DNA from: a virus
Length of the DNA stretch: 64,000 nt
Reading direction: 5' to 3' (one strand)
Virus record (IMG/VR): IMGVR_UViG_3300041409_000348
Span: 39,564 to 103,563 of that record
Below are positions 1 through 64,000 of this stretch, one piece after another. Every line of letters starts with the position of its first letter. The stretch's first letter is position 1. The notes under the pieces are model-generated. The model did no database searches. It had not been told where the DNA came from and was given only the letters and a program-made list of their open reading frames with translations. A program made the translations under genes and the position numbers.

Positions 1-54
1 CCAGGACGGGAGCGTCCCCGCGTGAGCGACGACTACCGGTACGAGCGGCGATGA
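1..54 (+). CDS. C-terminal end of an upstream gene (partial)
   Basis: Frame 1 is open from the window edge and ends at TGA 52-54, giving the tail PGRERPRVSDDYRYERR. The stop overlaps the ATG of the next gene (ATGA), as at many other junctions in this phage. Too little is present to name a function. Confidence 0.55.
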   Translation, partial: PGRERPRVSDDYRYERR

Positions 55-572
55 CCTGGCGCAACCGGAAACCTGCTGCCGACCCCGAGATGACGGAACT
101 CGCAGACAGCAGCAGCGGAGAAACGGTGCTCGTGCCCGCAGATGCCCTGCGTACCGTCGCGGACCGCTTCCTGCCGCTGCTGCTCAAATACGGCTCCGTG
201 AATCTCACTCTCGGCACCCCGCGCGAACAGCCGGAACGGCCGAAGGGCCTTATCAAGGGGAGCGGGCGCATGGGTGAGCCGCGCAAGCTCGAGCACATAG
301 TCTCCATCCGCGCCGACGCGCCTCTCCTGGACGCCGTTTGCCGCCTCGCGGCAGGTGAAGGCATATCCGTCAGCGAGTGGATGCGCCGTGCTGCTGCGCG
401 GGAAGTAGCTGAGCAGGAGAAGTCACCGGCTCCATCGGTTCCGTCCGGCTATCGCGTCGTCGGCTGGCAGTGCACCCACATGACCATGACTTCCGGCGGC
501 ATCCACTGGGGCAAGGTCACCGCCATGTGCGGCTGTGAGATGCAGCCTTTGTATGAGCCGGTAGCGGCGTGA
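51..572 (+). CDS. RHH-like protein with a Cys-containing C-terminal domain
   Basis: 173 residues. Residues about 82-117 (VSIRADAPLLDAVCRLA, then ISVSEWMRRAAAREV) have the strand-helix-helix pattern of a ribbon-helix-helix DNA-binding segment. The last 40 residues hold GWQCTHMTMTS and CGCEMQPLY, a Cys/His-containing end I associate with small actinophage proteins. ATGA overlap upstream and 4-nt overlap downstream place it in a tightly packed operon. The function is inferred only from the fold-like pattern; it may be an early regulator. Confidence 0.7.
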   Translation: MTWRNRKPAADPEMTELADSSSGETVLVPADALRTVADRFLPLLLKYGSVNLTLGTPREQPERPKGLIKGSGRMGEPRKLEHIVSIRADAPLLDAVCRLAAGEGISVSEWMRRAAAREVAEQEKSPAPSVPSGYRVVGWQCTHMTMTSGGIHWGKVTAMCGCEMQPLYEPVAA

Positions 573-790
573 TGACGACCGTGACTGATCCCGTCACCGG
601 CGCTGCCTACGCAACCCTTAGCAAGGCCAAGGTCGCCCGCACGGTTGAGGTCAACGTCAGCGTCATGATCGACGTGGACGCGGATGACCTCATCATCGGC
701 GTTGAGACGCTAGACGGCAGCGACTGGCGGGACGCACTGGCCACTCTCGCGATACAGGGACGGCTCGCGATCCCACGGGAGGCGAGATGA
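569..790 (+). CDS. small hypothetical protein, DUF2283-like pattern
   Basis: 73 residues, overlapping its neighbours by 4 nt on both sides (GTGATGA and ATGAG). The centre, VSVMIDVDADDLIIGVETLDG, resembles the short beta-hairpin pattern of DUF2283-type proteins (alternating hydrophobics, an acidic turn, then IGVE). This is a visual match only; no catalytic motif is seen. Confidence 0.6.
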   Translation: MMTTVTDPVTGAAYATLSKAKVARTVEVNVSVMIDVDADDLIIGVETLDGSDWRDALATLAIQGRLAIPREAR

Positions 791-987
791 GCCGCGCAGA
801 GTTCTGGCGCAGCGTGCGCCGCGGGTTCGATTCCCTCACGCTCGGCCCCACGTCGCCGGTTCTTGAGGAACTGCGCCGCGACGCTGAGCTGCGGCAACGG
901 CAGGCACGGGAGCGTCTTCTGAACTCGTGGAAGCCGCTTCCGCCGCTGCCCGGCAGCGCCGAACCGGACGGGCAGGTGCCCGCGTAA
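787..987 (+). CDS. hypothetical basic protein
   Basis: 66 residues, with a helical, charge-rich middle (LEELRRDAELRQRQARERLL) and a Pro-rich C-terminus. Its TAA overlaps the ATG of the next gene (TAATG). No family recognised. A tRNA T-loop-like string near 825-840 lies inside this gene and is coincidental (see rejected items). Confidence 0.55.
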   Translation: MSRAEFWRSVRRGFDSLTLGPTSPVLEELRRDAELRQRQARERLLNSWKPLPPLPGSAEPDGQVPA

Positions 988-1355
988 TGGAACTCGACTG
1001 GGAACGCCGGCACTGCGACCACTCAGGGGAACTCCAGGCGATCCGCCAGTTCCTCGAAACATCCACCAGACACCAGGAGGCCATCATGGCTGCACTCGAC
1101 AACCTCACCGCCGCGGACAACGCCCTGAAGGCCGAGGTCACCTCGGCGATCAGCGACTGGGCTGCGGCCCTGGCCAGCGCGAACTCCGCGAACGACCCGG
1201 CGATCCAGGCCGTCGCGGATGACATGAATTCGCAGGTCGCTGCTCTGCAGGCCGCCGACCCGGCGAACGTCCCGGCCTCCACGCCGCCGGCTGCCCCGGC
1301 CGCGCCTGACGCCGGCACCGCAGCGCCGGTCAGCCCCGCCGGCACCTCCAACTAG
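987..1355 (+). CDS. hypothetical Ala/Pro-rich protein
   Basis: 122 residues from ATG 987, which overlaps the previous stop. A second in-frame ATG at 1086 has a much better Shine-Dalgarno (AGGAGG at 1075-1080) and would give an 89-residue protein, so the true start may be 1086. The body is helical and Ala-rich (two heptad-like stretches) and the C-terminus is a Pro/Ala linker ending in AGTSN. It could be a small structural or coiled-coil protein; no family match. Confidence 0.55.
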   Translation: MELDWERRHCDHSGELQAIRQFLETSTRHQEAIMAALDNLTAADNALKAEVTSAISDWAAALASANSANDPAIQAVADDMNSQVAALQAADPANVPASTPPAAPAAPDAGTAAPVSPAGTSN

Positions 1356-1379
1356 CCGCCAGCGTCCGCCGGGGCAAGC

Positions 1380-2648
1380 GTGGCCATCACACCATCTGGG
1401 GTTCGCGAGATCCCCATAGCCACCCTGACCCGCTTCCCCGGCAACGCCCGGCGCGGCAACGTCGCCGAGATCCGTGCGAGTGTCCGCCGTCTCGGCCAGT
1501 ACCGCACCATCGTGGTCCGCGACACCGGTTCGGATCTGGTGATCCTCGCGGGCAACCACACCGCTGACGCGCTGGCCGCTGAAGGGCATGAGAACGCCCG
1601 GTGTGAGGTCATCACCTGCACCGACGACGAAGCCCGCCGCGTCAACCTGACGGACAACCGGCTCGCGGAGCTGCCGGGACCGGACGGGGAACGGTACGAC
1701 GACGAGGCCCTCGTGGAGCTGCTGTCGTACCTGGACGGCGACTATGAGGGCACCGGGTGGACCGAAGAGGACGTGTCCGCGCTCATCGAGCCACCCGAGG
1801 ACACGCCGGGCGGCAACGGCGACCCGGACGACGCACCGGAACCACCAGCCGAGCCGGTCAGCGCGTTCGGTGACCTCTGGCTGCTCGGGCCGCACCGGCT
1901 GCTCATAGGCGACGCGACCAACCCGGATCACCTGGCGCTGGCAACCGAAGGACTCGGCACGCCGGGCATCGTCTACACCGACCCGCCGTACGGCATAGAC
2001 ATCGTGAGCAGCGCCGGAAAGGTGGGCGCATCCATCGGCTACCCCGTCGGCGGTGCCAAGAACGGCGGTCAAGGCAGCAAGGGCACCGTCCGCACGACCA
2101 GTTATCTGCCCGTCGCTGGGGACGACAGCACCGACGCTGCGGTGGACGCCTTCCGGCTGCTGTATGCGGAGTACCCGGACGCCATGCATATCTGGTGGGG
2201 CGGCAACCACTATGCGGCCTCGGCCGGCCTGCCGGACTCGTCGTGCTGGCTTGTCTGGGACAAGGACACTAACGGCAACTTCGCGGACGCTGAGCTTGCC
2301 TGGACGAGCCATCCCGGCGCGGTACGGCTGCTGCGGCACATGTGGAACGGGATGCTCCGCGCCTCCGAACGCGGCAAGCGTGTCCACCCGACCCAGAAGC
2401 CGGTAGCACTCGCCGAGTGGGCGTTCGGTGTCATCGACCCCAAGGATGAGCGGAGCGTCGTCCTCGACGTGTTCGCGGGCTCAGGATCAACGCTCCTCGC
2501 CGCTCACCGGACCAAACGCACGGCGGCGCTGATCGAGATGGAACCCGCATACGGGGACGTCATCGCCGGACGCTGGGAAGCCTTCACCGGCATCAAACCG
2601 GAGCGTGTCCTGCCCGACGGCACCACCGAACCTGTCTCCTTCACCTGA
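1380..2648 (+). CDS. ParB-like N-terminal domain fused to a DNA methyltransferase
   Basis: 422 residues, GTG start. Residues about 8-85 form a ParB/Srx-type domain: IPIATLTRFPGNARRGN, then IRASVRRLGQYRTIVV and the AGNHTADAL core that corresponds to the GNHR box. A linker rich in Pro/Asp (135-160) follows. The second half is an amino-methyltransferase: catalytic DPPY at 201-204, and the AdoMet-binding VLDVFAGSGST near 361-371. DPPY before FxGxG indicates the beta-type N6-adenine or N4-cytosine order. HPTQKP just before the AdoMet motif is typical. It sits directly upstream of the terminase, as such fusions often do in actinophages, where they may modify phage DNA before packaging or protect it from host restriction. 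Confidence 0.9.
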   Translation: MAITPSGVREIPIATLTRFPGNARRGNVAEIRASVRRLGQYRTIVVRDTGSDLVILAGNHTADALAAEGHENARCEVITCTDDEARRVNLTDNRLAELPGPDGERYDDEALVELLSYLDGDYEGTGWTEEDVSALIEPPEDTPGGNGDPDDAPEPPAEPVSAFGDLWLLGPHRLLIGDATNPDHLALATEGLGTPGIVYTDPPYGIDIVSSAGKVGASIGYPVGGAKNGGQGSKGTVRTTSYLPVAGDDSTDAAVDAFRLLYAEYPDAMHIWWGGNHYAASAGLPDSSCWLVWDKDTNGNFADAELAWTSHPGAVRLLRHMWNGMLRASERGKRVHPTQKPVALAEWAFGVIDPKDERSVVLDVFAGSGSTLLAAHRTKRTAALIEMEPAYGDVIAGRWEAFTGIKPERVLPDGTTEPVSFT

Positions 2649-2698
2649 CCGGCATTCGCCGAACGCTAGTTAACCGAATCTCCGGGAGGTGGTGAGAG

Positions 2699-3205
2699 AT
2701 GCCACGCCGCCGCTCCGTCGTCACCCGCGAGAACGACATCCGCGCCATTGACCTGCGCCGGCGCGGCCTCACGTATGAGCAGATCGCCACCCAGATGGGC
2801 TTCCGCGCCACCTCCAGCGCTTATGAAGCCGTCCAGCGGGGCTTGGCCGAGGCGTTCCGTGAGGAAGCCGGCGCGCTCACCCAGATGGAAGCGGAACGCC
2901 TGGACGCCCTGCGGCGCCTGTTCGAGCGGATCGCCGCGACCAAGCATTACGCGGTGTCTCTCGGGTCGGGGAAAGTCATCATGGACCCCGCGAACCCCGG
3001 CCAGCCCCTCACCGACGACGGCCCCGCCATGGCCGCCGGTTTGGCGTTGCTGCGGGTCAGTGAGTCGTGGCGGAAACTCAAGGGCCTCGACGCACCCGCG
3101 AAGTCCCGCGTCGAAGTGGTCACCGCCGACGTGATCGAGTCCGAGATCACGCGCCTGGAGGCAGACCTTGCCGCCAACGACCCCGTACATCCAGGCACCG
3201 GCTGA
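2699..3205 (+). CDS. terminase small subunit (putative)
   Basis: 168 residues; ATG with a strong GGGAGG Shine-Dalgarno near 2683-2688. The N-terminus carries a helix-turn-helix-like segment (LTYEQIATQMGFRATSSAYEAV), followed by long helices (MEAERLDALRRLFERIA), which matches the DNA-recognition plus oligomerisation layout of small terminases. The 3' end overlaps the large subunit start by 38 nt. The role, recognition of the packaging start and feeding DNA to the motor, is inferred mainly from position. Confidence 0.8.
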   Translation: MPRRRSVVTRENDIRAIDLRRRGLTYEQIATQMGFRATSSAYEAVQRGLAEAFREEAGALTQMEAERLDALRRLFERIAATKHYAVSLGSGKVIMDPANPGQPLTDDGPAMAAGLALLRVSESWRKLKGLDAPAKSRVEVVTADVIESEITRLEADLAANDPVHPGTG

Positions 3206-4877
3206 CCGGCTCCGCTACCTGCGTGAGCTTCAGCGGCAGGCGGCGGAGACCAAGAAGGCCGCATCCCAGCGGTACTACAACGACCCGGTAGCGTTCGCCG
3301 CCGACTGCATCGACTGGCGTGACGGCGCTGGCCTGACCGCCTACCAGCAGGAGATCGTCGGGGACCTGCCGGCCCGTAAGCGCATCAGTGTCCGCAGTCC
3401 CCACGGCACCGGGAAATCGACCACGGCTGCCGTGACCATCTTGTGGTTCGCGCTGACCCGCGAAACGGCGGGTGTGGACTGGAAGGTCGCGACGACCGCC
3501 GGGTCCTGGCATCAGCTGTCCAGATTTTTGTGGCCGGAGATTCACCGCTGGGCGGGCCGGATCCGCTGGGACAAGATACGCGGCAACCAGCCGCTGACCG
3601 CCCATGAGGAACTGAACCTCCGCCTGCGCGGTCACCCGTTCAGCGCCGCTGAGCTGATGAACCTGAACCTGCGCCTCAACCACGGTGCGGCCTTCGCGTC
3701 CGCGTCCGCGAACTCGGCCCTCATCGAAGGCGCCCACGCCGACAGTCTGCTGTTCGTGTTCGACGAGTCCAAGGCGATCCCCGCCGCCACGTTCGACGCC
3801 TGTGAAGGTGCCCTGAACGGCACCGGGGAAGCGTTCGCCCTCGCGCTCTCGACGCCGGGTGCGCCCGCCGGCCGGTTCTACGACATTCAGTCCCGCAAAC
3901 CGGGCTATGAGGACTGGCACGCCGTCCACGTCACCCTTGACCAGGCGATAGCGGCCGGGCAGATCGACCCGGACTGGGCAGCGAACCGGGCCCGCCAGTG
4001 GGGCACCGAATCCAGCATCTACGTCAACCGGGTCCTCGGCGAGTTCCACGCCGGCGATGAGGACAGTGTGATCCCGCTGGCGTGGGCTGAGGCCGCGGTC
4101 GAACGCTGGCTCGAATGGGACCTCGCCGGCCGCCCCGGCACCGAGATGGACTATCCCCGCACCGTCGGTGTGGACGTGGCCCGTGAAGGCATGGACAAGA
4201 CGGTCCTCGCGGTCCGCAACGGCCACGTGCTGACCGAACTGCGCCGGTCGGTGAAGGAAACCACCATGCAGACCACTGGCCGTGTCGCCGGTGTCCTCGA
4301 CGCCGACGCGGCCAGGACCGCGGTCGTGGACGTCATCGGTATCGGCGCGGGTGTCGTGGACCGGCTGCGGGAGATGGGCCACAAGGTGCAGGCGTTCAAC
4401 GCCGCCGCCGGAACCGACCGCCGCGACGTCACCGGCGAACTGGGCTTCCCGAACTCCCGCAGCGCCGCATGGTGGTCGATGCGTGAGCAGCTCGACCCGT
4501 CCGCCGGCTCCACCGTGTGCCTGCCTGATGATGAGATGCTGCTCGGTGACCTGGCCGCGCCGCAGTGGAAAGTCCTGTCCGGCGGCAAAATCCAGGTCGA
4601 GCCGAAAGACGAGATCCGCAAACGCCTCGGCCGGTCCACCGACGACGGCGACGCTGTGGTTCAGGCGTTCTTCTCCCGGTCGATGCCGCATTCGCCGTCG
4701 GCGCGGCAGTGGGCTGTCCACGACGAACTTGAGCGGATGGGCCAGGACCCGTCCGCGCGGATGCGTGCCCGTCCCGGCCAGGACTATGACCGGGACGACA
4801 ACTGGTCCGCGGACTCGTTCGCCCCGCAGGCCGACGACGGCAGACCGGAACGGCCCAACGTGAGGGCATGGCGGTAA
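3168..4877 (+). CDS. terL: terminase large subunit
   Basis: 569 residues from TTG 3168 (a later start is possible). It is the ATPase/nuclease that packages DNA into proheads. Walker A is SPHGTGKST at about 77-85 and Walker B LLFVFDES at 194-201. The C-terminal RNase H-like nuclease shows its acidic residues in GVDVAREGMDKT (Asp 336), VVDVIGIGAG (Asp 388) and STDDGDAV (Asp 492-495). Length is normal for a large terminase. The overlap with the small subunit implies translational coupling. Confidence 0.95.
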   Translation: MPPTTPYIQAPADRLRYLRELQRQAAETKKAASQRYYNDPVAFAADCIDWRDGAGLTAYQQEIVGDLPARKRISVRSPHGTGKSTTAAVTILWFALTRETAGVDWKVATTAGSWHQLSRFLWPEIHRWAGRIRWDKIRGNQPLTAHEELNLRLRGHPFSAAELMNLNLRLNHGAAFASASANSALIEGAHADSLLFVFDESKAIPAATFDACEGALNGTGEAFALALSTPGAPAGRFYDIQSRKPGYEDWHAVHVTLDQAIAAGQIDPDWAANRARQWGTESSIYVNRVLGEFHAGDEDSVIPLAWAEAAVERWLEWDLAGRPGTEMDYPRTVGVDVAREGMDKTVLAVRNGHVLTELRRSVKETTMQTTGRVAGVLDADAARTAVVDVIGIGAGVVDRLREMGHKVQAFNAAAGTDRRDVTGELGFPNSRSAAWWSMREQLDPSAGSTVCLPDDEMLLGDLAAPQWKVLSGGKIQVEPKDEIRKRLGRSTDDGDAVVQAFFSRSMPHSPSARQWAVHDELERMGQDPSARMRARPGQDYDRDDNWSADSFAPQADDGRPERPNVRAWR

Positions 4878-4929
4878 GTTACCGGCGAGTACGGGTGCCA
4901 CGTTTCCGCAGGTCGCAACCGGAGGTGCC

Positions 4930-5214
4930 GTGACTGTCCCCGTGAAAGTCACGGTCCCCGAAACGGTCCTCGCCGCCGTCGATGAGATCCGCGGCGACGA
5001 GTCACGGTCCGCGTGGATCCTCGGCGCGATCGGCCTGCGCCTGTCCCCGCTCGCCGAAGCGGTCGCCGCCGTCATCGAACCCGCCGTCGACCCCGGCAAC
5101 ATCATCCCCACCGCGGTCCTCACCGACCGCCCGTCCGTCCAGGTGTGCAAGCACCCGAAAGCACGGGTACTGCGAGGCTTCTGCGGCGCCTGCGGCACGG
5201 GCGGGCTGGCCTGA
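4930..5214 (+). CDS. RHH-like protein with Cys-rich tail
   Basis: 94 residues; GTG 4930 directly after GGAGGT. The N-terminus (PVKVTVPETVLAAVDEI, then SRSAWILGAIGLRL) follows the ribbon-helix-helix pattern; the C-terminus has CKHPKARVLRGFCGACG, a possible metal-binding knuckle. It probably binds DNA or acts as a small adaptor; the target is unknown. Its TGA overlaps the next ATG. Confidence 0.65.
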   Translation: MTVPVKVTVPETVLAAVDEIRGDESRSAWILGAIGLRLSPLAEAVAAVIEPAVDPGNIIPTAVLTDRPSVQVCKHPKARVLRGFCGACGTGGLA

Positions 5215-5444
5215 TGGCCACCGTCCTGTACACCGCACTGGCCCCGCTGACCGTGTACTCGGTGATCAGCACATGGGACTGCGCCGCCGGGGACGTTCTG
5301 CCGCTCGACCCCAGCAAGCAGTCCACCGCCAGCCTCCTGGCCGCCGGGAAGATCGAACCTGCCGCGCCCGGCGCGACCGACACTTGCACCCCGGCAAATG
5401 TGCAAAGGGGCGTTCCCGGGCTTCACGTGGGCGTCTCAAACTAG
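5214..5444 (+). CDS. small hypothetical structural-type protein
   Basis: 76 residues; ATG 5214 overlaps the previous stop. VYSVISTWDCAAGDVLPLDPSKQSTASLL looks like a compact beta-rich fold. It ends GLHVGVSN, closely matching the GENVGVSN end of the small head gene at 14117-14287. No recognised family. Confidence 0.55.
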   Translation: MATVLYTALAPLTVYSVISTWDCAAGDVLPLDPSKQSTASLLAAGKIEPAAPGATDTCTPANVQRGVPGLHVGVSN

Positions 5445-5455
5445 CCCTGACCTGC

Positions 5456-5545
5456 TAGAATGGCCATGTTAAACCCCGGCGAGCGAGGGTGCGCAAACAC
5501 CTGACTCACTCCCGGGGGCGTTCGATCTGGTGAAAGCAGACCGAC
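5456..5545 (+). promoter_or_regulatory. leader of the GIY-YIG/HNH cassette: TAGAAT plus hairpin
   Basis: TGCTAGAAT at 5453-5461 is an extended -10-like box. A GC-rich segment with CCCCGG and CCGGGGG arms follows (about 5477-5516). The last 26 nt before and into the ATG (5523-5548) are identical to 24837-24862 upstream of the HNH gene at 24860, although the two genes are otherwise dissimilar at their N-termini. This supports a mobile cassette with its own promoter and leader. Confidence 0.6.
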
Positions 5546-6421
5546 ATGACCAAGCGTACAGGCGAGGCGTTTGTCTACTACATACGCCGCGGTGACCTGA
5601 TTAAGATCGGGGCGTCGGCCAACATCCGGGTGCGGCTCAGCGCGCAGGCTTATGACGAACTCCTCGCGGTTGAGCCCGGGTACTTCAGCCTTGAGAAGCG
5701 CCGGCACAGGCAGTTCGCCGAACACAAGGAACCCCTGGGTCGCGGCCAGCACGAGTGGTTCAAGCCGGGAGAGACCCTGCTCGGGCACATCGCTGCGATG
5801 CGGGCACTCCACGAGCTGCCTGATCTGTCCACGCGCTACTGCCCGCGTTTGGGCACGACCGCACAGGCCATACTGGCGCTGCTGCCGCCGCTACTGATGC
5901 AAGTTCCGGCCGGCACGATGGAGCGGCTCATAGCCAAGATCGTCATCGACGGCGAGTCGGGATGCTGGAGACGCCCCGTCGGGATCAGCGCCAAGGGCTA
6001 CAGCCAGTTCTGGTTCGGCGGCAAACTGCAAGCAGCGCACCGCGTCTCGCACATCCTGTTCGTCGGCCCCATTCCGGACGGCCACGAGGTCGATCACGTT
6101 AAGGCGCGCGGATGCCGGTTCAAGGACTGCATCCGGCCATCTCACCTTGAAGCCGTGACCGGGCGCGAGAACACACTGCGCGGCGGCAACATGGCCGCCA
6201 TTCACGCCCGCACGACACACTGCCCGCAGGACCACGAGTACACGCCCGAGAACACGTACTTGATCAAGTCCCCAAACGGCAGGGATCGACGCCAGTGCAA
6301 GATCTGCACCAGGGAAAAGGCGCACGAGCGGCATCATCGGCTCAAGACCGACCCGGCATTCCGCGAGACGCGCCGCCTGGGACAACTCAACCGACGGACG
6401 CGCGAGCGCGCCACTAGCTAG
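5546..6421 (+). CDS. GIY-YIG-like plus HNH endonuclease (homing type)
   Basis: 291 residues. Residues about 8-75 (VYYIRRGDLIKIGASANIRVRL ... HRQFAEHK) resemble the T5orf172/GIY-YIG nuclease fold. Residues about 130-215 are an HNH_3-type domain: GCWRRPVG, GYSQFWFGGK, AAHRVSHILF, GHEVDHVK and CIRPSHLEAVT. The C-terminus has a Cys/His knuckle, HCPQDHEYTPENTY then CKICTREKAHERHH. Two nuclease modules in one protein is uncommon. It separates the packaging genes from the portal. The cassette leader upstream and the disrupted portal downstream fit a homing element. Confidence 0.85.
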   Translation: MTKRTGEAFVYYIRRGDLIKIGASANIRVRLSAQAYDELLAVEPGYFSLEKRRHRQFAEHKEPLGRGQHEWFKPGETLLGHIAAMRALHELPDLSTRYCPRLGTTAQAILALLPPLLMQVPAGTMERLIAKIVIDGESGCWRRPVGISAKGYSQFWFGGKLQAAHRVSHILFVGPIPDGHEVDHVKARGCRFKDCIRPSHLEAVTGRENTLRGGNMAAIHARTTHCPQDHEYTPENTYLIKSPNGRDRRQCKICTREKAHERHHRLKTDPAFRETRRLGQLNRRTRERATS

Positions 6422-6442
6422 CGGCGGGGGGTGAGATTGAAG

Positions 6443-7985
6443 ATGTCACCCCAAGACCCCCAGAAGGCGCGGATCGTGGCGTTCCCCGACTTGAAGCCGG
6501 CGACACGCCATGACCTTATGCGCGGGGAGCTCGGCACCGAGTTCGACCGCAACCAGATGTTCGGCCTGTACTCGGGTGGTGATGTCTTCTTAGTCCGACT
6601 ACGGCACCGCCACTGCCCGGGACTTCCAGACCATGCTCAGCCGCGACGGCCAGGCCGCGGCGCTCGAGGCGGTCCTGACGCTGCCGATCCGGCAGGCGTC
6701 CCGCGCGATCGAGCCCGGCAAGAACGACAGCGGCGAGGCCGATTTCTGCCACTCGGTGCTGTTCGCGCCGCACACCTCGGGCGGCATGAGCACCCCGATG
6801 CAGGACGTGATCGGGCAGGTCACCTCGGCGCAGATTTTCAAGCTCGCCTTCTTTGAGCTCTGCTGGAAGATCCGGGAGCGGGACGGCGGGGTCGCCATCG
6901 ACAAGATGGCCTACCGGCCGCCGGCGACCTGTGAGCTGAAGCGGGACGCCCGCACGGGCGCGATGGACGGGTTCCGGCAGCAGGTGTGGCAGTTCGGCGG
7001 CAACCTCAAGCAGGACAAGGCATCCAAACTGCCCGGCTACGTCGAGATCCCCAAGATCAAGTCGTATGTCCACGTCAACGGCCGGCACCGGCAGCCCCTC
7101 ACCGGCACCAGTGAGCTTGAGCTGACGCACTGGGTCCACCAGACCAAGCTCAAATTGCTGTACCTCTGGTTCCAGTTCCTGGAGCAGCAGAGCCTGCCGA
7201 AGGTCATCGTGTACGGCCAGGACCAGCGGGAAGCCAACGCGAAGGCCGACGACATCGCCTCGATGCGATCGTCCGGTGTCGTGGGGTTCGCCCGCGACCC
7301 GCAGGGCGCCAAGTCGTTTGAGATCCTGGAGTCCTCGGGCTCGAAGGGTGCCACTCAGTTCGCTGACGCCCTGTCGTTCCTTGAAACGTGGCAGACCGCG
7401 AGCGTCCTGGCCGGGTTCACGGGCCTGTCCTCGCTCGCGGCGATGGGCCGCGGTTCCCTCGCGTTGTCGCAGGACCAGTCGGCGTTCTTCCTGAAGTCCC
7501 GGCAGGCCATCAGCCTGGAGATCGCCGAGTCCATCACCCACGAGGTCATCGCCCCGCTGGTGACCCTGAACTTCGGGCCGGGCGCGAGCTATCCGCGGTT
7601 CACGTTCGGGGCCCTGTCGGATGAGTCCGGCTCCCAGCTGGTCACCTTGTTCCAGGCTCTCGCGGTCGCACCCGCGTTGCAGGTGCCGGCGGGGATCCTG
7701 GACATCATCACGGAACGTCTGGCGACGTTCCTGAACCTGGACGTGGATGCGGTGACGCAGATCGTGCAGCAGGGTGCGAAGGACCGTGAGGCGCAGGCGG
7801 TCGCGCAGGCCCCGGCGGGGATGCCGCAGCAGTCGGCGGCGGCGCTGGGGCATCTGGCGGGGGGAACAGCGGCGGCGGCGGCGATAGCGAAGAAGGCTTT
7901 GGCGCATGCCGGTAACCAGCCACTGCCGGAGGACATCATGCAGCCGTTCGACGTGCCGAACATGAGCGTGAACCCGAAGGCGTGA
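6443..7985 (+). pseudogene. portal protein, reading frame interrupted by a +1 shift
   Basis: The portal forms the DNA gate at the capsid vertex. The N-terminus (from ATG 6443, or GTG 6431) reads MSPQDPQKARIVAFP to GLYSGGDVFL in frame 2. The rest reads SDYGTATARDFQTMLSRDG onward in frame 3 and runs to 7985. The two pieces join around 6590-6600; a TAG at 6591-6593 blocks the second frame upstream. Removing the A of TTAGTCC gives a smooth GGDVFLSDYGTATARD. The body (FELCWKIRERDGG, MAYRPPATCELKRD, QQSLPKVIVYG) resembles Mu gp29/DUF935-type portals and the combined length of about 513 residues is normal. It is either a one-base insertion (real or sequencing) or recoding. Confidence 0.8.
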
Positions 7986-7989
7986 GGCT

Positions 7990-8673
7990 GTGACCACGCC
8001 CGCCGCGCAAACCCAGCCACCGCAGCAGCAGGCCCCGCAGCAGCAGCAGGACGACACCGCCGCTGACGCTGCCCTGATCGCCCTCATCGTCGCTGCCCTC
8101 GCCGCCTACGGCACCGCACAGGCCCTCACAGGCGCGCTGAAGGCCCCGTTCAAGGCTGCGGGCATCTCCGGTGCGGCGTTGTCCGCGATCGCCGCCCTAG
8201 CCGTCTCCGCCCCGCAGGACGCCGTCAAGGGCACCGGCCCGGCGTCCCGGTGGGCGCTGCGGAACAACCTGCTGCGGCGCGCTCAGTTCGTTCTGGCGGC
8301 GTCGCGGCGTGTCCAGCAGGCGGTGAAGGCGGCACGGTCCCAGAACGAGCCGGCGATGACCGCGATCCGGGACGCGCTGGCCACGGAGAAGCAGTATCTC
8401 GGGCAGCACATCGCGGCCAGCGAGGGCCGTGTGGACGCAGCCTCATCCGTGGACAGCGCGGCGGCGAAGCACGGGAAGCTGCTCGGCTGGCAAGCGACCA
8501 AAGACAAAAGGTGCACGCCGGGCTGTGCTGCCGCGTCAGGCTCCAACTTCAAGGCGGACCGGCCTCCGATCGTGGAAGGTCACCCGGCGTTCCCCGGCAT
8601 GGTCCACGGGGCGACGTGCCGGTGTATCCCGGTCGCGCCGTTCAAGGGCGCTAAGGTGCTGCCGTCATCCTGA
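7990..8673 (+). CDS. minor head protein with MuF-like C-terminus
   Basis: 227 residues, GTG start 5 nt after the portal stop. The N-terminus is Gln/Pro-rich, and an Ala-rich helical body follows. The C-terminus, LGWQATKDKRCTPGCAA ... HPAFPGMVHGATCRC, is the Cys/His signature of Mu gpF-like head morphogenesis proteins. It probably associates with the portal and may be injected with the DNA. Confidence 0.8.
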   Translation: MTTPAAQTQPPQQQAPQQQQDDTAADAALIALIVAALAAYGTAQALTGALKAPFKAAGISGAALSAIAALAVSAPQDAVKGTGPASRWALRNNLLRRAQFVLAASRRVQQAVKAARSQNEPAMTAIRDALATEKQYLGQHIAASEGRVDAASSVDSAAAKHGKLLGWQATKDKRCTPGCAAASGSNFKADRPPIVEGHPAFPGMVHGATCRCIPVAPFKGAKVLPSS

Positions 8674-8692
8674 GGTGGAGGCATACACCCAG

Positions 8693-8998
8693 CTAGTCGG
8701 GCCAGGCGCACTCGTAGGCCATCCTCGCGAAGTCGGAACGGACGATCCGGTACACCAGCCGCCCGCCGTCAGCCAAGGCGAACCGGAGCACCGCGCCGAC
8801 CGCACCGTCTCCCGGCTCGTAATGACCTTCCGGGCACGCAGTGAAGTCGGTGGAGACCAGTGCGACCGGGAACAGCGGCATGCAGTGGATCAGGTCGTCG
8901 AGCATCCGCCAGCTGAGCCACATTCGCGGGCCGGCGGCGGTGAGCAGCAACCCGGAACCATCGGCGCGGGTCGCCCATACCGGCGCGCTTTCCGTCAC
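8693..8998 (-). CDS. antisense hypothetical protein (moron)
   Basis: 101 residues from GTG 8998 (VTESAPVWATRADGSGLLL). It has no Shine-Dalgarno but a TACGAT box 6 nt upstream. No family recognised; a compact beta-rich protein with two Cys. It lies antisense between the MuF-like gene and a small sense gene, one of the antisense insertions in the late operon. Confidence 0.7.
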   Translation of the reverse strand: MTESAPVWATRADGSGLLLTAAGPRMWLSWRMLDDLIHCMPLFPVALVSTDFTACPEGHYEPGDGAVGAVLRFALADGGRLVYRIVRSDFARMAYECAWPD

Positions 8999-9004
8999 CC
9001 GCTC

Positions 9005-9010
9005 ATCGTA
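9005..9010 (-). promoter_or_regulatory. leaderless -10 box (TACGAT) for the 8998 gene
   Basis: On the minus strand TACGAT is followed by GAGCGG and then the GTG start. The same TANNNT, 6 nt, start arrangement recurs at 9738, 12752, 21524, 24074, 28978 and 57764. Confidence 0.55.
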
Positions 9011-9033
9011 GACGGGGCGGTGAACCTGCTGCC

Positions 9034-9213
9034 GTGACCTGCCGCCTATGCCTTGAGCGTGTCCCGTTCGAGCGGATCGCCGATCACATGCGCCTGCTGC
9101 ACCCGGACCTCGTATGGCATGGCGACGACCCTCATGACGCGCGGGCGGATGCGTGGCCGGATGGGAAGCCCGTCGTGCACGAGGACGCGGAAACGCTAGC
9201 GGACGTGGCCTGA
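9034..9213 (+). CDS. small C2H2-type zinc-finger-like protein
   Basis: 59 residues from GTG 9034. CRLCLERVPFERIADHMRLLHP gives Cys-x2-Cys followed by two His spaced like a C2H2 finger, a recurrent feature of very small actinophage proteins. Codon use is GC-rich, like its neighbours. Function unknown; possibly DNA or protein binding. Confidence 0.6.
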   Translation: MTCRLCLERVPFERIADHMRLLHPDLVWHGDDPHDARADAWPDGKPVVHEDAETLADVA

Positions 9214-9255
9214 GGCCGGACGGCAGCGACGACTGAGCTAGCCGCGCGGTGCCGT

Positions 9256-9738
9256 TCAGGGACGCTGCGGTGCTTCCGTAGCCAGCCAGTCCACGGCAGA
9301 GCGATGGATTGCCGCTGCCTGCTCGGCTGACAACCGGCGTTCGGCGCACTCGCGCTCGAAGCGGGCCGGGTCGGTCAGATGCTCCAGATAGTCGCGGTAC
9401 TCGCGCCTTCCGCGCCGCCACCTTGACAGGTAGAGCTTGGTGAACCAGTGATCGGCGTGAGTTTCCAGGCCACGGTCAGTAGGGGCGTCAATCGAGTCGC
9501 CGACCGCCTCGAAGGCGTTCCGCATCATCACGCCGACGCTGACGCTGGAGTCCTCTGAGTCGATAATCGCGCCGTACCAGGGCGCCCGGCGGGGGACGTC
9601 GGTCACGAGCCGGATCACCGACACGGCATCACGCAACTCTTGCGGCGCACCGGCCAGCTCGCGGTCCACGCGGTCAATGGCCTGCTGGAGCGCGTAGCGG
9701 CTCAGTTCGCCAATGTGCTCGGGTACGTCACGGCTCAT
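9256..9738 (-). CDS. antisense hypothetical protein (moron)
   Basis: 160 residues from ATG 9738, with no Shine-Dalgarno but a TACGAT box 6 nt upstream. It is largely helical and charged, and ends in a long helical region (RRGRREYRDYLEHLTDPARFERE, ERRLSAEQAAAIHRSAVDWL). No known domain. Its first codons and upstream 17 bp closely match those of the 8998 gene, so the two share a promoter type. Confidence 0.7.
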   Translation of the reverse strand: MSRDVPEHIGELSRYALQQAIDRVDRELAGAPQELRDAVSVIRLVTDVPRRAPWYGAIIDSEDSSVSVGVMMRNAFEAVGDSIDAPTDRGLETHADHWFTKLYLSRWRRGRREYRDYLEHLTDPARFERECAERRLSAEQAAAIHRSAVDWLATEAPQRP

Positions 9739-9744
9739 CCGCTC

Positions 9745-9750
9745 ATCGTA
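9745..9750 (-). promoter_or_regulatory. leaderless -10 box (TACGAT) for the 9738 gene
   Basis: TACGAT, then GAGCGG, then ATG on the minus strand; identical over 12 bases to the copy at 8999-9010. Confidence 0.55.
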
Positions 9751-9769
9751 GAACCGGGGCGGTGACCTC

Positions 9770-10216
9770 GTGGCCGCTCCGTCCGTGCAGCCCGTGTCCG
9801 ACGCCCACGCACCCCTCGCCACCCCGCAGAAGCTCACCACGGCGCAAGAGGTCAAGCTGCAGCTGGCCCGCGACTACCCGGCCGGTGCGCTCGCCTGGGT
9901 TGATGACATCACGTGGACGCCGCAGCCGCAGATGGTGCCGCTCCGCCAGGTCGACATGACCGGCGGGGACACGAACTGGGCGCTGGCCCGTAAAGACAAG
10001 GCGAAGATCGCCGCGTTCATCGCCCGTATCCGCTCGGGCACCCGGAAGCCGGTGGTGCTGATCCGTACTCCCGGGCCGGGGAAACTCCGCGCGGTCGACG
10101 GTCACACGAGGTGCCTGGCCAGTGCGGCGCTCGGCCAGCCGGTCACGGCATGGGTCGGGACCGCGAAGACGGCGACCGGCCCGTGGGATGACGTGCACTC
10201 CAGGAAGACGAACTAG
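9770..10216 (+). CDS. ParB-like domain protein of the head region
   Basis: 148 residues, GTG start. Residues about 45-125 (VPLRQVDMTGGDTNWALAR, IAAFIARIRSG, KPVVLIRTPGPGKLRAVDGHTRCLAS) show the ParB/sulfiredoxin pattern, with DGHTR as the GHHR-like box. Such domains occur near MuF-like genes in actinophages. The role (nuclease, nucleotide hydrolase or structural) is unknown. It overlaps the next gene by 1 nt. Confidence 0.65.
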   Translation: MAAPSVQPVSDAHAPLATPQKLTTAQEVKLQLARDYPAGALAWVDDITWTPQPQMVPLRQVDMTGGDTNWALARKDKAKIAAFIARIRSGTRKPVVLIRTPGPGKLRAVDGHTRCLASAALGQPVTAWVGTAKTATGPWDDVHSRKTN

Positions 10217-10791
10217 TGAGCGCGCAGACTGCACGGCTCGCCGAGACGCCCAGCCCGTGGGGCAGCCCCGCCGGCCCTGGCCTCTGGCACCACAAGGGCT
10301 GGAAACTCCCAAATTACGTGGAGCAGGTCAGCAAGGGCATCATGAAGTCCGGCCGCGCCGCCACTGAGTCTGAGGCCATCCACATGGCGCTCGGAGTGCT
10401 GGCCCGGTGGGCGCGTGGCGGCGGGAAAGTAAGCCCCGAAGTCCAGGCCGCCGCCGCTAAGGCCATCGCCGAGTTCGCCGCCCTGCGAGCCAAGGCCGCC
10501 GCCCACAGTCACGCGAACGAGGACGGTGCCGCCATGTCCCTCTCCTGGAACGGCGTAGAGGGCATCGAGCTCGGTGCCCCTGCTGTCGCTGAGCGTGTCC
10601 CGCCCGGGCGCCGTGAGGGTGGCCAGTTCGCTGGGAAGGCTACGGTGCTGGGCCGTTACGACACCCCAGAACGTGCCGCGCTGGTGATCAACGGGATGGA
10701 CGCGGCGGAACGTGCCGTGGCCCGCGCGTCTACCTTGCCGCCGCCCGGGTTCGCGTGGACGGACGCTGACCGGCTGGCAGTGGCGGAGTGA
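10216..10791 (+). CDS. head-associated hypothetical protein
   Basis: 191 residues, GTG start. An N-terminal GLWHHKGWKLPNYVEQVSKG segment leads into helical Ala-rich sequence. The centre has WNGVEGIELGAPAVAERVPPGRREGGQFAG; the (P)xGxxxGGQF motif recurs in the next gene as PAGSPQGGQFG. This suggests a repeated capsid- or portal-interaction peptide. No enzymatic motif. Confidence 0.65.
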   Translation: MSAQTARLAETPSPWGSPAGPGLWHHKGWKLPNYVEQVSKGIMKSGRAATESEAIHMALGVLARWARGGGKVSPEVQAAAAKAIAEFAALRAKAAAHSHANEDGAAMSLSWNGVEGIELGAPAVAERVPPGRREGGQFAGKATVLGRYDTPERAALVINGMDAAERAVARASTLPPPGFAWTDADRLAVAE

Positions 10792-10927
10792 GAGGCGGGA
10801 GAGCGCGCCGGTCCCGGTTCTCACGCTCCTGCCCGGGATAACACTGACCGGTGTGGCTCTCCGGGCGGCGGTGACTAGTACGTCCCGCCCCTCTTGATCA
10901 GCGTAGCGCCCGACGGAAGGCCCGCAG

Positions 10928-12226
10928 TTGAAGACTCCCGCACCGCAGCGCGCCGCTGGCCGTAAGAAGCTCGCCGCGATGGGCCAGGCCCTAAGCGACG
11001 GCACGGCACCGATCCCGGACGTCGCCTACCTGAAGAAGGCGATCCGGGCGAAGGGCCGCGTTGACCCGTCCAAGTGGCCGGCGCTGAAGGCCCTGATCGT
11101 GAAGCGGGCGAAGGCTCTCGGTGCCACGAACGCACCCGGCGTCAAGGGCACGTGGGCGTTCCAGGCCGCGAACGACGGTGAGGCGCTTGAGATGAGCAGT
11201 TACATCGCCCCGCACATGCCGGCCGGTTCCCCGCAAGGCGGCCAGTTCGGCACCACCTCAGGCGGCGGCGGAAAGCCGACTCCCGCGCAGCAGCACGCCG
11301 CCCATGACGCCCACCTCGCGCATCTGCAGCATCTGGTGGACACCGGCAAGGCGACCCCGGCGCAGAAAGCGGAACTGGCCGCGGCGAAGAAGGCCGCGGC
11401 TCCGGGGTCGGCGCAGGTGCAGAAGGCGCTGGCGGCGGTGAAGGCGGGGGCGGCAGCCACCCCGGCACCCAAGGCGAAGAAGGCCAAGGCCCCCGCGAAG
11501 CCGAAAGCCCCCGCGAAGCCGAAGGTCAACAAGACGAAGGGCACCGTCACCGCCACGATCGGCGGCAAAAAAGTGACGATGACCCTGCACCAGTGGCATC
11601 AGCTGCACGTCGCGCACGAGAAGGCCATCAAGGCAGCGAATGACACGGAGGCGATTGAGATGGCCACGGCCACCCCCCGGAAGATGCCGATGGTGCGTGG
11701 TGCCGCTGACGTCCAGTTGCGCCGCACCGGGCCCGGCATGATCACCGTGCAGCACAAGTCGACGGGCATGAAGGTCGGGACGATCACCCCGAAGGGCAAC
11801 GGCTGGCAGGGCATGCACGCCACCGGCACGATGACCGGCGCCTCGGGCAGCCAGCAGGGTGCCCTGACGGGCCTGATCGCGTTCCACAACAAGCAGGCGG
11901 CGAAAGCGAAAGCGTCCGGGTTCCCGCCCGCCCAGCAGGACGGCACAGCGGTCATGCCCGGCTCCAAGACGTACACGGCCGGGCAGGACGCCGTGGACCT
12001 CGCCGGCGCGCTCCCCGTATCCACCCCGGCGTCGTCGTCCTCGGATGGGCCGCGGGTCACGTCGATGGGCTCCGGCAAGCCGGCGGCGGCGCCGAGCGGC
12101 GACCCGTCTGGCCTGTCCCCGTACGCGCTGGCGATCTACCGGAAGTTCCTGGCGAAGAAGATGAAGCCGGCGGTGGCGCTGGCGTTCGCGAAGCGCGCCG
12201 ACGCGATGCACGCGAAAGCGGCCTAG
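10928..12226 (+). CDS. large minor head protein with Lys/Ala/Pro-rich linker
   Basis: 432 residues from TTG 10928, preceded by GGAAGG. The N-terminal third is helical (DVAYLKKAIRAKGRVDPSKWP), then PAGSPQGGQFG. A strongly basic linker follows (KAKKAKAPAKPKAPAKPK, near residues 178-198). The C-terminal half is a possible beta domain (MITVQHKSTGMKVGTITP) with a Ser/Pro linker. The basic, disordered stretch would suit an internal capsid protein that contacts DNA; this is inference. Confidence 0.65.
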   Translation: MKTPAPQRAAGRKKLAAMGQALSDGTAPIPDVAYLKKAIRAKGRVDPSKWPALKALIVKRAKALGATNAPGVKGTWAFQAANDGEALEMSSYIAPHMPAGSPQGGQFGTTSGGGGKPTPAQQHAAHDAHLAHLQHLVDTGKATPAQKAELAAAKKAAAPGSAQVQKALAAVKAGAAATPAPKAKKAKAPAKPKAPAKPKVNKTKGTVTATIGGKKVTMTLHQWHQLHVAHEKAIKAANDTEAIEMATATPRKMPMVRGAADVQLRRTGPGMITVQHKSTGMKVGTITPKGNGWQGMHATGTMTGASGSQQGALTGLIAFHNKQAAKAKASGFPPAQQDGTAVMPGSKTYTAGQDAVDLAGALPVSTPASSSSDGPRVTSMGSGKPAAAPSGDPSGLSPYALAIYRKFLAKKMKPAVALAFAKRADAMHAKAA

Positions 12227-12565
12227 CTAGGCGTAGCGCTCGAGCAGCGGCGTCAGCTTCGCCTGCAACTCCTCCCGCCCGGCCTCGGTGTCCATGTCGG
12301 CGATCTCAATCACCGCGTCGGCGACCTCACGGAGCCTGCCCGGCACGGGACGGCCCGCCACGGCGATAGCGACGATCGGCTTCCCGAGCATGATCGCCAA
12401 GCCCAGTTCGACCGCGAACTTGATGTCTACCTCGCCGTCGTCGGGGACGAGGCTGGCGACGAACGCCGAGTCCGTCATCTGCCTGACGGTCCCTTCGCGG
12501 ACATTGGCGACCCAGCGGTCCCAGTCGCGGCGATCCTGCGGGCTCAGGTTCTCATCCCAGGTCAC
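12227..12565 (-). CDS. antisense hypothetical, deoxyribosyltransferase/SLOG-like pattern
   Basis: 112 residues from GTG 12565, overlapping the upstream antisense gene by 14 nt. DIKFAVELGLAIMLGKPIVAIAVAGRPVP resembles the conserved centre of small nucleoside 2-deoxyribosyltransferase-like phage proteins. The match is a hydrophobic pattern only; no catalytic residue can be assigned. Second gene of a two-gene antisense unit. Confidence 0.6.
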   Translation of the reverse strand: MTWDENLSPQDRRDWDRWVANVREGTVRQMTDSAFVASLVPDDGEVDIKFAVELGLAIMLGKPIVAIAVAGRPVPGRLREVADAVIEIADMDTEAGREELQAKLTPLLERYA

Positions 12566-12752
12566 GTACGGCCTCCATTCGGGGCTTCTCCCGTGACGTT
12601 TCCCGCGCTTCCCGCATCACCTTCCGGAACTCGGGGTCCTTCGCCATCCGCAGCGCCTCCGCCAGCGAGTAGCCGGCCAGCGTCACCGACCCGTCCGGGC
12701 CGATCGTCATTGTCCGCTCGGCGCGTGCCCGCCGCCCCCTGAACATTCTCAT
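12552..12752 (-). CDS. antisense small hypothetical protein
   Basis: 66 residues from ATG 12752 (an upstream TTG at 12758 is less likely). TACCGT lies exactly 6 nt before the ATG. The protein is helical (YSLAEALRMAKDPEFRKVMREARE). First gene of the two-gene antisense unit. Confidence 0.6.
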   Translation of the reverse strand: MRMFRGRRARAERTMTIGPDGSVTLAGYSLAEALRMAKDPEFRKVMREARETSREKPRMEAVRDLG

Positions 12753-12758
12753 GCGCAA

Positions 12759-12764
12759 ACGGTA
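12759..12764 (-). promoter_or_regulatory. leaderless -10 box (TACCGT) for the 12752 gene
   Basis: Minus-strand TACCGT, TTGCGC, ATG. Same geometry as the other antisense loci. Confidence 0.5.
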
Positions 12765-12781
12765 ACGGAGGCGAGCCGAAC

Positions 12782-14113
12782 GTGACCACCACTGTCCTCA
12801 CCCCGATGGACCGCGGGAAAGCCCGCCCGTCCGGCGCGTCCCTGTGGCGCAAGCAAGTCCTGCCGCTCGGCACCATCGACTACAAAGGCCGCAAGATCAC
12901 GTTCAGCCGCGAATACCTCGCCGGCCTGGTCCGGGCGTTCGGTGACAAGGCGTATGACGTGGTGCCGTTCCAGTTCGCCGACGGCGCCAACAGCCACACC
13001 AACGCCCCCGAGCAGCGCCGCGGCACCGTCCGGGACCTGGAACTCACCGACGACGGCCTCGACATCATCGTCGAAGCCGGCCAGGACGCCGCGAAACACC
13101 TCGCCGAATACCCCGACCTGGGTGTGTCCGCCCGGATCGTGGAGGCCTACGACCGGGCCGACGGGAAGTTTTTCCCCGCCGCCATCCAGCACGTCCTCGG
13201 CACCCTGGACCCGCGGATCACGGGCCTGCGGCCGTGGCAGGCGATCGACGCCGCCAACGACGGGGACGGTGACCTGATCGACCTCACCGACGCCCACTAC
13301 ACGGCGCCGTCTACGACGGCCGCCGCGTTCCCGCCCGGCGTGAACGTGGCTGGCCTGGGTGGGGGCGGCGGCGGAGCCACCACCGTCACCTTCACCGCGG
13401 ACGGCGGCAAGCCCGAGCAAGAGCAGCCCAACCCAACCGGCACTCCCACGGAGGAACACACGATGGCTTTCACCGCTGACCAGGAGGCCCGGCTGGCTAA
13501 GCTGCTCGACCTCCCCGACGACAAGTTCGACGCGATGCTCGCCGTCGCCGAGGCCGAGCCGCCCGCCGAGGGCGAGGAACTGCAGATGACCGACGAGGAG
13601 CTGCAGAAGCTCATCGCGTCGCTGGACGAGGATGAGGTAGCCGCTACCGAGCCGGAGACCGAGCCCGCCGCGCAGGACGACCGTGAGCTCGTGGGCGCGT
13701 CCCTGTCCAACGAGGCGCAGGCGCAGATCGACCTCGCCAACTCCCGCGCCGAGGAAACGTCCATCGAGCTGGCCCGGGTCACGTCGGCGCTGAACAAGGC
13801 CGCCTACGAGAAGGAACGCGACCACTACAGCCGCGAGTACGGCATCCCCCCGCGGATCACCGACCTCGCCCGCCCCGTCCTCGAAGGCGAAGGCCACGTC
13901 GTGGACCTCGCCAACGGCAGCACCGCCGACGCCGGCCAGATCGTCCGCAAGGTCCTGTCCGAAGTCGGCAAGACCGTCAAGATGCTGGACCTGTCCGGCG
14001 AGATGGGCTCCCCCCTCGACGGCGGCCGGGACGCTGAACGCGCCGAGCAGGAGCAGACCGCGAAGGACCGCGCCGACATGGTGGGCCGCGTCCGCCAGAT
14101 GACCGGCATCTAG
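12782..14113 (+). CDS. capsid maturation protease fused in frame to scaffold
   Basis: 443 residues, GTG start. Residues 1-165 resemble Mu gpI-type head proteases: ITFSREYLAGLVRAF, VVPFQFADGANSHTN, RGTVRDLEL and YPDLGVSARIVE (candidate catalytic Ser). A Gly/Pro linker (about 190-225) separates this from an acidic helical scaffold domain (EELQMTDEELQKLI, SRAEETSIELARVTSALNKAAYEKER). This is the classic I/Z or C/Nu3 arrangement, in which the protease removes the scaffold after prohead assembly. Confidence 0.85.
   Translation: MTTTVLTPMDRGKARPSGASLWRKQVLPLGTIDYKGRKITFSREYLAGLVRAFGDKAYDVVPFQFADGANSHTNAPEQRRGTVRDLELTDDGLDIIVEAGQDAAKHLAEYPDLGVSARIVEAYDRADGKFFPAAIQHVLGTLDPRITGLRPWQAIDAANDGDGDLIDLTDAHYTAPSTTAAAFPPGVNVAGLGGGGGGATTVTFTADGGKPEQEQPNPTGTPTEEHTMAFTADQEARLAKLLDLPDDKFDAMLAVAEAEPPAEGEELQMTDEELQKLIASLDEDEVAATEPETEPAAQDDRELVGASLSNEAQAQIDLANSRAEETSIELARVTSALNKAAYEKERDHYSREYGIPPRITDLARPVLEGEGHVVDLANGSTADAGQIVRKVLSEVGKTVKMLDLSGEMGSPLDGGRDAERAEQEQTAKDRADMVGRVRQMTGI
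13463..14113 (+). CDS. nested scaffold protein (internal in-frame start)
   Basis: An ATG at 13463, in the same frame as the protease gene, follows a near-consensus Shine-Dalgarno (GGAGGA at 13450-13455). It would yield a 216-residue acidic, helical scaffold (MAFTADQEARLAKLLDLPDD). Nested scaffold starts are established for lambda Nu3 and Mu gpZ; here the internal start is inferred from the RBS and domain boundary. Confidence 0.7.
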   Translation: MAFTADQEARLAKLLDLPDDKFDAMLAVAEAEPPAEGEELQMTDEELQKLIASLDEDEVAATEPETEPAAQDDRELVGASLSNEAQAQIDLANSRAEETSIELARVTSALNKAAYEKERDHYSREYGIPPRITDLARPVLEGEGHVVDLANGSTADAGQIVRKVLSEVGKTVKMLDLSGEMGSPLDGGRDAERAEQEQTAKDRADMVGRVRQMTGI

Positions 14114-14116
14114 GTC

Positions 14117-14287
14117 ATGGCCCGGCATGTCGTCACCGTGACCACCGCGGCGACCTCCACCACCCCGGCACTGGTCAAAGGCCAGGTCATCGAACTGACC
14201 ACCGGGCAGGAAACCACCCTGTCCACCGCGATCCGCGCCACCACGTTCCGGGACACCACCGGCGAGAACGTCGGCGTCTCCAACTAG
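14117..14287 (+). CDS. small head protein
   Basis: 56 residues (MARHVVTVTTAATSTTPALV, ending TGENVGVSN), between the scaffold gene and a terminator. GC-rich third positions like its neighbours. It resembles the very small beta-rich genes often found just before the decoration and capsid genes. Function unknown. Confidence 0.6.
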   Translation: MARHVVTVTTAATSTTPALVKGQVIELTTGQETTLSTAIRATTFRDTTGENVGVSN

Positions 14288-14317
14288 CACCACCCCGCAC
14301 GGCCCCGAACCGCTTCC

Positions 14318-14342
14318 ACCCGCCCTCAGTGCGGGTTTTTTT
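14318..14342 (+). terminator. rho-independent terminator
   Basis: CCCGC, a 7-nt loop, GCGGG and then a run of seven T. It separates the packaging/protease block from the decoration/capsid block and would let the abundant capsid genes have their own promoter. Confidence 0.8.
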
Positions 14343-14372
14343 GTGCCCCACGACAGGACGGTGTGACTCGCA

Positions 14373-14834
14373 ATGAGCGGAAGTCTCCCGCATTACAAGC
14401 TCGGCCCAGCCTCCTACCAGGTGTCCGCACTCGTAACCGGCGGCCAGCTCGTCACCGCCGACGCGAGCCCCGCGACCACGGTCTCCGTGGCCGGCGCCGG
14501 CGCCATTCTCGTCGTCGGCGTCGCCGGCAACGACGCGGCCCCGATCCCGAACCAGGCCGGCTCTACGGACACCGCCGCCGGGGGTGCGCCGCTGGTCGAC
14601 ATCTCCGTCCTGTCGGACTACACGTCCGTGTACTCCAGCGGCTACGACATGCACGTCACCTACGCCGCGAACTGCACCTTCGGGACGCTCCTGAAGGCCG
14701 CCGCGAACGGCACCGTCACCCCGTGGGTGTCCGGCACCGACACCAACGCCGCCCTCATCGTCGGCCGCTGCACCCAGCCCGGCGGCGTCACCACCTCCAC
14801 CAACGCCGTCGGCCGCGCCCGAATCGGCCTCTAA
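14373..14834 (+). CDS. capsid decoration-like protein
   Basis: 153 residues. Directly before the major capsid gene, where decoration proteins usually sit. VTGGQLVTADASPATTVSVAGAGAILVVGVAGNDA has the beta-rich pattern of DUF2190/cement-type proteins. The assignment rests on position and general composition. Confidence 0.65.
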   Translation: MSGSLPHYKLGPASYQVSALVTGGQLVTADASPATTVSVAGAGAILVVGVAGNDAAPIPNQAGSTDTAAGGAPLVDISVLSDYTSVYSSGYDMHVTYAANCTFGTLLKAAANGTVTPWVSGTDTNAALIVGRCTQPGGVTTSTNAVGRARIGL

Positions 14835-14873
14835 ACGCCGGACGAAGCACTTCAAGAAAACTAGGAGACCAAA

Positions 14874-15788
14874 GTGCCCACTCCGGCATATTCCAGCCTT
14901 GACGGCCCCCGGGTCACAGTCGACGCCCTGCTCAAGGACCCGCTGGTCATTCCCGCGCTGATCCTCGACATGACCCAGAACGAGTTCATCGTCGACGCCG
15001 TGCTCCGGCAGGGTGGCCTCGCCACCTCCGGCGCCGTCCGCTACTCCGAGTCGACGCCGCTGTACGCCGACGACACCCCGGAGATCCGCGCCGAGTTCGC
15101 TGAGGTGCCGGTCGTGCCGACCAGCGTCGGCGTCCCGCGCGTGGTGTTCACCCACGAGCGCGCCATGGCGATCATGGTGTCCGACGAGATGCGGCGCCGC
15201 CAGGCCATCGACCCGGTGACGCGGCAGCTCACCCAGGTCAAGAACACGATGGTGTACTCCTGGAACCAGGCTTTCTTCTCGGCCGTGGTCGCCAACGCCG
15301 GCATCCAGACGCTGGCCGTGTCGAACCCGTGGGCCTCGAGCAACGCCACCATCCGCGGGGACATCGCCAACGCGGTGTATCTGGTCGAGAACGCTTCGAT
15401 CAGCAGCTCGATCAGCGGCCTGTCTCAGTTCCTCGGCTTCGAGGCAGACACCATGATCATCAACCACGGGACGAAGAACAGCCTGCTCCAGTCGTCCTCG
15501 TTCGCCGCGCCCTACATCGGGGATATTGCGTCGGAGTCGCTCCAGTACACGGGCGTGCTGCCTAATCGCATTTTTAATCTTGATGTAATGGTGAGCCGAC
15601 AGATCCCGGCCGGAAATGCCATTGTCATGCAGCGCAATAGGTGCGGCTTTATCGCCGATGAATTGCCCATGCAGGCTTCCCCGCTCTACAGGGATGAGCC
15701 GCGTAAGACACAGAGGTCGGACGTACAAAGGGCCAGCGCCATTGGGCTTGACCAACCTTTGAGTATCGTGCTGCTCAGCGGGGTATAA
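14874..15788 (+). CDS. major capsid protein (HK97 fold, putative)
   Basis: 304 residues, GTG 14874 after AGGAG. Position after the decoration-like gene, and length, fit an HK97-fold capsid. Supporting segments are LRQGGLATSGAVRYSES, AEVPVVPTSVGVPRVVFTHERAMAIMVSDEMRRR, and RQLTQVKNTMVYSWNQAFF. The last 75 codons (from about 15562) switch abruptly to A/T-ending codons (CCT AAT CGC ATT TTT), unlike the rest of the gene, immediately before an HNH cassette. Confidence 0.85.
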   Translation: MPTPAYSSLDGPRVTVDALLKDPLVIPALILDMTQNEFIVDAVLRQGGLATSGAVRYSESTPLYADDTPEIRAEFAEVPVVPTSVGVPRVVFTHERAMAIMVSDEMRRRQAIDPVTRQLTQVKNTMVYSWNQAFFSAVVANAGIQTLAVSNPWASSNATIRGDIANAVYLVENASISSSISGLSQFLGFEADTMIINHGTKNSLLQSSSFAAPYIGDIASESLQYTGVLPNRIFNLDVMVSRQIPAGNAIVMQRNRCGFIADELPMQASPLYRDEPRKTQRSDVQRASAIGLDQPLSIVLLSGV

Positions 15789-15830
15789 TCGAACACTTGA
15801 TCTAGGGTCAAGCGCGTTCGTTTCATACGA

Positions 15831-15913
15831 TAGAATGGAGGAAAAGTAAAGGTCCCGGCACCTGCTCCACAGGTACCGGGACGTGTCCACACCGATTCAG
15901 GCGGTGCAACACC
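15831..15913 (+). promoter_or_regulatory. leader of the zinc-finger HNH cassette: TAGAAT plus hairpin
   Basis: TAGAAT at 15831-15836 is followed by GGAGG and then a stem-loop at about 15852-15882 with GTCCCGG and CCGGGAC arms plus inner CCTG/CAGG pairing. The gene starts 31 nt further on. TAGAATGGAGG is shared with the antisense HNH leader at 39598-39608. Confidence 0.6.
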
Positions 15914-17149
15914 ATGCAGAATACCCCTGCCCGCAGGGTCTTCCTGGCGCGCAAGTGCCTAGATTGCCCGGTCCGGTTCACGCCCACAGGTGCCAAGCAG
16001 GTCCGCTGCCCGGACTGCCAGGCCGTGGAGAGCGCGAAGGTGGTTCGCGAGGCCCGCGCCCGGGAGATGATCCGCCGGAAGGCGGTCCGTGCGGAGGCCC
16101 GCCTCGCCGGTCCTCGCTGTTCCGTTTGCAGGGCACCTCTCCGCAAGAACAACACCATCGGCCGATGCCAGGAACACCGCTACATCGGTGAAGGCATGGG
16201 TGCCTGCACCCACTGCGGGAAGCCGGTCCGGCGCGACAACCAGAGCGGGTACTGCGAGGAGCACAAGTACGCCACCTCGCGCGCGCCGGTACGGTTCTGC
16301 GCCAGCAGTGAGGGCTGCGGCAGGCAGCTCCGGATAGACAACGAATCCGGCTACTGTGCGCGTCACTTCTCAGAGTCCCCTCTGTGGCGTGAATGCAGGG
16401 ACCGGTTCAACGCCAAACTGCGGGAGCAAAACCGCCTGCGCCCCGACGAGCGCCGGTTCTGCTCGGAGCCAAGATGCCCTAACCGGCTCCGCTCCGACAA
16501 CACCACCGGCCGCTGCGCGGGGCACGTCTATATCCCCGTGGACATGCCGGAATGCACTGTCGAGAGATGCACCAACCGCCTGACTGTGCGCAACACGACC
16601 GGCCGCTGCTGGGAGGAGCATCACGCGAAGTACTGGGTGGCTGAGCAGTGCGGCCACGTCGGCTGCGAGCAAATCCTGCACGAGGACAACAGCCTCGGAT
16701 ACTGCCACGAGCACCGCAGCGAGGCCGAGCAGCACCAGGAATACATGCGCGCCTACTACCAGAGCCGGAAGGCCGAGTTCCAGGCGTACGCGAAGGCGTG
16801 GCGGCTGGCCAACGGCGATGACCACCGCGCGGCTGTGCGCGCATGGAGCACTGCCAACAGGGAAGCCCGGCAAGCCATGCACGCCCGCCGGCGCACGCGC
16901 ATCAAAGTGGCCATGACTGATCTCGACCGGCAGCAGTCAGTCGCCCGCCGCAGGGACATCAAGAACAACCCCTGCTTCTACTGCGGGACCGCCGAGACTT
17001 CCGACACGGACCACTTCTTTCCGCTCGCCAAGGGCGGCACGGACCACTGGTGGAACCTCGTCCGCGCCTGCGACCCGTGCAATTCCCGTAAAAACGCCAC
17101 CTGCGGCACTGCGTTCCTGCTCCGCGCCGGTGGCCTGACCCTCACCTAA
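15914..17149 (+). CDS. HNH endonuclease with six tandem zinc-finger-like repeats
   Basis: 411 residues. After an N-terminal Cys knuckle (CLDC ... CPDC, 15-35) come six repeats of the form C-x2/4-C, about 8 residues, (D/N)N-x2-G-x-C-x2/3-H. They lie near residues 69-88, 98-117, 129-151, 183-204, 214-236 and 246-267; examples are DNQSGYCEEH and DNESGYCARH. A charged helical linker (268-345) leads to the HNH domain near 354-395: CFYCGTAETSDTDHFFPLA then CDPCNSRKN. The repeats look like a modular DNA-reading array attached to a nuclease. A homing-type role is inferred from the cassette leader and the recoded capsid gene upstream. Confidence 0.85.
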   Translation: MQNTPARRVFLARKCLDCPVRFTPTGAKQVRCPDCQAVESAKVVREARAREMIRRKAVRAEARLAGPRCSVCRAPLRKNNTIGRCQEHRYIGEGMGACTHCGKPVRRDNQSGYCEEHKYATSRAPVRFCASSEGCGRQLRIDNESGYCARHFSESPLWRECRDRFNAKLREQNRLRPDERRFCSEPRCPNRLRSDNTTGRCAGHVYIPVDMPECTVERCTNRLTVRNTTGRCWEEHHAKYWVAEQCGHVGCEQILHEDNSLGYCHEHRSEAEQHQEYMRAYYQSRKAEFQAYAKAWRLANGDDHRAAVRAWSTANREARQAMHARRRTRIKVAMTDLDRQQSVARRRDIKNNPCFYCGTAETSDTDHFFPLAKGGTDHWWNLVRACDPCNSRKNATCGTAFLLRAGGLTLT

Positions 17150-17150
17150 C

Positions 17151-17173
17151 CCCGCCCTCCCGTGGCGGGCTTT
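17151..17173 (+). terminator. putative terminator after the HNH gene
   Basis: CCCGCC, CTCCCGT, GGCGGG then CTTT. The T-tract is short, so termination may be partial. Confidence 0.5.
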
Positions 17174-17199
17174 CCCTACCGCCACGGAGGCGATCACTC

Positions 17200-17658
17200 A
17201 TGTCCGAAGCACAGCCGGAATCCAAGCCCGCGCCCCGGTCCCGGAACCGCGTCTGGGAAGCTCTCACGAACCTCTCGATTGGCCGCGGCGAGGACAAGGA
17301 CAAGGCCGCGGACATCGTGCACAAGGGTGAGACCGTGACCCTGACCGACGACCAGGCGCAGGGGTTCCTCAACCGGCATCGCCGCCCGGTGATCCGCCCC
17401 GCGGCCAACCAGAACGACGCCAGCCCCAGCATTCAGGCGAAGGATCTGTTCGGGCAGCGTCCCCCCGCGGAGGCGTTCGGTGCCCGCCCCGACCCGCCCG
17501 GCTCGTCCAAGGTGACCGTGAACGATGAGGTCGCCGACCCCGCCGACCCGCGGAACGCCCCGGAAGCCAAGGACCCGAAGACGGACTTCTCCGTTGACCC
17601 GGCCGCGGCGAAGGACAAAGGCACCGGGGCCACCAGCACCAAGGGCAGCAGCAAGTAA
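17200..17658 (+). CDS. hypothetical head-tail region protein
   Basis: 152 residues; ATG after GGAGGCG. Low-complexity, charged and Pro/Ala-rich in its second half (DPADPRNAPEAKDPKTDF), so likely partly disordered. The N-terminal RVWEALTNLSIGRGED and GETVTLTDDQAQGFL suggest a small ordered part. No family recognised. Confidence 0.6.
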   Translation: MSEAQPESKPAPRSRNRVWEALTNLSIGRGEDKDKAADIVHKGETVTLTDDQAQGFLNRHRRPVIRPAANQNDASPSIQAKDLFGQRPPAEAFGARPDPPGSSKVTVNDEVADPADPRNAPEAKDPKTDFSVDPAAAKDKGTGATSTKGSSK

Positions 17659-17661
17659 CCC

Positions 17662-17874
17662 ATGGCCCAGTACGCCACGCTTGAGGTCACCATCGCCGAT
17701 GTGGAACCTGTCGCGTCGTTTATCGCCCGGGTGTGCAAAGCGGACGCGATGATCCGGGGGATGACGCCGCAGGACGCGGCGGATCTGCCTGGTGCGGTGG
17801 TTGAGGGGATCGCGGAGCTCCAGTCGGCGGTGCGGGATCTCGGGGCCGTGCCACCGCGCGGGGATGTCCTGTGA
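17662..17874 (+). CDS. small hypothetical protein
   Basis: 70 residues, 3 nt after the previous stop: MAQYATLEVTIADVEPVASF, then helices. Its stop overlaps the next GTG. No family recognised. Confidence 0.55.
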   Translation: MAQYATLEVTIADVEPVASFIARVCKADAMIRGMTPQDAADLPGAVVEGIAELQSAVRDLGAVPPRGDVL

Positions 17875-17999
17875 GCGCCCTCGTGCGTGAGGATGACGCC
17901 GACTACGTGTGCCCGTGGTGTGAGCGGAACCAGTGCTATCGCTGTACCGAACGGGCGTGCACGTGCTGTTCCGGTGTCCCCGACGACGACGCGGCCTAG
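17871..17999 (+). CDS. very small Cys-rich protein
   Basis: 42 residues from GTG 17871, overlapping the previous stop (GTGA). Seven Cys in YVCPWCERNQCYRCTERACTCC point to a zinc-binding mini-protein. Its stop faces the stop of the antisense HIT gene. Confidence 0.5.
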   Translation: MSALVREDDADYVCPWCERNQCYRCTERACTCCSGVPDDDAA

Positions 18000-18364
18000 A
18001 GGGGCGCAGGGGAGCCGGTAGGCCGCTGCTGGCCAGTCCACGGGAGCGACAAGCCATCACCCTCGCGGCGCGGCACCAAGTGGATGTGCAGATGCCGGAC
18101 GGTCTGGGTCGCTGCCGACCCGGCCGAAGTGATCAGGTTGTAGTGCCAGTCGGAAAACTCCAGCGGCCCCGCAATCATCGCGGCGAACTCCATCGCTTGG
18201 CCGGCGGTGACCGGATCGGCACCCGCGTCCGAGACGTGCTTGCGAGGGACCACAAGCAGATGCCCCTCGGTGACGGGGTTCAGCGGCTCGAAGGCGACAG
18301 CGGTCCGATCCGAGTAATCGAACTCGCCCGCCGCGATGCGGGCACAGAACGGGCAGTCGTCCAC
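17996..18364 (-). CDS. HIT-family nucleotide hydrolase (moron)
   Basis: 122 residues from GTG 18364, with a GGAGAGG Shine-Dalgarno. The N-terminal CPFCARIAAGE (zinc/adenine side) and the catalytic HLHIHLVP triad motif are both present, with GHLLVVPRKHVSDAGAD between. HIT proteins hydrolyse nucleotide phosphoramidates or dinucleotides. A TACGGT box lies at about 18402-18407, giving a short leader. Length is normal for the family, so probably functional. Confidence 0.85.
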   Translation of the reverse strand: MDDCPFCARIAAGEFDYSDRTAVAFEPLNPVTEGHLLVVPRKHVSDAGADPVTAGQAMEFAAMIAGPLEFSDWHYNLITSAGSAATQTVRHLHIHLVPRREGDGLSLPWTGQQRPTGSPAPL

Positions 18365-18424
18365 CGCGCGATCCTCTCCACTGAAATAATGATCGCCGCT
18401 TACCGTAGCCCGATGAGGTGAGCC

Positions 18425-19432
18425 GTGAGCGCCCCGTACTGGACCGATGGGCGCGTCTCGCTTCACCTTGGGGACTGTCGCGAGGTTATGGCGGCGATGG
18501 AAGCGGCCTCTGTGGATGCCGTGGTCACTGACCCGCCGTACGAATTGGCGTTTATGGGCCGTCAGTGGGATGCGAGCGGCATCGCTTACGACGTGGGCGT
18601 GTGGCGGGAATGCCTGCGCCTGCTCAAACCGGGTGGGTATCTGCTGGCGTTCGGCGGGACGCGGACCTATCACCGGCTGGCCTGCGCGGTTGAGGATGCC
18701 GGGTTCGAGATCCGCGACAGCATCGACTGGATCTACGGGTCCGGATTCCCGAAGGGCAAGGCGTGCCTGAAGCCGTCACACGAGCCGATCGTGATGGCGC
18801 GCAAGCCTGACCGCAAGAGCACGCCACTGCCGGGGCTGGATGATTGCCGGATCGGCAACGACACCAGCCGGGGCGATCGTTACCACGGCAAGGCTCCCGG
18901 TGGATCGCACGGTGACGGATTGACCGGCGGCCCTCGTGCCGAGCCATGGACGGTTCCGGCTGGCCGCTGGCCGCCGAACGTCCTGCTGTCCGATGAGGCT
19001 GCGGCCGAGCTGGACCGGCAGAGCGGGAATCTCGCCGGATGCGGTGGCCCCAAGAAGGTCGATAGCGGCGCTACGAGCATGTTCGGCATAGGCGCTGTGG
19101 CCCGGACCTACGAACGTGAGGGTGGCGGCGCGTCCCGCTTCTTCCCCGTCTTCCGCTACGAGGCCAAGGCGTCCAGCAAGGAACGCCCGCGCCTGCCGGA
19201 CGGCACCACACATCCGACCGTCAAGCCGCTCAGCCTGATGCGGTGGCTCGTCCGCCTCGTAACACCGGCCGGCGGCGTGGTGCTCGACCCGTTCGCGGGG
19301 AGTGGCACCACTGCCGAGGCCGCCCGGCTTGAGGACTTCCGCGCCATCTGCGCCGAGGCAGACGAGCGCTACTGCGAGCTCGCCGCCCGCCGGCTCTCGC
19401 AGGGCGTACTGATCCCGGAAGACGCGGCCTAA
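18425..19432 (+). CDS. DNA methyltransferase (N6-A or N4-C), copy 1
   Basis: 335 residues, GTG start. DPPY at 36-39 follows LHLGDCREVMAAM; LDPFAGSGTTAEAA near 287 binds AdoMet; HPTVKPLSLMRWLVRLVTP precedes it. A beta-type methyltransferase, probably modifying phage DNA. It is a close paralogue of 29744-30745; the stretch 19007-19207 is nearly identical in DNA to 30323-30523. The middle segment (about 140-175) is where the copies diverge and is the likely target-recognition region. Confidence 0.9.
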   Translation: MSAPYWTDGRVSLHLGDCREVMAAMEAASVDAVVTDPPYELAFMGRQWDASGIAYDVGVWRECLRLLKPGGYLLAFGGTRTYHRLACAVEDAGFEIRDSIDWIYGSGFPKGKACLKPSHEPIVMARKPDRKSTPLPGLDDCRIGNDTSRGDRYHGKAPGGSHGDGLTGGPRAEPWTVPAGRWPPNVLLSDEAAAELDRQSGNLAGCGGPKKVDSGATSMFGIGAVARTYEREGGGASRFFPVFRYEAKASSKERPRLPDGTTHPTVKPLSLMRWLVRLVTPAGGVVLDPFAGSGTTAEAARLEDFRAICAEADERYCELAARRLSQGVLIPEDAA

Positions 19433-19449
19433 GCCAGGGGGAGGCGTCG

Positions 19450-19959
19450 ATGGGTGCCATGTACTGCCTGCCGTCCGACATCCGCTCCAACGTCGCCGGC
19501 ACGGACGCGGGCACGGGAACCTGCGCCATGCTCGAGGACGCCCAATTGAACGCGGCCATCGGGCAGGCCAGCGCGAAGGTCGGTGCCTACGTGGGCACCG
19601 CGTACGTGGTCGACGCCGCTGACCCGGTGATTGTGGTGCCGGATCTGGTGAAGACGGTCACGGTGCAGCTGGCCACGTTCTACGCGACTTTGACGTACCG
19701 CAAGGGCAAAGACCTCTCGGCCATGGACCCCGTTTACCTCGGGATGGTGGACGCCAACAAGGTCCTCGCGGACATCGCGGCGGGCCTGATCGAGGTGGCA
19801 CCGACCGCACCCGCCGACCCGACCGATAAGCCCGGGACGGTCATACAGACCATTCCGTCGATCTTCACCTACTCCGATAGCGGCGTCGTGCCGAACCGGC
19901 GTGGGGGCATCGAGGCGGCGGGCGCACCTGGTGCGCGGTTTGGCGAGGGCTGGTATTAG
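19450..19959 (+). CDS. head-tail connector (Mu gp36/DUF1320-like)
   Basis: 169 residues. YCLPSDIRSNVAGTDAG, MLEDAQLNAAIGQASAKVGAYVGTAY and VPDLVKTVTVQLATFYATLTYRKG match the short all-helical gp36-like adaptor pattern. It is normally placed between capsid and tail genes, as here. Immediately followed by an antisense HNH gene. Confidence 0.75.
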   Translation: MGAMYCLPSDIRSNVAGTDAGTGTCAMLEDAQLNAAIGQASAKVGAYVGTAYVVDAADPVIVVPDLVKTVTVQLATFYATLTYRKGKDLSAMDPVYLGMVDANKVLADIAAGLIEVAPTAPADPTDKPGTVIQTIPSIFTYSDSGVVPNRRGGIEAAGAPGARFGEGWY

Positions 19960-20519
19960 GCGACACGCCTCCAGTTGACTCCCCTTATTGCGCGGCTCAT
20001 GCACGTCGTGGAGATGCCGAACTCGTGGGCCAGTGACCGCTGTGATTCCCCCGCCGCGTTCCTGCACCTGCACTCCCTGACGATCGCCTCCGTCAGCTTT
20101 GCCCAGGAAGCATCATCACCGTGTATGAGCGTGCCGTCCCGGTCGCGGTCGGCACCCTGATTCTCGCCGTGCGTGCCGTACTGGAGATTGATCAGCCGGT
20201 TGTCCTGCTTGCCGCCGGGGCCGTGCAGGACCTCCATTCCCGGCGGACATGGCCCGACGAACGCGGCGAGCACCAGCCGGTGCACTGCCCACCCTTCCCA
20301 TTCGTTGCCCCGGTACAGATGAACGGCCACGTAACCGCCATTCCCTGACGGTCCTAGCTTGAGTATCCGGCCACCCCGAACGCCGCTCACTGTCGGGCGC
20401 GGCAGACTGCGGACGCGCCCGAGGTCGCTGACGTCGTACAAGCTTTCCCAGCCAGGAACAGGCAGCCACCGCTCGGCTTCGCCGTGATGCGGGAAGGGCA
20501 GTGTGGCAGGCTCGGTCAC
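19956..20519 (-). CDS. NUMOD4/HNH homing-type endonuclease, antisense
   Basis: 187 residues from GTG 20519 with an AAGGAG Shine-Dalgarno. NUMOD4 segment: GEAERWLPVPGWESLYDVSDLGRVRSLPR. HNH_3-type core: GGYVAVHLYRGNE, WAVHRLVLAAFVG, GMEVLHGPGGKQDNRLINLQYGT. The C-terminal HTH (RSLAHEFGISTTCMSRAI) probably contacts the target. Paralogous to 38784-39524. Confidence 0.85.
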   Translation of the reverse strand: MTEPATLPFPHHGEAERWLPVPGWESLYDVSDLGRVRSLPRPTVSGVRGGRILKLGPSGNGGYVAVHLYRGNEWEGWAVHRLVLAAFVGPCPPGMEVLHGPGGKQDNRLINLQYGTHGENQGADRDRDGTLIHGDDASWAKLTEAIVRECRCRNAAGESQRSLAHEFGISTTCMSRAIRGVNWRRVA

Positions 20520-20603
20520 AGCGCAGGCTCCTTCTGCGTCAGGGGCCGGGGTAACGGTGCTGAGAACACCGCCTGGCCCCGCTCATAAGCTAGTTCGATT
20601 CTA
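20520..20603 (-). promoter_or_regulatory. leader of the antisense HNH cassette: TAGAAT plus hairpin
   Basis: On the minus strand TAGAAT (20598-20603) precedes a nested stem-loop at 20541-20580 (GGGGCC/GGCCCC outer, CGGTG/CACCG inner). The AAGGAG ribosome site and GTG follow. Same order as the other four HNH leaders. Confidence 0.6.
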
Positions 20604-20639
20604 CCGCCCCGAGCTTCGCTGAAGGGGGGTGGCGAGGGC

Positions 20640-21129
20640 GTGGCCTCAACCTTCGGTGACAGGATCGACACCCTCAAAGAGATGGTCGGTAGCGGCGATC
20701 TGGTCGGCACGGTAGTCGTAGACCAGGTGTACGCGCGCTACCAGCATTTACGAGGGCCTAGACCTGCACCACCCGCGCGGCGGCCAAGCGCTGTACCTTC
20801 AGGCCCCGCTGATGGAGAAGTACAGCGACTACCTGAACGCCTACGCCCGGCAGGTGCTCGAGGACGGCGGCGAGCAGTCGCTGATCGCAAGCATGGAAGA
20901 CCTCGCTGAGGACGGCGGGGTCGCCACCCGGGCGCCGGTCCTGTACGCGAATCTGCGGGCTTCAGGGCATCCGATGGTCGACAGTGACGGCGTGACCGTC
21001 TACGACCGGCCACCGCGGCAGCACAGGCTGTCCGAGGAAGAACTGCGGGCTTTGTGGCGGCTGCATCACCCGGTCCCGTCCAAGTACACCGCGAAGCAGC
21101 TCCGCTTCCTGTGGTCGCGGGGGATCTGA
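20640..21129 (+). pseudogene. tail completion/minor structural gene, +1 frameshift
   Basis: The N-terminus (GTG 20640, MASTFGDRIDTLKEMVGSGD to DQVYARYQH) is in frame 3. The remainder (EGLDLHHPRGGQALYLQAPLMEKYSDYL to the stop at 21129) is in frame 1. A TAG at 20719-20721 closes the second frame upstream. Removing one T of CATTTACGAG near 20748 joins them as YQHYEGLDLHHPRGG. The combined protein of about 162 residues, with VATRAPVLYANLRASGHP and TVYDRPPRQHRLSEEEL, looks like one intact phage protein. It is the first sense gene after an HNH cassette, as is the frameshifted portal. Confidence 0.65.
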
Positions 21130-21131
21130 GG

Positions 21132-21524
21132 TCACCGTCCCGCGTTCGGGCAGTTGCCGCCGTGACCCCCGCCGCCTGACGCCCCGCATTCAGGGCACGG
21201 CGGAATGGACGGATCAGGACCGGTGCCGCCCCGGCCGATCACGACGCTGATCCCGGGGAACACTGACCCGCCAGAGCCGCCGGCACCACCCCCGAATGCA
21301 CCGCCCGCGCCGCCGCTGCCACCGAGGCCATTACCGGGCTGCCCCGCATAGTGGATGACGGTGTTGCTCTTGCCGCCTCCGCCCTCGCTCCGCAGATGCC
21401 CGTCCACTTCCCGCTGGATCAGATAGCCGCTGTCGTAGAAGATTTCCGGCAGTCCGGGGCCTTGCTCGATGACCTCGCGCAGGGTGGCGAGGTCGGTGTC
21501 GTTATCCACGATGATGCGAATCAT
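21132..21524 (-). CDS. antisense Gly-rich protein with Cys tail (moron)
   Basis: 130 residues from ATG 21524 with TACGGT 6 nt upstream. An ordered N-terminus (MIRIIVDNDTDLATLREVIEQG, YDSGYLIQREVDGHL) is followed by a long Gly-rich stretch and CPECGASGGGGHGGNC, probably zinc-binding. Function unknown. Confidence 0.7.
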   Translation of the reverse strand: MIRIIVDNDTDLATLREVIEQGPGLPEIFYDSGYLIQREVDGHLRSEGGGGKSNTVIHYAGQPGNGLGGSGGAGGAFGGGAGGSGGSVFPGISVVIGRGGTGPDPSIPPCPECGASGGGGHGGNCPNAGR

Positions 21525-21530
21525 CCGCTC

Positions 21531-21536
21531 ACCGTA
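21531..21536 (-). promoter_or_regulatory. leaderless -10 box (TACGGT) for the 21524 gene
   Basis: Minus-strand TACGGT, GAGCGG, ATG; the following bases upstream (GGGCTACGG) also match the HIT gene promoter near 18400. Confidence 0.55.
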
Positions 21537-21553
21537 GCCCGATGAGGTGAGCC

Positions 21554-21985
21554 GTGCCCGTCGCCACCTCCGACGTCATCACGTGGATCACATCGCTCGG
21601 CTGGAACGGCAACCAGGAAACCGGCGCACCCCTCTGCATGGGCCCCTACGTCCCCGACTCCCCGGACCAGCTCGTCGTCATCACCGCTACCCCGGGTGCC
21701 GGCTACATGCTCGAGGGCGCGACGGACATGTGCGGGTTCCAGGCCCGGGTCCGCGGCGGCCAGTCCGGGGACGGCTCCACAGACGCCCAGGCGGCCACCG
21801 AGACGCTCGCCTACACCCTGGACGCCCTGATCTTCGCTGCCCCGTACCCGTTCGTCCTGAGCTCGGGGCGGGTGCTGGTGACTGCTCACCGGCTGTCGGG
21901 GATACCGGCGCCGATGGCGCAAACCAGTGACGACCTCGACCGATTCACCTACACCTGCTCGTATCTCATCGAAGTTTCAAACTGA
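21554..21985 (+). CDS. tail terminator-like protein (putative)
   Basis: 143 residues, GTG start. The position between connector and tail tube genes suggests tail terminator or completion. ITWITSLGWNGNQETGAPLCMG, CGFQARVRGGQSGDG and LVTAHRLSGIPAPM give the alpha/beta pattern of neck-type proteins. It ends IEVSN. Confidence 0.55.
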   Translation: MPVATSDVITWITSLGWNGNQETGAPLCMGPYVPDSPDQLVVITATPGAGYMLEGATDMCGFQARVRGGQSGDGSTDAQAATETLAYTLDALIFAAPYPFVLSSGRVLVTAHRLSGIPAPMAQTSDDLDRFTYTCSYLIEVSN

Positions 21986-22013
21986 GAGACCGCCGGTCTC
22001 CTGTCCCAAGGAG

Positions 22014-22445
22014 TTGAGTCCCATCGGGTACGAGACCGACATCGTGAAGCTTTACCCCCAGACCACCCTCGTCGCCACCGGCACCACCACCGGGCCCGCG
22101 TTCGGCGCCTCGGACTGGCAGCGCGGCTACATCTACGGCGTCTTCGGGACCATCGTGGGCTCCCCGACGGTCCTGCCGTTCCTGCAGGTGTCCCCGGACG
22201 GCGGCACCACGTGGATCGGCGCGTCCGGCGCGGCGGCGGCCGGGCTGATCACCAACCCGCTGAACGGCACCGGCACTGCGATCACGGCGATCACCGCTGT
22301 GACCGGGGCGAGCTTCATCGTCCCCGTCAACGGCGGTTTCCCCGGCTCGTACATCCGGCTCGCCCTGACCGCTGCCGGGACCGTCACGTCCTGCCCGATC
22401 ATCGTCTACGGCGACTTCCAGAAGTGGGTCGCTGACAACAGCTAG
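22014..22445 (+). CDS. structural protein, beta-rich
   Basis: 143 residues from TTG 22014, placed by the AAGGAG at 22008-22013 close before it. QVSPDGGTTWIGASG and SFIVPVNGGFPGSYIRLALTAAGTV indicate a beta-sandwich. Probably a minor head or tail surface protein; no family name. Confidence 0.6.
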   Translation: MSPIGYETDIVKLYPQTTLVATGTTTGPAFGASDWQRGYIYGVFGTIVGSPTVLPFLQVSPDGGTTWIGASGAAAAGLITNPLNGTGTAITAITAVTGASFIVPVNGGFPGSYIRLALTAAGTVTSCPIIVYGDFQKWVADNS

Positions 22446-22456
22446 CGGCCGTCTCG

Positions 22457-22732
22457 TCACTCTTGGTCAGTAGCAGGAGGGGCGCGGAATACGACGGGAG
22501 GCTGGCCGGGCGCGACGAGGGCCACGAAACCGGCTGGCATGCGGGCGTCGGCCACGACAGGGATGCCGTGGAAGTCCGTGCCCTCCTCGTTGCGCTCGCG
22601 GAACTCCTGCAGCGCCCGGACCATCGCGGCGTTGACGCTGGTGTCATTGGCCTCGGCGTGCTGTTCGTACCACGCCAGAAGACCGTCCGGCATGCGGACG
22701 GCCTTCGGGCGGGTCTTGTGCCGGTCGGTCAT
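22457..22732 (-). CDS. Arc/RHH-like antisense protein
   Basis: 91 residues; ATG overlaps the upstream stop (TAATG). RPKAVRMPDGLLAWYEQHAEANDTSVNAAMVRALQEFRER is a typical strand-helix-helix of Arc-like repressors. The C-terminus is hydrophobic and Pro-rich. Second gene of a two-gene unit driven by the paired-operator promoter. Confidence 0.7.
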   Translation of the reverse strand: MTDRHKTRPKAVRMPDGLLAWYEQHAEANDTSVNAAMVRALQEFRERNEEGTDFHGIPVVADARMPAGFVALVAPGQPPVVFRAPPATDQE

Positions 22733-22890
22733 TAGCGGGCGGCCTTCGCCTTGGTGCCCGCATCGAACACTGCGCCCAGAATCCTGCGGATGGCGTCGAC
22801 GTCAATGTCAGCGTCCGGGCCATACGAGCCGTACATCGCCAGCATGGCGGCGTCAATCGCCTTGTCCCGGGCGGTCAGTGTCTTGCTCAT
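22732..22890 (-). CDS. small antisense hypothetical protein
   Basis: 52 residues (MSKTLTARDKAIDAAMLAMY). A GAGGG ribosome site and GAGCAC spacer precede the ATG and match those of the 46344 gene. Helical; unknown function. First gene after the operator. Confidence 0.65.
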   Translation of the reverse strand: MSKTLTARDKAIDAAMLAMYGSYGPDADIDVDAIRRILGAVFDAGTKAKAAR

Positions 22891-22908
22891 CTTGTGCTCC
22901 CTCATTCG

Positions 22909-22948
22909 GTGGTAGCACCACTCTAACAGGTGGTAGCACCACACGCAA
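22909..22948 (-). promoter_or_regulatory. repressed promoter with two 13-bp palindromic operators
   Basis: Minus strand: TTGCGT (22943-22948), 17-bp spacer, TAGAGT (22920-22925). Two copies of GTGGTGCTACCAC lie at 22930-22942 and 22909-22921, exactly 21 bp apart, so on the same DNA face. One fills the spacer; the other follows the -10. Arms GTGGT/ACCAC are perfectly palindromic. A related pair occurs at 46362-46398. Confidence 0.75.
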
Positions 22949-22992
22949 GGGCCGCCCGATCCACTCGTCCCAGCTAGCGGAAGGCGGCCACG

Positions 22993-23364
22993 ATGGCACG
23001 GCTTACCCTCACCCCCGTCCAGTTGCCCGGCACGCAGGGAATGGTGCTGTCGGCGACGACGGGCGCCCAGTCCCTGTCCGGGTTCACCGGGTTCCAGTTC
23101 GTGAACAACGGCGGGCTGTTCGTTGCCCTGTACATCGGCTCGGGCGGTGTCGGGACCGTCGTGCAGAACTTCGGCCGCAAGATCGAGGGCGCCATCGCCG
23201 CCCCGCCGACGGTGGCCGTGTCCAACTCGACGGTCTACCTGTTCGGCCCCTGGTCCCCGTCGGACTTCACCGCCCAGGACGGGTCCGGGCTGACCGGGTT
23301 CGACCTGACCGGCACCCAGACCACCAACTCGATCACGCTGTATCAGCTTTCCCCGCTGAGCTGA
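22993..23364 (+). CDS. small beta-rich structural protein
   Basis: 123 residues (MARLTLTPVQLPGTQGMVLS). FTGFQFVNNGGLFVALYIGSGGVGTV and VSNSTVYLFGPWSPSDF suggest a beta-sandwich surface protein. It lies among tail-junction genes. No family name. Confidence 0.6.
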   Translation: MARLTLTPVQLPGTQGMVLSATTGAQSLSGFTGFQFVNNGGLFVALYIGSGGVGTVVQNFGRKIEGAIAAPPTVAVSNSTVYLFGPWSPSDFTAQDGSGLTGFDLTGTQTTNSITLYQLSPLS

Positions 23365-23377
23365 CCAGGAGGCACGC

Positions 23378-23752
23378 ATGACTTTCAGCACTGGCCAGGA
23401 CCCCGTTCCCGAGGGACTGGACCTGTCCGCCGCGCCGCTGGACAATCCCGCACCCGAATCCTCGGTGCCGCCCGTCGGCGCAGACGAGGGCCAGGCCGGG
23501 GGAGCGGACGTGGAACAGCCCGAACCCGCCCCGTCGATCACCGCACCGGAGCAGGACGAGCCGGCGAAGGAACACACCCCCGGCAAGGTCACCATGTACG
23601 CGGTCCCCCCCATGGGCACCCTCACCATCCCCCCGGACGGTGACGGTGAAGCGGTGGTCATCGACCGGTACGGCACCGAAGTGGACGAGGCGACCGCGGA
23701 ACGCGCCCGGGAAGCCGCGGCGGCGTCCGGGTTCCGCATCCGCGAGGACTAG
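23378..23752 (+). CDS. acidic disordered protein
   Basis: 124 residues; ATG after AGGAGG. The first 70 residues are Pro/Glu/Asp-rich and probably disordered; the C-terminus has YAVPPMGTLTIPPDG, AVVIDRYGTEVDEATAERAREAA. Possibly a tail assembly or adaptor protein. Confidence 0.55.
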   Translation: MTFSTGQDPVPEGLDLSAAPLDNPAPESSVPPVGADEGQAGGADVEQPEPAPSITAPEQDEPAKEHTPGKVTMYAVPPMGTLTIPPDGDGEAVVIDRYGTEVDEATAERAREAAAASGFRIRED

Positions 23753-24074
23753 CGGACCCGTCTCCGGGCGGGACGAAACCGGCCACCAGTTGCGTCCCGC
23801 ACGCCTCACACCACCACGCCGTCCGCTCACCGGTCAGCAGCAGATCCACCGGCACCGCACCCGGATGGGCGCACGGCACCGCGAGCGCCGGAGCCGGGCC
23901 GGACGCGGAAAGAACGTCATGCAGCCCGCTAGCCGCGAGCGCGAGAAAGACACCAGCCAGCAGGCACGCGAGGCCCGCCACCGTCACGCCCGCCACCAGC
24001 AGGATCACGCCGGCGAACGCCAGCACCACCGGCCAGCGGTAACACCACCGGCTTAGCCGCCCCGGAAAATCCAT
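23658..24074 (-). CDS. antisense membrane protein with zinc-ribbon-like part
   Basis: 138 residues from ATG 24074 (TAGGGT 6 nt upstream). Two hydrophobic helices (about 14-55) are followed by CAHPGAV ... WWCEACGTQL. The frame runs on to 23658, 95 nt into the opposite gene, so the C-terminal end could be shorter in reality only if a stop is missed. Function unknown. Confidence 0.55.
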   Translation of the reverse strand: MDFPGRLSRWCYRWPVVLAFAGVILLVAGVTVAGLACLLAGVFLALAASGLHDVLSASGPAPALAVPCAHPGAVPVDLLLTGERTAWWCEACGTQLVAGFVPPGDGSASPRGCGTRTPPRLPGRVPRSPRPLRCRTGR

Positions 24075-24080
24075 GCGCTG

Positions 24081-24086
24081 ACCCTA
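24081..24086 (-). promoter_or_regulatory. leaderless -10 box (TAGGGT) for the 24074 gene
   Basis: Minus-strand TAGGGT, CAGCGC, ATG. Confidence 0.5.
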
Positions 24087-24093
24087 CCGACCC

Positions 24094-24124
24094 TCAGCCC
24101 GTCACCTCAGCGTGGCGGGTTTTT
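24094..24124 (+). terminator. terminator before the tail tube gene
   Basis: CCCG and CGGG arms with inner CAC/GTG pairing around CTCAGC, then TTTTT. Similar in loop sequence to the terminator at 14318; both precede highly expressed structural genes (tail tube and capsid). Confidence 0.65.
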
Positions 24125-24152
24125 CCATGCCCTCCGGCAAAGGAGACCCGCC

Positions 24153-24761
24153 GTGCCCGGTGCGCCCCTGCTCTATACCCCCCCGGCGTATACCGCCACG
24201 AACGTGCTCTACGGCGTCGGGGTCCTGTTCATCGCCCCCGTCGGCACTGCCGTCCCCTCCGACCAGAACCTCGGCGTCGGATCGTCGTGGGTGTCCGGCG
24301 GCTGGTCCTACATCGGCGCCACCGACCAAGGTGTGTCCCTGACGTTCAACCCGACGACCACCGACATCCGCATCGAGGAACAGCAGACCCCCGTCGCGGC
24401 CCTCGTCGACCAGGTGACGATGGAAGTCACCACGTCACTGTCCGAGGAAACGCTGGCCAACATCAACGTCGCCTGGGGCAACGGCGGCACCGTCTCGGTC
24501 ACCGCGGCCGGGGCTTCGCAGCCGGGTAAGAGCGTCCTGACGCTCTCCACGAACTTCGCGTCGCTGGCCTGCGCCCTCATCGGGAAGAACCAGCTCGGGT
24601 TCGCCCGCGTGCTGTCCATTCCTATTGTTATGAGTGCGGGATCGGTGAAAACCGACTACCGCAGGGCCGCAAACAACCGTAGTTACCCACTTACGCTCAA
24701 CGCGATTTCGCCCCTATCGCAGATCACCGTCACGGATCTCACGAGCATCGCCACGAGTTAG
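24153..24761 (+). CDS. major tail tube protein (putative)
   Basis: 202 residues, GTG start after AAAGGAG. GGWSYIGATDQGVSLTFNPTTTDIRIEEQQTP and TMEVTTSLSEETLANINVAWG match the pattern of siphovirus tail tube proteins; position and length fit. From about 24616 the codons turn A/T-ending (ATT CCT ATT GTT), unlike the earlier part, right before an HNH cassette. Confidence 0.8.
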   Translation: MPGAPLLYTPPAYTATNVLYGVGVLFIAPVGTAVPSDQNLGVGSSWVSGGWSYIGATDQGVSLTFNPTTTDIRIEEQQTPVAALVDQVTMEVTTSLSEETLANINVAWGNGGTVSVTAAGASQPGKSVLTLSTNFASLACALIGKNQLGFARVLSIPIVMSAGSVKTDYRRAANNRSYPLTLNAISPLSQITVTDLTSIATS

Positions 24762-24785
24762 CCCAGCGTAAGAGCGGTAATGCGA

Positions 24786-24859
24786 TAGACTGTACGAAAG
24801 TGGCCCGGCGACGTTGCAAGCGTCCCGGGCCGTGTCCGATCTGGTGAAAGCAGACCGAC
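24786..24859 (+). promoter_or_regulatory. leader of HNH cassette: TAGACT plus hairpin
   Basis: TAGACT at 24786-24791, then a strong stem-loop at 24802-24831 (GGCCCGG/CCGGGCC outer arms, ACG/CGT inner). The final 26 nt (24837-24862) are identical to 5523-5548. Confidence 0.6.
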
Positions 24860-25474
24860 ATGGAACAGCGTACGTGCAGCTATGACGGCCCCGGCGGATG
24901 CCCCCGGCCGCCTGTGGCTCGCGGCTTGTGCAGCATGCACTACCAGCGGCTACGGAACCAGGGGAACCTCGGCGGCCCACGGTCAACGGTCATCGCGGAC
25001 ATGGAGGAACGGTTCTTCTCCCACGTCCGCAAGGAACCGGGCGGATGCTGGATGTGGACCGCGAGCGTCAGCCGCGACGGCTACGGCATGTTCGGGGACG
25101 GCGGCGGCAAGGTAGTCGGCCCGCACCGCTGGGCGTATGAGCACTTCGCGGAACCAGTCCCGGACGGGCTGCAACTCGACCATCTGTGCCATACCCGTGA
25201 GCGCCTGACCTGCCCCGGCGGCCGGCGGTGCCTTCACCGGCGGTGCGTGAACCCGGCGCACCTTGAGCCCGTGCCTCAGAAGATCAACGTGGAGCGCGGC
25301 GTCAACAGCAAGTACGACGGCGACGTGTACGCGCCTCTCTACGCGCGGTGGCGGGCCGGTGAGGGGCAGATAGCGCTGGCGGCCGAGTCGGGGGTCAGTC
25401 AGTCCCAGTTGTCCCGGGCCTTTAGCCGCATCACTGCCGCTGTCATCCCGCCGCCGGACGGCGCCCTCTTCTAG
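24860..25474 (+). CDS. HNH endonuclease (homing type)
   Basis: 204 residues. N-terminal Cys knuckle CSYDGPGGCPRP ... LCSMHYQRLRNQG, then HNH_3: GCWMWTASVSRDGYGMFG, GPHRWAYEHFAEP, LQLDHLCHTR, CVNPAHLEPVP. The C-terminal HTH (QIALAAESGVSQSQLSRAF) probably contributes specificity. It separates the tail tube from the membrane-protein cluster. Confidence 0.85.
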   Translation: MEQRTCSYDGPGGCPRPPVARGLCSMHYQRLRNQGNLGGPRSTVIADMEERFFSHVRKEPGGCWMWTASVSRDGYGMFGDGGGKVVGPHRWAYEHFAEPVPDGLQLDHLCHTRERLTCPGGRRCLHRRCVNPAHLEPVPQKINVERGVNSKYDGDVYAPLYARWRAGEGQIALAAESGVSQSQLSRAFSRITAAVIPPPDGALF

Positions 25475-25497
25475 CCCCACGGGAGAGGCGGCACCCT

Positions 25498-26277
25498 GTG
25501 AGGTGGTTCCCGCGCGTCTCCTACCCGGACGTGGCCGGCAAGCTCAACCTGTCGGTCATGGCCACCGCGTTCGCCATCTTCGGCCTGTCGCTGATCTTCC
25601 AGCCGCACCGGTGGGCGTCCACGCCCGCCTACCACATCCTGCTGCTGATCTTCGCGGCGCAGATATGGGGCGGGCTGTTCCTGGCGTCCAGTGTGGCGAT
25701 GGCCGCGGCGGTGTGGCAGTTCGGGCGCCGCTGGACTGTGATCGCGGCGCTGACGCTGGCGTTCACGCTGACGACCGGGTGGATGCTCGGGTTCATCGTC
25801 CGGTACCTGTCCAGCCCCAGCACCACCCCGGAGACGTGGGTGTCGTGGGCGGTGTTCGGGTTCCTGCTGCTGAAAGTGGCCGCCGGCCTGGACCGTCCCC
25901 GTACCGTCGCGGATGCTGCGGACACGGGGGAGATCCTCGCGCTGCGGCAGGCCATCGACGACGCGCTGACAACGGCGGTCGCCGACCAGCAAGCCACCCT
26001 GGCCCGGGACGTGGAGATCGGCTCGGATCGGCTCCGTGACTCGGTGAGCGCCGCGTGCGCCGCCTATGCGCAGGCCCTGCATGCGATCATCCCGGCGGGC
26101 GGGATGCCGGGCGGGGATCCGGCCCGGGTCGCCCTGGTGGAGGCCCGGAACGCGCTGCTGCGGGCTGAGGAAGCGTACGCGCGGGCCACGGGCCAGTCAG
26201 CGCAGCAGGTGCCGCCCCCGTCGAAGGGAGGCGGCCCTGATCCCGGTGTCCCTGGCCGGCATGCGGGACCGTCGTGA
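25498..26277 (+). CDS. polytopic membrane protein with helical tail
   Basis: 259 residues, GTG start. Four hydrophobic helices lie within residues 20-125, then a charged helical region (ILALRQAIDDALTTAVADQQATLARDVEIG), then a Pro-rich end. It begins a run of six overlapping small genes, five with membrane helices, between tail tube and chaperones, an unusual place. Function unknown. Confidence 0.65.
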   Translation: MRWFPRVSYPDVAGKLNLSVMATAFAIFGLSLIFQPHRWASTPAYHILLLIFAAQIWGGLFLASSVAMAAAVWQFGRRWTVIAALTLAFTLTTGWMLGFIVRYLSSPSTTPETWVSWAVFGFLLLKVAAGLDRPRTVADAADTGEILALRQAIDDALTTAVADQQATLARDVEIGSDRLRDSVSAACAAYAQALHAIIPAGGMPGGDPARVALVEARNALLRAEEAYARATGQSAQQVPPPSKGGGPDPGVPGRHAGPS

Positions 26278-26621
26278 CCGCGATGGACGCCGCCGCGGCG
26301 GCCAGCGGCCCCGACACGATCACCCTGATCACCGGGAGCCTGCTGGCGCTGGCCGCGATCGTGTCCGCGCTGACCCCCATTTTCCTGGCCCGCCGCCGGG
26401 CCCGTAAGGAAGCCGCCGCCGCGTCCGCTGTCTCGGCGGTGAACTCCACTGACCTGGCCTTGTCGGGGTGGACGACGCTGAACGCCGCGTTGCAGCAGGA
26501 GATCACCCGGCTGCAGGGGGTCACCGAGCGGATGCAGGTCCGTATCGACCTGCTGTCCGGCGAGGTGGAGTCGCTGCGGAAACTGGCCATGGGCGGCGGG
26601 AAAGGCCCCCCGGATGCCTGA
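26274..26621 (+). CDS. single-pass membrane protein with coiled coil
   Basis: 115 residues, GTG overlapping the previous stop. One TM helix (about 16-38), then basic RRRARKEAAA, then a likely coiled coil (NAALQQEITRLQGVTERMQVRIDLLSGEVESLRKLA). Topology resembles a small membrane-anchored scaffold. Confidence 0.6.
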   Translation: MTAMDAAAAASGPDTITLITGSLLALAAIVSALTPIFLARRRARKEAAAASAVSAVNSTDLALSGWTTLNAALQQEITRLQGVTERMQVRIDLLSGEVESLRKLAMGGGKGPPDA

Positions 26622-26940
26622 CCTCGTGCTCGTGTTCCTGCTGGTGTCGTGCCTGTCGCTGATGGCCCAGGTGCTGGCGTACATCCGGCTCGCTGCCCGC
26701 CGTGCCCGCACCCCCACCGAGGAACTCGTCGGCGGCGGATATCTGCGGACCGTCGCGTGCCGGGTACTGGCCGCCACCGTGTACGTGACCGTGGCGGCCG
26801 TCCAGCTCGCCGGCGCGGGGACGCTCAGCTTCGAGGCCCTGATCGTCTTTGTCTCGGTTCAGCTTCTGTGGATGGGCAACTCGCTGATGGACATCCGCAT
26901 CCGCCGTGCCCTGGCCCAGGGGAGGCCCGATGCCGGCTGA
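26614..26940 (+). CDS. small membrane protein, three TM helices
   Basis: 108 residues; helices near 4-24, 47-66 and 70-90, with a basic loop (RLAARRARTPTEE). Overlaps both neighbours. Holin-like size, but placed far from the lysis genes. Confidence 0.6.
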   Translation: MPDLVLVFLLVSCLSLMAQVLAYIRLAARRARTPTEELVGGGYLRTVACRVLAATVYVTVAAVQLAGAGTLSFEALIVFVSVQLLWMGNSLMDIRIRRALAQGRPDAG

Positions 26941-27127
26941 CGAGCCCCGGCACGCCGGCCCGCCCCGGCAGCAGCTCGCTTCCATCGCCGCGGTGACCGA
27001 TGAACTCGACCGGCACCTCGACGACCTGTTCGCCAGTGTGGCGCGGCTGAAAGAGATCCTGGTCCGCACCGGGACAGACACCGGTGAGGGGAAGGCGGAC
27101 GAGGATGCCGCACGGCCCGGACCCTGA
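26930..27127 (+). CDS. small helical hypothetical protein
   Basis: 65 residues from ATG 26930: LASIAAVTDELDRHLDDLFASVARLKEIL forms one amphipathic helix. Overlaps the previous and the next gene. No family. Confidence 0.5.
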   Translation: MPADEPRHAGPPRQQLASIAAVTDELDRHLDDLFASVARLKEILVRTGTDTGEGKADEDAARPGP

Positions 27128-27563
27128 CCCGCTGGCGACCGCTGACCGTCTCGCGACCGCCCTGGACGCCATGACTACGGAACTGCGGACGGTCACCGCA
27201 CGGCAGGCCGGTGCTGAGCAGTACGCGCGCCGTAACCGGGCCATGATCTGGCTGACGGCCGCGTCGATCGCCCTGGATGTGGTCCTGACGGTCCTGCTGG
27301 TGTTCGCGTACGGGTCGGCGGAGAACGCCGCGGCCCGGGCCGCGGCGAATTCGGCGGCTATCTCGGCGCAGCATCAGAACCTGCTGGCCTCCTGCCAGTC
27401 CGGTAACACGTCCCGGGCCGCGCAGGTCACCCTGTGGGATCACGTGCTGTCGGAGACGGCCACGAACCTGTCCCTGAAGACCGCCACCGGACGCCAGTTG
27501 CTGACCTATATCCGGGTGGCGTTCAAGCCGAGGGACTGCCAGGCGCTGTACCGGCTGCCCTGA
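27105..27563 (+). CDS. single-pass membrane protein, copy 1
   Basis: 152 residues from ATG 27105. Helical N-terminus, one TM helix (about 47-68), then a mainly outside domain with two Cys: LASCQSGNTSRAAQVTLWDHVL and KPRDCQALY. Clearly paralogous to the next gene, whose end reads APRDCQSLY. Confidence 0.6.
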   Translation: MPHGPDPDPLATADRLATALDAMTTELRTVTARQAGAEQYARRNRAMIWLTAASIALDVVLTVLLVFAYGSAENAAARAAANSAAISAQHQNLLASCQSGNTSRAAQVTLWDHVLSETATNLSLKTATGRQLLTYIRVAFKPRDCQALYRLP

Positions 27564-27593
27564 CCGGCGCTCTGCGGGGAAGGCAGGTGCGGC

Positions 27594-28031
27594 GTGGCTG
27601 ACAGCATCACTGTGGCCGCTGGCGGCCCGGACCGTGACCGGGACGCGCTGGCCGCCGCGCAGAGCCTCACAGCCTCCCTGGACGCTATGACCGGGGAACT
27701 GTCGCGGCTGCGGGCCTACGGGAAACGGAACCGGCGGATCATCGTCGGCCTGGTCGTGTCCCTGTGCCTGGATCTGCTGATCACCGCCGGGTTCGGTTAC
27801 AACACGATCCGGGTGAACGACGCCCAGGACGCGACCCGCACCAGCGAGATCAGCGCGTGTCAGCAGGCGAACGTGAACCGCGCCCAGGACATTGCGATCT
27901 GGAACAGTTTCCTCGGCGACCTCGCCCCGGCGGCGCAGACGCCGAAGGTGAAGGCGGAACTGGCGGGGCTCAGCAAGCTGGTCAGGATCAAAGACGCGCC
28001 CCGCGATTGCCAATCTCTGTACGCCAAGTGA
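27594..28031 (+). CDS. single-pass membrane protein, copy 2
   Basis: 145 residues, GTG start. Same layout as the previous gene: helical cytoplasmic part (ALAAAQSLTASLDAMTGEL), TM helix (about 50-70), extracytoplasmic part with SACQQANVNRAQDIAIWNSFL and APRDCQSLY. The two conserved Cys probably form a disulphide outside the cell. Confidence 0.6.
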   Translation: MADSITVAAGGPDRDRDALAAAQSLTASLDAMTGELSRLRAYGKRNRRIIVGLVVSLCLDLLITAGFGYNTIRVNDAQDATRTSEISACQQANVNRAQDIAIWNSFLGDLAPAAQTPKVKAELAGLSKLVRIKDAPRDCQSLYAK

Positions 28032-28043
28032 GGGAGTGCCGTC

Positions 28044-28190
28044 ATGGCCGCTATCCCAGGTGACACCACCGCCAACCCGCAGGCATCCGTGCCGCACCAG
28101 ACCTCGATGGGACGCTGCCCGAGGTGTGAGCGGTGGCCGTGGGAGCTGCCGTGCGGCGGGATCGGCGACGTCGTGCACCTCGGGAGCTAG
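28044..28190 (+). CDS. very small zinc-ribbon-like protein
   Basis: 48 residues from ATG 28044 (GGGAG upstream): GRCPRCERWPWELPCGG gives CxxC plus a third Cys. Last sense gene of the cluster. Confidence 0.45.
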   Translation: MAAIPGDTTANPQASVPHQTSMGRCPRCERWPWELPCGGIGDVVHLGS

Positions 28191-28209
28191 ACGGGCTTGC
28201 GGCGGGCGC

Positions 28210-28413
28210 TCATTGCCCGGCCGCCCTCTCGCGGATCATCAGGCCGGCCTGGATCGTGTCGTAGACGTCTTGCGCTTTGCCTGGATCGACGGTGGCCAGC
28301 ACCCTGATCCCGGCTTCCACTCCCTGAAAGTCCTTGTTCTTGAGCGCTTCCCCGATCACCTTCACGAGAGTGTCGGCATCCCACGACGGCACCTCGGGGC
28401 TGGGCTCGGTCAT
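28210..28413 (-). CDS. antisense small helical protein
   Basis: 67 residues from ATG 28413, overlapping the upstream gene by 4 nt. DADTLVKVIGEALKNKDFQGVEAGIRVLATVDPGKAQDVYDTI is all helical. Third gene of the antisense unit headed by the Phd-like protein. Confidence 0.65.
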   Translation of the reverse strand: MTEPSPEVPSWDADTLVKVIGEALKNKDFQGVEAGIRVLATVDPGKAQDVYDTIQAGLMIRERAAGQ

Positions 28414-28610
28414 TTTCCCGCCAGCCCTTCGGCGCGCAGGCAGTAGTTGCGGCAGTCGATAGCGCAGGTGCACCGTGCGCCGGTCATGTCCGGTGCCGTG
28501 GTGCACGCCGGGCGCGCGGCTTCGATCCTGGCGCGTGCTTCTGCTATCGCAACGGCTGGCGTGTACTCGTCGGGGCGCATCCAGCGCTCGCTAGGCCTGT
28601 TCCCGGTCAT
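28410..28610 (-). CDS. antisense small Cys-containing protein
   Basis: 66 residues from ATG 28610. CTTAPDMTGARCTCAIDCRNYCLRAEG contains five Cys, likely metal-binding. Middle gene of the three-gene antisense unit. Confidence 0.6.
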   Translation of the reverse strand: MTGNRPSERWMRPDEYTPAVAIAEARARIEAARPACTTAPDMTGARCTCAIDCRNYCLRAEGLAGK

Positions 28611-28978
28611 GACTGGCCGCCTTCCGTCACAGGGGCGTTCTCTGGCAGTAGGTCGGCTAGTTCGGCCGTTGCCGCCGAAAGCTGTTTCCAGTAGCGCTGA
28701 AACTCGCCGTCCGGCTCGAAGGCGATCTTGCGCATGCCGTCGAGCAGGCCAGCCAGAGTGACGACATGGTGGCGGACCTCATCGGCCGAGACCGCTGGAT
28801 TGTCGCTCTCCTCGAACGCCCTGAGCGCCGCGCGTGTGTGCTCAAGCCAGTCCACGGACATCACGACGGCTGCGGGCTTGCCCTGCCGGGTGATCGTCGT
28901 GAACTTGTCCGCGATCCGGGCCCGGTCAACGACCTCCCCGAGCTTCAGCCGCGCCTGCTCGATGCTCATTTCATCCAT
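28607..28978 (-). CDS. Phd/YefM-like antitoxin-domain protein
   Basis: 123 residues from ATG 28978. MSIEQARLKLGEVVDRARIADKFTTITRQGKPAAVVMSVDWLE is a good match to the Phd/YefM antitoxin fold; the C-terminal helices (residues about 60-115) would normally bind a toxin. The two genes behind it do not resemble a RelE or Doc toxin, so it may act as an orphan regulator or superinfection factor. Confidence 0.75.
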   Translation of the reverse strand: MDEMSIEQARLKLGEVVDRARIADKFTTITRQGKPAAVVMSVDWLEHTRAALRAFEESDNPAVSADEVRHHVVTLAGLLDGMRKIAFEPDGEFQRYWKQLSAATAELADLLPENAPVTEGGQS

Positions 28979-28984
28979 ACCAGA

Positions 28985-28990
28985 ATCCTA
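28985..28990 (-). promoter_or_regulatory. leaderless -10 box (TAGGAT) for the antitoxin-like gene
   Basis: Minus-strand TAGGAT, TCTGGT, ATG. Confidence 0.5.
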
Positions 28991-29042
28991 CAGGATCTCG
29001 TGATCCTCCACCCTGCCGACACGCGGCGGAAAGGACACCCGG

Positions 29043-29459
29043 ATGCCCGGTTTTGATGCCGGTACCGTCGTGGAGCCCCTCGACTGGGACTTCACCGCAT
29101 TCGGTGCCGGTAAAGGCACCGTCCCCGAACCATCCGACGCGCGGCTCGGCAAATTCATCCGCGAGGTCATGCAGGCCCAGCAGACCGAATCCCAGTCGCT
29201 GGCCCCGCTGACCGCGGCCGGGGACGACCCGGAGGCGGTCCTCGCCGCCATCGCCGCGTTGCCCGAGGATGTCCTCCCCGGCGCCACGATGGCGATGATC
29301 AAGCCGTACGCGGACCTGTGCGACGGGTCACCCACCGAAGCCCAGTTGACCAAACTCCCGCCCCGGGTGCGGGTCGCGTTCTTCGCGTGGCTGGCAGGTG
29401 AACTGCGCCCGGAAGCCTCAAGCGCCGCTTCGACGCCGGCGCTGAGGTCCGTGAGCTAG
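29043..29459 (+). CDS. tail assembly chaperone, zero-frame product (gpG-like)
   Basis: 138 residues; ATG with GGAAAGGA upstream. Acidic, mainly helical: LGKFIREVMQAQQTESQ, PEAVLAAIAALPEDVLPGATMAMIK. Two short ORFs just before the tape measure is the conserved chaperone position, although a methyltransferase intervenes here. The product is needed for tail tube assembly along the tape measure. Confidence 0.75.
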   Translation: MPGFDAGTVVEPLDWDFTAFGAGKGTVPEPSDARLGKFIREVMQAQQTESQSLAPLTAAGDDPEAVLAAIAALPEDVLPGATMAMIKPYADLCDGSPTEAQLTKLPPRVRVAFFAWLAGELRPEASSAASTPALRSVS

Positions 29460-29740
29460 CCAACAACCGTCTCATCCTGTACATGGCCCGCCGGTACCTG
29501 AAAATGCCGGCGGACGAGTGGTGCGGGCTGTCGTGGGCGCATCAGCAGGCATACATGGAAGGCTTCTACACCGAGGGCCTGCTGGAACGCCCCGAGGCTG
29601 CCCCGCTGAACGCGGACATGAGCGTCCCCGATGACATCAGGTCGCTGACCGCATCCGGGTCCGGGTACCGGACGGCGGAAGCGTCCGGCATCGACATGGA
29701 CGCCCTCATCGGCGAGATGGAAGCGCAGCGGCAGGGGTGA
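29402..29740 (+). CDS. tail chaperone frameshift extension (gpGT-like, -1)
   Basis: The -1 frame is open from 29402 (just after a TGA at 29399-29401) to 29740: LKRRFDAGAEVRELANNRLILYMARRYLKMPADEW and on. It lacks a convincing own start, the region before ATG 29483 being plainly coding-like. A slip between 29402 and the zero-frame stop at 29457-29459 would give a fusion of about 232 residues. CCCGGAA at 29408-29414 is the best candidate heptamer, though not canonical. Confidence 0.7.
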   Translation, partial: TAPGSLKRRFDAGAEVRELANNRLILYMARRYLKMPADEWCGLSWAHQQAYMEGFYTEGLLERPEAAPLNADMSVPDDIRSLTASGSGYRTAEASGIDMDALIGEMEAQRQG

Positions 29741-29743
29741 GCG

Positions 29744-30745
29744 GTGGACGCCCTCGTTACCCTGCACGAGGGCGACTGCCTGGAAGTGCTCGCCGGGATG
29801 CCGGACGCGAGTATCGACGCGGTGGTCACCGATCCGCCGTATTCGCTTTCGTTCATGGGCCGGTCGTGGGACACGTTCAAGCCGTCAGAGTTCCAGGCGT
29901 GGTGCGAGAAGTGGGCCGGTGAGTGCCTGCGGGTGCTGAAGCCGGGCGGGTATCTGCTGGCGTTCGGCGGGACGCGGACGTATCACCGGCTGGCCTGCGG
30001 GATCGAAGACGCGGGCTTCGAGGTCCGCGACTCGCTGCACTGGATTTACGGGCAGGGATTCCCGAAAGGGAAAGCTGCGCTCAAGCCGTCACACGAGCCG
30101 ATCGTCATGGCGCGCAAGCCTGACCGCAAGAGCGCACCATTGCCGGGGCTGGACGATTGCCGGGTTGAGGGCGTGCCACCGTCAGTGCCGCAGCCAGCGT
30201 TCAACAGTCCGACCGGTCAGGTGTACGGCATGAAAGCCGGAACAGGCCGGAACGGTGCCATGTCCCAGTCGTCGCAGGGCCGCTGGCCACCGAACGTGCT
30301 GCTGTCCGAGGAGGCGGCGGCCGAGATGGACCGGCAGAGCGGGAATCTCGCCGGATGCGGTGGCCCTAAGAAGGTAGATAGCGGCGCGACGAGCATGTTC
30401 GGCATTGGCGCTGTGGCCCGGACGTATGAGCGCGAGGGCGGCGGCGCGTCCCGCTTCTTCCCCGTGTTCCGCTATCAGGCCAAGGCGTCCAGCAAGGAAC
30501 GCCCCCGCCTGCCGGACGGCACCGCATGGCCCACCGTGAAACCGCTGGAACTGATGCGCTGGCTTGTCCGCCTCGTAACACCTCCCGGCGGCACCGTGCT
30601 CGACCCGTTCGCCGGAACCGGCACCACTGCGCAAGCCGCTGCCCTCGAAGGCTTCTCCTGCGTGCTCGCCGAGAAAGACCCCGTTGCCGTGGCACTGATC
30701 CGGCAGCGCCTAGCCAAACCGCTCCAGCCGTCGCTACTTGAGTGA
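29744..30745 (+). CDS. DNA methyltransferase (N6-A or N4-C), copy 2
   Basis: 333 residues, GTG start. DPPY at 30-33; LDPFAGTGTTAQAA near the C-terminus. Much of it matches copy 1 at 18425 (PDRKS.PLPGLDDCR; SGNLAGCGGPKKVDSG; YEREGGGASRFFPVFRY). Inserted between tail chaperones and tape measure, where methyltransferases are not expected. Possible different target specificity, since residues about 140-185 differ between copies. Confidence 0.9.
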   Translation: MDALVTLHEGDCLEVLAGMPDASIDAVVTDPPYSLSFMGRSWDTFKPSEFQAWCEKWAGECLRVLKPGGYLLAFGGTRTYHRLACGIEDAGFEVRDSLHWIYGQGFPKGKAALKPSHEPIVMARKPDRKSAPLPGLDDCRVEGVPPSVPQPAFNSPTGQVYGMKAGTGRNGAMSQSSQGRWPPNVLLSEEAAAEMDRQSGNLAGCGGPKKVDSGATSMFGIGAVARTYEREGGGASRFFPVFRYQAKASSKERPRLPDGTAWPTVKPLELMRWLVRLVTPPGGTVLDPFAGTGTTAQAAALEGFSCVLAEKDPVAVALIRQRLAKPLQPSLLE

Positions 30746-30760
30746 AGGCGGTGAGCGGCC

Positions 30761-33700
30761 ATCACGTTCGACGCCGGCAGCATCTCCGCGAAGCTCGAAC
30801 TCGACCGCTCCAGCTTCAACACCGGGCTGACCCAGGCGCAGGCCGACGCGGACAAGTTCAGCGGCAAGCCCATCCAGGCGAAGATCACCGCTGACGGGAC
30901 GCAGGCCAAGGCGACCCTGGATGACCTGCAGACGCGGGCCGATGCGCTCGGCAAGAAGGCCGGGACCATCACGGTCAAGGCGGACGCATCGCAGGCGGAC
31001 GCGACCCTGGACGCGACGTCGGCGAAAGCGGACGCGCTCGGCAAGAAGGCCGGCACGATCAAGGTCCAGGCCGACGCGAGCCAGGCCAACACCGAGATGG
31101 ACGCCACCGCCGCCAAGGCGGATGCGCTGGGGAAGAAAAACCCCACCATCACGGTCAAGGCCGACACGTCTGGTGCCAGTTCCGACCTGGACAAGGCCGC
31201 CGCGAAGGCCGATGCGCTGGGGAAGAAAACCGAGACGGTCACGGTCAAGGCCGACACGTCCGACGTCAGCCAGAAAATCTCCGATCTCACCTCGGGGCCG
31301 TTCTCGCTGCTGAAAACCGCGATCGTCGGCCTCGGCCCCGCCGCGGTCCCTGTCCTCGGCACGGTCACCGCCGCGGTGCTGCCGCTGTCCGCCGCGGTCG
31401 GGTCCGCTGCGGCCGGGCTCGCCGCGTTCGGGACCGTATCCAAACTGGTCCTCACCCAGGCCGGCACCGCCGCGACCGCGGCGTCCACCGCCCAGGCCAC
31501 TTACACCGCGGCCATCGCCAAAGCCGCCGGGCAGTACACCATCGCCTCCGCCGCCGCGAAAACCCACACCCAGCAGGTCGCCGCGCTCGCCGCCGAGCAC
31601 AAAGCCGACGCGACCGCTGCGGTCGCCCAGGCCGCCGCGCTGAGCACCGCCTACTCGGGTATGAGTTCCCAGCAGATCGCCCTGTCCAAGCAGGTCGGGG
31701 ACCTCGACAAGGCATACAAGGGCATGCTGACCTCGGTCACCCCCCTGGTGTCCTCCGCGCTGGTCCCGTGGATGAAAGACGTCCAGAACCTGCTCCAGTA
31801 CATCAAGCCGCTGATCAGCCCCGTCGCTGCCCTGTTCAAGTCCTGGGGGGACGAGCTCAACCGGTCGCTGACCGGCAACACAGCCAACATCACTAAGTTC
31901 ATGGACGCCTTCGCGGGCCGGTCCGCCACCAACATCCGCCTGTTCGGTGACGCCCTCGTGGAGTTCGCGAAAGGCGCCGGGTCGCTGATCCACGACGTCG
32001 CCCCCAATCTGGCGGGGGCCGCCGACGGGGTGCTGAAACTCGCGCAGTCGTTCGCGGCGTGGGCCGGGTCGCAGAAGGCCGCCGACGACATCAAGGCGTT
32101 TTTCTCGTGGGCGCAGACCAACGCCCCCACGGTCCGCAAATTCCTCGACGACCTGAACACCACCATCGGGCACCTGGTCATCGCGCTGGCGTCCGCCGGG
32201 CCCTCCGATCTGAAGGTGCTCACCGCTGGCCTGTCCGCCCTGGCGGCACTGCCCTCCGGGGCGATCGTCGCCATCGCCGACGGGTACGTGGCCCTGTCCC
32301 TCGGCCTGCGGGCCGCCGCGGTCGCCACGACCCTGTACGAGATCGCCTCCAAGGACGCCGCCGGCTACACGCTGCTGATGCGGATCCAGTTCGGGTTGCT
32401 GCAAGTCCAGGAGAAAGCGGTCGCGTTGTGGACGGGCCTGGTCACGGCGGCCACGTGGCTCGCTGACGCCGCCGAAACCGCCTACGTCGCCGTGATGCTC
32501 CTCGCCGACGCCGCGAGCCTCCCCCTCATCGTCGTGATCGGCGGGATCGTCCTCGCCGTCGCCGCCCTCGCGCTCGGCATCTACGAACTCGCCACCCACT
32601 GGAATACCGTCTGGCATGACATCCTCGCCGTCTCCCAGGACGTGTGGGGCTGGATCAAAAACAACTGGCCGCTGCTCACCGCGATCCTCCTCGGCCCCAT
32701 CGCCGTCGCCGTCCTGGAAATCGTCCAGCACTGGGACACCATCAAGGACGCCTTCTCCGCGGTCTCCGCGTTCATCGCCGCGGACTGGAAAGCGTTCACC
32801 AGTTCCCTCCTCGCCCCCGTCGCCGCGATCGTCCACGGAATCTCGGTCGCCTGGGCCGCGATCGAGGCCCCGTTCGAGGCTGTCATCGACTGGATCAAAA
32901 CCCACTGGCAGGACACCCTCGTCCTCCTGACCGGGCTCCTCGGCGTCGCGATCCTGGTCATCATCCACTTCTGGCCGCAGATCACCACCGCCGTCGAAAC
33001 GGTCTTCAACGGCATCGCGTCCTATTTCACGACGTGGTGGGCGACGGCAACCAGCCGGTTCACCGCCGCGGCGAACATCCTCAAAGGCGTCCTGACCGCC
33101 GCGTGGTCAGCGATCTCCACCGCCCTCAAGGCCGCCTGGGCGGCGATAGCCGCCTACTTCACGTCGTGGTGGAACGCCGAGGTCGCCTACTTCAAAGGCC
33201 CCATCACCGCCATCGAGAACGCCCTCAAGGCGGCGTGGTCGGCGATCACCAGCGTCGCGAAGACGGCGTGGGGTGCGATCTCGTCGTATTTCTCGTCGTG
33301 GTGGAACAGCGAGCTCAGCACGTTCAAGAACGACGCCGCCGCAATCGGAAATGCGCTAAAGGCAGCCTGGGACGCGATCGAATCCACCGCCAAATCGGTG
33401 TTCGGCGGGATCCTGACCTACTTCGGCGGCTTCTGGTCCGCCCTCAAAACCGGGTTCGCGACCGCCGTGTCCGGGGTGGCCACCGCCTGGAACAAGCTCG
33501 AGACGATCGTGAAGACCCCCGTCCAGTGGGTCGTCACCAACGTCTACGACAAGCTGATCATGCCGTTCTGGAACGCCACCGCCGGCGCGATCGGCCTCAC
33601 GAAACTCCCCAAGCTCGCCGGCGGCGGCATGGTCCCCGGCGGGTACAGCCCCGTCGACAACCAGCTCGTGTGGATGCGGTCCGGTGAAGGGGTCCTGCAG

Positions 33701-35080
33701 CCCGGTGCGGTGATGGCCCTCGGCGGGCCTGCGTTCATCGACGCCGCGAACCGCACCTACGGGGATGTCCCGGTCGGGTCCAGCGGCGCCGGCCATTACG
33801 CCTCCGGGGGGACCGCGCCGGGGAACGTGGGCCAGGGACTCCACACCGGCACCACCGCGGAGCCGTCAGGGAGCGCCCCAGCCGGTCTCGGGAGTATCGG
33901 CGGCATCCTCAGCGGCCTCGTCCACGACGCCGCCGGGGTCATCTCCGAGGTTGAGACCGGGGTCTTCGATGCCCTGTCCAGTGTCGGCACCAGGCTCATC
34001 GACGGTGCCGTGAAACTGATCCCCGGTAGCGGCGGTGTGGCCACGGCCATGCGGGACTACCCGCCGAAGATCTGGTCGGCGTTCCTGTCCTGGGTCACCG
34101 CCCACGCTGGGAACGGCGGGGATATCGTCAAGTACGCCGAAAGCTTCCTCGGGAAAATCCCCTACGTGTGGGGCGGCACCTCCCTGTCAAGCGCCGGCGC
34201 GGACTGCAGTGGCTTCACCGGCAGTGTGCTATCCCACTTCGGATACGACCCGCCGCGCACGTCGGAGGCGCAGGGCTCGTGGGTTAAACGGGCCGGCCCG
34301 CAAGCGGGCGGGCTCGCGTTCTACCACTCCCCGGCGGGTGGCGCCGACCCGGGCCACGTCGCGATCGTCGCCAGCGGGAGCCAGGTGGTCTCCCAGGGCG
34401 GCGGGATGGGCCCGAAGATGATGGCCCTGCACGCGATGCCGCTGCTGTGGACCGGTATCCCGCCGGGCGGGTTCAAGTCCGGCAGCGGCGGCGGGAGCAC
34501 CGCCATGGCGGGCGGCGGCAGCGCCAGCGCCAACCAGGCCCTCGGCCAGAGAATGGCCGCAGCGATGGGCTGGACCGGCGCGGAATGGGCCGCTCTGAAC
34601 GCCGTGGAAATGCGGGAGGCGGGCTGGTCGACCACCGCCAGGAACGCGAGTTCCGGCGCGTACGGGATCGCCCAGTTCATTTCGGGGCCGTCCGAGTATG
34701 CCCAGTACGGGGGCAGCAGCACGACGGCGGGCGGGCAGATCGCCGGGTTCCTGAACTACGTGAAAGAGCGCTACGGCGACCCCATCGCCGCCGAGGCTCA
34801 TGAGGCGCAGTACGGGTGGTATGACCAGGGCGGATGGCTGCAGCCCGGCATGACAATGGTCATGAACGCCACCGGGCACCCGGAACCGGTCCTCAACCCG
34901 GACCAGTGGGACCGGCTCACCTCCGCGGTCGGGTCCGGTGACGGGATCGGGGACAAGCTCGACCGGATCGCCGGGCTGCTCATGGCCGGGCCCCGCGCCA
35001 CCGCCGGTGGTGTGTCCGAGGTTCTGAACGGGACAGCGCACACGGCGTCATTCAGGGCCCGGTACCCGCGCAACAACTAG
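30761..35080 (+). CDS. tape measure protein with NlpC/P60 and SLT-like domains
   Basis: The frame opens after TGA 30752-30754 and runs 1,439 codons. No standard start precedes residue 1 (ATC 30761); GTG 30751 is one base out of frame, so a one-base G insertion in AGCGGCC is suspected (expected VSAITFDAGSI). Residues about 45-175 hold repeats of KADALGKK plus TITVKAD. Middle: membrane-like helices and repeated SWWN/AYF segments. C-terminal NlpC/P60: IPYVWGG, ADCSGF (Cys), PGHVAIV (His). Then an SLT-like domain: WAALNAVEMREAGW, SGAYGIAQF. It sets tail length and probably cuts peptidoglycan during entry. Confidence 0.9.
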   Translation: MTFDAGSISAKLELDRSSFNTGLTQAQADADKFSGKPIQAKITADGTQAKATLDDLQTRADALGKKAGTITVKADASQADATLDATSAKADALGKKAGTIKVQADASQANTEMDATAAKADALGKKNPTITVKADTSGASSDLDKAAAKADALGKKTETVTVKADTSDVSQKISDLTSGPFSLLKTAIVGLGPAAVPVLGTVTAAVLPLSAAVGSAAAGLAAFGTVSKLVLTQAGTAATAASTAQATYTAAIAKAAGQYTIASAAAKTHTQQVAALAAEHKADATAAVAQAAALSTAYSGMSSQQIALSKQVGDLDKAYKGMLTSVTPLVSSALVPWMKDVQNLLQYIKPLISPVAALFKSWGDELNRSLTGNTANITKFMDAFAGRSATNIRLFGDALVEFAKGAGSLIHDVAPNLAGAADGVLKLAQSFAAWAGSQKAADDIKAFFSWAQTNAPTVRKFLDDLNTTIGHLVIALASAGPSDLKVLTAGLSALAALPSGAIVAIADGYVALSLGLRAAAVATTLYEIASKDAAGYTLLMRIQFGLLQVQEKAVALWTGLVTAATWLADAAETAYVAVMLLADAASLPLIVVIGGIVLAVAALALGIYELATHWNTVWHDILAVSQDVWGWIKNNWPLLTAILLGPIAVAVLEIVQHWDTIKDAFSAVSAFIAADWKAFTSSLLAPVAAIVHGISVAWAAIEAPFEAVIDWIKTHWQDTLVLLTGLLGVAILVIIHFWPQITTAVETVFNGIASYFTTWWATATSRFTAAANILKGVLTAAWSAISTALKAAWAAIAAYFTSWWNAEVAYFKGPITAIENALKAAWSAITSVAKTAWGAISSYFSSWWNSELSTFKNDAAAIGNALKAAWDAIESTAKSVFGGILTYFGGFWSALKTGFATAVSGVATAWNKLETIVKTPVQWVVTNVYDKLIMPFWNATAGAIGLTKLPKLAGGGMVPGGYSPVDNQLVWMRSGEGVLQPGAVMALGGPAFIDAANRTYGDVPVGSSGAGHYASGGTAPGNVGQGLHTGTTAEPSGSAPAGLGSIGGILSGLVHDAAGVISEVETGVFDALSSVGTRLIDGAVKLIPGSGGVATAMRDYPPKIWSAFLSWVTAHAGNGGDIVKYAESFLGKIPYVWGGTSLSSAGADCSGFTGSVLSHFGYDPPRTSEAQGSWVKRAGPQAGGLAFYHSPAGGADPGHVAIVASGSQVVSQGGGMGPKMMALHAMPLLWTGIPPGGFKSGSGGGSTAMAGGGSASANQALGQRMAAAMGWTGAEWAALNAVEMREAGWSTTARNASSGAYGIAQFISGPSEYAQYGGSSTTAGGQIAGFLNYVKERYGDPIAAEAHEAQYGWYDQGGWLQPGMTMVMNATGHPEPVLNPDQWDRLTSAVGSGDGIGDKLDRIAGLLMAGPRATAGGVSEVLNGTAHTASFRARYPRNN

Positions 35081-35532
35081 GGCTGCCCGATCTCCTCGGC
35101 CAGCACCTCGGGTGGCACGAAACTCAGGTAGACGCCGAGGCGGTACGCGCGCTCGGCCGCTTCGGGTGTGTGCCGGATGTCTACCGCCGGCCCGACCCGC
35201 CGCTGCTCCCGCTCCGAGAGCCTGCGCCGGATGTGGAACGCCTTCCCGGTCCACTCCCGCCACTCGCCCAGAGAGGCATCCCCGATAGCGGCTAGCTGCC
35301 GTTCAGCTTCCCGCTCGAGGGTGGCGCGGATGGGGAAGTTCCCGCTTGCTACTGAGGCGTGCCAGACCGGCCCGCCGTATCCGGCGTCAATTCATTCGTA
35401 GCCGCTGTTGACCGTCAGCACCACGGACAGGCCGTTAGGCAGCTTCCGGGCGAACTGCGGGTGCACGGTCTCCACCGACAGGCGGCAATGCCTGTCTAGC
35501 GCCACGGTGTGCTGACGGTTCATGCCTCTCAT
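35077..35532 (-). pseudogene. antisense moron gene with in-frame TGA
   Basis: From ATG 35532 (or 35523) the frame reads MNRQHTVALDRHCRLSVETV to VLTVNSGYE, stops at TGA 35392-35394, then continues in the same frame without a start as IDAGYGGPVWHASVASGNF to EEIGQP, ending 35077. Both parts keep coding character, so this looks like one gene of about 150 residues broken by a single nonsense change (TGG to TGA would restore Trp), or a readthrough site. The stop overlaps the tape measure stop. Confidence 0.6.
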
Positions 35533-35562
35533 CCTGCCACTACGTCCTGACAGCGGGGTGAG

Positions 35563-38500
35563 ATGGCAGACAGCCTCGTGATCGCGGGCAAAATCGAGCT
35601 GCTGGGCGGCGAAGCGGTCTCCACCGACCCGCACTGCCCCGGCGCGCAGTTCATGCTCTTGCCCGGGTTTGACCTGTCTGCACCCCAGCCCACCACGGAC
35701 TTCGTGGCGAGTTTGATCTTGGATGGCGAAAAACCCTTCGGCCGGCGGGCATCAAACCGGCAGGTCACGCTGCCGATCGTCATCAAAGCGCCGACCCGGG
35801 CGATTCTCGCGGCGGCCCGGGAACTGCTCGAGCAGACCATCGACGCCCAGACGTGGACGCTGACGTGGACCCGGGATCCGGGACCAGGCGGGACACCCCT
35901 CCCACTCGTCCTGGACTGTTTCAGGGCTCAGCCGACCGTCCCCATCTACAACACGAACTACGAGAAGCAAGCCCAGCTTCAGCAGCTCACCATCACGTTC
36001 CCCGCCCTGCCCTACGGCCGGTCGGACACGCAGCAGCAGATCGCGTTCGCCGCCCCCGTCCCCGCGACCCCACCGCCCCCGCCGGCGCCGGTGGTGCTGG
36101 ACAACTTCACGTCGATCTCCTCGACCCAGTTCTCCCAATCCTCGCAGTGCATCGTCGGCCCGTTCACGGCCTGCTGGGATCCGGACGACGCCCGGGTCGG
36201 TGACCCGGGCGGTTCCCGCACGCCCCTGTCGTACGGGTCGGCGTTCACGACGCCGCTGGACCTGACCGGCATGGTGTCGCTGCAGATGTGGTTCGGGCTC
36301 GGTTCCCGCTATTACTGGAACCTGCACGACCGCAGCGGCCGGCTCAAGGTCAACTTTTACGTCACCCTGACCGACACGAGCGGGAACACGCTGTCCTGCT
36401 CGAGGTCGGGTCAGACGCTGCCGTCGAGCTCGAACCCGAACAACCCGGCGTTTTCCCGGGTGACCCTTTCCATCCCGCAGAGCTCGGCGACGTTCGCCTA
36501 TGCGTCGGTGGCGTCGTATTCGGTGATGGTGACCTCCCGGGACACCTCCCCGTGCCTGCGGTGGGTCGTCGGCTACCTGGACGCGCTGACCGCCTACCCG
36601 CTGTCCCAGACCGCGACCCCGGTCACCCGCGGGTCGGTTTACACGCTGTACGGGGTGCAGGGCACCCATGACGCCCCCGTGTCGCTGCAGTTCCAGCAGG
36701 CGCCGGTGCCGGGCACGCCGACGACGATCAGCACCGCGGGCGTGGGGACGTACACCGTCCCGTCCGGTACCGCGTGGCTGAAAGTTGAGGCCATCGGCGG
36801 CGGCGGTGCGGGTGCCGGCCAGACCGGTACCGGCGTGGGCGGCGGCGGTGGCGGCGGCGGGTACGCGGCTGAGACCGTGTTCCCGGCCTCACCCACGCAG
36901 GTCATCCCGTACAACGTCGGTGCGGGCGGCACCGCGGGCGCTACCCCGGTCGCGGGGCAGCCGACCGTGTTCGGGCCGGGGCCGTCCGGGTCGCTGGCCG
37001 TCACCGCGAACGGCGGATCCTCGGCCGCGCAGAACTCCCCGACGGGCGCAGCCGGTGGCCCCGTCTCCAGCAACTCGGTGTCGTTCGCGGGCGGCACCGG
37101 CCGTACCGCGTCCGGGTCGGTCGGCGGCGGCGGCGGCTCAAGCGGCGGGTCCGCGTCGGCGGGCCTGACCCCCACCGGGACCGCGGCGACCCTGTTCACG
37201 TCGGCGGGCTCCTCGACCTGGACGTGCCCGGCGGGTGTCACGCAGGTCTACGCGGAATGCTGGGGGTCCGGCGGGTCCGCGGCGACCGGCGGCAGCAGCA
37301 CCAACGGCGGTGGCGGCGGTGGCGGCGAGTACGCGGCGGCGTTCATCAATGTCACCCCCGGCAACGTGTACAACTACACGGTCGCCGCTGGGGGGGCCAG
37401 TGTCGCCGGGTCGCCCAGCAACGGCAACGCGGGCGCCAGTTCGGTGTTCACCGGGAACTCCGGCGCCTCGGTCACCGCCCACGGCGGGGCCGGGGGCGTG
37501 TCCCGCGTGTCCGGCGGCGGCGGCGCGGGCGGCTCCGGCAGCTCGGCCTCCGTCCACTTCAGTGGCGGCGCTGGCGGTCCCGCGAACCCGTATTCGGGTG
37601 CTGGCGGATCGTCGGCGGGTACCGCGTCGGCGGGTAACACCGGCAACGGCTACGGCAGCACCACCGCGGCGCCCAGCGGCGGCGGCGCTGGTGGTGCCGG
37701 GTCCGGTGCGGGCGGCAGCCCCGGTACCGCCGGGGCTGCTCCCGGTGGCGGCGGCGGCGGCACCTTCTTCGGGGGGGTCGCGTCCGGTGCCGGGGCGTCC
37801 GGTCAGGTGCGGCTCACCTACCCGGGCGGGCTCGGCGCCCCGACCAGCAACGGCGCCTCGGCGGTCACCGGCGGCGGCGCGGGCGGCGCGGGCGGCGGCA
37901 GCAACAACACGGCCGGGTCAGCCGGTTCCGCACCCGGCGGCGCGGGCGGCGGCGCGGACTCCACCGGCACCTCGGAGGCGGGTGGTGTGGGTGCCACGGG
38001 GCAGATCAAGATCACCCCGTTCGCTTCGCTGGCGTTCAAGTCCCTCATCGTCCACCGGCCAGCACCCGCAGCACCGGCGATGTTCACGCCGCTGGTGTCC
38101 GTCGGCGGCGGGACGGGTGTCCCGAACGGCGGCACCGAGTACACGATGCCGCAGCCGGTCACCAACGTGCAGGCGGATTTTGACGGCACCTACACGGTCG
38201 TGCTGATCGCCAACACGTGGAACAACCCCACCGCGGCCAGGACCATCACGGTCACGGTCAAGCAGTACGAGTCGTCTGGCGGGTCCTCCTACAGCGTCAG
38301 CACCACCCCGGTCACCGTCTCCCCGGGCGTGGCCAGCACGTTCGGGCCCGGCAACCAGGTCAACAACGGCATCCTCGTCGCAGGGGTACTCACGCTTCCG
38401 CTGAAGGCGGTCGCGCCGGACAACAACACCGGCTACTACACGGTCCTGGTCACCGACACAAACACCTCAGACCGGTTCTACGACTGCATCTTCCTCGACT

Positions 38501-38778
38501 CGCAGGGCCAGACGGTCATCATCAACGAACCCAGTTCCGGGTATATCAATTTTTACCTGGACGAGCCCGACCCGACCACGGACCTCGGACGGCACCTCGG
38601 CAGCCAGCTAGGGCGGCCGAGTGCGATCAGCGTCATGGACGCCTGCCAGGCCATCTCGGGTGGGCCTTTGACGATTCCGCCCAATGAGTCGACGATGTTC
38701 TGCTACTCGGCTGACGGCAGTGCGCCCGCCATAGGCGTCAGCTACTACGCACGGTATTTCCTCGATCGCACAGTGTAG
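35563..38778 (+). CDS. distal/minor tail protein with glycine-rich modules
   Basis: 1,071 residues. N-terminal 160 residues (GKIELLGGEAVSTDPHCPGAQ ... TLTWTRDPGPGG, LQQLTITFPALPYG) resemble siphovirus distal tail proteins. Two Gly-rich modules follow (about 390-530 and 545-830) with repeats such as GGGGAGG and AGGSSAG, of the type seen in receptor-binding adhesins. Each opens with a WLKVEAIGGGGAG- or QVYAECWGSGG-like strand. A beta domain closes the protein. Codons become more A/T-ending after about 38650, next to the antisense HNH gene. Confidence 0.8.
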   Translation: MADSLVIAGKIELLGGEAVSTDPHCPGAQFMLLPGFDLSAPQPTTDFVASLILDGEKPFGRRASNRQVTLPIVIKAPTRAILAAARELLEQTIDAQTWTLTWTRDPGPGGTPLPLVLDCFRAQPTVPIYNTNYEKQAQLQQLTITFPALPYGRSDTQQQIAFAAPVPATPPPPPAPVVLDNFTSISSTQFSQSSQCIVGPFTACWDPDDARVGDPGGSRTPLSYGSAFTTPLDLTGMVSLQMWFGLGSRYYWNLHDRSGRLKVNFYVTLTDTSGNTLSCSRSGQTLPSSSNPNNPAFSRVTLSIPQSSATFAYASVASYSVMVTSRDTSPCLRWVVGYLDALTAYPLSQTATPVTRGSVYTLYGVQGTHDAPVSLQFQQAPVPGTPTTISTAGVGTYTVPSGTAWLKVEAIGGGGAGAGQTGTGVGGGGGGGGYAAETVFPASPTQVIPYNVGAGGTAGATPVAGQPTVFGPGPSGSLAVTANGGSSAAQNSPTGAAGGPVSSNSVSFAGGTGRTASGSVGGGGGSSGGSASAGLTPTGTAATLFTSAGSSTWTCPAGVTQVYAECWGSGGSAATGGSSTNGGGGGGGEYAAAFINVTPGNVYNYTVAAGGASVAGSPSNGNAGASSVFTGNSGASVTAHGGAGGVSRVSGGGGAGGSGSSASVHFSGGAGGPANPYSGAGGSSAGTASAGNTGNGYGSTTAAPSGGGAGGAGSGAGGSPGTAGAAPGGGGGGTFFGGVASGAGASGQVRLTYPGGLGAPTSNGASAVTGGGAGGAGGGSNNTAGSAGSAPGGAGGGADSTGTSEAGGVGATGQIKITPFASLAFKSLIVHRPAPAAPAMFTPLVSVGGGTGVPNGGTEYTMPQPVTNVQADFDGTYTVVLIANTWNNPTAARTITVTVKQYESSGGSSYSVSTTPVTVSPGVASTFGPGNQVNNGILVAGVLTLPLKAVAPDNNTGYYTVLVTDTNTSDRFYDCIFLDSQGQTVIINEPSSGYINFYLDEPDPTTDLGRHLGSQLGRPSAISVMDACQAISGGPLTIPPNESTMFCYSADGSAPAIGVSYYARYFLDRTV

Positions 38779-38783
38779 TCGCG

Positions 38784-39524
38784 TCAGCCATGTCGCCTCT
38801 GACTGCCGTTAGTGATGCCGGCGATGGTCGTCCGGGCCACCCCGAAGTGAAGGGCGATCACGCGATTACTCTCACCCGCCGCATGCTGCCGCCGGATCTC
38901 GATCACGTCCGTATTGGAGAGTTTGGCGTTCCCATGGTTCTCGCCGAGGCCGTCCTTTGACGGCACTGCCGCTTCGCGGACATGATCCCAGCATTCACCG
39001 ATGATCGCCCTCCGCATGGCTCCGAGGCTCATACCGAACTCGCGAGCCAACTCGGCATGCGTCTCCCCGGCAGCGTTCCTGCGCCTGCACTGCTCCACAA
39101 CAGCGTCGGTAAGCTTGGCGTACCAGTGCTGTTCGCCCTGCTGAATGGTCCCGTCCCGCACCTTGTCAGGACCGTTGTTCTTTTCCTTCGTTCCCCAGGT
39201 TAGATTCGCGAGCCGGTTGTCCAACTGGCCGCCACGGCCATGACACGCCTCCATGCCGGCCGGGCACGGGCCGACGAACGCTTCCAGCACAAGACGGTGC
39301 ACCGTTCGAGCTGTCGGGATGTTGCTCCGATGGAGGCTGACGAAAAAGTAACCAGGGCCGGTAGTGGAAGGCTTCAGCACTCGGCCGCCCATTACGCCTT
39401 TTACGGTCTGTCTTGGCAGGCTGCGGACGCGGCCAAGGTCGCTGACCTCATATAGGCCCTCGAAGCCGGTCACCGGCAGCCAGCGTTCGGCCTCGCCGCG
39501 GTGGGGGAACGTAGACTCGCTCAC
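38784..39524 (-). CDS. NUMOD4/HNH homing-type endonuclease, antisense
   Basis: 246 residues from GTG 39524 (VSESTFPHRGEAERW), chosen because it lines up with the paralogue at 19956-20519; GTG 39560 would add 12 residues but lies in the leader hairpin. NUMOD4: RWLPVTGFEGLYEVSDLGRV. HNH core: TVHRLVLEAFVG, ACHGRGGQLDNRLANLTWGT. Two HTH-like segments (HAELAREFGMSLGAMRRAI; SNRVIALHFGVARTTIAGI), one more than the paralogue. Confidence 0.85.
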   Translation of the reverse strand: MSESTFPHRGEAERWLPVTGFEGLYEVSDLGRVRSLPRQTVKGVMGGRVLKPSTTGPGYFFVSLHRSNIPTARTVHRLVLEAFVGPCPAGMEACHGRGGQLDNRLANLTWGTKEKNNGPDKVRDGTIQQGEQHWYAKLTDAVVEQCRRRNAAGETHAELAREFGMSLGAMRRAIIGECWDHVREAAVPSKDGLGENHGNAKLSNTDVIEIRRQHAAGESNRVIALHFGVARTTIAGITNGSQRRHG

Positions 39525-39608
39525 TAGCCGGACCAGCTTCCGGTTAGGGCCTCCGGTCACGGTGTTGACGCACCGCGGGGGCCCGATGAATGTCTGGCCT
39601 CCATTCTA
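39525..39608 (-). promoter_or_regulatory. leader of the antisense HNH cassette: TAGAAT plus hairpin
   Basis: TAGAATGGAGG on the minus strand (39598-39608), followed by a stem-loop at 39559-39574 (CGGTG/CACCG). Shares 11 bases with the leader at 15831. Confidence 0.55.
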
Positions 39609-39625
39609 TTCGGGGGGTCTGACAT

Positions 39626-40765
39626 TTGACGTACACCGTCCCGAACGCGAGTCAGGTGATGACCTGCACGCCCAGCGGCGGGGATGTGCGGTGGCTCGGC
39701 GCGATCGGCCACGTCCAGGACCTTACTTACGGGTTCATATACCCGGGTGGCTGCGACCAGATGACGTGCACGCTCGACCAGCCCGCCACGTGGCGCTCCT
39801 CGGCGATGAACCCCGGGCGCTCCGTGTCGGTGTTCCGCGGCGGGCATCAGGTCTGGTTCGGGAAAATGGACGAGCCCGTGCCGACTACCTCCGGTTGGAC
39901 CCTGACCGCGGAAGGCGCCGGCAACTTCGGCCAGGACTTCGTGGCCCAGTACACGTCCACGTGGCCGACGTCGATCCCCGACCAGCCCATCAACAACGCG
40001 ATCACCCGGGGCCTGCAATGGGCAAATCCGGGCGTGGGCACGCCGTCGGGGATGTGGCTGGGGCAGGAAGTCGACCCGGGCGCGCAGGCGATCTCCGACC
40101 TGCTGAACCTGCTCTGCACCCGCGGCGGCCTCGGCTGGTACGTGTCCTCCCAGCCGGGCGGGCTGCCGGGCAATGACCTGTCGGTGGCGGCGCTGCCGAC
40201 AACAGTGAACCGGCTGCTGGTGTGCAGCTCGCCTGTCCCGAGGACGCTCGGCGGGGACATCAACACCATCTGGATCCGGTACGAGTCGGCGGCCGACAAC
40301 GCCACCACCGGGGCGGCGGCCACGTATGCGCTGACGTCGGTGACGAACGCGGCGTCGGTGACCGCGCACGGGAAGATGGAAACCTACCTGGACCTGTCGT
40401 CGGCCGGGGTGCTGACCTCTACGGCGGCGAACGCGGTCGGGAATTTCGTTTTGGGCATCTATCAGCGCGCCAGTTTCGCGGGACCGTTCACCGTCCAGCC
40501 GGGGCAGTTGCTGAACACGGGCGGGCAGGCTGTTGACCTCGGCACCGAGCAGGCCGGGACGGTGTGCCGCCTCCTCCTGTCCGACTTCGGGTACGGCGGC
40601 GAGGTCAATCTGGCGGCCCCCCTGACGTTCATCGTCGGGGCCTACAGCTACGACGATCAGACCGAGACGGCGACCGTGACCCCTTATCAATCGCTAGATA
40701 CCAGTTTGTCCGGTTTGCTCTCCGCGCAGAGCACCATCCTGACCCCGATCACCGTGGCGACCTGA
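39626..40765 (+). CDS. minor tail / tail-associated protein
   Basis: 379 residues from TTG 39626 with GGGGGG upstream. DVRWLGAIGHVQDLTYGFIYPGGCDQMTCTLDQP, SVFRGGHQVWFGKMDEP and WTLTAEGAGNFGQDF match the pattern of siphovirus proteins encoded after Dit, which form the baseplate hub. The first 40 codons carry unusual A/T-ending codons (CTT ACT TAC; ATA TAC), on the other flank of the HNH cassette. Confidence 0.75.
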   Translation: MTYTVPNASQVMTCTPSGGDVRWLGAIGHVQDLTYGFIYPGGCDQMTCTLDQPATWRSSAMNPGRSVSVFRGGHQVWFGKMDEPVPTTSGWTLTAEGAGNFGQDFVAQYTSTWPTSIPDQPINNAITRGLQWANPGVGTPSGMWLGQEVDPGAQAISDLLNLLCTRGGLGWYVSSQPGGLPGNDLSVAALPTTVNRLLVCSSPVPRTLGGDINTIWIRYESAADNATTGAAATYALTSVTNAASVTAHGKMETYLDLSSAGVLTSTAANAVGNFVLGIYQRASFAGPFTVQPGQLLNTGGQAVDLGTEQAGTVCRLLLSDFGYGGEVNLAAPLTFIVGAYSYDDQTETATVTPYQSLDTSLSGLLSAQSTILTPITVAT

Positions 40766-40775
40766 GCGGAGGACC

Positions 40776-41369
40776 ATGCGCAGTGCAATGACCGTCCTGC
40801 TGGCTTTCGGTGCCGACCTGGCGTGGAACCTCGCGGGAGCGTTCTGGGGGTTCAGCCTCCTGGCGCTGCTGGTCGTGTGGGTCGCGCTGCATCAGCTGCA
40901 TGTCACCACGGCGAACACGTCGAAGACGGTCGCGGTGGAGCAGCGGCTGAATGCGACTGTGGCCGCGACCGCGCCGGCGGTGAACCTGGTGGCCAACGGC
41001 GGCACCATCGGCGGGGACGTGACTGTGCAGGGTAACCAGACCTTCCAGGGAGACGTGCACGTTGATGGCTCGCTGTTCGGGACCGGCGGGACGCTCAGCA
41101 TCGGGGATACGGCGCGCTTCAACGCGACGGGTAACGGCCCGTCTGGCGGTAACACGTTCCTGGGGCTGACCAACTCGCAGGCGACGTTCCTGGCCTCCAT
41201 CAACACTGCTGGTGGCGTGACCCCGCCGTCCACGAGCTGGGGTGGTGGCGCGGGTTGCTCCCTGACGACCGGCAACTTCAACACCAACGCCCTGTCCGGC
41301 CTGAACCAGCTGGAAGACGCCATCAACGAGCTCATCACCGCGCTCGTCGCCATGAACCTCCTGACCTGA
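40776..41369 (+). CDS. tail protein with N-terminal TM helix and beta-helix-like part
   Basis: 197 residues. A hydrophobic helix (about 15-40) is followed by NGGTIGGDVTVQGNQTFQGDVHVDGSLFG, a repeating strand-turn pattern typical of short beta-helices in phage fibres. The C-terminus is helical. Confidence 0.65.
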   Translation: MRSAMTVLLAFGADLAWNLAGAFWGFSLLALLVVWVALHQLHVTTANTSKTVAVEQRLNATVAATAPAVNLVANGGTIGGDVTVQGNQTFQGDVHVDGSLFGTGGTLSIGDTARFNATGNGPSGGNTFLGLTNSQATFLASINTAGGVTPPSTSWGGGAGCSLTTGNFNTNALSGLNQLEDAINELITALVAMNLLT

Positions 41370-41425
41370 GCGCCTTCCCGCCCGCTCATCTGCCATCGCC
41401 CCCAATGCCCGGAGAGGTCTCCCGC

Positions 41426-41692
41426 ATGCCCGCAACACACCGCTATACGCACAGCAAGGGGCTCGGTGAGCATCACGCCGCCGAGGCTGGCCGCGAACTT
41501 CCCGGCGAGATGCGCGACCTGGACATGGCCCCCGGTACCGAGGTTGAGCACGGTGCCACCGACGAGGACACCGGGGCGCTGATCGTGGCGTGGGAAGACT
41601 CGTCCGGCATCATCCGGCACACGGCGATCCACCCGGATTTCTTCGACGAGCACTTCGAGGCACTCGTGCCCGGAACACCGGAAGGGGCCTGA
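41426..41692 (+). CDS. small acidic protein
   Basis: 88 residues from ATG 41426 (GGAGAGG upstream). HRYTHSKGLGEHHAAEAGREL and VAWEDSSGIIRHTAIHPDFFDEHFEAL. His-rich and acidic; unknown function. Followed by the next gene after 3 nt. Confidence 0.6.
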   Translation: MPATHRYTHSKGLGEHHAAEAGRELPGEMRDLDMAPGTEVEHGATDEDTGALIVAWEDSSGIIRHTAIHPDFFDEHFEALVPGTPEGA

Positions 41693-41695
41693 CCC

Positions 41696-42139
41696 ATGGC
41701 GCTCTCAGCAGGCCAGCTCATGGAGTACGCCGAGAAGGAAGCCCTCAACGCGGTCACCCTGAACCTGCAGTCCCCGACTGCCGCCACCACCTACCTGGCG
41801 CTGATCACCGCCGCGCCGGCGTCGGGTGCGGACCTGACGATGGCGGCGGAGACGGAGTTTTCCACCTCCGACGGGTACGCGCGGCAGCCCCTCGCCGTCA
41901 CCACCGGCTGGACCGGGCCGTCCTCGGCGTCCCCGTCGGTGATCTCCAACGCGCTGACCCTCACGTTCGGGCCGATCACGACCGCCGGGCCGGGTACGTG
42001 CACGTGGGCGATGCTCACCGACGCCGTGTCCGGCTCGACGTCGCACTGCATCATCTCGTACCTGCTGGCCAACCCCCGCACCCCTCTCGTCGGGGACAGC
42101 CTGACGGCGGCCGGCGGGGCGTTCACCTGCACGGTCTAG
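41696..42139 (+). CDS. minor tail protein (beta-rich)
   Basis: 147 residues. MEYAEKEALNAVTLNLQSPTAATTYLALITAAPASG and EFSTSDGYARQPLAVTTG follow the pattern of small actinophage tail proteins containing a short beta-sandwich. Located among fibre genes. Confidence 0.65.
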   Translation: MALSAGQLMEYAEKEALNAVTLNLQSPTAATTYLALITAAPASGADLTMAAETEFSTSDGYARQPLAVTTGWTGPSSASPSVISNALTLTFGPITTAGPGTCTWAMLTDAVSGSTSHCIISYLLANPRTPLVGDSLTAAGGAFTCTV

Positions 42140-42161
42140 GTCCGCAAAGGAGTCACGAGCC

Positions 42162-42470
42162 GTGGCCGTTCACCTGCTTGAGCCGGTCGCGCCGACCCTG
42201 AACGTCCCGCGCATGCACCCGTGCGCGGCGCGGCCGGACGAGACAGGCCGGGACTGCGGCGCGACCCCCGCATGGCTGTACCGGCGGGTCTGCGCCCACG
42301 GCCACATCCGGGACGTGTGGCTGTGCAACACGCATGAAGCCCTCGTGTCCCAGACCGGGGGAGCGTCCTGCCGGGACTGCATGGGCCTGGGCCGGTGGGC
42401 GCACCGCTGCCCCGTCGCGCTGGTGAAAGACCCGGAAGCGGCGGCCCTGATCCGCGCCGGGAGAACCTGA
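42162..42470 (+). CDS. zinc-binding small protein
   Basis: 102 residues, GTG start after AAAGGAG. Cys/His arrangement HPCAARPDETGRDCG ... CAHGHIRDVWLCNTHE ... CRDCMGLGRWAHRC suggests two zinc sites. Function unknown. Confidence 0.6.
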   Translation: MAVHLLEPVAPTLNVPRMHPCAARPDETGRDCGATPAWLYRRVCAHGHIRDVWLCNTHEALVSQTGGASCRDCMGLGRWAHRCPVALVKDPEAAALIRAGRT

Positions 42471-42495
42471 CACCCGGGGGGCGGTGCGCTGAGCC

Positions 42496-45252
42496 GTGAC
42501 CTTCAGCGTCGTCCAGACCAAGAGCGGCAGCACAACCGGCGCGACGACAGTCACCGTCACCCTCAGCTCGGCGACGACCGCCGGGAACTGCCTGATCGCC
42601 TGCGTCTACGCGGGCGCGACGACGATCACCGGGGTCAAGCTCGGCGGGGTAGCCGGTAACTGGGCGTCGCAGAAAAGCCTGGAAACAGCCACGACGGGCA
42701 CCGTGGCGATCTGGGCGGACCCGAACTGCGCCGGCGGCCAGACGTCGATCGTGGTCACGCAAGGCACGTCGGCGCAGATGAGCGTGTTCGTCTACGAGGT
42801 GTCCGGGGTCGCGACGTCCTCGATCCTGGACGTGTCCCAGTCCAACGGGCCCGCGGTCACCACCAGCTCGTGGACGTCGAACGCGACCGCCACCAGCACG
42901 CAGGCGTCTGAACTGCGGATTGGTGTTGTCGGCGGGTTCAACAACAACGGCGCGGTGTCCACCACGCTCACCGGGCCGTCGTCGCCGTGGACCAACGAAA
43001 CCCAGGTCACCGCCCAGACCGGCGTGTTCCTGCTCACCGGCTTCCAGATCGCCACGACGACCGGCACGGCGACCTATAACGGCACGTCGAACATCTCCGG
43101 CACGAACAACGCCTACGTCGCGTGTGTGGCGACGTTCAAGTCCGGGGCCACCACCTGGGTCCTGACCGGGACCGCGACGTCCGCGAGCAGCAGCACCGGG
43201 GCGCTGGCGTGGACCGCCGCGCTCGCGGGCACAGCCACCTCGGCGAGCACGACCACCGGGGCGCTGGCGTGGCAGGCCGCGCTCACGGGCAGCGCGGACA
43301 GCACCGCCACCGAGGCCACGGCCGGAGCCTTCACCCAGGCGATGGCGGTCACGGGGACCGCCGCGTCGGTCTCGGCCGCGTCCGGGGCGCTCGCCCAGCA
43401 GATGGCGACGGCCGGTACCGCCGCGTCGTCCAGCACGACCGCGGGTGCGCTCGCGTGGCTGGCACCTATCACCGGCACTGCGGCCTCCACGTCGTCCACC
43501 ACAGGTGCTCTGGCGTGGCATGCGGCCATCGCCGGGGGCGCCACCTCCGCATCGTCCACTACGGGTGCGCTCGCCTGGACCGCCACTCTCACAGGCACGG
43601 CAACCTCCGCGACCGCGACCGCCGGGGCGCTCGCCTGGCATGCGGTCATCACGGGTACCGCGACCACGGCCAGCACCACCACCGGGGCGCTGGCGTGGCT
43701 GGCAACCCTCGCGGGCACGGCCACCTCCGGCACAGCCACGGCCGGGGCGCTCGCGCAGGCCATGGCCATCACCGGCCCCGCTGTATCGGCGTCCTCGGCT
43801 GCGGGAACGTTCACGCAGAAGATGGCCGTCACCGGGACGGCCACATCGCCCAGCGCCACCACGGGCGCGCTGGCGTGGACAGCCACCCTCGCAGGCACGG
43901 CCGCCTCCGCGAGCTCCACGACGGGCGCGCTGGCGTGGCTGGCACCCATCACCGGCACCGCCGTATCGGCGTCGTCGTCTGCCGGTGCGCTTGCGTGGAT
44001 CGCCACCCTCGCCGGGACTGCGGCTAACGTCTCGTCGTCCGCTGGCGCGGTCATCGACATTCCCGGGCTCGCCGGATCCGCGGCGTCCGTCTCCGCCACG
44101 ACCGGGGCTCTCGCCCAGGCGATGGCCGTCACCGGCACGGCTGCCTCCGCGAGCTCCACCACGGGCGCGCTGGCGTGGCATGCGGCGCTCACCGGCACCG
44201 CGACGTCCGCGAGCACGACTGCGGGAACGTTCACGCAGACGATGGCCCTCACCGGGTCCGGGACCACCGTCTCGGCCGCGGCGGGCAAACTCGCGTGGAC
44301 CGCGGTCATCACCGGGTCTGCGGCATCGCTGTCGTCGAGCGCGGGCACGCTCGCCTGGCACGCACCCATCACCGGGACAGCCACCTCAGCGTCCAGCACC
44401 ACCGGGGCGCTCGCCTGGCACGCGGCGCTGGTCGGCACCGCATCGTCCGCAACGTCCACGGCGGGTGCGCTCAGTGCGGGCGCGGCCTTCGCAGGCACGG
44501 CGGCCTCCGTCTCCGCGACGGCTGGAACGTTCACGCAGGCGATGGCGCTGGCCGGGACCGGAACCACGGTCACGTCCGCCACAGGCGCGCTCGCGTGGAC
44601 CGCGGTCATCGCGGGCACTGCTGCCAGCGCTTCCGTCACGGCTGGCACGCTCGCCTGGCACGCCACGATCGCCGGGGCCGCAGCGTCGCTGTCCTCGACC
44701 GCAGGTGCCCTCGCATGGCACGCCACCATCACCGGTACGGCAACGTCCGGGACGGCTACGGCTGGAACGTTCACCCAGACCGCGGCCATGTTCGGGACCG
44801 CCACCTCGGCATCCGTCACTGCCGGGGCGCTGGCTCAGGCCATGGCCGCCGCCGGGACCGCTGTCACCGTCACCACCGCGGCAGGCACGTTCACGTGGAC
44901 CGCGGCGCTCACCGGGACCGCGACCTCGGCCACGGGCACCACCGGGCGGTTCACGGCACGGATGGCCATCGGCGGGACCTCGGTCACCGTCAGCTTCGCC
45001 GCCGGGGACATGCTCGCCGGGATCTTCCTCGCCGGGTCCGCTGTCACGGTCAGTGTTACGGCCGGGTCGTTCACGGTCACGTTCCTGGTCATGTCATGCG
45101 GCGGGATCGTGCCGTCCGTCCGCGCCGGGGTCATTGTCACGCCACTGGCCGTAGGGGGGATCGTCACGCAGGCCAGGGCGGGGCATGTCACCGCCGAACT
45201 CGTCGCGGCGGGTGCCGGGACGGAAGTGCAGGCCGGCGGGGTCCGCGTCTAG
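42496..45252 (+). CDS. tail fibre-like protein with about 32 twenty-residue repeats
   Basis: 918 residues, GTG start. The first 215 residues form a beta domain (FSVVQTKSGSTTGATTVTV, GNCLIACVYAGATTITGV). From about residue 220 to 865 a 20-residue unit repeats: roughly [LIV]-[TA]-G-T-A-T-S-A-S-x-T-T-G-A-L-A-W-x-A-x, with TFTQ or ALAQ variants. The Ala/Thr/Ser composition and the strict period suggest a long beta-solenoid or stacked fibre. The C-terminal 50 residues are distinct. Last large structural gene, so probably host-contacting. Confidence 0.75.
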   Translation: MTFSVVQTKSGSTTGATTVTVTLSSATTAGNCLIACVYAGATTITGVKLGGVAGNWASQKSLETATTGTVAIWADPNCAGGQTSIVVTQGTSAQMSVFVYEVSGVATSSILDVSQSNGPAVTTSSWTSNATATSTQASELRIGVVGGFNNNGAVSTTLTGPSSPWTNETQVTAQTGVFLLTGFQIATTTGTATYNGTSNISGTNNAYVACVATFKSGATTWVLTGTATSASSSTGALAWTAALAGTATSASTTTGALAWQAALTGSADSTATEATAGAFTQAMAVTGTAASVSAASGALAQQMATAGTAASSSTTAGALAWLAPITGTAASTSSTTGALAWHAAIAGGATSASSTTGALAWTATLTGTATSATATAGALAWHAVITGTATTASTTTGALAWLATLAGTATSGTATAGALAQAMAITGPAVSASSAAGTFTQKMAVTGTATSPSATTGALAWTATLAGTAASASSTTGALAWLAPITGTAVSASSSAGALAWIATLAGTAANVSSSAGAVIDIPGLAGSAASVSATTGALAQAMAVTGTAASASSTTGALAWHAALTGTATSASTTAGTFTQTMALTGSGTTVSAAAGKLAWTAVITGSAASLSSSAGTLAWHAPITGTATSASSTTGALAWHAALVGTASSATSTAGALSAGAAFAGTAASVSATAGTFTQAMALAGTGTTVTSATGALAWTAVIAGTAASASVTAGTLAWHATIAGAAASLSSTAGALAWHATITGTATSGTATAGTFTQTAAMFGTATSASVTAGALAQAMAAAGTAVTVTTAAGTFTWTAALTGTATSATGTTGRFTARMAIGGTSVTVSFAAGDMLAGIFLAGSAVTVSVTAGSFTVTFLVMSCGGIVPSVRAGVIVTPLAVGGIVTQARAGHVTAELVAAGAGTEVQAGGVRV
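43155..45085 (+). repeat. about 32 tandem 60-bp coding repeats
   Basis: In-frame 60-bp units encoding the 20-residue repeat above. Units differ by many synonymous and some coding changes, so the array is old or selected at protein level rather than a recent DNA expansion. Confidence 0.8.
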
Positions 45253-45387
45253 CGGGGGCTTGCGGGAGATCCGCCACCGGCGGCACTCGCACCGGGGCGC
45301 GGCACAGTCAGAGCCCCGCCTGTAGTGGTGGTGGGCTTCGCGGGAATGCCCGCACCGGCAGCCGCGCGTCCGTAGCCATCTGATCAC
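45094..45387 (-). CDS. antisense Cys/His-rich small protein
   Basis: 97 residues from GTG 45387; TAGGGT lies 7 nt upstream. The N-terminal 40 residues (CRCGHSREAHHHYRRGSDCAAPRCECRRW) form a recognisable actinobacterial zinc-binding pattern. The frame runs 158 nt into the opposite fibre gene, so the C-terminal half may be weakly constrained. Confidence 0.6.
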   Translation of the reverse strand: MIRWLRTRGCRCGHSREAHHHYRRGSDCAAPRCECRRWRISRKPPLDADPAGLHFRPGTRRDEFGGDMPRPGLRDDPPYGQWRDNDPGADGRHDPAA

Positions 45388-45394
45388 GTGGGGC

Positions 45395-45400
45395 ACCCTA
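45395..45400 (-). promoter_or_regulatory. leaderless -10 box (TAGGGT) for the 45387 gene
   Basis: Minus-strand TAGGGT, 7 nt, GTG. Confidence 0.45.
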
Positions 45401-45428
45401 GCCAAGGACAACAGAAGGCGGCGAACCG

Positions 45429-45764
45429 ATGGGCCTCGCCCGTATCTGCGCCACCGACCCCGTAAGGAACGTCCTCATCACGATCCTCACCCTCGAACAG
45501 GACGACGGCACACCGGTCGATCCGGTCACCGCCAGCCTGCCCGTCATGGTCGCGTTCGTGCCCGTCGGCGGCTCCCCCGACGGGGCCGCGTGGCTCGCGG
45601 CGGACTGGATAGCGGCGGCCGACGGGACGTTCCGGGCCCGATGCCAGGTCGGGTCAGCGGCCACCGGGCAGCTCGCGACGGGGTTCTTCCAGCCGTACGT
45701 GCAGGTGGTCAACGGCGGGGAGACCATCACCGTGCCGGCGGCCGACGTGCTCGAATCCTATTGA
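45429..45764 (+). CDS. small minor tail protein
   Basis: 111 residues, ATG start. VRNVLITILTLEQDDGTPVDP, VMVAFVPVGGSPDGAAW, FQPYVQVVNGGETITVPA: a beta-sandwich pattern found at the end of actinophage tail operons. Its end overlaps the antisense gene at 45727. Confidence 0.65.
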   Translation: MGLARICATDPVRNVLITILTLEQDDGTPVDPVTASLPVMVAFVPVGGSPDGAAWLAADWIAAADGTFRARCQVGSAATGQLATGFFQPYVQVVNGGETITVPAADVLESY

Positions 45765-45978
45765 GCGGCACCCTGCGGCGGTCCGGGCGGTGGCGGGGGC
45801 AGTAGTCCTTGCGGCGTCCCGTCTCATCGTCCGGGCAGTTCACCAGCCACCCGCGCTGCTTGAGGATCTTGCGGAGTTGCGTGGCCGTGCCCACCTCGAA
45901 GACGTCCGTGCGTCCCCGCGAGGGACACGAGGGGCCGTCACACAGCACCGTCCACACGGTGTGGCTGGTAACGCTCAC
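45727..45978 (-). CDS. antisense small zinc-ribbon-like protein
   Basis: 83 residues from GTG 45978, overlapping the upstream stop. CDGPSCPSRGRTDVF ... CPDDETGRRKDYCPRH gives four Cys in ribbon spacing; the centre (ATQLRKILKQRGWLV) is helical. Third gene of the antisense unit under the paired-operator promoter at 46362-46404. Confidence 0.65.
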   Translation of the reverse strand: MSVTSHTVWTVLCDGPSCPSRGRTDVFEVGTATQLRKILKQRGWLVNCPDDETGRRKDYCPRHRPDRRRVPLNRIRARRPPAR

Positions 45979-46145
45979 GCCTCGCTTCCCTCGCGGTTCT
46001 CGTGGCGTTCGCGGTACTCGGCCAGCGCCTCGTTGAGGATGACCTTGAGGTCTACGTCCCGCCGCTCGGCCTCGGCCCGCACCCATGCCGAATCCTCGGC
46101 CGGCGGGTGCCAGCCGAGCATCGGCGTCTTGTGCTGGTTAGGCAT
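45975..46145 (-). CDS. antisense small helical protein
   Basis: 56 residues: MPNQHKTPMLGWHPPAED, then SAWVRAEAERRDVDLKVILNEALAEYRER, a strand-poor but RHH-like helix pair (DVDLKVILNEAL). Overlaps both neighbours. Confidence 0.6.
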   Translation of the reverse strand: MPNQHKTPMLGWHPPAEDSAWVRAEAERRDVDLKVILNEALAEYRERHENREGSEA

Positions 46146-46344
46146 CGTCGTCGGTCTCGGTGAACACTGCCGTACGGGCTGCGGTTGATTCCCGTGGCCA
46201 CTCGAACTCGCCCTTGTGGCCGTTCATGGTGAACCAGATCGACTTGCCGGACTTGCTGGTGCGGATGGCGGTGACGGTCCCGCCGACGAGCCGGTCGCCG
46301 ATCTTGACTTCGGTGGTGGGGACGAATTTTGCGTCCAGTGCCAT
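46138..46344 (-). CDS. antisense small beta-rich protein
   Basis: 68 residues from ATG 46344. KFVPTTEVKIGDRLVGGTVTAIRTSKSGKSIWFTMNGHKGEFEW is an SH3/OB-like small beta barrel pattern. First gene after the operator; leader GAGGGAGCAC matches that of the 22890 gene. Confidence 0.65.
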   Translation of the reverse strand: MALDAKFVPTTEVKIGDRLVGGTVTAIRTSKSGKSIWFTMNGHKGEFEWPRESTAARTAVFTETDDDA

Positions 46345-46361
46345 CGCGTGCTCCCTCACTA

Positions 46362-46404
46362 GGTGGTTAGCACCAGCTTAACCCAGGTGGTTAGCACCTG
46401 TCAA
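46362..46404 (-). promoter_or_regulatory. consensus promoter with two 13-bp operators
   Basis: Minus strand: TTGACA (46399-46404), 18-bp spacer, TAAGCT (46375-46380). Two copies of GGTGCTAACCACC at 46386-46398 (in the spacer) and 46362-46374 (just after the -10). One base longer than the operator at 22909/22930 but otherwise the same, and placed the same way. Likely one repressor controls both. Confidence 0.75.
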
Positions 46405-46428
46405 CACACTTTCCAGGGGTTCACTGAG

Positions 46429-47088
46429 TTGCCGGACGCACCACCACCACCGCCCAAACTGATCCGCTTTCCTGCACTCACCGCCTCCGTCCTCGCCGCT
46501 ATCACCACCGCTGTCCTCGGCTCGTTCATCGGCACCGCCGGGACGCTCGCCGGGGCTGGGCTCGCCTCAGCTGTCGGGGGAGTGGCGACCGCCCTGTACG
46601 AGCGGGGCATCGAGCGGGCGGCGGCGAGAGCACGCACCAGGCGCACCGGGCGGCCCCCGTCACCGCAGGCGCGGGGCAGGAAACTGGCCAGCCGCAAAAT
46701 CATCGTCCGCTCGGCCGCCACCGCCGCGGGGATAGCCGTGGTGACCCTCGGCGTGCTCACCGCCGCCGAGTACGCGGCCGGGCGTCCCGTCTCCGCCATC
46801 GTGCAGGGCACCCACGGGACGGGGCTGTCGGTGACCGGCGGGGGAAACGCCCCGCAGCCGGCCCCGGCACCCGCGAGGACGGGGGCCGCCCCCTCAGTGA
46901 CCCCCGCGCCCTCGTCCATGACTACAGCGCCACCGGGCACGGTCATGTCACCCACCCCCTCGGCCACCTTCACCGTGACGCCCACGGCGAGCCCCACGGC
47001 CGCACCTGCGATCAGCGACCCCGCACTCATCCCATCCACGTCCGCGACGCCGATCCCGTCCGCCACCCCAGGGGAGACGCCGCCGTGA
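46429..47088 (+). CDS. membrane protein with Pro/Thr-rich exterior
   Basis: 219 residues from TTG 46429; upstream in-frame codons overlap the promoter and are unlikely. Hydrophobic helices near 18-65, a basic segment (RAAARARTRRTGRP), another helix near 95-115, then a long Pro/Thr/Ser stretch. No catalytic motif. Start of the block leading to lysis. Confidence 0.55.
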   Translation: MPDAPPPPPKLIRFPALTASVLAAITTAVLGSFIGTAGTLAGAGLASAVGGVATALYERGIERAAARARTRRTGRPPSPQARGRKLASRKIIVRSAATAAGIAVVTLGVLTAAEYAAGRPVSAIVQGTHGTGLSVTGGGNAPQPAPAPARTGAAPSVTPAPSSMTTAPPGTVMSPTPSATFTVTPTASPTAAPAISDPALIPSTSATPIPSATPGETPP

Positions 47089-47417
47089 GCTGGCTGCTGC
47101 ACGTCCTCGGCCTCGACTCGCCATCCGGGCCCGCCTACCTCGCGTGGAGCGGGGCGGGAGGGGATCTGGGCGAGCTCGCGATTGTCGGCGCGCTGCTCGC
47201 GATCGTCCGCAAGCACAACTGTGCAGTAGGCCGCTGCTGGCGGATCGGCCGCCACAAGGTGCCCGGCACGGACCACCTCTGCTGCGCGAAGCACACCCCC
47301 GGCGGAGCACCGACCCACGCGCACATCCTCGCCCTGCACCGGCAGCACACAGCGCGTCTCACCGCGCCCGGCGCACCCAGCGAACGCCTGTACGACCACA
47401 AACGCGACGGCCTCTGA
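47085..47417 (+). CDS. small membrane/zinc protein
   Basis: 110 residues, GTG overlapping the previous stop. Short hydrophobic helix (DLGELAIVGALLAIV), then CAVGRCWRIGRHKVPGTDHLCCAKH, a probable zinc site. Seen near lysis genes of related phages; function unknown. Confidence 0.6.
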   Translation: MSWLLHVLGLDSPSGPAYLAWSGAGGDLGELAIVGALLAIVRKHNCAVGRCWRIGRHKVPGTDHLCCAKHTPGGAPTHAHILALHRQHTARLTAPGAPSERLYDHKRDGL

Positions 47418-47484
47418 CCGTAAGGCGCCCTAGCGCACCGCCCGCCCTCCGGAGCCGGCGGTAATCGCATCGACAGGGGAGCCC

Positions 47485-47595
47485 ATGCACTGGTGCTGGA
47501 ACTGCGGTCGTTACGGGCCGCCATCGCGTGTCAAAGGCTGGTGCCAGTCCTGCCTAAAAGCATGGCGGCCCGCCGTCAAGGAGGCCATCCGATGA
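47485..47595 (+). CDS. 36-residue zinc-ribbon peptide
   Basis: MHWCWNCGRYGPPSRVKGW then CQSCLKAW: two CxxC pairs. ATG after GGGGA; its TGA overlaps the lysin ATG, so it may couple lysin translation. Confidence 0.45.
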   Translation: MHWCWNCGRYGPPSRVKGWCQSCLKAWRPAVKEAIR

Positions 47596-48629
47596 CCGCG
47601 AGCGCGCAAGGCATCGACGTCTCGTCGTATCAGCCTGACCAGACTGCCAGCGGACTGGGGAAATACAGCTTCGCGTTCTGCAAGGTCAGCGAGGGCCTGG
47701 CCGGCACCGACCCGCACCTGCCCGCGAACTGGGCCGCGATCAAGGCGGCAGGCATCCACCGCGGCGGGTATCACGAGTTCCACCCGTCCGGAGACCCCGC
47801 CGCGCAGGCCCGCCACTTCGTCGCCGCCGCGAAAACTCAGGGCCTCGTGCCCGGCGACATGCTCGCGGTCGTGGCCAGCGACTACGCGGGTGTCACCTCG
47901 GCGATGATCCGCACCTGCTGCGATGAGGTCGCCGCACTGGCGGGCCCGCACTGCCCGGTGCTGGTCTACAGCGACCTGTCCGTGGCACGCGGTCTCACCA
48001 CCTGCACGAAGTATCCGCTGTGGATCGCCAATCCGGCCAGCAGCGCCCCGCAGGATGTGTCCCCGTGGCCGCGGTGGATGTTCTGGCAGTGGTCGTGGAC
48101 CCCGGAAGACCAGGACGCATTCAACGGGACCGCGGCCAGCCTGAGCGCGTGGATCGCCGGCTACACGGGCGGGAACACGCCCGCCGCACCCGCCGCCACT
48201 GTCGCGGGCTGGCTTGCGCAGGGCCAGAAGTCCCTCGCCGACCTGTGCTCCGGGTCGCTGCACAACGGCGTGTCCACGGTGCTCCGCCTCACCGCCGAAC
48301 GCAGCCCGGGTGCCGTCTACGCCCCCGCGCTGGCGACGTACCTCAACGGGGTGTTCGCCGCCGACAAGGCCGTGATCCCGGCCGGGGTGGTGCTGTTCTA
48401 TCCCAAGGGCAGCGGAGACGAGGCGTTCACGTCCCGCGGCGATCAGACGCTGCAGGGGCTGGCGAACACGTGGCACTGCGAGTGCTCCGCGATCGTCCGG
48501 CTCACCGCCGAGAAGTCGCCGGGGTCGGTTTTCTCCGGCGCCATGGCCACCTACCTGGATGGGGTTTTCCAGCGTGCGGCCAGCGGGCCGAAAGTCCCGG
48601 TCGGCGTCCACCTGTACTACGAAACGTGA
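47592..48629 (+). CDS. endolysin, GH25 muramidase with C-terminal repeats
   Basis: 345 residues from ATG 47592. GH25 fold: QGIDVSSYQ, YSFAFCKVSEG, GIHRGGYHEFHP, VLVYSDLSVARG, PLWIANP, FWQWSW, covering about 1-200. Two C-terminal repeats follow (SLHNGVSTVLRLTAERSPGA; CECSAIVRLTAEKSPGS), probably cell-wall binding. It cleaves the N-acetylmuramyl bond of peptidoglycan at lysis. Confidence 0.9.
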   Translation: MTASAQGIDVSSYQPDQTASGLGKYSFAFCKVSEGLAGTDPHLPANWAAIKAAGIHRGGYHEFHPSGDPAAQARHFVAAAKTQGLVPGDMLAVVASDYAGVTSAMIRTCCDEVAALAGPHCPVLVYSDLSVARGLTTCTKYPLWIANPASSAPQDVSPWPRWMFWQWSWTPEDQDAFNGTAASLSAWIAGYTGGNTPAAPAATVAGWLAQGQKSLADLCSGSLHNGVSTVLRLTAERSPGAVYAPALATYLNGVFAADKAVIPAGVVLFYPKGSGDEAFTSRGDQTLQGLANTWHCECSAIVRLTAEKSPGSVFSGAMATYLDGVFQRAASGPKVPVGVHLYYET

Positions 48630-48775
48630 AATGGGCCGTCGCGGTGATCTGCGCCTACGAGGTCACCGCCATCACATCCGGGAAAGTCCCCACCGTGACC
48701 GAGCTGTGCAGGCGCTACCCGGACCTGAGCCGGGTCATGGTGGGCGGTCTCGCCATGCACCTGAACGACCACTGA
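48626..48775 (+). CDS. 49-residue protein of the lysis block
   Basis: GTG overlaps the lysin TGA. VKWAVAVICAYEVTAITSG, then VPTVTELCRRYPDLSRVM: one hydrophobic helix plus a small HTH-like piece. Function unknown. Confidence 0.5.
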   Translation: MKWAVAVICAYEVTAITSGKVPTVTELCRRYPDLSRVMVGGLAMHLNDH

Positions 48776-48784
48776 GGCGGGCAG

Positions 48785-49027
48785 GTGAGCTCACCGGGCG
48801 GATTCAAAGGCTCCCCGCTCCGCTTCCGCATCGAGAAGTGGGCGTGGGTCGCTCTCACCGTCGCCGTGGTCGTCGCCGACGTCTGGTTCCCGGCGTTCTG
48901 GCAGAAGATCAGCATCGTCTACCTCGCGGTTGTCTCCAACTACGCCCTCGTCGCCGCTCTCGCGTCCTGCGAGCAGGCCGCCGAAGCGAAACAGGAAGCT
49001 CAAGCGGGACAAGGAGAACCGGCATGA
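48785..49027 (+). CDS. small membrane protein (holin-associated)
   Basis: 80 residues, GTG start. Two hydrophobic helices (about 19-37 and 42-60), charged C-terminus. Directly after the lysin. Confidence 0.6.
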   Translation: MSSPGGFKGSPLRFRIEKWAWVALTVAVVVADVWFPAFWQKISIVYLAVVSNYALVAALASCEQAAEAKQEAQAGQGEPA

Positions 49028-49203
49028 AGCTCGCCCTCATCATCATCTTCAAGATCGTCGCCCTGCTGTTCCTGATCCTCGCCGCCGCCTACGCCGGGGG
49101 GATCATCACCGCGTCCGGGGCCGGCTGGCTGCTCGCGGGCGGGCTGGCCACGTGGTGCCTGGCGTCCCTGATCGAATCCCTGCCGATCCGGGAAACGCCG
49201 TGA
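49024..49203 (+). CDS. 59-residue membrane protein (holin-like)
   Basis: Two hydrophobic helices (ALIIIFKIVALLFLILAAAY; GWLLAGGLATWCLASLI). Overlaps both neighbours by 4 nt. Confidence 0.6.
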   Translation: MKLALIIIFKIVALLFLILAAAYAGGIITASGAGWLLAGGLATWCLASLIESLPIRETP

Positions 49204-49445
49204 CCGGCGGGCCGGTCGAGACCAAGGTCGCTGCGGGTGCCGCGGCCGGGACGATCACGGGTGTCATCACCTGGATTCTGGTCACCTACGTGCCCGTGTT
49301 CCATTCGGGGCTGCCGTCGGCGCTGGCGGCGTTCCTGCCGTACATCGTCACGCTGGTAGCGAGCACGGTCAGCGCCTATCTGGCCCCGCACACATCGCGC
49401 CCCGCCCCGGTGCCGCCCGTAGCACCCGCACCCGCCGTGCAGTAG
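49200..49445 (+). CDS. holin (putative)
   Basis: 81 residues, GTG start. TKVAAGAAAGTITGVITWILVTYVPVFHSGLPSALAAFLPYIVTLVASTVSAYLAPH: two TM helices joined by a short loop, as in actinophage holins downstream of lysins. Last gene before the terminator. Confidence 0.75.
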   Translation: MTGGPVETKVAAGAAAGTITGVITWILVTYVPVFHSGLPSALAAFLPYIVTLVASTVSAYLAPHTSRPAPVPPVAPAPAVQ

Positions 49446-49460
49446 CCCGAGCAACACAGA

Positions 49461-49502
49461 AGCCGCCGCCCTTTCCCTTCGGGGGGAGGGCGGCGGCTTT
49501 TT
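49461..49502 (+). terminator. strong rho-independent terminator
   Basis: Perfect 12-bp stem AGCCGCCGCCCT / AGGGCGGCGGCT with a 14-nt loop and T-tract. Ends the late structural and lysis operon and separates it from the accessory region. Confidence 0.9.
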
Positions 49503-49520
49503 ACGTTGGGCGGAAGTCCT

Positions 49521-49805
49521 TTATCTTGCGGCCCCGGCCTGGATGCGGCTGAGGAACGCGCCCCACCCCTCCGGAGTGACCTCCAGAACCGGGCCGGGAT
49601 CCTTGCTGTCACGGACCCCGACGACACCGGCACCGTTCCCGGCCTCCACGCACTGCCCGTTAGCGACGCTGTGGGTGGCTTTGCGCCAGTCCGCTACCTC
49701 CACGCACGCACCCTGGCTGTTGCTGCGGGTGCTCTTGCGCCAGGCCGCCACCTCGACGCACTGGCCGCTGGCGGTGCTTCGGGTGCTCTTACGCCATGAG
49801 TTCAT
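49521..49805 (-). CDS. DUF397 protein with triplicated N-terminal motif
   Basis: 94 residues. WRKSTRSxxxGxCVEVA is repeated three times (about 4-20, 22-38, 40-54), the third followed by VGVRDSKDPGPVLEVTPEGWGAF. DUF397 proteins normally have one such unit, accompany XRE regulators, and act in actinobacterial developmental regulation. TACGGT lies 9 nt upstream of the ATG. Its presence beside phage morons suggests host-regulatory interference. Confidence 0.85.
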   Translation of the reverse strand: MNSWRKSTRSTASGQCVEVAAWRKSTRSNSQGACVEVADWRKATHSVANGQCVEAGNGAGVVGVRDSKDPGPVLEVTPEGWGAFLSRIQAGAAR

Positions 49806-49811
49806 CGCGGA

Positions 49812-49940
49812 TCAACCGTAACGGAGCACAGGCTCGAACGGCGTGTCCATGACGTTGTTCCACGCGAGCTGGATGGGGCCGTTGGTGAGAGTGCAGGGCC
49901 CGTTGGAGAACGAGTTGCCCCGCAGGGCTTCCGCGCTCAC
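49812..49940 (-). CDS. 42-residue ORF overlapping the secreted peptide gene
   Basis: GTG 49940 overlaps the upstream stop (GTGA). VSAEALRGNSFSNGPCTLTNG, then PIQLAWNNVMDTPFEPVLRYG. This could be a coupled second gene or the displaced C-terminus of the signal-peptide protein after a frameshift. No RBS of its own. Confidence 0.45.
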   Translation of the reverse strand: MSAEALRGNSFSNGPCTLTNGPIQLAWNNVMDTPFEPVLRYG

Positions 49941-50089
49941 CCGTCGAAGACGTGGTTCGGGTTGGCGTGGAGTCCCGCAGCCGCAGCGACCGGGGCCGCC
50001 GAGGAAACCGCCGTCGCGACGGACACGCCAGCGACGCTGCCTGCCGCCGCGAGCGACAGAGCGACCGCCGCGATTCGCCTCTTGATCAT
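49937..50089 (-). CDS. small secreted peptide (signal peptide)
   Basis: 50 residues from ATG 50089 with GGGAGGA upstream. MIKRRIAAVALSLAAAGSV then AAPVAAAAGLHANPNHVFDG: basic N-region, hydrophobic core, Ala-rich cleavage area. The mature peptide would be only about 15-20 residues unless fused to the next ORF. Confidence 0.6.
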   Translation of the reverse strand: MIKRRIAAVALSLAAAGSVAGVSVATAVSSAAPVAAAAGLHANPNHVFDG

Positions 50090-50293
50090 GATTCCTCCCG
50101 GATGGGTGAAACTTTGGCCATTTGACGGGATTATGGCACACATGGCAGGCATGGCCTAGACCCCCGGGGAGGGTGTGTGGTGTCACCGTCCAGGCGGAAT
50201 GTTCCCGGTTCCGTATCCGGGTCGTTGCTCGCAGTGCTTAGGCTCGGCTGGTGGACATGCCCGGACCCCGGGCCCTCAAAGCGGAGGTATGTG

Positions 50294-51562
50294 ATGCGGT
50301 GGCGGCCGATCTCGTGGAAGTCAGCAGTACACCTCGACCGGCGCCCGGCACGGACATCCCTGATAGGGCCACCCGCGGCCTGCCCCGTGGATCCGCCGGC
50401 TTTACTGCCACCGCATCTGCCGGAGCCGGTGGTGCTCCGGGACAGCCTCGCCGGGATGAACGGCGGCGCGCAGAAGGTCGCCGGGGACTTCTACGCCACC
50501 CTGTTCCGGTACCACCCGGAACTGCGGGACATGTTCCCCGCGATGATGAACAACCAGAACGAGCGCCTGTTCGGGGCGCTGCTGAACATCGTCAAACTGC
50601 TGGACGCACCGGACCAGCTCGCCCGGTACCTGAGCCAGCTCGGCGCCGACCACCTGAAGTACGGGGTCCGGCCCGAGCATTACGCCCCGGTCGGGCAGTC
50701 GCTCCTGGCCGCGCTGCGGCACAACTGCCCCGCCCTGGACGAGCGGGCCGAGGCGGGCTGGCTGGCTGCCTACACGTTCGCGGCGGGGGCGATGATGGCG
50801 GGCGCGGAAACGCACCGCGGTCCGGCGGTCTGGCACGGGCGGGTGATCCGGCATGAACGCCGGTCCCGGGACCTGGCGGTCCTCGAGGTGGAGACGAACG
50901 AGCCGCTGCCGTATCTCGCGGGCCAGTTCGTGACTGTGCAGACCGCGAAGTGGCAGCGGGTGTGGCGGCCGTTCTCGATCGCGAACGCCCCCGCGCAGGA
51001 CGGCAGCAGGATCACCCTGCATGTGCGGTCCATCCCCGGCGGGTGGGTGTCCACCGCACTGGTCCGCGACACCAGGGACGGCGATGAGCTGATCATCGGC
51101 CCGGCGACGGGCACCATGACCAGCGATCAGGTCAGCGACCGGGACCTGCTGTGCGTCGCCGGCGGTACGGGCCTGGCACCGGTCAAGGCTGTCGTGGAGG
51201 ACGTGCTGCGCGGCGACGAGGCAGCGGTGGCGGGCGGGTACGGGATGCGCCGCAACATTCACCTGTTCCACGGGGCGAAAACCCCGCTGGAGCTGTACGA
51301 CATGCCCGCCCTGCATGAACTGGCCCACGCCTACCCGTGGCTGCGGGTCATCCCCGTCGTATCGGACGATCCGGCCTTCTCGGGCCGTCAGGGGTATGTT
51401 TCGGACGCTGCCCTCGGTTACGCTGACTGGTCGGACGCGGAGGCGTTCGTCGCAGGCCCAGCCAGCATGGTGGGCCTGACCGCTGACGGCTTGTGCAAAG
51501 CGGGCATGGCAGCCAGCCAGGTCCACCGCGACGACCTCGAGGTGACCAAGGCAGTTGCTTAG
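50294..51562 (+). CDS. flavohaemoglobin (globin-FAD-NAD domains)
   Basis: 422 residues from ATG 50294 (GCGGAGG upstream; longer in-frame starts exist). Globin at about 45-170: DFYATLF (Tyr 67, B10), NNQNERLF (Gln 88), ADHLKYGVRPEHY (proximal His 120). FAD domain: RPFSIANAP at 225-233. NAD domain: GGTGLAPVKA at 290-299 and FVAGPASMV near 394. This is the order of NO dioxygenases, which turn NO into nitrate with NAD(P)H and O2. The 3' end overlaps the NO synthase gene by 8 nt, so it may detoxify, tune, or supply electrons for the NO made by its partner. Confidence 0.9.
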   Translation: MRWRPISWKSAVHLDRRPARTSLIGPPAACPVDPPALLPPHLPEPVVLRDSLAGMNGGAQKVAGDFYATLFRYHPELRDMFPAMMNNQNERLFGALLNIVKLLDAPDQLARYLSQLGADHLKYGVRPEHYAPVGQSLLAALRHNCPALDERAEAGWLAAYTFAAGAMMAGAETHRGPAVWHGRVIRHERRSRDLAVLEVETNEPLPYLAGQFVTVQTAKWQRVWRPFSIANAPAQDGSRITLHVRSIPGGWVSTALVRDTRDGDELIIGPATGTMTSDQVSDRDLLCVAGGTGLAPVKAVVEDVLRGDEAAVAGGYGMRRNIHLFHGAKTPLELYDMPALHELAHAYPWLRVIPVVSDDPAFSGRQGYVSDAALGYADWSDAEAFVAGPASMVGLTADGLCKAGMAASQVHRDDLEVTKAVA

Positions 51563-52685
51563 CTTCCGGCGCAGAACCCCCGAGCCCACGGGGATACCGG
51601 CCGTGGACATGGCCGAAGCCGAGGACTTCATCCGCGGGTTCCACTCCGCCACCCCCGGCGCCGGTGACACGGGCCGGCGGGTCCGCGAGGCCAGGGAGTC
51701 CATCGCCGCCACCGGGACCTACACCCACACCCTGCCGGAGCTGACGTACGCGGCCCGGGTCGCGTGGAGGCACGCCGGCCGGTGCGTGGGCCGGGACAAG
51801 TGGCGGTCGCTGCGGCTCCGGGACAAGCGGGACGTGTCCGCCCCCGCCAGCGTCGCCGCCGAGGTCATCGGGCATCTGCGGGAAGCCACCAACGGGGGAC
51901 GGATCCGCTCCACCATCACCGTATTCGCGCCGGACACACCACACCGCCGCGGCCCCCGCATCCTCAACAGCCAGGCCATCCGCTACGCCGGCTACCAGCA
52001 GCCGGACGGCGTGCTCGGCGACCCCGCGAACCAGCAGCTCACCACACTGGCGCTGCGGCTCGGCTGGGAGCCGGGCAAGAGCCAGTTCGACATTCTGCCG
52101 CTGATCATCCAGGGACCGGACGGGGGCCTGTCAGCCTGGACGATCCCCGGCGACGCGGTGCTGGAGGTGCCGATCAGCCACCCCGGCTACCCGTGGTTCA
52201 CCGAACTGGGGCTGCGCTGGTATGCGCTGCCGGTGATCTGCGACATGTACCTCGACGCGGGCGGCATCCGCTACCCGTGCTCACCGTTCTCCGGCTGGTA
52301 CATGGCCTCCACCGAGGTCGGCGTGCGGGACCTGGGGGACGTGGACCGCTACAACGTCCTCCCTGATGTAGCCAAAGGGATGGGCCTGGACACGGCCCGG
52401 CTGGACACGTTCTGGAAGGACCGGGCGGCGGTCGAGCTGGCCGACGCGGTTCACCGCAGCTACCGGGCGGCCGGGGTGATGGTCACCGACCATCAGACCG
52501 AGGCGGCCCGGTTCGCCAGGTGGGCGACGGCCGAGGAGAAAGCCGGCTGCCCGGTGTACGCGGAGTGGGCGTGGATGGTCCCGCCGATCAGCGGCAGCAC
52601 GACCCCTGTTTTTCACCGGGCCTATCCGGATCGGGTGATCAAGCCGGGATACTTCCGGCACGAGGATCCGTTCCCCAGCCGGTGA
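51555..52685 (+). CDS. nos: nitric oxide synthase oxygenase
   Basis: 376 residues from TTG 51555 (GTG 51603 is an alternative). Haem thiolate loop WRHAGRCVGR (Cys 77). ILNSQAIRYAGYQQPDG, FDILPLIIQ, ELGLRWYALPVICDM, and GWYMASTEVGVRD with the arginine-binding Glu 254. DRYNVLPDVAKGMG, TDHQTEA and WAWMVPPISGSTTPVFH complete the family core. This region has one more residue (ASTE) than the usual GWYMGTE, and DHQ replaces DHH. No reductase domain, as in bacterial NOS; the adjacent flavohaemoglobin could serve. It makes NO and citrulline from arginine. Confidence 0.92.
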   Translation: MLSFRRRTPEPTGIPAVDMAEAEDFIRGFHSATPGAGDTGRRVREARESIAATGTYTHTLPELTYAARVAWRHAGRCVGRDKWRSLRLRDKRDVSAPASVAAEVIGHLREATNGGRIRSTITVFAPDTPHRRGPRILNSQAIRYAGYQQPDGVLGDPANQQLTTLALRLGWEPGKSQFDILPLIIQGPDGGLSAWTIPGDAVLEVPISHPGYPWFTELGLRWYALPVICDMYLDAGGIRYPCSPFSGWYMASTEVGVRDLGDVDRYNVLPDVAKGMGLDTARLDTFWKDRAAVELADAVHRSYRAAGVMVTDHQTEAARFARWATAEEKAGCPVYAEWAWMVPPISGSTTPVFHRAYPDRVIKPGYFRHEDPFPSR

Positions 52686-52704
52686 CGGATACGGGAACGT
52701 GTCA

Positions 52705-52750
52705 ACGGTCAATGTCATGGCCTGTGACATTCGTCAACGTCGCTGGTCAC
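52705..52750. repeat. repeat A: ATGTCA...TGACAT element with TTGACA
   Basis: Read on the minus strand, CAGGCCATGACATTG is followed by GTTGACACG. A similar block (CAGGCATGACATTG ... TTTGACACGG) occurs at about 52990-53025. The two flank the gene at 52734-52991, suggesting duplicated control sequence. Confidence 0.4.
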
Positions 52751-52991
52751 GAGCCTGGGCTTTCGCCCAGGCCGCGCGGAATTCGGGGTCGTTTTTGAGG
52801 CTCTCTTCGATGAATTGGTCCAGGTCGTCAGGACCGTCCGGCAGCACGTCCCGAATGTCTTTCCACGCAGCGTTCATGTCGTCGGCCACGGTGACGTCCG
52901 GGGGTAGCGGTGGCTTGAGCGAGCCAGTGAAGTCCATCAGGTGAGCCATGCCCCGAAAGAACGCCCGAGCCTGCTGTCTGAAGGTAAGCAC
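52734..52991 (-). CDS. small antisense hypothetical protein
   Basis: 85 residues from GTG 52991 (GGGAG upstream); ATG 52949 is an alternative. DDMNAAWKDIRDVLPDGPDDLDQFIEESLKNDPEFRAAWAKAQ is helical and acidic. Last gene of a six-gene antisense run. Its stop is near that of the NOS gene. Confidence 0.6.
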   Translation of the reverse strand: MLTFRQQARAFFRGMAHLMDFTGSLKPPLPPDVTVADDMNAAWKDIRDVLPDGPDDLDQFIEESLKNDPEFRAAWAKAQARDQRR

Positions 52992-53028
52992 CGTGTCAAA
53001 CTCCCAATGTCATGCCTGTAGATATTTG

Positions 53029-53226
53029 TCATTCGTCCTGGTCAGCGGCGTGCTCACCGTGGCACAGAAGCGTCTCCGGGGCCGCGCGCACGTAGATGCC
53101 GCTGGTGTGTGCCCGGCCGCAACGGCAGCAGGTCTGCTCGCCGTCGTCGCGGACCCGGGTCGGTGGCCGCCCGGGATACAGGGCATCCCAGCATCGCTCG
53201 CAGTGGTTATGCGTCCAGGCGCTCAC
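53029..53226 (-). CDS. small zinc-ribbon protein
   Basis: 65 residues, GTG with a clear AGGAGG site. HNHCERCWDALYPGRPP and EQTCCRCGRAHTSGIYVRAAP, then LLCHGEH: a two-Cys-pair metal site. Recurrent in actinophages; function unknown. Confidence 0.7.
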   Translation of the reverse strand: MSAWTHNHCERCWDALYPGRPPTRVRDDGEQTCCRCGRAHTSGIYVRAAPETLLCHGEHAADQDE

Positions 53227-53236
53227 AGAGTTCCTC

Positions 53237-53512
53237 CTAGTGCGGGTGCTCGGTGGCACGTGATCCCGGCAGCGGCGGGCCACTGCCCGGCCGTGGCTGC
53301 TCCCCGGCCTGAGCCTTCACGTACTCGGGATCACCGTCCAGCACGCCACCGGGAGCGTTGTACCGGGCGTCCAGCTCATTCCACACGTCCGGCCACGCCT
53401 CCCGCAGCAACGCCAGGTTGGTGGTGTCAGCGCCGCGCATCGCAGCCATGATCAGGGCCTCGAACGGTGTGCCGGCGAGATACCGGCTGACCGTGTAATC
53501 GTAGAAGGTCAT
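53237..53512 (-). CDS. hypothetical protein
   Basis: 91 residues from ATG 53512, overlapping the upstream gene by 4 nt. YDYTVSRYLAGTPFEALIMAAMRGADTTNLALLREAWPDVWNEL is helical; the C-terminus is Pro-rich. No family. Confidence 0.65.
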   Translation of the reverse strand: MTFYDYTVSRYLAGTPFEALIMAAMRGADTTNLALLREAWPDVWNELDARYNAPGGVLDGDPEYVKAQAGEQPRPGSGPPLPGSRATEHPH

Positions 53513-53814
53513 GACACTGGCTCCCAATCTCTCGGCCCTTCCGGGTGCGCGGCCTTGTATTCGGCGCTCGCGGGCACGTGGTCCGCTCTCCATCCTGCGT
53601 CCCTGCTCCCCGCAGCGGGCTTACTGGGCTTCCCGTGTCGCACAGCGGCCCGGACCTGCACAACGATGTAGGTGACGATCGAGACGGCCACCAGGACCAT
53701 CAGCAGCACGCCGAGGACCGGGGAGAGGCCGAACGCCGCACCGAGCAGGATGAGCGCGAGCAGCAGACTGCCCCCGTGCGTGCGGTGGTGATGGTGATGG
53801 TGGTGGCATCTCAT
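53509..53814 (-). CDS. two-TM protein with native His7 N-terminus
   Basis: 101 residues from ATG 53814. MRCHHHHHHHRTHGG precedes two hydrophobic helices (about 16-33 and 35-55), then a basic/polar tail. Seven consecutive His next to Cys strongly suggests metal binding on the cytoplasmic face. Function unknown. Confidence 0.65.
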   Translation of the reverse strand: MRCHHHHHHHRTHGGSLLLALILLGAAFGLSPVLGVLLMVLVAVSIVTYIVVQVRAAVRHGKPSKPAAGSRDAGWRADHVPASAEYKAAHPEGPRDWEPVS

Positions 53815-54017
53815 GGCTTGGCCTCTCGTGCCATGGTGCGCAGCCGCCGGGCTCTCGCGGACAGCAACTCTGCACTGTCCGCGAGGCCAGCCACTGACAC
53901 CTCGGCTGCTAGTTCGTCCATCCGGCGCGCTTGCCGGTTCCACACCACGGCGTTGATCCGCCACAGGCCCGTCTTCGCCGCTATCCAGGTCTTCACTAGC
54001 TCCCAGATGCGGCTCAT
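53811..54017 (-). CDS. small helical protein
   Basis: 68 residues from ATG 54017. WELVKTWIAAKTGLWRINAVVWNRQARRMDELAAEVSVAGL: amphipathic helices, possibly membrane-associated. Overlaps both neighbours. Confidence 0.6.
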   Translation of the reverse strand: MSRIWELVKTWIAAKTGLWRINAVVWNRQARRMDELAAEVSVAGLADSAELLSARARRLRTMAREAKP

Positions 54018-54403
54018 GACTGGCTGCCGTAGACGGTTTGCCAGCCGAGCCGCCGGGACTGCGCGTCGATCAGGCCGCGCCAGTTCGGGGGCGGAGGGTA
54101 GTTCCCGTTTTCGCCGTCGCCCTTGTAATAGACATTCGGTGCTCCGCCGCCGGCCCGGAAGGTGATCCCGAGCCGCTCGGCGTCCGCCTTGATGACGTCG
54201 ATGACGGCCGTCAGGGTCGCCTCGGAGCCGTCCCGCACGGCGTAGCGGGTGTTCAGCTTGCCCTGCGTGGAGATGATCCCGTTCGCGGCGTCGTCGTCGC
54301 AGAAGCCGCTGTCGAAGTATTCGACCTCGGCGCTCCACGCGCCGCCGTGCCAGTCCGAGTAGGCGACCACGATGCCGGTGGACCAGTAGCCGTTGCCGAT
54401 CAT
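54014..54403 (-). CDS. hypothetical protein
   Basis: 129 residues from ATG 54403 (AAGGGG upstream). SDWHGGAWSAEVEYFDSGFCDDDAANGIISTQGKLNTRYAV and AVIDVIKADAERLGITF form an alpha/beta domain seen in actinophage early proteins; not assigned. First gene of the six-gene antisense run. Confidence 0.65.
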   Translation of the reverse strand: MIGNGYWSTGIVVAYSDWHGGAWSAEVEYFDSGFCDDDAANGIISTQGKLNTRYAVRDGSEATLTAVIDVIKADAERLGITFRAGGGAPNVYYKGDGENGNYPPPPNWRGLIDAQSRRLGWQTVYGSQS

Positions 54404-54424
54404 TGCTGTAATCCCCTTCTCCTG

Positions 54425-54453
54425 CGCCCCGCTCGCCCTCACGGGTGAGCGGG
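54425..54453 (-). terminator. stem-loop between lipoprotein and six-gene run
   Basis: GCCCCGCTC and GAGCGGGGC arms (9 bp) with a short loop. Downstream of the lipoprotein stop on the minus strand, without a T-tract; could be a weak terminator or an mRNA-stability element for the following operon. Confidence 0.5.
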
Positions 54454-54473
54454 GCGGCTTTCCGTATGCCTGA

Positions 54474-55109
54474 TTACTTGACGGTCCAGGTGGCGACCGG
54501 GCCATCGAACCCCGCCGACCACTGAATGCTGGCGATCGTCGCGCCCGGTGCGATCTCGAACGCCACCCAGCCGGTCACCGTCGTGCCGGGGGAGACGTTG
54601 AACTGGCCGCTGTCGAAGTTGGTGCCCGCCGTGATCTGGTCGAAGCTGGGCTGGTAGTCCTGCCCGTTCGAGCCGACCGCCACCGCGTCCGCGTCCGCGT
54701 CGTCGCTGGCCTGCCCCGTCTTCCCCGTCACAGTGAACTCGGCGGCGGTGATGTGGTCTGCGCCGTTGGTGAGGGTGTCGTACTGGCCGAGGGTGGCCTG
54801 CTGCTCCACCGCGATGAGTTTCACGTCGTAGACGGTGGTCGCGCCGCTGGGGCCGTTGGGCCCGGTCACCTCGAACGTGGTGCCGATACCGCCGGTGAGC
54901 GGCTTCGCCGGGCTCGGGGACGGGGACGGGGCGGCCGTGGTGGGAGATGAAGGGCACCAGGACGGGTTCGTGCTGGACCCCGCGACACAACCGGAGGCGT
55001 TACCGGTCTTGGCGGCCGGGGCCTTGGTGACGGTGGTCCCGCACGCGGCGAGACTGACGCCGGTGATGGCTATGGCGGCGATCCCTGCGGCTGTCTTGAC
55101 GGTGATCAT
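54474..55109 (-). CDS. lipoprotein with DUF4352-like domain
   Basis: 211 residues from ATG 55109. Signal peptide with lipobox LAAC (Cys near residue 22). Ser/Pro linker to about 75, then an Ig-like beta domain: VYDVKLIAVEQQATL, ITAAEFTVTGKTG, GTTVTGWVAFEIAPGATI, the DUF4352 pattern. A membrane-anchored surface lipoprotein, a typical superinfection-exclusion candidate; that role is inference. Confidence 0.75.
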   Translation of the reverse strand: MITVKTAAGIAAIAITGVSLAACGTTVTKAPAAKTGNASGCVAGSSTNPSWCPSSPTTAAPSPSPSPAKPLTGGIGTTFEVTGPNGPSGATTVYDVKLIAVEQQATLGQYDTLTNGADHITAAEFTVTGKTGQASDDADADAVAVGSNGQDYQPSFDQITAGTNFDSGQFNVSPGTTVTGWVAFEIAPGATIASIQWSAGFDGPVATWTVK

Positions 55110-55238
55110 GATCCGGTTCCCCCACGGGGTTTGTGTTGCGGTGGATTCTTGCCTACGCCCCGAACTGTATGCCCTACTGTAGCCACAGTCAAACCCTACG
55201 GTGGGGTGTACGCTAGGGGAAACGAAAGGGCTTACACC

Positions 55239-55430
55239 ATGGCACCAGAAGGGACGCCGTTTCGGCGCATCCGCATCGACGACGATCTGTGGAAGCGGCT
55301 GGACGACGCAGCGAAGCAATCCGACCCGGACTCCAACCGGTCCGCCGTCCTGCGGAAGTTCGCACGATGGTTCGTAGGAGACATCAACGAGATGCCCCAG
55401 CGGCCCGAGCCCCAGCAGGGGGAGAGGTGA
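55239..55430 (+). CDS. RHH-type small regulator
   Basis: 63 residues from ATG 55239. FRRIRIDDDLWKRLDDAAKQSDPDSNRSAVLRKFARWFVG is a clear CopG/RHH pattern. Divergent from the lipoprotein; the 130-bp gap carries ACTGT/ACAGT half sites (about 55164-55189) that it may bind. Confidence 0.7.
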   Translation: MAPEGTPFRRIRIDDDLWKRLDDAAKQSDPDSNRSAVLRKFARWFVGDINEMPQRPEPQQGER

Positions 55431-55957
55431 GCGAGCGCACGGCGGTCTACCGGCTGTATGGCGCGGGCGGCGAGTTGCTCTATGTGGGCATCAGTAAGAG
55501 CTTCGGCGCTCGCTGGGAACAGCACGCTTACATGCAGCCGTGGTGGCCCGAGGTCCAGCGGCAGACTGTGGAGTGGCACCCGGACCGGCAGCGCGCGCTT
55601 ACTGCGGAAGAAGCGGCCATTCGTTCTGAAGGCCCGCGACACAATATCCTTCACAACCCGCGCCGACCGCGGCGCACGGCGGCTAACAAACTCAAGGCGC
55701 TCACGGCCGGGCAGGCCGACACCTTGACCGGAGATGTGGCACTGCTGCACTCCTTGGCCGTCGAGAATCAGGTCGCAAACATCGACCGCGAAGCCACACG
55801 CGACGCTCTCATCGACGCCATCTGGGAAGCCTCCGACCAGGACGACATACCGCAAGTCGACATCGCCAAGGAGACCGGGTTCACACGCGAGCGCCTCCGC
55901 CAGCTGGCTCTCCCGGAATACCGCGCGGCCGAGATGAAGCGCCGGGCCGAACGATGA
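55427..55957 (+). CDS. GIY-YIG nuclease with HTH tail
   Basis: 176 residues, GTG overlapping the previous stop. VYRLYGAGGELLYVGISKSFGARWEQH is the GIY-YIG core (Tyr, Tyr, Gly, Arg present); a later Glu in TAEEAAIRSEGPRHN is the metal ligand candidate. The C-terminal IPQVDIAKETGFTRERLRQL is an HTH. Cotranscribed with an RHH protein; possibly exclusion or homing. Confidence 0.8.
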   Translation: MSERTAVYRLYGAGGELLYVGISKSFGARWEQHAYMQPWWPEVQRQTVEWHPDRQRALTAEEAAIRSEGPRHNILHNPRRPRRTAANKLKALTAGQADTLTGDVALLHSLAVENQVANIDREATRDALIDAIWEASDQDDIPQVDIAKETGFTRERLRQLALPEYRAAEMKRRAER

Positions 55958-56127
55958 GCATCGAGTACACGGTCTACTGCGACGCCTGCAGCCAGATCAT
56001 CGACGCCAGCACCAAATCCGCTGCCGTGGCGCGGAGGTCTGTCCGTGGCATGGGCGGCCGGGTGAATCTGCCCGGCGGCAAAGACCTCTGCCAGCAGTGC
56101 GCCGCAGATGGGAAGGCGCCCGAGTAA
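55954..56127 (+). CDS. small Cys-rich protein
   Basis: 57 residues from ATG 55954, overlapping the previous stop. YTVYCDACSQIIDAS and KDLCQQCAADG form a two-pair zinc site. Third gene of the RHH/GIY-YIG unit. Confidence 0.55.
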   Translation: MSIEYTVYCDACSQIIDASTKSAAVARRSVRGMGGRVNLPGGKDLCQQCAADGKAPE

Positions 56128-56158
56128 CTGCGGGGGAGTGGCCGCCCGGCCCGTAATG

Positions 56159-56359
56159 TCACCGGCCGGCGCTATCATCCGTCACCGTCACCGAGATCGA
56201 CTTGATCCCGCCGAGACCCCTGGTCCGCACCACCGGCGTCACCGGGACAGCCCCGGCCGCCTCAATCGCGTCAGCGATGAACACCCCGAGCTCGGCGAGG
56301 GTCATCTTCCCGTCCGCCGCCGTAGCGGTGATCTTCCGCTCTGTAGTCACAGGCGCCAT
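56159..56359 (-). CDS. small hypothetical protein
   Basis: 66 residues from ATG 56359: KMTLAELGVFIADAIEAAGAVPVTPVVRTRGLGGIKSISVTV. Alpha/beta; common in actinophages. 13 nt after the membrane gene stop. Confidence 0.65.
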   Translation of the reverse strand: MAPVTTERKITATAADGKMTLAELGVFIADAIEAAGAVPVTPVVRTRGLGGIKSISVTVTDDSAGR

Positions 56360-56372
56360 TGTGCCGTCCGCA

Positions 56373-56999
56373 TCAGTCCAGCCGGTAACGCCACGAGCGG
56401 GAATCGGGGAACCCGAGCAGGCGCGCGGTCCCGGCCCGCTCCGCCCGCCGCTGCCCCACGATGATCACAGCCACGAAAAAGTCAGCGACCGCCAGGTACA
56501 GCGGATACAGGACACCCGTGACCGTGATCTCCGCCGCAGCCAGCGTCAGCGTCGCCCCGGCCCCGAACAGCAGGTACACGAACCACGGCTCCTCCCGCGG
56601 CTCATCCCACGCATGCCGGATCGTCGGCAGATACGCCGCCAGGTCAGCGGCAGCAGCCACGATGACGGTCGCGGCGGGGGAGCGCACCACCATGAGCAGC
56701 ACCAGGCCGGCGGTCACCGCGGTCAGGCTCAGCACGTCCAGCCATGTCACCGTCCAGTCCCCGCGCCGCAGCGACAGCACCGTCACCGTCCCGCACGCCG
56801 CCGCGCAGATCCCCGTATAGAGGGCGCTCGGGTACTGGCCGGTGACGAACGACGCGAACGTGACCTCGGCCAGCAGCGCCGCCCACGCCCCCCACGAGAC
56901 CACCTCAGGGCGGGCGGTACCCCGCAGGGTGCACACCACGTACATGACCGAGGCGACCAGGGTCAGCAGGTCCCCGGCGCCGACCTCCGCCCAGCTCAC
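56373..56999 (-). CDS. polytopic membrane protein, PQ-loop-like
   Basis: 208 residues with about seven hydrophobic helices. ADLAAYLPTIRHAWDEPREEPWFVYLLFG has the Pro-bearing helix and following acidic loop of PQ-loop (SWEET/semiSWEET-type) proteins. Start overlaps the upstream gene. Could be host-derived; substrate unknown. Confidence 0.6.
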   Translation of the reverse strand: MSWAEVGAGDLLTLVASVMYVVCTLRGTARPEVVSWGAWAALLAEVTFASFVTGQYPSALYTGICAAACGTVTVLSLRRGDWTVTWLDVLSLTAVTAGLVLLMVVRSPAATVIVAAAADLAAYLPTIRHAWDEPREEPWFVYLLFGAGATLTLAAAEITVTGVLYPLYLAVADFFVAVIIVGQRRAERAGTARLLGFPDSRSWRYRLD

Positions 57000-57478
57000 G
57001 CCATCGCCAGCAGCGACTCGGCGTGCCCGTCACCCCAGTCCACCACCCGGCACCCCGGATCGGTGCGCGCCCGCGCCACCAGCCACATCTCCAGCAGCCG
57101 CCCCGGCCGGTACTCCCGGAAACCCGGGACCATCTGCCCGGCCAGCACCCGGATCCCATCCGCGTCATAGCTGAACAGGTCCCAGGCGGCCAGGTCACCG
57201 CCGATCCGCAGCACCGCCAGCGCCCCAGCGGAGTAGAACAGGCGGTGGAACTCGTGCAGCTGGACCGGCCGGCCCGTCTCCACGTTGCGAGCCACGTAGG
57301 CGCGGGCCACCTCAGCCATGTACGGGCGCATCGCCTGCTGCCCCCGGTAAACCAGCGCCACCGCCCGCACACGGTCCCGGCTCAGGGCCCTCGCAGCCTT
57401 GCCGAGGTTGCGCTGCAAATCCCCGGACAAGGCCGGCAGACGGTCACCGACCTGCGTATATCGCTCCCCAGTGCTCAC
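56996..57478 (-). CDS. hypothetical protein upstream of the membrane gene
   Basis: 160 residues, GTG 57478; TACATT lies 8 nt upstream. Helical N-terminus (LQRNLGKAARALSRDRVRAVALVYRG) and an alpha/beta C-terminus (LLEMWLVARARTDPGCRVVDW). Overlaps the next gene by 4 nt. No family recognised. Confidence 0.6.
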   Translation of the reverse strand: MSTGERYTQVGDRLPALSGDLQRNLGKAARALSRDRVRAVALVYRGQQAMRPYMAEVARAYVARNVETGRPVQLHEFHRLFYSAGALAVLRIGGDLAAWDLFSYDADGIRVLAGQMVPGFREYRPGRLLEMWLVARARTDPGCRVVDWGDGHAESLLAMA

Positions 57479-57533
57479 AGCACACCAATGTAACCCCGCC
57501 GTGCCATGCGTGCCAGGTGTGCTAACCCGTTCC

Positions 57534-57764
57534 CTATGCCGCCGCGCGGGTCAGGGACGCCAGCAGACGGCCATACGCCAGGGCATGCGCAGCGGACGGG
57601 CGACGCGTCCCCGCCTCCCACATCGACACCGCCTGATGCGAGACGTGCAGCGCCGCGGCGAACTCGGCGAGGCTCACATCCGCGGCCGACCGTGCCGTCC
57701 TGGCCCGACCCGCAGACAGGTCCGCGCGGATCTGGGCCACCTGGGCTAGGTCGACGGGGCGCAC
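57534..57764 (-). CDS. XRE-family repressor (putative immunity regulator)
   Basis: 76 residues from GTG 57764. SLAEFAAALHVSHQAVSMWEAGTRRPSAAHALAYGRLL is a typical XRE HTH. TATCCT sits exactly 6 nt before the start, so the transcript is probably leaderless, like mycobacteriophage and lambda cI mRNAs. It lies opposite the integrase unit, with a palindrome between them, the usual lysogeny-switch layout. Confidence 0.8.
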   Translation of the reverse strand: MRPVDLAQVAQIRADLSAGRARTARSAADVSLAEFAAALHVSHQAVSMWEAGTRRPSAAHALAYGRLLASLTRAAA

Positions 57765-57770
57765 CCTTCA

Positions 57771-57776
57771 AGGATA
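57771..57776 (-). promoter_or_regulatory. leaderless -10 box (TATCCT) of the XRE gene
   Basis: Minus-strand TATCCT, TGAAGG, GTG. Confidence 0.6.
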
Positions 57777-57877
57777 AGGCGGCCGGGCGGTCTGCAAGTG
57801 GTCGGCGACACACCGCCAACAGCCCGGCCACCGGGACGCAACTACCGAGTTACATGGTCCGGCGTGGCGTTCAGGAG

Positions 57878-57905
57878 ATACACCATAATGACTGTTATGG
57901 TGTAT
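57878..57905. promoter_or_regulatory. 28-bp perfect palindrome, candidate operator
   Basis: ATACACCATAA and TTATGGTGTAT arms (11 bp, perfect) around TGACTG. TATGGT within the right arm can act as a rightward -10 for the integrase unit, so a bound repressor would block it. Unrelated in sequence to the 13-bp operators at 22909 and 46362. Confidence 0.7.
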
Positions 57906-57910
57906 GTATG

Positions 57911-57934
57911 CCCGGTAGGGTCATCCCTACCGGG
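57911..57934 (+). promoter_or_regulatory. leader hairpin of the integrase unit
   Basis: Perfect 10-bp stem CCCGGTAGGG / CCCTACCGGG with a 4-nt loop, immediately after the palindrome and 36 nt before the ATG. It has no T-tract. The order promoter, CCCGG hairpin, about 30 nt, start resembles the HNH leaders. Confidence 0.6.
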
Positions 57935-57969
57935 CCAGCCGTTCGTATCGACCAGACCGAAGGAACAAG

Positions 57970-58227
57970 ATGGGTCAGCTAACCGATCAGAACAACGAGC
58001 CAGTGACCGATGCAGACCGGGAAGCGGCTGCGCGGCGCGCGGCGGACACCGACCTGGATCACTACATCGTCGTCCCGGCTAGCCCGTGGGGTGGGCAGCG
58101 GGCAACGTTCGGGCCAATGACCGAAGGTGCGGCCCGCGCCAAGCTGGACAAGTTCATGCCCCTGTACATGCCTGAGTGCCCGCCGAAGCTGCTGCGCCTC
58201 GTAGAGGACTACGAGGACGGCCAATGA
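57970..58227 (+). CDS. small hypothetical protein before the integrase
   Basis: 85 residues with GAAGGA upstream. TDLDHYIVVPASPWGGQRATFGPMTEGAARAKLDKFMP; alpha/beta, acidic. Overlaps the integrase start by 4 nt, so could be an excisionase-type accessory or antirepressor; no HTH seen. Confidence 0.6.
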   Translation: MGQLTDQNNEPVTDADREAAARRAADTDLDHYIVVPASPWGGQRATFGPMTEGAARAKLDKFMPLYMPECPPKLLRLVEDYEDGQ

Positions 58228-59189
58228 CCGACCTCGCGGCGACCACGCCGCTCGACGGCCGGATCATCACCCCGCAGATGGAACTCACCGCCCGGCTCAC
58301 TGCCGAGTGGTACGGGACTCTCGGCGAAGGCAACACCGCCGCCGCCTACGCGAACGACCTGAACCTGTGGCGCACCTGGTGCGAGGCGAACAGCATCGAC
58401 CCGCTCACCGCACGCAAGACCGACACCGGAAAATGGATCCGCGACCAGCAGGCCCGCGGATTCGCCAAACGGACCATCGCACGCCGCGTCTCAGCGGTCT
58501 CCGCCTGGTATGAGTTCCTCCACGAGGAAACCGCCAACTCCCCTGTCGTTCTGGCCGCCGAGAACCCGGCACACACCCGGAAACGCCCAAAGGTCGCTAG
58601 GGACGACTCACCGACGCTCGGCCTGAGCAAAGCCCACGCCCGTCAGCTCATCCTCGCGGCCGACGCCGACAGCCTCCGCAGCGGTGCGCTGATGCGCTTC
58701 CTGCTCGGCAACGGCCTGCGGGTCGGGACCGTCGTCAGCGCCCGCATCGAGGACATCGCCGAAGACGACGGGCATCATGTGATCTTCCTGCGCGGCAAGG
58801 GCGACGTCCGCCGCAAGGCACCCATCCCCCCGCCCGGCTACAACGCGATCACGAAGATGCTCGCCGAACGCGGCCACCCTGCGGAGGGCCCGCTATTCGC
58901 TACCTCGACCGGGCGGCCGGTCGACCGCCATTACATCTTCCGTCTCGTCCGCCGCCTATCCGTCCGGGCAGAGATCCCGTCCGCAGCGCACCTGTCCCCC
59001 CATTCGCTGCGTCACTCGTTCGCCACCGAAGCGCTCAAGCGCGGCGTGTCCCTGCACCAGCTCCAGGACGACATGTGGCACGCCGACTCACGGACGACCG
59101 AGATTTACAACCGGGCCCGGAACCGGCTCGACAAGAGCGCCGCCTATGTGGTGGCCGGCGAGTTCGAGCCGGTGACTGATGACGAGTGA
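58224..59189 (+). CDS. int: tyrosine recombinase (integrase)
   Basis: 321 residues from ATG 58224. N-terminal core-binding SAM-like domain (NTAAAYANDLNLWRTWC; FAKRTIARRVSAVSAWYEFL). Catalytic set: Arg 166 (GNGLRVGTV), Lys in LRGKGDVRRK, His 260 and Arg 263 (PHSLRHSFAT), His 286 (MWHADSRTT), Tyr 295. It integrates or excises the phage at att sites. MWHA replaces the more usual LGHA. Length normal for a small XerD-like phage integrase. attP not identifiable by eye. Confidence 0.93.
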   Translation: MTDLAATTPLDGRIITPQMELTARLTAEWYGTLGEGNTAAAYANDLNLWRTWCEANSIDPLTARKTDTGKWIRDQQARGFAKRTIARRVSAVSAWYEFLHEETANSPVVLAAENPAHTRKRPKVARDDSPTLGLSKAHARQLILAADADSLRSGALMRFLLGNGLRVGTVVSARIEDIAEDDGHHVIFLRGKGDVRRKAPIPPPGYNAITKMLAERGHPAEGPLFATSTGRPVDRHYIFRLVRRLSVRAEIPSAAHLSPHSLRHSFATEALKRGVSLHQLQDDMWHADSRTTEIYNRARNRLDKSAAYVVAGEFEPVTDDE

Positions 59190-59616
59190 GCCGCACGATT
59201 TCAGCCCGGCGTGCTGGTCCTGGCCGCCACCGACGGACGCCGACCGGGAGCGTGTCCGCACGCTGTACAAGTCAGCTATCGACCAGCTCGGGGACGGCAT
59301 ACTGCCCGCCCTGGTGATGTCCGACTGGCAGCAGGAACGCTGCGCGGTATGCGGCGGGCAGGGTGCCCCCGTGGAGGACCACGACCACGGCACTGGCCTT
59401 GTCCGTGGCTACCTCTGCCGCGGCTGCAACGTGGCCGAGGGGATGAACCGTTACGCCGGGCGCGTGTGGCGGGAGTACCGGGAACGCAACCCCGCGTCCA
59501 TCTGCGGCGTGGTCGAGCGGTACTGGGATCCGCTCACGAAGGAGTTCGCCGAGCCAGCCGAGCCGCTCTCGGCTGACCGCTGGAAGAACCACCCGATGCG
59601 CGGCGTCGGCCTGTGA
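59179..59616 (+). CDS. recombination endonuclease VII
   Basis: 145 residues, ATG overlapping the integrase end. CAVCGGQGAPVEDHDHGTGLVRGYLCRGCNVAEG is the diagnostic His-Me/zinc motif of T4 gp49-like Holliday-junction resolvases. It resolves branched DNA before packaging. Its placement with the integrase is unusual but seen in actinophages. Confidence 0.9.
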   Translation: MTSEPHDFSPACWSWPPPTDADRERVRTLYKSAIDQLGDGILPALVMSDWQQERCAVCGGQGAPVEDHDHGTGLVRGYLCRGCNVAEGMNRYAGRVWREYRERNPASICGVVERYWDPLTKEFAEPAEPLSADRWKNHPMRGVGL

Positions 59617-59626
59617 GTGCGGCTAG

Positions 59627-59827
59627 CTACGGCTGACGGTACGGGCACGGCCTGACGAGGTGCAGCAGCCCGAGTACCGGATCCCCGGTGTAGTCCCCGC
59701 ACCGGCTGCAGTAGCCGAACGTGCAGTCTTCGGCATGCACCGAGAGCGTTCCGCAGCACGGGCAGGTGAAACAGCGCTGGCCCGTGTGGTGGCCGGTCAC
59801 TGGCATCCCCCCAGCATCCCCAGTCAC
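59627..59827 (-). CDS. small zinc-ribbon protein
   Basis: 66 residues from GTG 59827 (ATG 59806 possible). CFTCPCCGTLSVHAEDCTFGYCSRCG: seven Cys in two knuckles. Function unknown. Confidence 0.6.
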   Translation of the reverse strand: MTGDAGGMPVTGHHTGQRCFTCPCCGTLSVHAEDCTFGYCSRCGDYTGDPVLGLLHLVRPCPYRQP

Positions 59828-59929
59828 TGTGTGTGGCGATCAGGGGACTTTGTGTTTCAGGAAGATGCTACGCCGGGTATGACCAGGTTGCTCAGGTTGC
59901 GGTGGCAGTCCTCCCCCCGGCTGCCACAC

Positions 59930-60073
59930 CCTGCAAGTGCCGGTCTCCCGGGATCTCCCCCTGTCACTCTCCCGGGGGACCGGCCCCCCTCACGTGCTGC
60001 GGTCCCCCGGGAGAATGCGAACCCGCTCCCCGGCCCGCAGCGAGGTTGAGAGGCCGGGGAGCGGGAGCCTTGG
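59930..60073. terminator. array of nested stem-loops (terminator region)
   Basis: Three related CTCCCGGGGGACC-type arms (about 59942-60014) are followed by a 14-bp perfect stem, CCCGCTCCCCGGCC / GGCCGGGGAGCGGG, at 60028-60070. Placed between a sense block and the antisense secreted-protein genes. No gene is apparent from 59828 to 60076 otherwise. Confidence 0.6.
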
Positions 60074-60076
60074 GTG

Positions 60077-60751
60077 TCAGCCGGTGATGTTCCCGGCCGC
60101 GGGAACCTGCCCGCCGTTGTTAGAGATGCCGTCGTCCCACCGCTGGGTCTGCGTGGCCCGGTAGGGGACGGTCACGTGGACCTTGTGCCCATGCCGGTGC
60201 ACCGTCACGGTGCGGTATTTCGTCACCGTGACCTTCGCGGCGTAGGCCCAGTTCCAGTTGCCGATCCCCGCGCCGCCGAATGTGGTGCCGGCCGGGAACG
60301 CCTGCTCGAACCAGTCGCTGGTGCCCTGCGGGCCCGTGGACGGGTCGCCGTTCTCGTGGGACGGCACCAGGCGCGCGTTCGGCTCGGTGCTGGCGGTGAA
60401 ACTGTAGGACGCGGCACCGTTCACCTGGCCGCTGACCCGGCCGCGGATGTGCTTACCCGCGTCGGTGCCGCCCTGGTTCGGGGTGAACGCACCGCGGATG
60501 GTGGTGAACGAGCCGGTGTCCCGGACGGCCGCGGTGAACGTGTGCGGCCCCGTCTGGGTGATGGTCAGGGCGCGGTCCATGCGGTCCAGGGCCCAGTCCC
60601 CGTTGCCGCCGCTGTCGGGCCGGTTAGTGAGAAGCGTGGAGGCGCGGACAGCGTGCGGGTGCGGGGATGCGCTCGCGGCGGCGGGGAACGCCACGATGGC
60701 GGCTCCCGTGGCAGCTGCGGCGATGGTGGTGAGAACGGGGCTGGTCTTCAT
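60077..60751 (-). CDS. secreted protein, host-like
   Basis: 224 residues from ATG 60751 (AAAGGTG upstream). Signal peptide MKTSPVLTTIAAAATGAAI ... ASAS. Mature beta-rich domain: GNGDWALDRMDRALTITQTG, FTAAVRDTGSFTTI, GAFTPNQGGTDAGKHIRG, TSDWFEQAFPAGTTFGG. Resembles actinobacterial exported proteins of unknown function. Its role in a phage is unclear; possibly lysogenic conversion. Confidence 0.7.
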   Translation of the reverse strand: MKTSPVLTTIAAAATGAAIVAFPAAASASPHPHAVRASTLLTNRPDSGGNGDWALDRMDRALTITQTGPHTFTAAVRDTGSFTTIRGAFTPNQGGTDAGKHIRGRVSGQVNGAASYSFTASTEPNARLVPSHENGDPSTGPQGTSDWFEQAFPAGTTFGGAGIGNWNWAYAAKVTVTKYRTVTVHRHGHKVHVTVPYRATQTQRWDDGISNNGGQVPAAGNITG

Positions 60752-60863
60752 AGGGGGCACCTTTGCCTGTCGGATCGGTTTGTCACATGAGCCCGCCCCC
60801 CGGGCCCTGGGGAGGAACCCGGCCAGGATCCAGGCCCGGGAGGCGGGAGCTTTCAGGCGGCGG

Positions 60864-61577
60864 CTAGTTCTGGGTGTCCCAGATCTGGTTGGTCGGCACC
60901 TGGTAGTTCTGGGTGATGGTGGCGTGCTCCACGTCCTGCTGCACCAGCGAGCCGGTCAGGGCATCGCCGGGGTCGGTGGCCACGAGCGGGTCGTTCGTGT
61001 TCACCGTCTGGCCGACGTTGATCAGCACGTACTTCCCGCCGCCGAAGATGACGGACGAGTGGGTGCCCAGCTCCGGGGTGTTGCTGCTGCTGACGGGGAG
61101 GACGATCCACTCCTGCCAGACGGAGTTGGGGTTGTCCGCGCGGAGCGCCATCTTCGTCGCGGTGGACGCGGCGGGGCCGTCGAGCCCGACGTACGTGTTC
61201 GCCCCGCCGTTGCCGAACGGGTCGTACTTGAACCGGACCACATCGTCGCCCTTGTAGGCCGACCAGTTCAGGCCCGACTGGTTGACCTTGCCGTGGCTGC
61301 TGACCGTCCCCGCCGGGACGATGAGCAGGTCCGCGCCCGGGTCGGTGGTCGACGACTTCTCGTACCACAGGCCGATCGGGCTGTTCACCGCCGTGGCCTG
61401 GTGGAGGGCGTCGAGAGCGCCGCGGAAGGCGTAGTCGTTCTGGATGTGGTAGCAGGCGTTGCAGGTCTGGGTGCTGACCGGAGCTGCGCTGGCGGCCCCC
61501 GCGCCAGCGAGCCCCATCCCGCCGGCGAGCAGCGCGGCGGACCCCGCTGCTGCGGCGATCTTTGCCTTAAAAGACAT
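60864..61577 (-). CDS. secreted protein, unknown function
   Basis: 237 residues from ATG 61577 with AGGAGAA. Sec signal MSFKAKIAAAAGSAALLAG ... ASA. One CNAC near the mature N-terminus; then a beta domain (ADLLIVPAGTVSSHGKVNQSG, NTYVGLDGPAASTATKMALR, YVLINVGQTVNTN). Not recognised. Second of two adjacent exported proteins. Confidence 0.7.
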   Translation of the reverse strand: MSFKAKIAAAAGSAALLAGGMGLAGAGAASAAPVSTQTCNACYHIQNDYAFRGALDALHQATAVNSPIGLWYEKSSTTDPGADLLIVPAGTVSSHGKVNQSGLNWSAYKGDDVVRFKYDPFGNGGANTYVGLDGPAASTATKMALRADNPNSVWQEWIVLPVSSSNTPELGTHSSVIFGGGKYVLINVGQTVNTNDPLVATDPGDALTGSLVQQDVEHATITQNYQVPTNQIWDTQN

Positions 61578-61711
61578 TGTTCTCCTTGTTCGGATGATCC
61601 CAGCCGCTGATGCCGGTGGTATCGGCTGGGCGGGGAAACGGGCCCCCGGCACATGCCAGCGGCCTCACGACGCTGGCATGTGCCCGTGGCCCGTCCTCGG
61701 TGGTGGTTCGT

Positions 61712-62077
61712 TCACCGCACCCCGCCGGGGACAGGCCGGAGCACCGGGCGGGGCTGGGCGGCTTCCCTGGTGCGGCGCACGAGGGCGTCACGCAGGGCCT
61801 TGGACTTCGCGCCGAGAGCGTCCAGGGCGCGCTTGCGGCGCTTGCGGTTGCGCCACCACAGCCATGCCAGGACCGCGGCGAGGGTGAAGCTCAGGATCGA
61901 CCACGGCCATGAGCCGTCGAGGATGTCCCCGGTCCCGATGACCGCATTGCCGATGATCAGGACGCCGAGAACAGAACGGCCCGGCCGTCCTCGCCAGATG
62001 TCTGTCATCTGTATGCCCACCGCGACGAGGATGGAGAGCAGCCCGGAAGTGGACAGGGCCACACCCGCGACAATCAC
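61712..62077 (-). CDS. small membrane protein
   Basis: 121 residues, GTG start. Three hydrophobic helices (about 1-22, 34-50, 56-74), then a very basic C-terminus (RNRKRRKRALDALGAKSKALRDALVRR). 14 nt after the upstream small membrane gene. Function unknown. Confidence 0.6.
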   Translation of the reverse strand: MIVAGVALSTSGLLSILVAVGIQMTDIWRGRPGRSVLGVLIIGNAVIGTGDILDGSWPWSILSFTLAAVLAWLWWRNRKRRKRALDALGAKSKALRDALVRRTREAAQPRPVLRPVPGGVR

Positions 62078-62090
62078 GCCGCCTCCGAGG

Positions 62091-62279
62091 TCACAGGCGG
62101 ACCGTCCGGCCCAGGGCGCTGATGCCGCCGGGCTGGGTGATGAGCTTGATCGCCTGCCGGGTTTCCCGCTCGAACCTGCGGCGGCGTGCCCACCTGGCCA
62201 CCCGGTGGGCCACCGTGGGACCGGCCGCCGCCGCCAGCATCGCCGCGGGCAGCGCTATCACGAACACCGTGCCTGCCAC
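62091..62279 (-). CDS. small membrane protein
   Basis: 62 residues, GTG with GGAGC upstream. One hydrophobic helix (TVFVIALPAAMLAAAAGPTV), then basic VARWARRRRFERETRQAIKLI. First of a two-gene unit with the next antisense gene. Confidence 0.55.
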   Translation of the reverse strand: MAGTVFVIALPAAMLAAAAGPTVAHRVARWARRRRFERETRQAIKLITQPGGISALGRTVRL

Positions 62280-62436
62280 TAGCTCCGCTCCCCCATCATC
62301 GTGCTTCCCTCCCCAGGGCTGTCCGTGTGACGCTGCGGTATACCGTAGCGGCGGACAGTGACTCTTGTGGCTCTGCGTAAGAGACGCGCAGCATTCTGTC
62401 AGGGTTTACCGCTGTTGCGGGACCGTTACCCGGCCG

Positions 62437-62673
62437 TTACGGAACGGGCGCGGGGTCGCTGGCCGGGGGGAACCCCTTCAGCATCAGGACATTCGCGACG
62501 AGATCCAGCACCAGCCGCGCCGTCTCATCCGGGTACTGGGTCAGCAGCGGCGAACCGAGCGTCCCGTCGACCGTGGAGACGCGGAGACGGCGCCGCAGGG
62601 CCCGCTCGAGCTGCCCGGGTGGCAGCGCGGCCAGTGCGGGCGCGAGATCCGGTGCGGCGGTCACGATCCCCAT
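62437..62673 (-). CDS. small hypothetical protein
   Basis: 78 residues from ATG 62673, overlapping the SLOG-like gene by 13 nt. APALAALPPGQLERALRRRLRVSTVDG and ARLVLDLVANVLMLKG; helical. The 158-bp stretch 62280-62436 shows no further gene. Confidence 0.6.
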   Translation of the reverse strand: MGIVTAAPDLAPALAALPPGQLERALRRRLRVSTVDGTLGSPLLTQYPDETARLVLDLVANVLMLKGFPPASDPAPVP

Positions 62674-63110
62674 TGTGACCAGTAGCTGTACCGCTTGACG
62701 GGAATCCCCGCCTCTTCGGCGATTCGCGCGCAGTGCTCGGTCCCGTGGGAATCGTGGGTGCCGGGGGTGCGGCAGTCCTGCTTGGTGCACGGCCGCACGA
62801 ACGCCGCCCACTCGTCGGCGCCGCTGGCCACCATCTCGGCGTTCCGGATGAAGCCGCCTTGTTTCCCGTGCCGGGACCAGTCCGCGGGGTGGCGTTCGAT
62901 CCGGCCCGCCGCGGCGGCCTCGTCAGCGTTCCGGTAGCCGGCCAGTGCCGCCCATTCCCGTTCGGCGAGCATGCCGGCGCCTCCGCTGGCGTGCCCGGAG
63001 ATCAGTACCGCGTCCGGGTGGGCGGCCAGGACACCCCTGGCCCAGTCGCGGATGATTCCGGGCCGGTACCAGTCGCGGGAGCCGGTGACACCGGCGCGGT
63101 ACGGGCTCAT
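62661..63110 (-). CDS. SLOG-family protein (YspA/DUF2493-like)
   Basis: 149 residues from ATG 63110. AGVTGSRDWYRPGIIRDWARGVLAAHPDAVLISGHASGGAGMLAER gives the GSR and SGGAxG nucleotide-binding motifs of the SLOG fold; HPADWSRHGKQGGFIRNAEMV is the second conserved block. Such proteins bind nucleotides or ADP-ribose derivatives. In phages the role is unknown, perhaps defence-related. Confidence 0.75.
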   Translation of the reverse strand: MSPYRAGVTGSRDWYRPGIIRDWARGVLAAHPDAVLISGHASGGAGMLAEREWAALAGYRNADEAAAAGRIERHPADWSRHGKQGGFIRNAEMVASGADEWAAFVRPCTKQDCRTPGTHDSHGTEHCARIAEEAGIPVKRYSYWSQWGS

Positions 63111-63135
63111 GGCGGGGTTCTCCGTTCACGGGGGA

Positions 63136-63182
63136 CGCGGGGGCCGGGGTACAGAACCGGCAGGCTCCCCCAGGCCCCCGCG
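63136..63182. terminator. strong GC stem-loop
   Basis: CGCGGGGGCC pairs with GGCCCCCGCG across a 27-nt loop. Lies in the 260-bp gap between the SLOG-like gene and the GntR gene. No T-tract; no clear gene in this gap apart from a 19-codon antisense GTG ORF (about 63205-63264) too short to call. Confidence 0.5.
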
Positions 63183-63357
63183 CGTCTCAGATGGTGGTGA
63201 GGGGTCAGCCCCAGGTGTCGTTGCGCACGGCGGTGTCCTTCCTGCCGGGGAACAGGAAACGCACCCCCCGCGGTCATGGTAAACCGGCCGTGCTAGGTCT
63301 GCTAGGTGTGCCACGCGGGATAGGTAAGTCACTCATTGCAACCGGTACGGGAGTGGC

Positions 63358-63363
63358 TAGCGT
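63358..63363 (+). promoter_or_regulatory. possible leaderless -10 box (TAGCGT) of the GntR gene
   Basis: TAGCGT, 7 nt, ATG 63371. No Shine-Dalgarno is present. Confidence 0.45.
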
Positions 63364-63370
63364 GTGCGGC

Positions 63371-63625
63371 ATGAACCGGCTGACCGTCGACCCGCACGGC
63401 ACCGAACCGAGTTACCGGCAGCTCGCCGGGCAACTGCGGGAACGGATCACGTCCGGGCAGATACCGCCCCGCGGCCCGCTCCCGTCGATCACGGAACTGG
63501 CGGAAGAGACCGGGCTCGCGCGGGGCACCGTCAGGAAAGCGCTTAGTGTCCTCGCGGACGAGGGGCTGATCTACGCCATCCCCGGTCGCGGCACCTTTGC
63601 CGGGCCGCGCGGTGGTGGAAGCTAG
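63371..63625 (+). CDS. GntR-family winged-helix mini-regulator
   Basis: 84 residues from ATG 63371. SYRQLAGQLRERITSGQIPP, SITELAEETGLARGTVRKALSVLADEGLIYAIPGRGTF: a complete GntR wHTH with no effector domain. Short GntR proteins of this kind are common in actinobacterial phages and integrative elements (KorSA-like), where they control transfer or excision genes. Confidence 0.85.
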   Translation: MNRLTVDPHGTEPSYRQLAGQLRERITSGQIPPRGPLPSITELAEETGLARGTVRKALSVLADEGLIYAIPGRGTFAGPRGGGS

Positions 63626-64000
63626 CGGGGGCCGAGCGGGTCGGCGTCCCACAGGAGAACGGCCAGGGCGGCGATGTCGCCGGAGGTGACAGCGGCGAAG
63701 CCTCCGCGTGTCATCTGCCAGCGGAGCCGGGCCCGCCGCAGCACCCCAGCGCCGGGCTTGGCGATGACCGCCTCTATCTCACCGTCAGCGGACTCCCGGA
63801 CAGTGAAGGCGGGCACCTCGTGACGGACCCGTGGCTCAAGGGGGAAGGCGGTGAACTGGTGGATGGGGATGTGCCTCGTCCCGGTTTCCGCTCGCACGTC
63901 GTCTTCGTAGACCTGGACGATGTGGACCGCCCTCAGGCCGAGGATGCTGTTGATGATCCGGGAGAACACCAGATGCTCGTCCCGGTTCAGGCAGTCACTC
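63622..64000 (-). CDS. hypothetical protein, 5' end beyond the window
   Basis: The antisense frame is open from the edge to TAG at 63622. A GTG at 63969 is possible, but the preceding ten codons (LNRDEHL) look coding, so the gene probably starts outside. VVSRIINS-type N-terminus, HIVQVYEDDVRAETGTRHIPIHQF, and a C-terminal FAAVTSGDIAALAVLLWDADP. Not recognised. Confidence 0.6.
   Translation of the reverse strand, partial: SDCLNRDEHLVFSRIINSILGLRAVHIVQVYEDDVRAETGTRHIPIHQFTAFPLEPRVRHEVPAFTVRESADGEIEAVIAKPGAGVLRRARLRWQMTRGGFAAVTSGDIAALAVLLWDADPLGPR

Follow-up and report, generated by a model that had tools for sequence, protein, structure and literature searches.

Nitric oxide synthase (NOS), a P450-like thiolate-haem enzyme, is found in animals, bacteria, archaea and cyanobacteria. 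Its stand-alone bacterial forms, such as those of B. subtilis, Nonomuraea and Streptomyces, consist of a full oxygenase that carries the haem cysteine and the substrate glutamate but no fused reductase, and stand-alone prokaryotic enzymes require an auxiliary reductase partner (PMC12922734). The syNOS of Synechococcus PCC 7335 is a single chain that joins a globin to a NOS oxygenase and an FAD/NAD(P)H reductase, and its globin oxidises NO to nitrate (PMC12922734, PMC6104048). The flavohaemoglobins of the Hmp/FHP type combine a globin with FAD and NAD domains and display Tyr B10, Gln E7 and His F8, and genes of the flavohaemoglobin (FHb) family adjoin NOS, on the same strand, in Embleya replicons and on a Micromonospora plasmid. 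Phage auxiliary metabolic genes, or morons, are metabolic genes that form isolated units and vary between related phages; we know of no described phage example whose products make or handle NO.

Here, we describe a two-gene cassette, encoding an FHb-type protein and a NOS oxygenase, in a stretch of 64,000 nucleotides (the window; coordinates without a prefix refer to it) that spans positions 39564–103563 of the linear IMG/VR record IMGVR_UViG_3300041409_000348 (G000; 103,563 bases). Like the stand-alone bacterial enzymes, the phage NOS is a full oxygenase without a fused reductase, but it is at most 56% identical to the stand-alone actinobacterial proteins, belongs to a clade of its own, contains an insertion and is preceded by an overlapping FHb gene. 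The cassette provides the same globin, FAD/NAD(P)H reductase and NOS oxygenase as syNOS, yet divides them between two proteins, has no flavodoxin/FMN module and resides in an actinophage rather than on a cyanobacterial chromosome. FHb shares its domain architecture and the three globin residues named above with Hmp/FHP, but has alanine at the position of the proximal glutamate, a far lower score against the Hmp family and a reductase half that is nearest to P450 and oxygenase reductases. The Embleya and Micromonospora proteins are 36–41% (FHb) and 46–52% (NOS) identical to those of the phage and fall outside the phage clade, and in Micromonospora, as in genome G250, NOS comes first. What distinguishes the cassette from other auxiliary metabolic genes is its relation to NO; it lies inside a phage genome and occurs, with phage-specific evolution, in more than one phage (four cassettes and the phage G042).

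The literature, PHROGs and viral structure library searched yielded no phage genome with NOS: no PHROGs family matches NOS, none of the BFVD viral structures has a NOS fold, and the one mention encountered was a virome annotation, an eLife article (PMC4164917) citing oxygen-minimum-zone virome reads annotated as 'components of nitric oxide synthase'. An initial sequence-only reading had named no established phage precedent for the pair. Within the literature searched the lack of precedent stood, but the locus is not single, as four contigs share the cassette and a fifth carries an independent NOS.

The FHb and NOS genes

The FHb gene (50294..51562, plus strand) encodes 422 residues arranged in one chain as a Pro-rich N-terminus followed by globin, FAD-binding and NAD-binding domains, and its Pfam matches to Globin, FAD_binding_6 and NAD_binding_1 (E-values of 2.8e-12, 1e-08 and 6.5e-13, respectively) all lie above the cut-offs. 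By eye, an SD sequence, GGAGG (50283–50287), precedes the ATG start at 50294 by 6 nt. The globin keeps Tyr B10, Gln E7, His F8 and the Tyr after the His, whereas the proximal Glu of Hmp is replaced by Ala, as it is in the actinobacterial relatives inspected. Against the Hmp equivalog model NF009805, the protein scores 102.8 bits, below the NCBIfam cut-off of 432, and the P450 reductase 5ogx matches it best in the PDB; a Pfam search placed no flavodoxin domain in either member of the pair. The partner of NOS had been taken for a flavohaemoglobin, which holds for the globin–FAD–NAD architecture and not for membership of the canonical family: judged by these features, the predicted protein is not a canonical Hmp, nor is it an Hmp equivalog.

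The NOS gene (51555..52685, plus strand) encodes an oxygenase of 376 residues from a TTG start that overlaps the FHb stop by 8 bp; GTG (51603) and ATG (51606) codons are in-frame alternatives. In the HMM search that had been proposed as a check, the protein matched PF02898 with 439 bits (E-value 1.6e-131; cut-off 22.7) over profile positions 7–360 of 362. Together with the FHb domains, this confirms the proposal that two overlapping genes at 50294–52685 encode a complete NOS and a globin–FAD–NAD flavohaemoglobin. The residues singled out in the same proposal, the haem ligand Cys77 and the substrate Glu254, do not vary in any of three alignments (8, 4 and 32 NOS sequences), and the WMVPPISGS core is present. 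An AlphaFold model of the protein (pTM 0.86) matched human eNOS (4e-43, TMq 0.88) and B. subtilis NOS 6xk6 (TMt 0.91) in Foldseek comparisons.

Immediately before the catalytic Glu254, the protein contains a one-residue insertion, reading GWYMASTE against the usual GWYMGTE (A251-S252-T253-E254, codons 52305..52316, plus strand). A GWY-x-x-T-E spacing is typical of cellular NOS, though not defining for the Pfam family, and the G000 protein does not have it. The insertion, as GWY(M/Q)ASTE, is present in all four cassette-phage NOS and in 0 of 96 other NOS (95 cellular sequences and an S. aureus contig filed as phage; three of the 96 had no match to the search motif). The same four proteins read DMYL(D/E)AGG where the consensus has NMxLEIGG. 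Placed beside the substrate Glu, the insertion could alter, impair or abolish normal NOS chemistry, and both changes would suit a decayed or retargeted enzyme in which the insertion blocks normal NO synthesis and the pair performs another oxidative reaction. This we consider improbable: all four cassette phages retain the haem Cys, the substrate Glu, Gln140 and Trp338/340, and the fold is predicted with good confidence.

Genomic setting of the cassette

The 103.6-kb record is that of a tailed actinophage. On the plus strand of the window are encoded the terminase large subunit (3168..4877; phrog_2, 2e-30), the portal protein (6633..7985; phrog_113, 3.6e-29), the major capsid protein (14874..15788; phrog_1650, 4.9e-71) and the tail tape-measure protein (31097..35080; phrog_4197, 1272 and others). 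Among the best 80 of 175 IMG/VR loci, relatives of the major capsid protein are 78–95% identical, on contigs of up to 131 kb. A GC content of about 69% and a WhiB-like protein (Wbl; G000:28086-28451, outside the window; PF02467, 7.8e-23), of which homologues are present in G001, G002, G012, G016, G019 and G020, point to an actinomycete as the host. A search with the major capsid protein in 396 Actinomycetota genomes returned weak matches only (at most 31% identity), and thus no close prophage and no named host. Elsewhere in the record, one protein (1380–2648) matches ParB-like PHROGs in its N-terminal and DNA methyltransferase PHROGs in its C-terminal part, a tail-region protein of 918 residues (42496–45252) contains many degenerate repeats of the 'TGTATSASxTTGALAW' type, and G000:32636-34726 encodes a complete DNA translocase of the FtsK/SpoIIIE type, in which FtsK alpha and gamma domains are both present.

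Upstream of the cassette, the lysis operon includes a GH25 endolysin (47592..48629, plus strand; PF01183, 7e-21; phrog_291 endolysin) and ends in a strong intrinsic terminator (49459..49500, plus strand; a 19-bp stem and 4-nt loop, −41 kcal/mol, then TTTTT). This hairpin, missed by a consensus scanner, is the strong terminator that had been noticed after the lysis cassette at the outset. The nearest genes on either side of the FHb–NOS pair occupy the minus strand (a DUF397 protein and small ORFs upstream; 52734–52991 downstream), which makes the pair an isolated bicistronic unit and leads us to expect a promoter of its own. The expected site is the intergenic region 50086..50293 (plus strand), which also holds the SD sequence; a scan upstream of the cassette for sigma-70 consensus promoters found none. 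The DUF397 protein (49521..49805, minus strand; PF04149, 2.7e-30) contains three copies of the domain, and DUF397 proteins occur upstream of the cassette in both G000 and the phage contig G043, possibly by coincidence.

Downstream lie a tyrosine integrase (58224..59189, plus strand; PF00589, 4.5e-25), with an orthologue at the same map position in G012, a recombination endonuclease VII (59179..59616, plus strand; PF02945, 8.5e-11; phrog_423) and, at the right end of the record, a GntR-type winged-helix regulator (63362..63625, plus strand; PF00392, 1.1e-16). The pair had been placed between the lysis cassette and a phage repressor and integrase; the endolysin and integrase agree with this, whereas no clear CI-type repressor was noticed, and the GntR-type winged helix lies beyond the integrase. 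Beside the integrase, the minus strand at 56373–57478 encodes a multi-helix membrane-like protein and a GNAT-fold acetyltransferase, neither with a PHROG match. PADLOC assigned the cassette to no defence family. A nitration cluster of the TxtD type was considered and tentatively set aside, no P450 having turned up among those neighbours that were searched.

That NOS is best known from chromosomes and was found in none of the 39 other capsid-family records tested speaks for the pair being chromosomal host DNA, introduced by assembly chimerism or as a host flank beyond an att site. Two circularly permuted relatives bear on this point. In G001 (110 kb), the circular order runs from the structural module through DUF397 (89.1 kb) and GntR (102.9 kb) to the positions at 1.8, 7.1, 7.9, 18.9 and 22.3 kb before returning to the structural module, and in G012 (128 kb) the 3.1-kb gene comes after the integrase (97.8 kb) and endonuclease VII (98.7 kb). 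The integrase and the right-end GntR gene of G000 thus map beside its left-end genes, the two ends of the record lie side by side on the phage map, and the NOS pair, lying to the left of the integrase, has phage DNA on both sides. In addition, the codon usage of both cassette genes is typical of G000 (z = +0.5 and +0.6), as is their GC3, orthologous cassettes are present in three further phages, and the G000 NOS is nearer to the other phage NOS (60–67% identity) than to any cellular NOS found (at most 56%). The cassette is therefore inside the phage genome, not in flanking host DNA. The chimera or host-flank reading was discarded on the circular gene order and is, in our estimation, extremely improbable, and the att/chimera test set in advance came out in favour of the original view of the pair as phage cargo. 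Closer chromosomal donors of the cassette genes may exist.

Occurrence in other phages and in cellular genomes

Alignment-based scans revealed NOS in four further IMG/VR phage contigs; single-sequence scans of viral and genome contigs returned nothing, alignments being needed, and the viral counts are lower bounds. Three of the contigs (G040, G041 and G043) share with G000 the arrangement of FHb then NOS on one strand, with the genes overlapping by 8 bp in G000 and by 4 bp in G040 and G043, abutting in G041, and with the starts of the homologues in correspondence. Among these cassette phages NOS is 60–67% and FHb 55–61% identical, against best cellular identities of 56% and 49%, respectively. 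The virion modules differ between G000 and the three other cassette phages: G040 (165 kb) encodes a tail sheath, portal and primase, G041 (125 kb) a portal and head protease, and G043 (36 kb), a relative of G041, capsid E. Capsid, portal and terminase are 60–71% identical between G041 and G043, with the cassette at different places, abutting tail genes in the former and beside the terminase/head end in the latter. Phages seem to trade a machine that makes and handles nitric oxide.

Phylogenies of both genes, suggested in the sequence-only reading, recovered the four cassette phages as one clade each time. The four NOS (100/100) stand next to two uncultured-actinobacterium NOS (98/88), in a tree that leaves out L276 and a few long branches, and the four FHb likewise form a single clade (100/100). 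The fifth phage, G042 (IMGVR_UViG_3300027857_000012; 134 kb, 43% GC; terminase, portal and tape measure), encodes at G042:120985-122738 a NOS and, 14 bp downstream, a single-domain globin that has an extra N-terminal region and no reductase. Its NOS lacks the insertion and groups outside the cassette clade, which implies two or more recruitments of NOS by phages. G012 (IMGVR_UViG_3300036784_000120), related to G000 by its capsid, contains an independent FHb in its head module (G012:49023-50126) and no NOS.

Two INPHARED matches were rejected. The NOS of OR845001, filed as a Staphylococcus phage, is S. aureus chromosome, at least at this locus, where the nos neighbours (named from reading the ORFs) are prephenate dehydratase, NAD synthetase and nicotinate phosphoribosyltransferase; the other, a 1.5-kb record with a name and host similar to those of OR845001, is not a credible phage gene.

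The pair had originally been interpreted as a trait of the lysogen. As lysogenic conversion cargo, it would help the lysogen, through oxidative-stress or antibiotic tolerance or in development, and stay silent in lytic growth, for which the G000 integrase and the isolation of the unit between opposite-strand genes both speak. However, no tyrosine or serine recombinase was detected in G040 or G041 (125–165 kb; contigs possibly incomplete), and the positions of the cassette beside virion genes in G041 and G043 also fit poorly with such a role. The missing recombinases make a lysogen-restricted function less likely, if weakly so given the possible incompleteness of both contigs; we find lysogenic cargo quite unlikely, and in terms of gene content the cassette is apparently not tied to lysogeny.

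In cellular genomes, the two genes also keep company. NOS is present in 8, the FHb type in 16 and both in 5 of 396 Actinomycetota genomes (P = 2.9e-6, ignoring relatedness); in one of the 396 the two are adjacent, in the order NOS then FHb. Two Embleya replicons (FHb first) and the Micromonospora plasmid (NOS first) have the genes next to each other; among the 80 best actinobacterial NOS loci, several of them on short contigs, FHb lies within 6 kb of NOS at only two, both times on the opposite strand. Among the loci examined, the FHb-first overlap occurs only in phages. Co-occurrence and adjacency in cells suggest that a functional link between FHb and NOS predates the phages, and on these counts the co-occurrence is a putative functional link that extends beyond adjacency.

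Discussion

Our preferred reading, to which we assign a probability of roughly 0.45, is that the locus is a mobile, phage-borne two-gene redox cassette in which FHb would both donate electrons to NOS and remove NO. NOS would oxidise arginine to citrulline and NO; the co-translated FHb would, through its FAD/NAD(P)H module, feed NOS the electrons that a stand-alone oxygenase lacks, while its globin would clear NO as nitrate by NO dioxygenation. Expressed during infection, the cassette would in this way determine how much NO an infected or lysogenic actinomycete contains, and the benefit could come from effects of NO on respiration, on the defence against oxidative stress or on NO-sensing Fe–S regulators, e.g. 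Wbl, one of which G000 encodes. By analogy, the pair most likely acts like a split Synechococcus NOS. The electron-donor role is suggested by the match between FHb and a P450 reductase, NOS itself being P450-like. As to the regulators, the [4Fe–4S] cluster of WhiB1 is described as very NO-sensitive (PMC3390391), and actinomycete development and stress responses are thought to involve NO-sensing Wbl proteins (PMC4255298).

Several observations count against this explanation. With Ala in place of the Hmp proximal Glu, the predicted NO dioxygenase activity may differ; many actinobacteria hold FHb and NOS apart, so adjacency is not required; and the G042 NOS is paired with a reductase-less globin, while the Wbl motif was not detected in G040, G041 or G043. 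Part of this evidence would suit a cassette in which FHb is an NO sink (an NO dioxygenase) alone, protecting cell and phage, with host flavodoxin/ferredoxin reductases supplying NOS: the G042 partner has no reductase, chromosomal NOS is often without a reductase neighbour, and the G000 globin keeps Tyr B10, Gln E7, His F8 and the next Tyr. The Ala substitution weighs on this alternative too, and the FHb–NOS overlap fixed in the phages and the genome-wide co-occurrence suit a dedicated partner equally well; we regard a sink-only role as unlikely.

A second alternative concerns nitrogen and arginine metabolism, with the pair converting arginine to citrulline and nitrate in the manner of syNOS and feeding the infected cell rather than signalling. 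syNOS, which carries a globin, enables E. coli to grow on arginine as sole nitrogen source (PMC6104048). Among the neighbours searched, however, none was recognised as a nitrate or citrulline gene, and the yield per arginine in one infection would presumably be small, which leaves a nutritional role decidedly improbable.

Beyond the redox cassette that we favor, a broader proposition is possible but doubtful: that a NOS subfamily confined to phages, its active site remodelled and its partner a dedicated haemoglobin–reductase, circulates in unrelated large actinophages, some of them probably strictly lytic, and serves during infection to produce and meter NO, or a related oxidant, that would reprogram the host, for example via WhiB-type Fe–S regulators, respiration or competitor exclusion.

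NOS and a globin-reductase are now present in complete-looking phage genomes of several phage lineages. Their fixed pairing offers a testable answer to the question of which protein reduces stand-alone bacterial NOS, and phages may, by this means, control a molecule that is both gaseous signal and toxin in soil actinomycetes.
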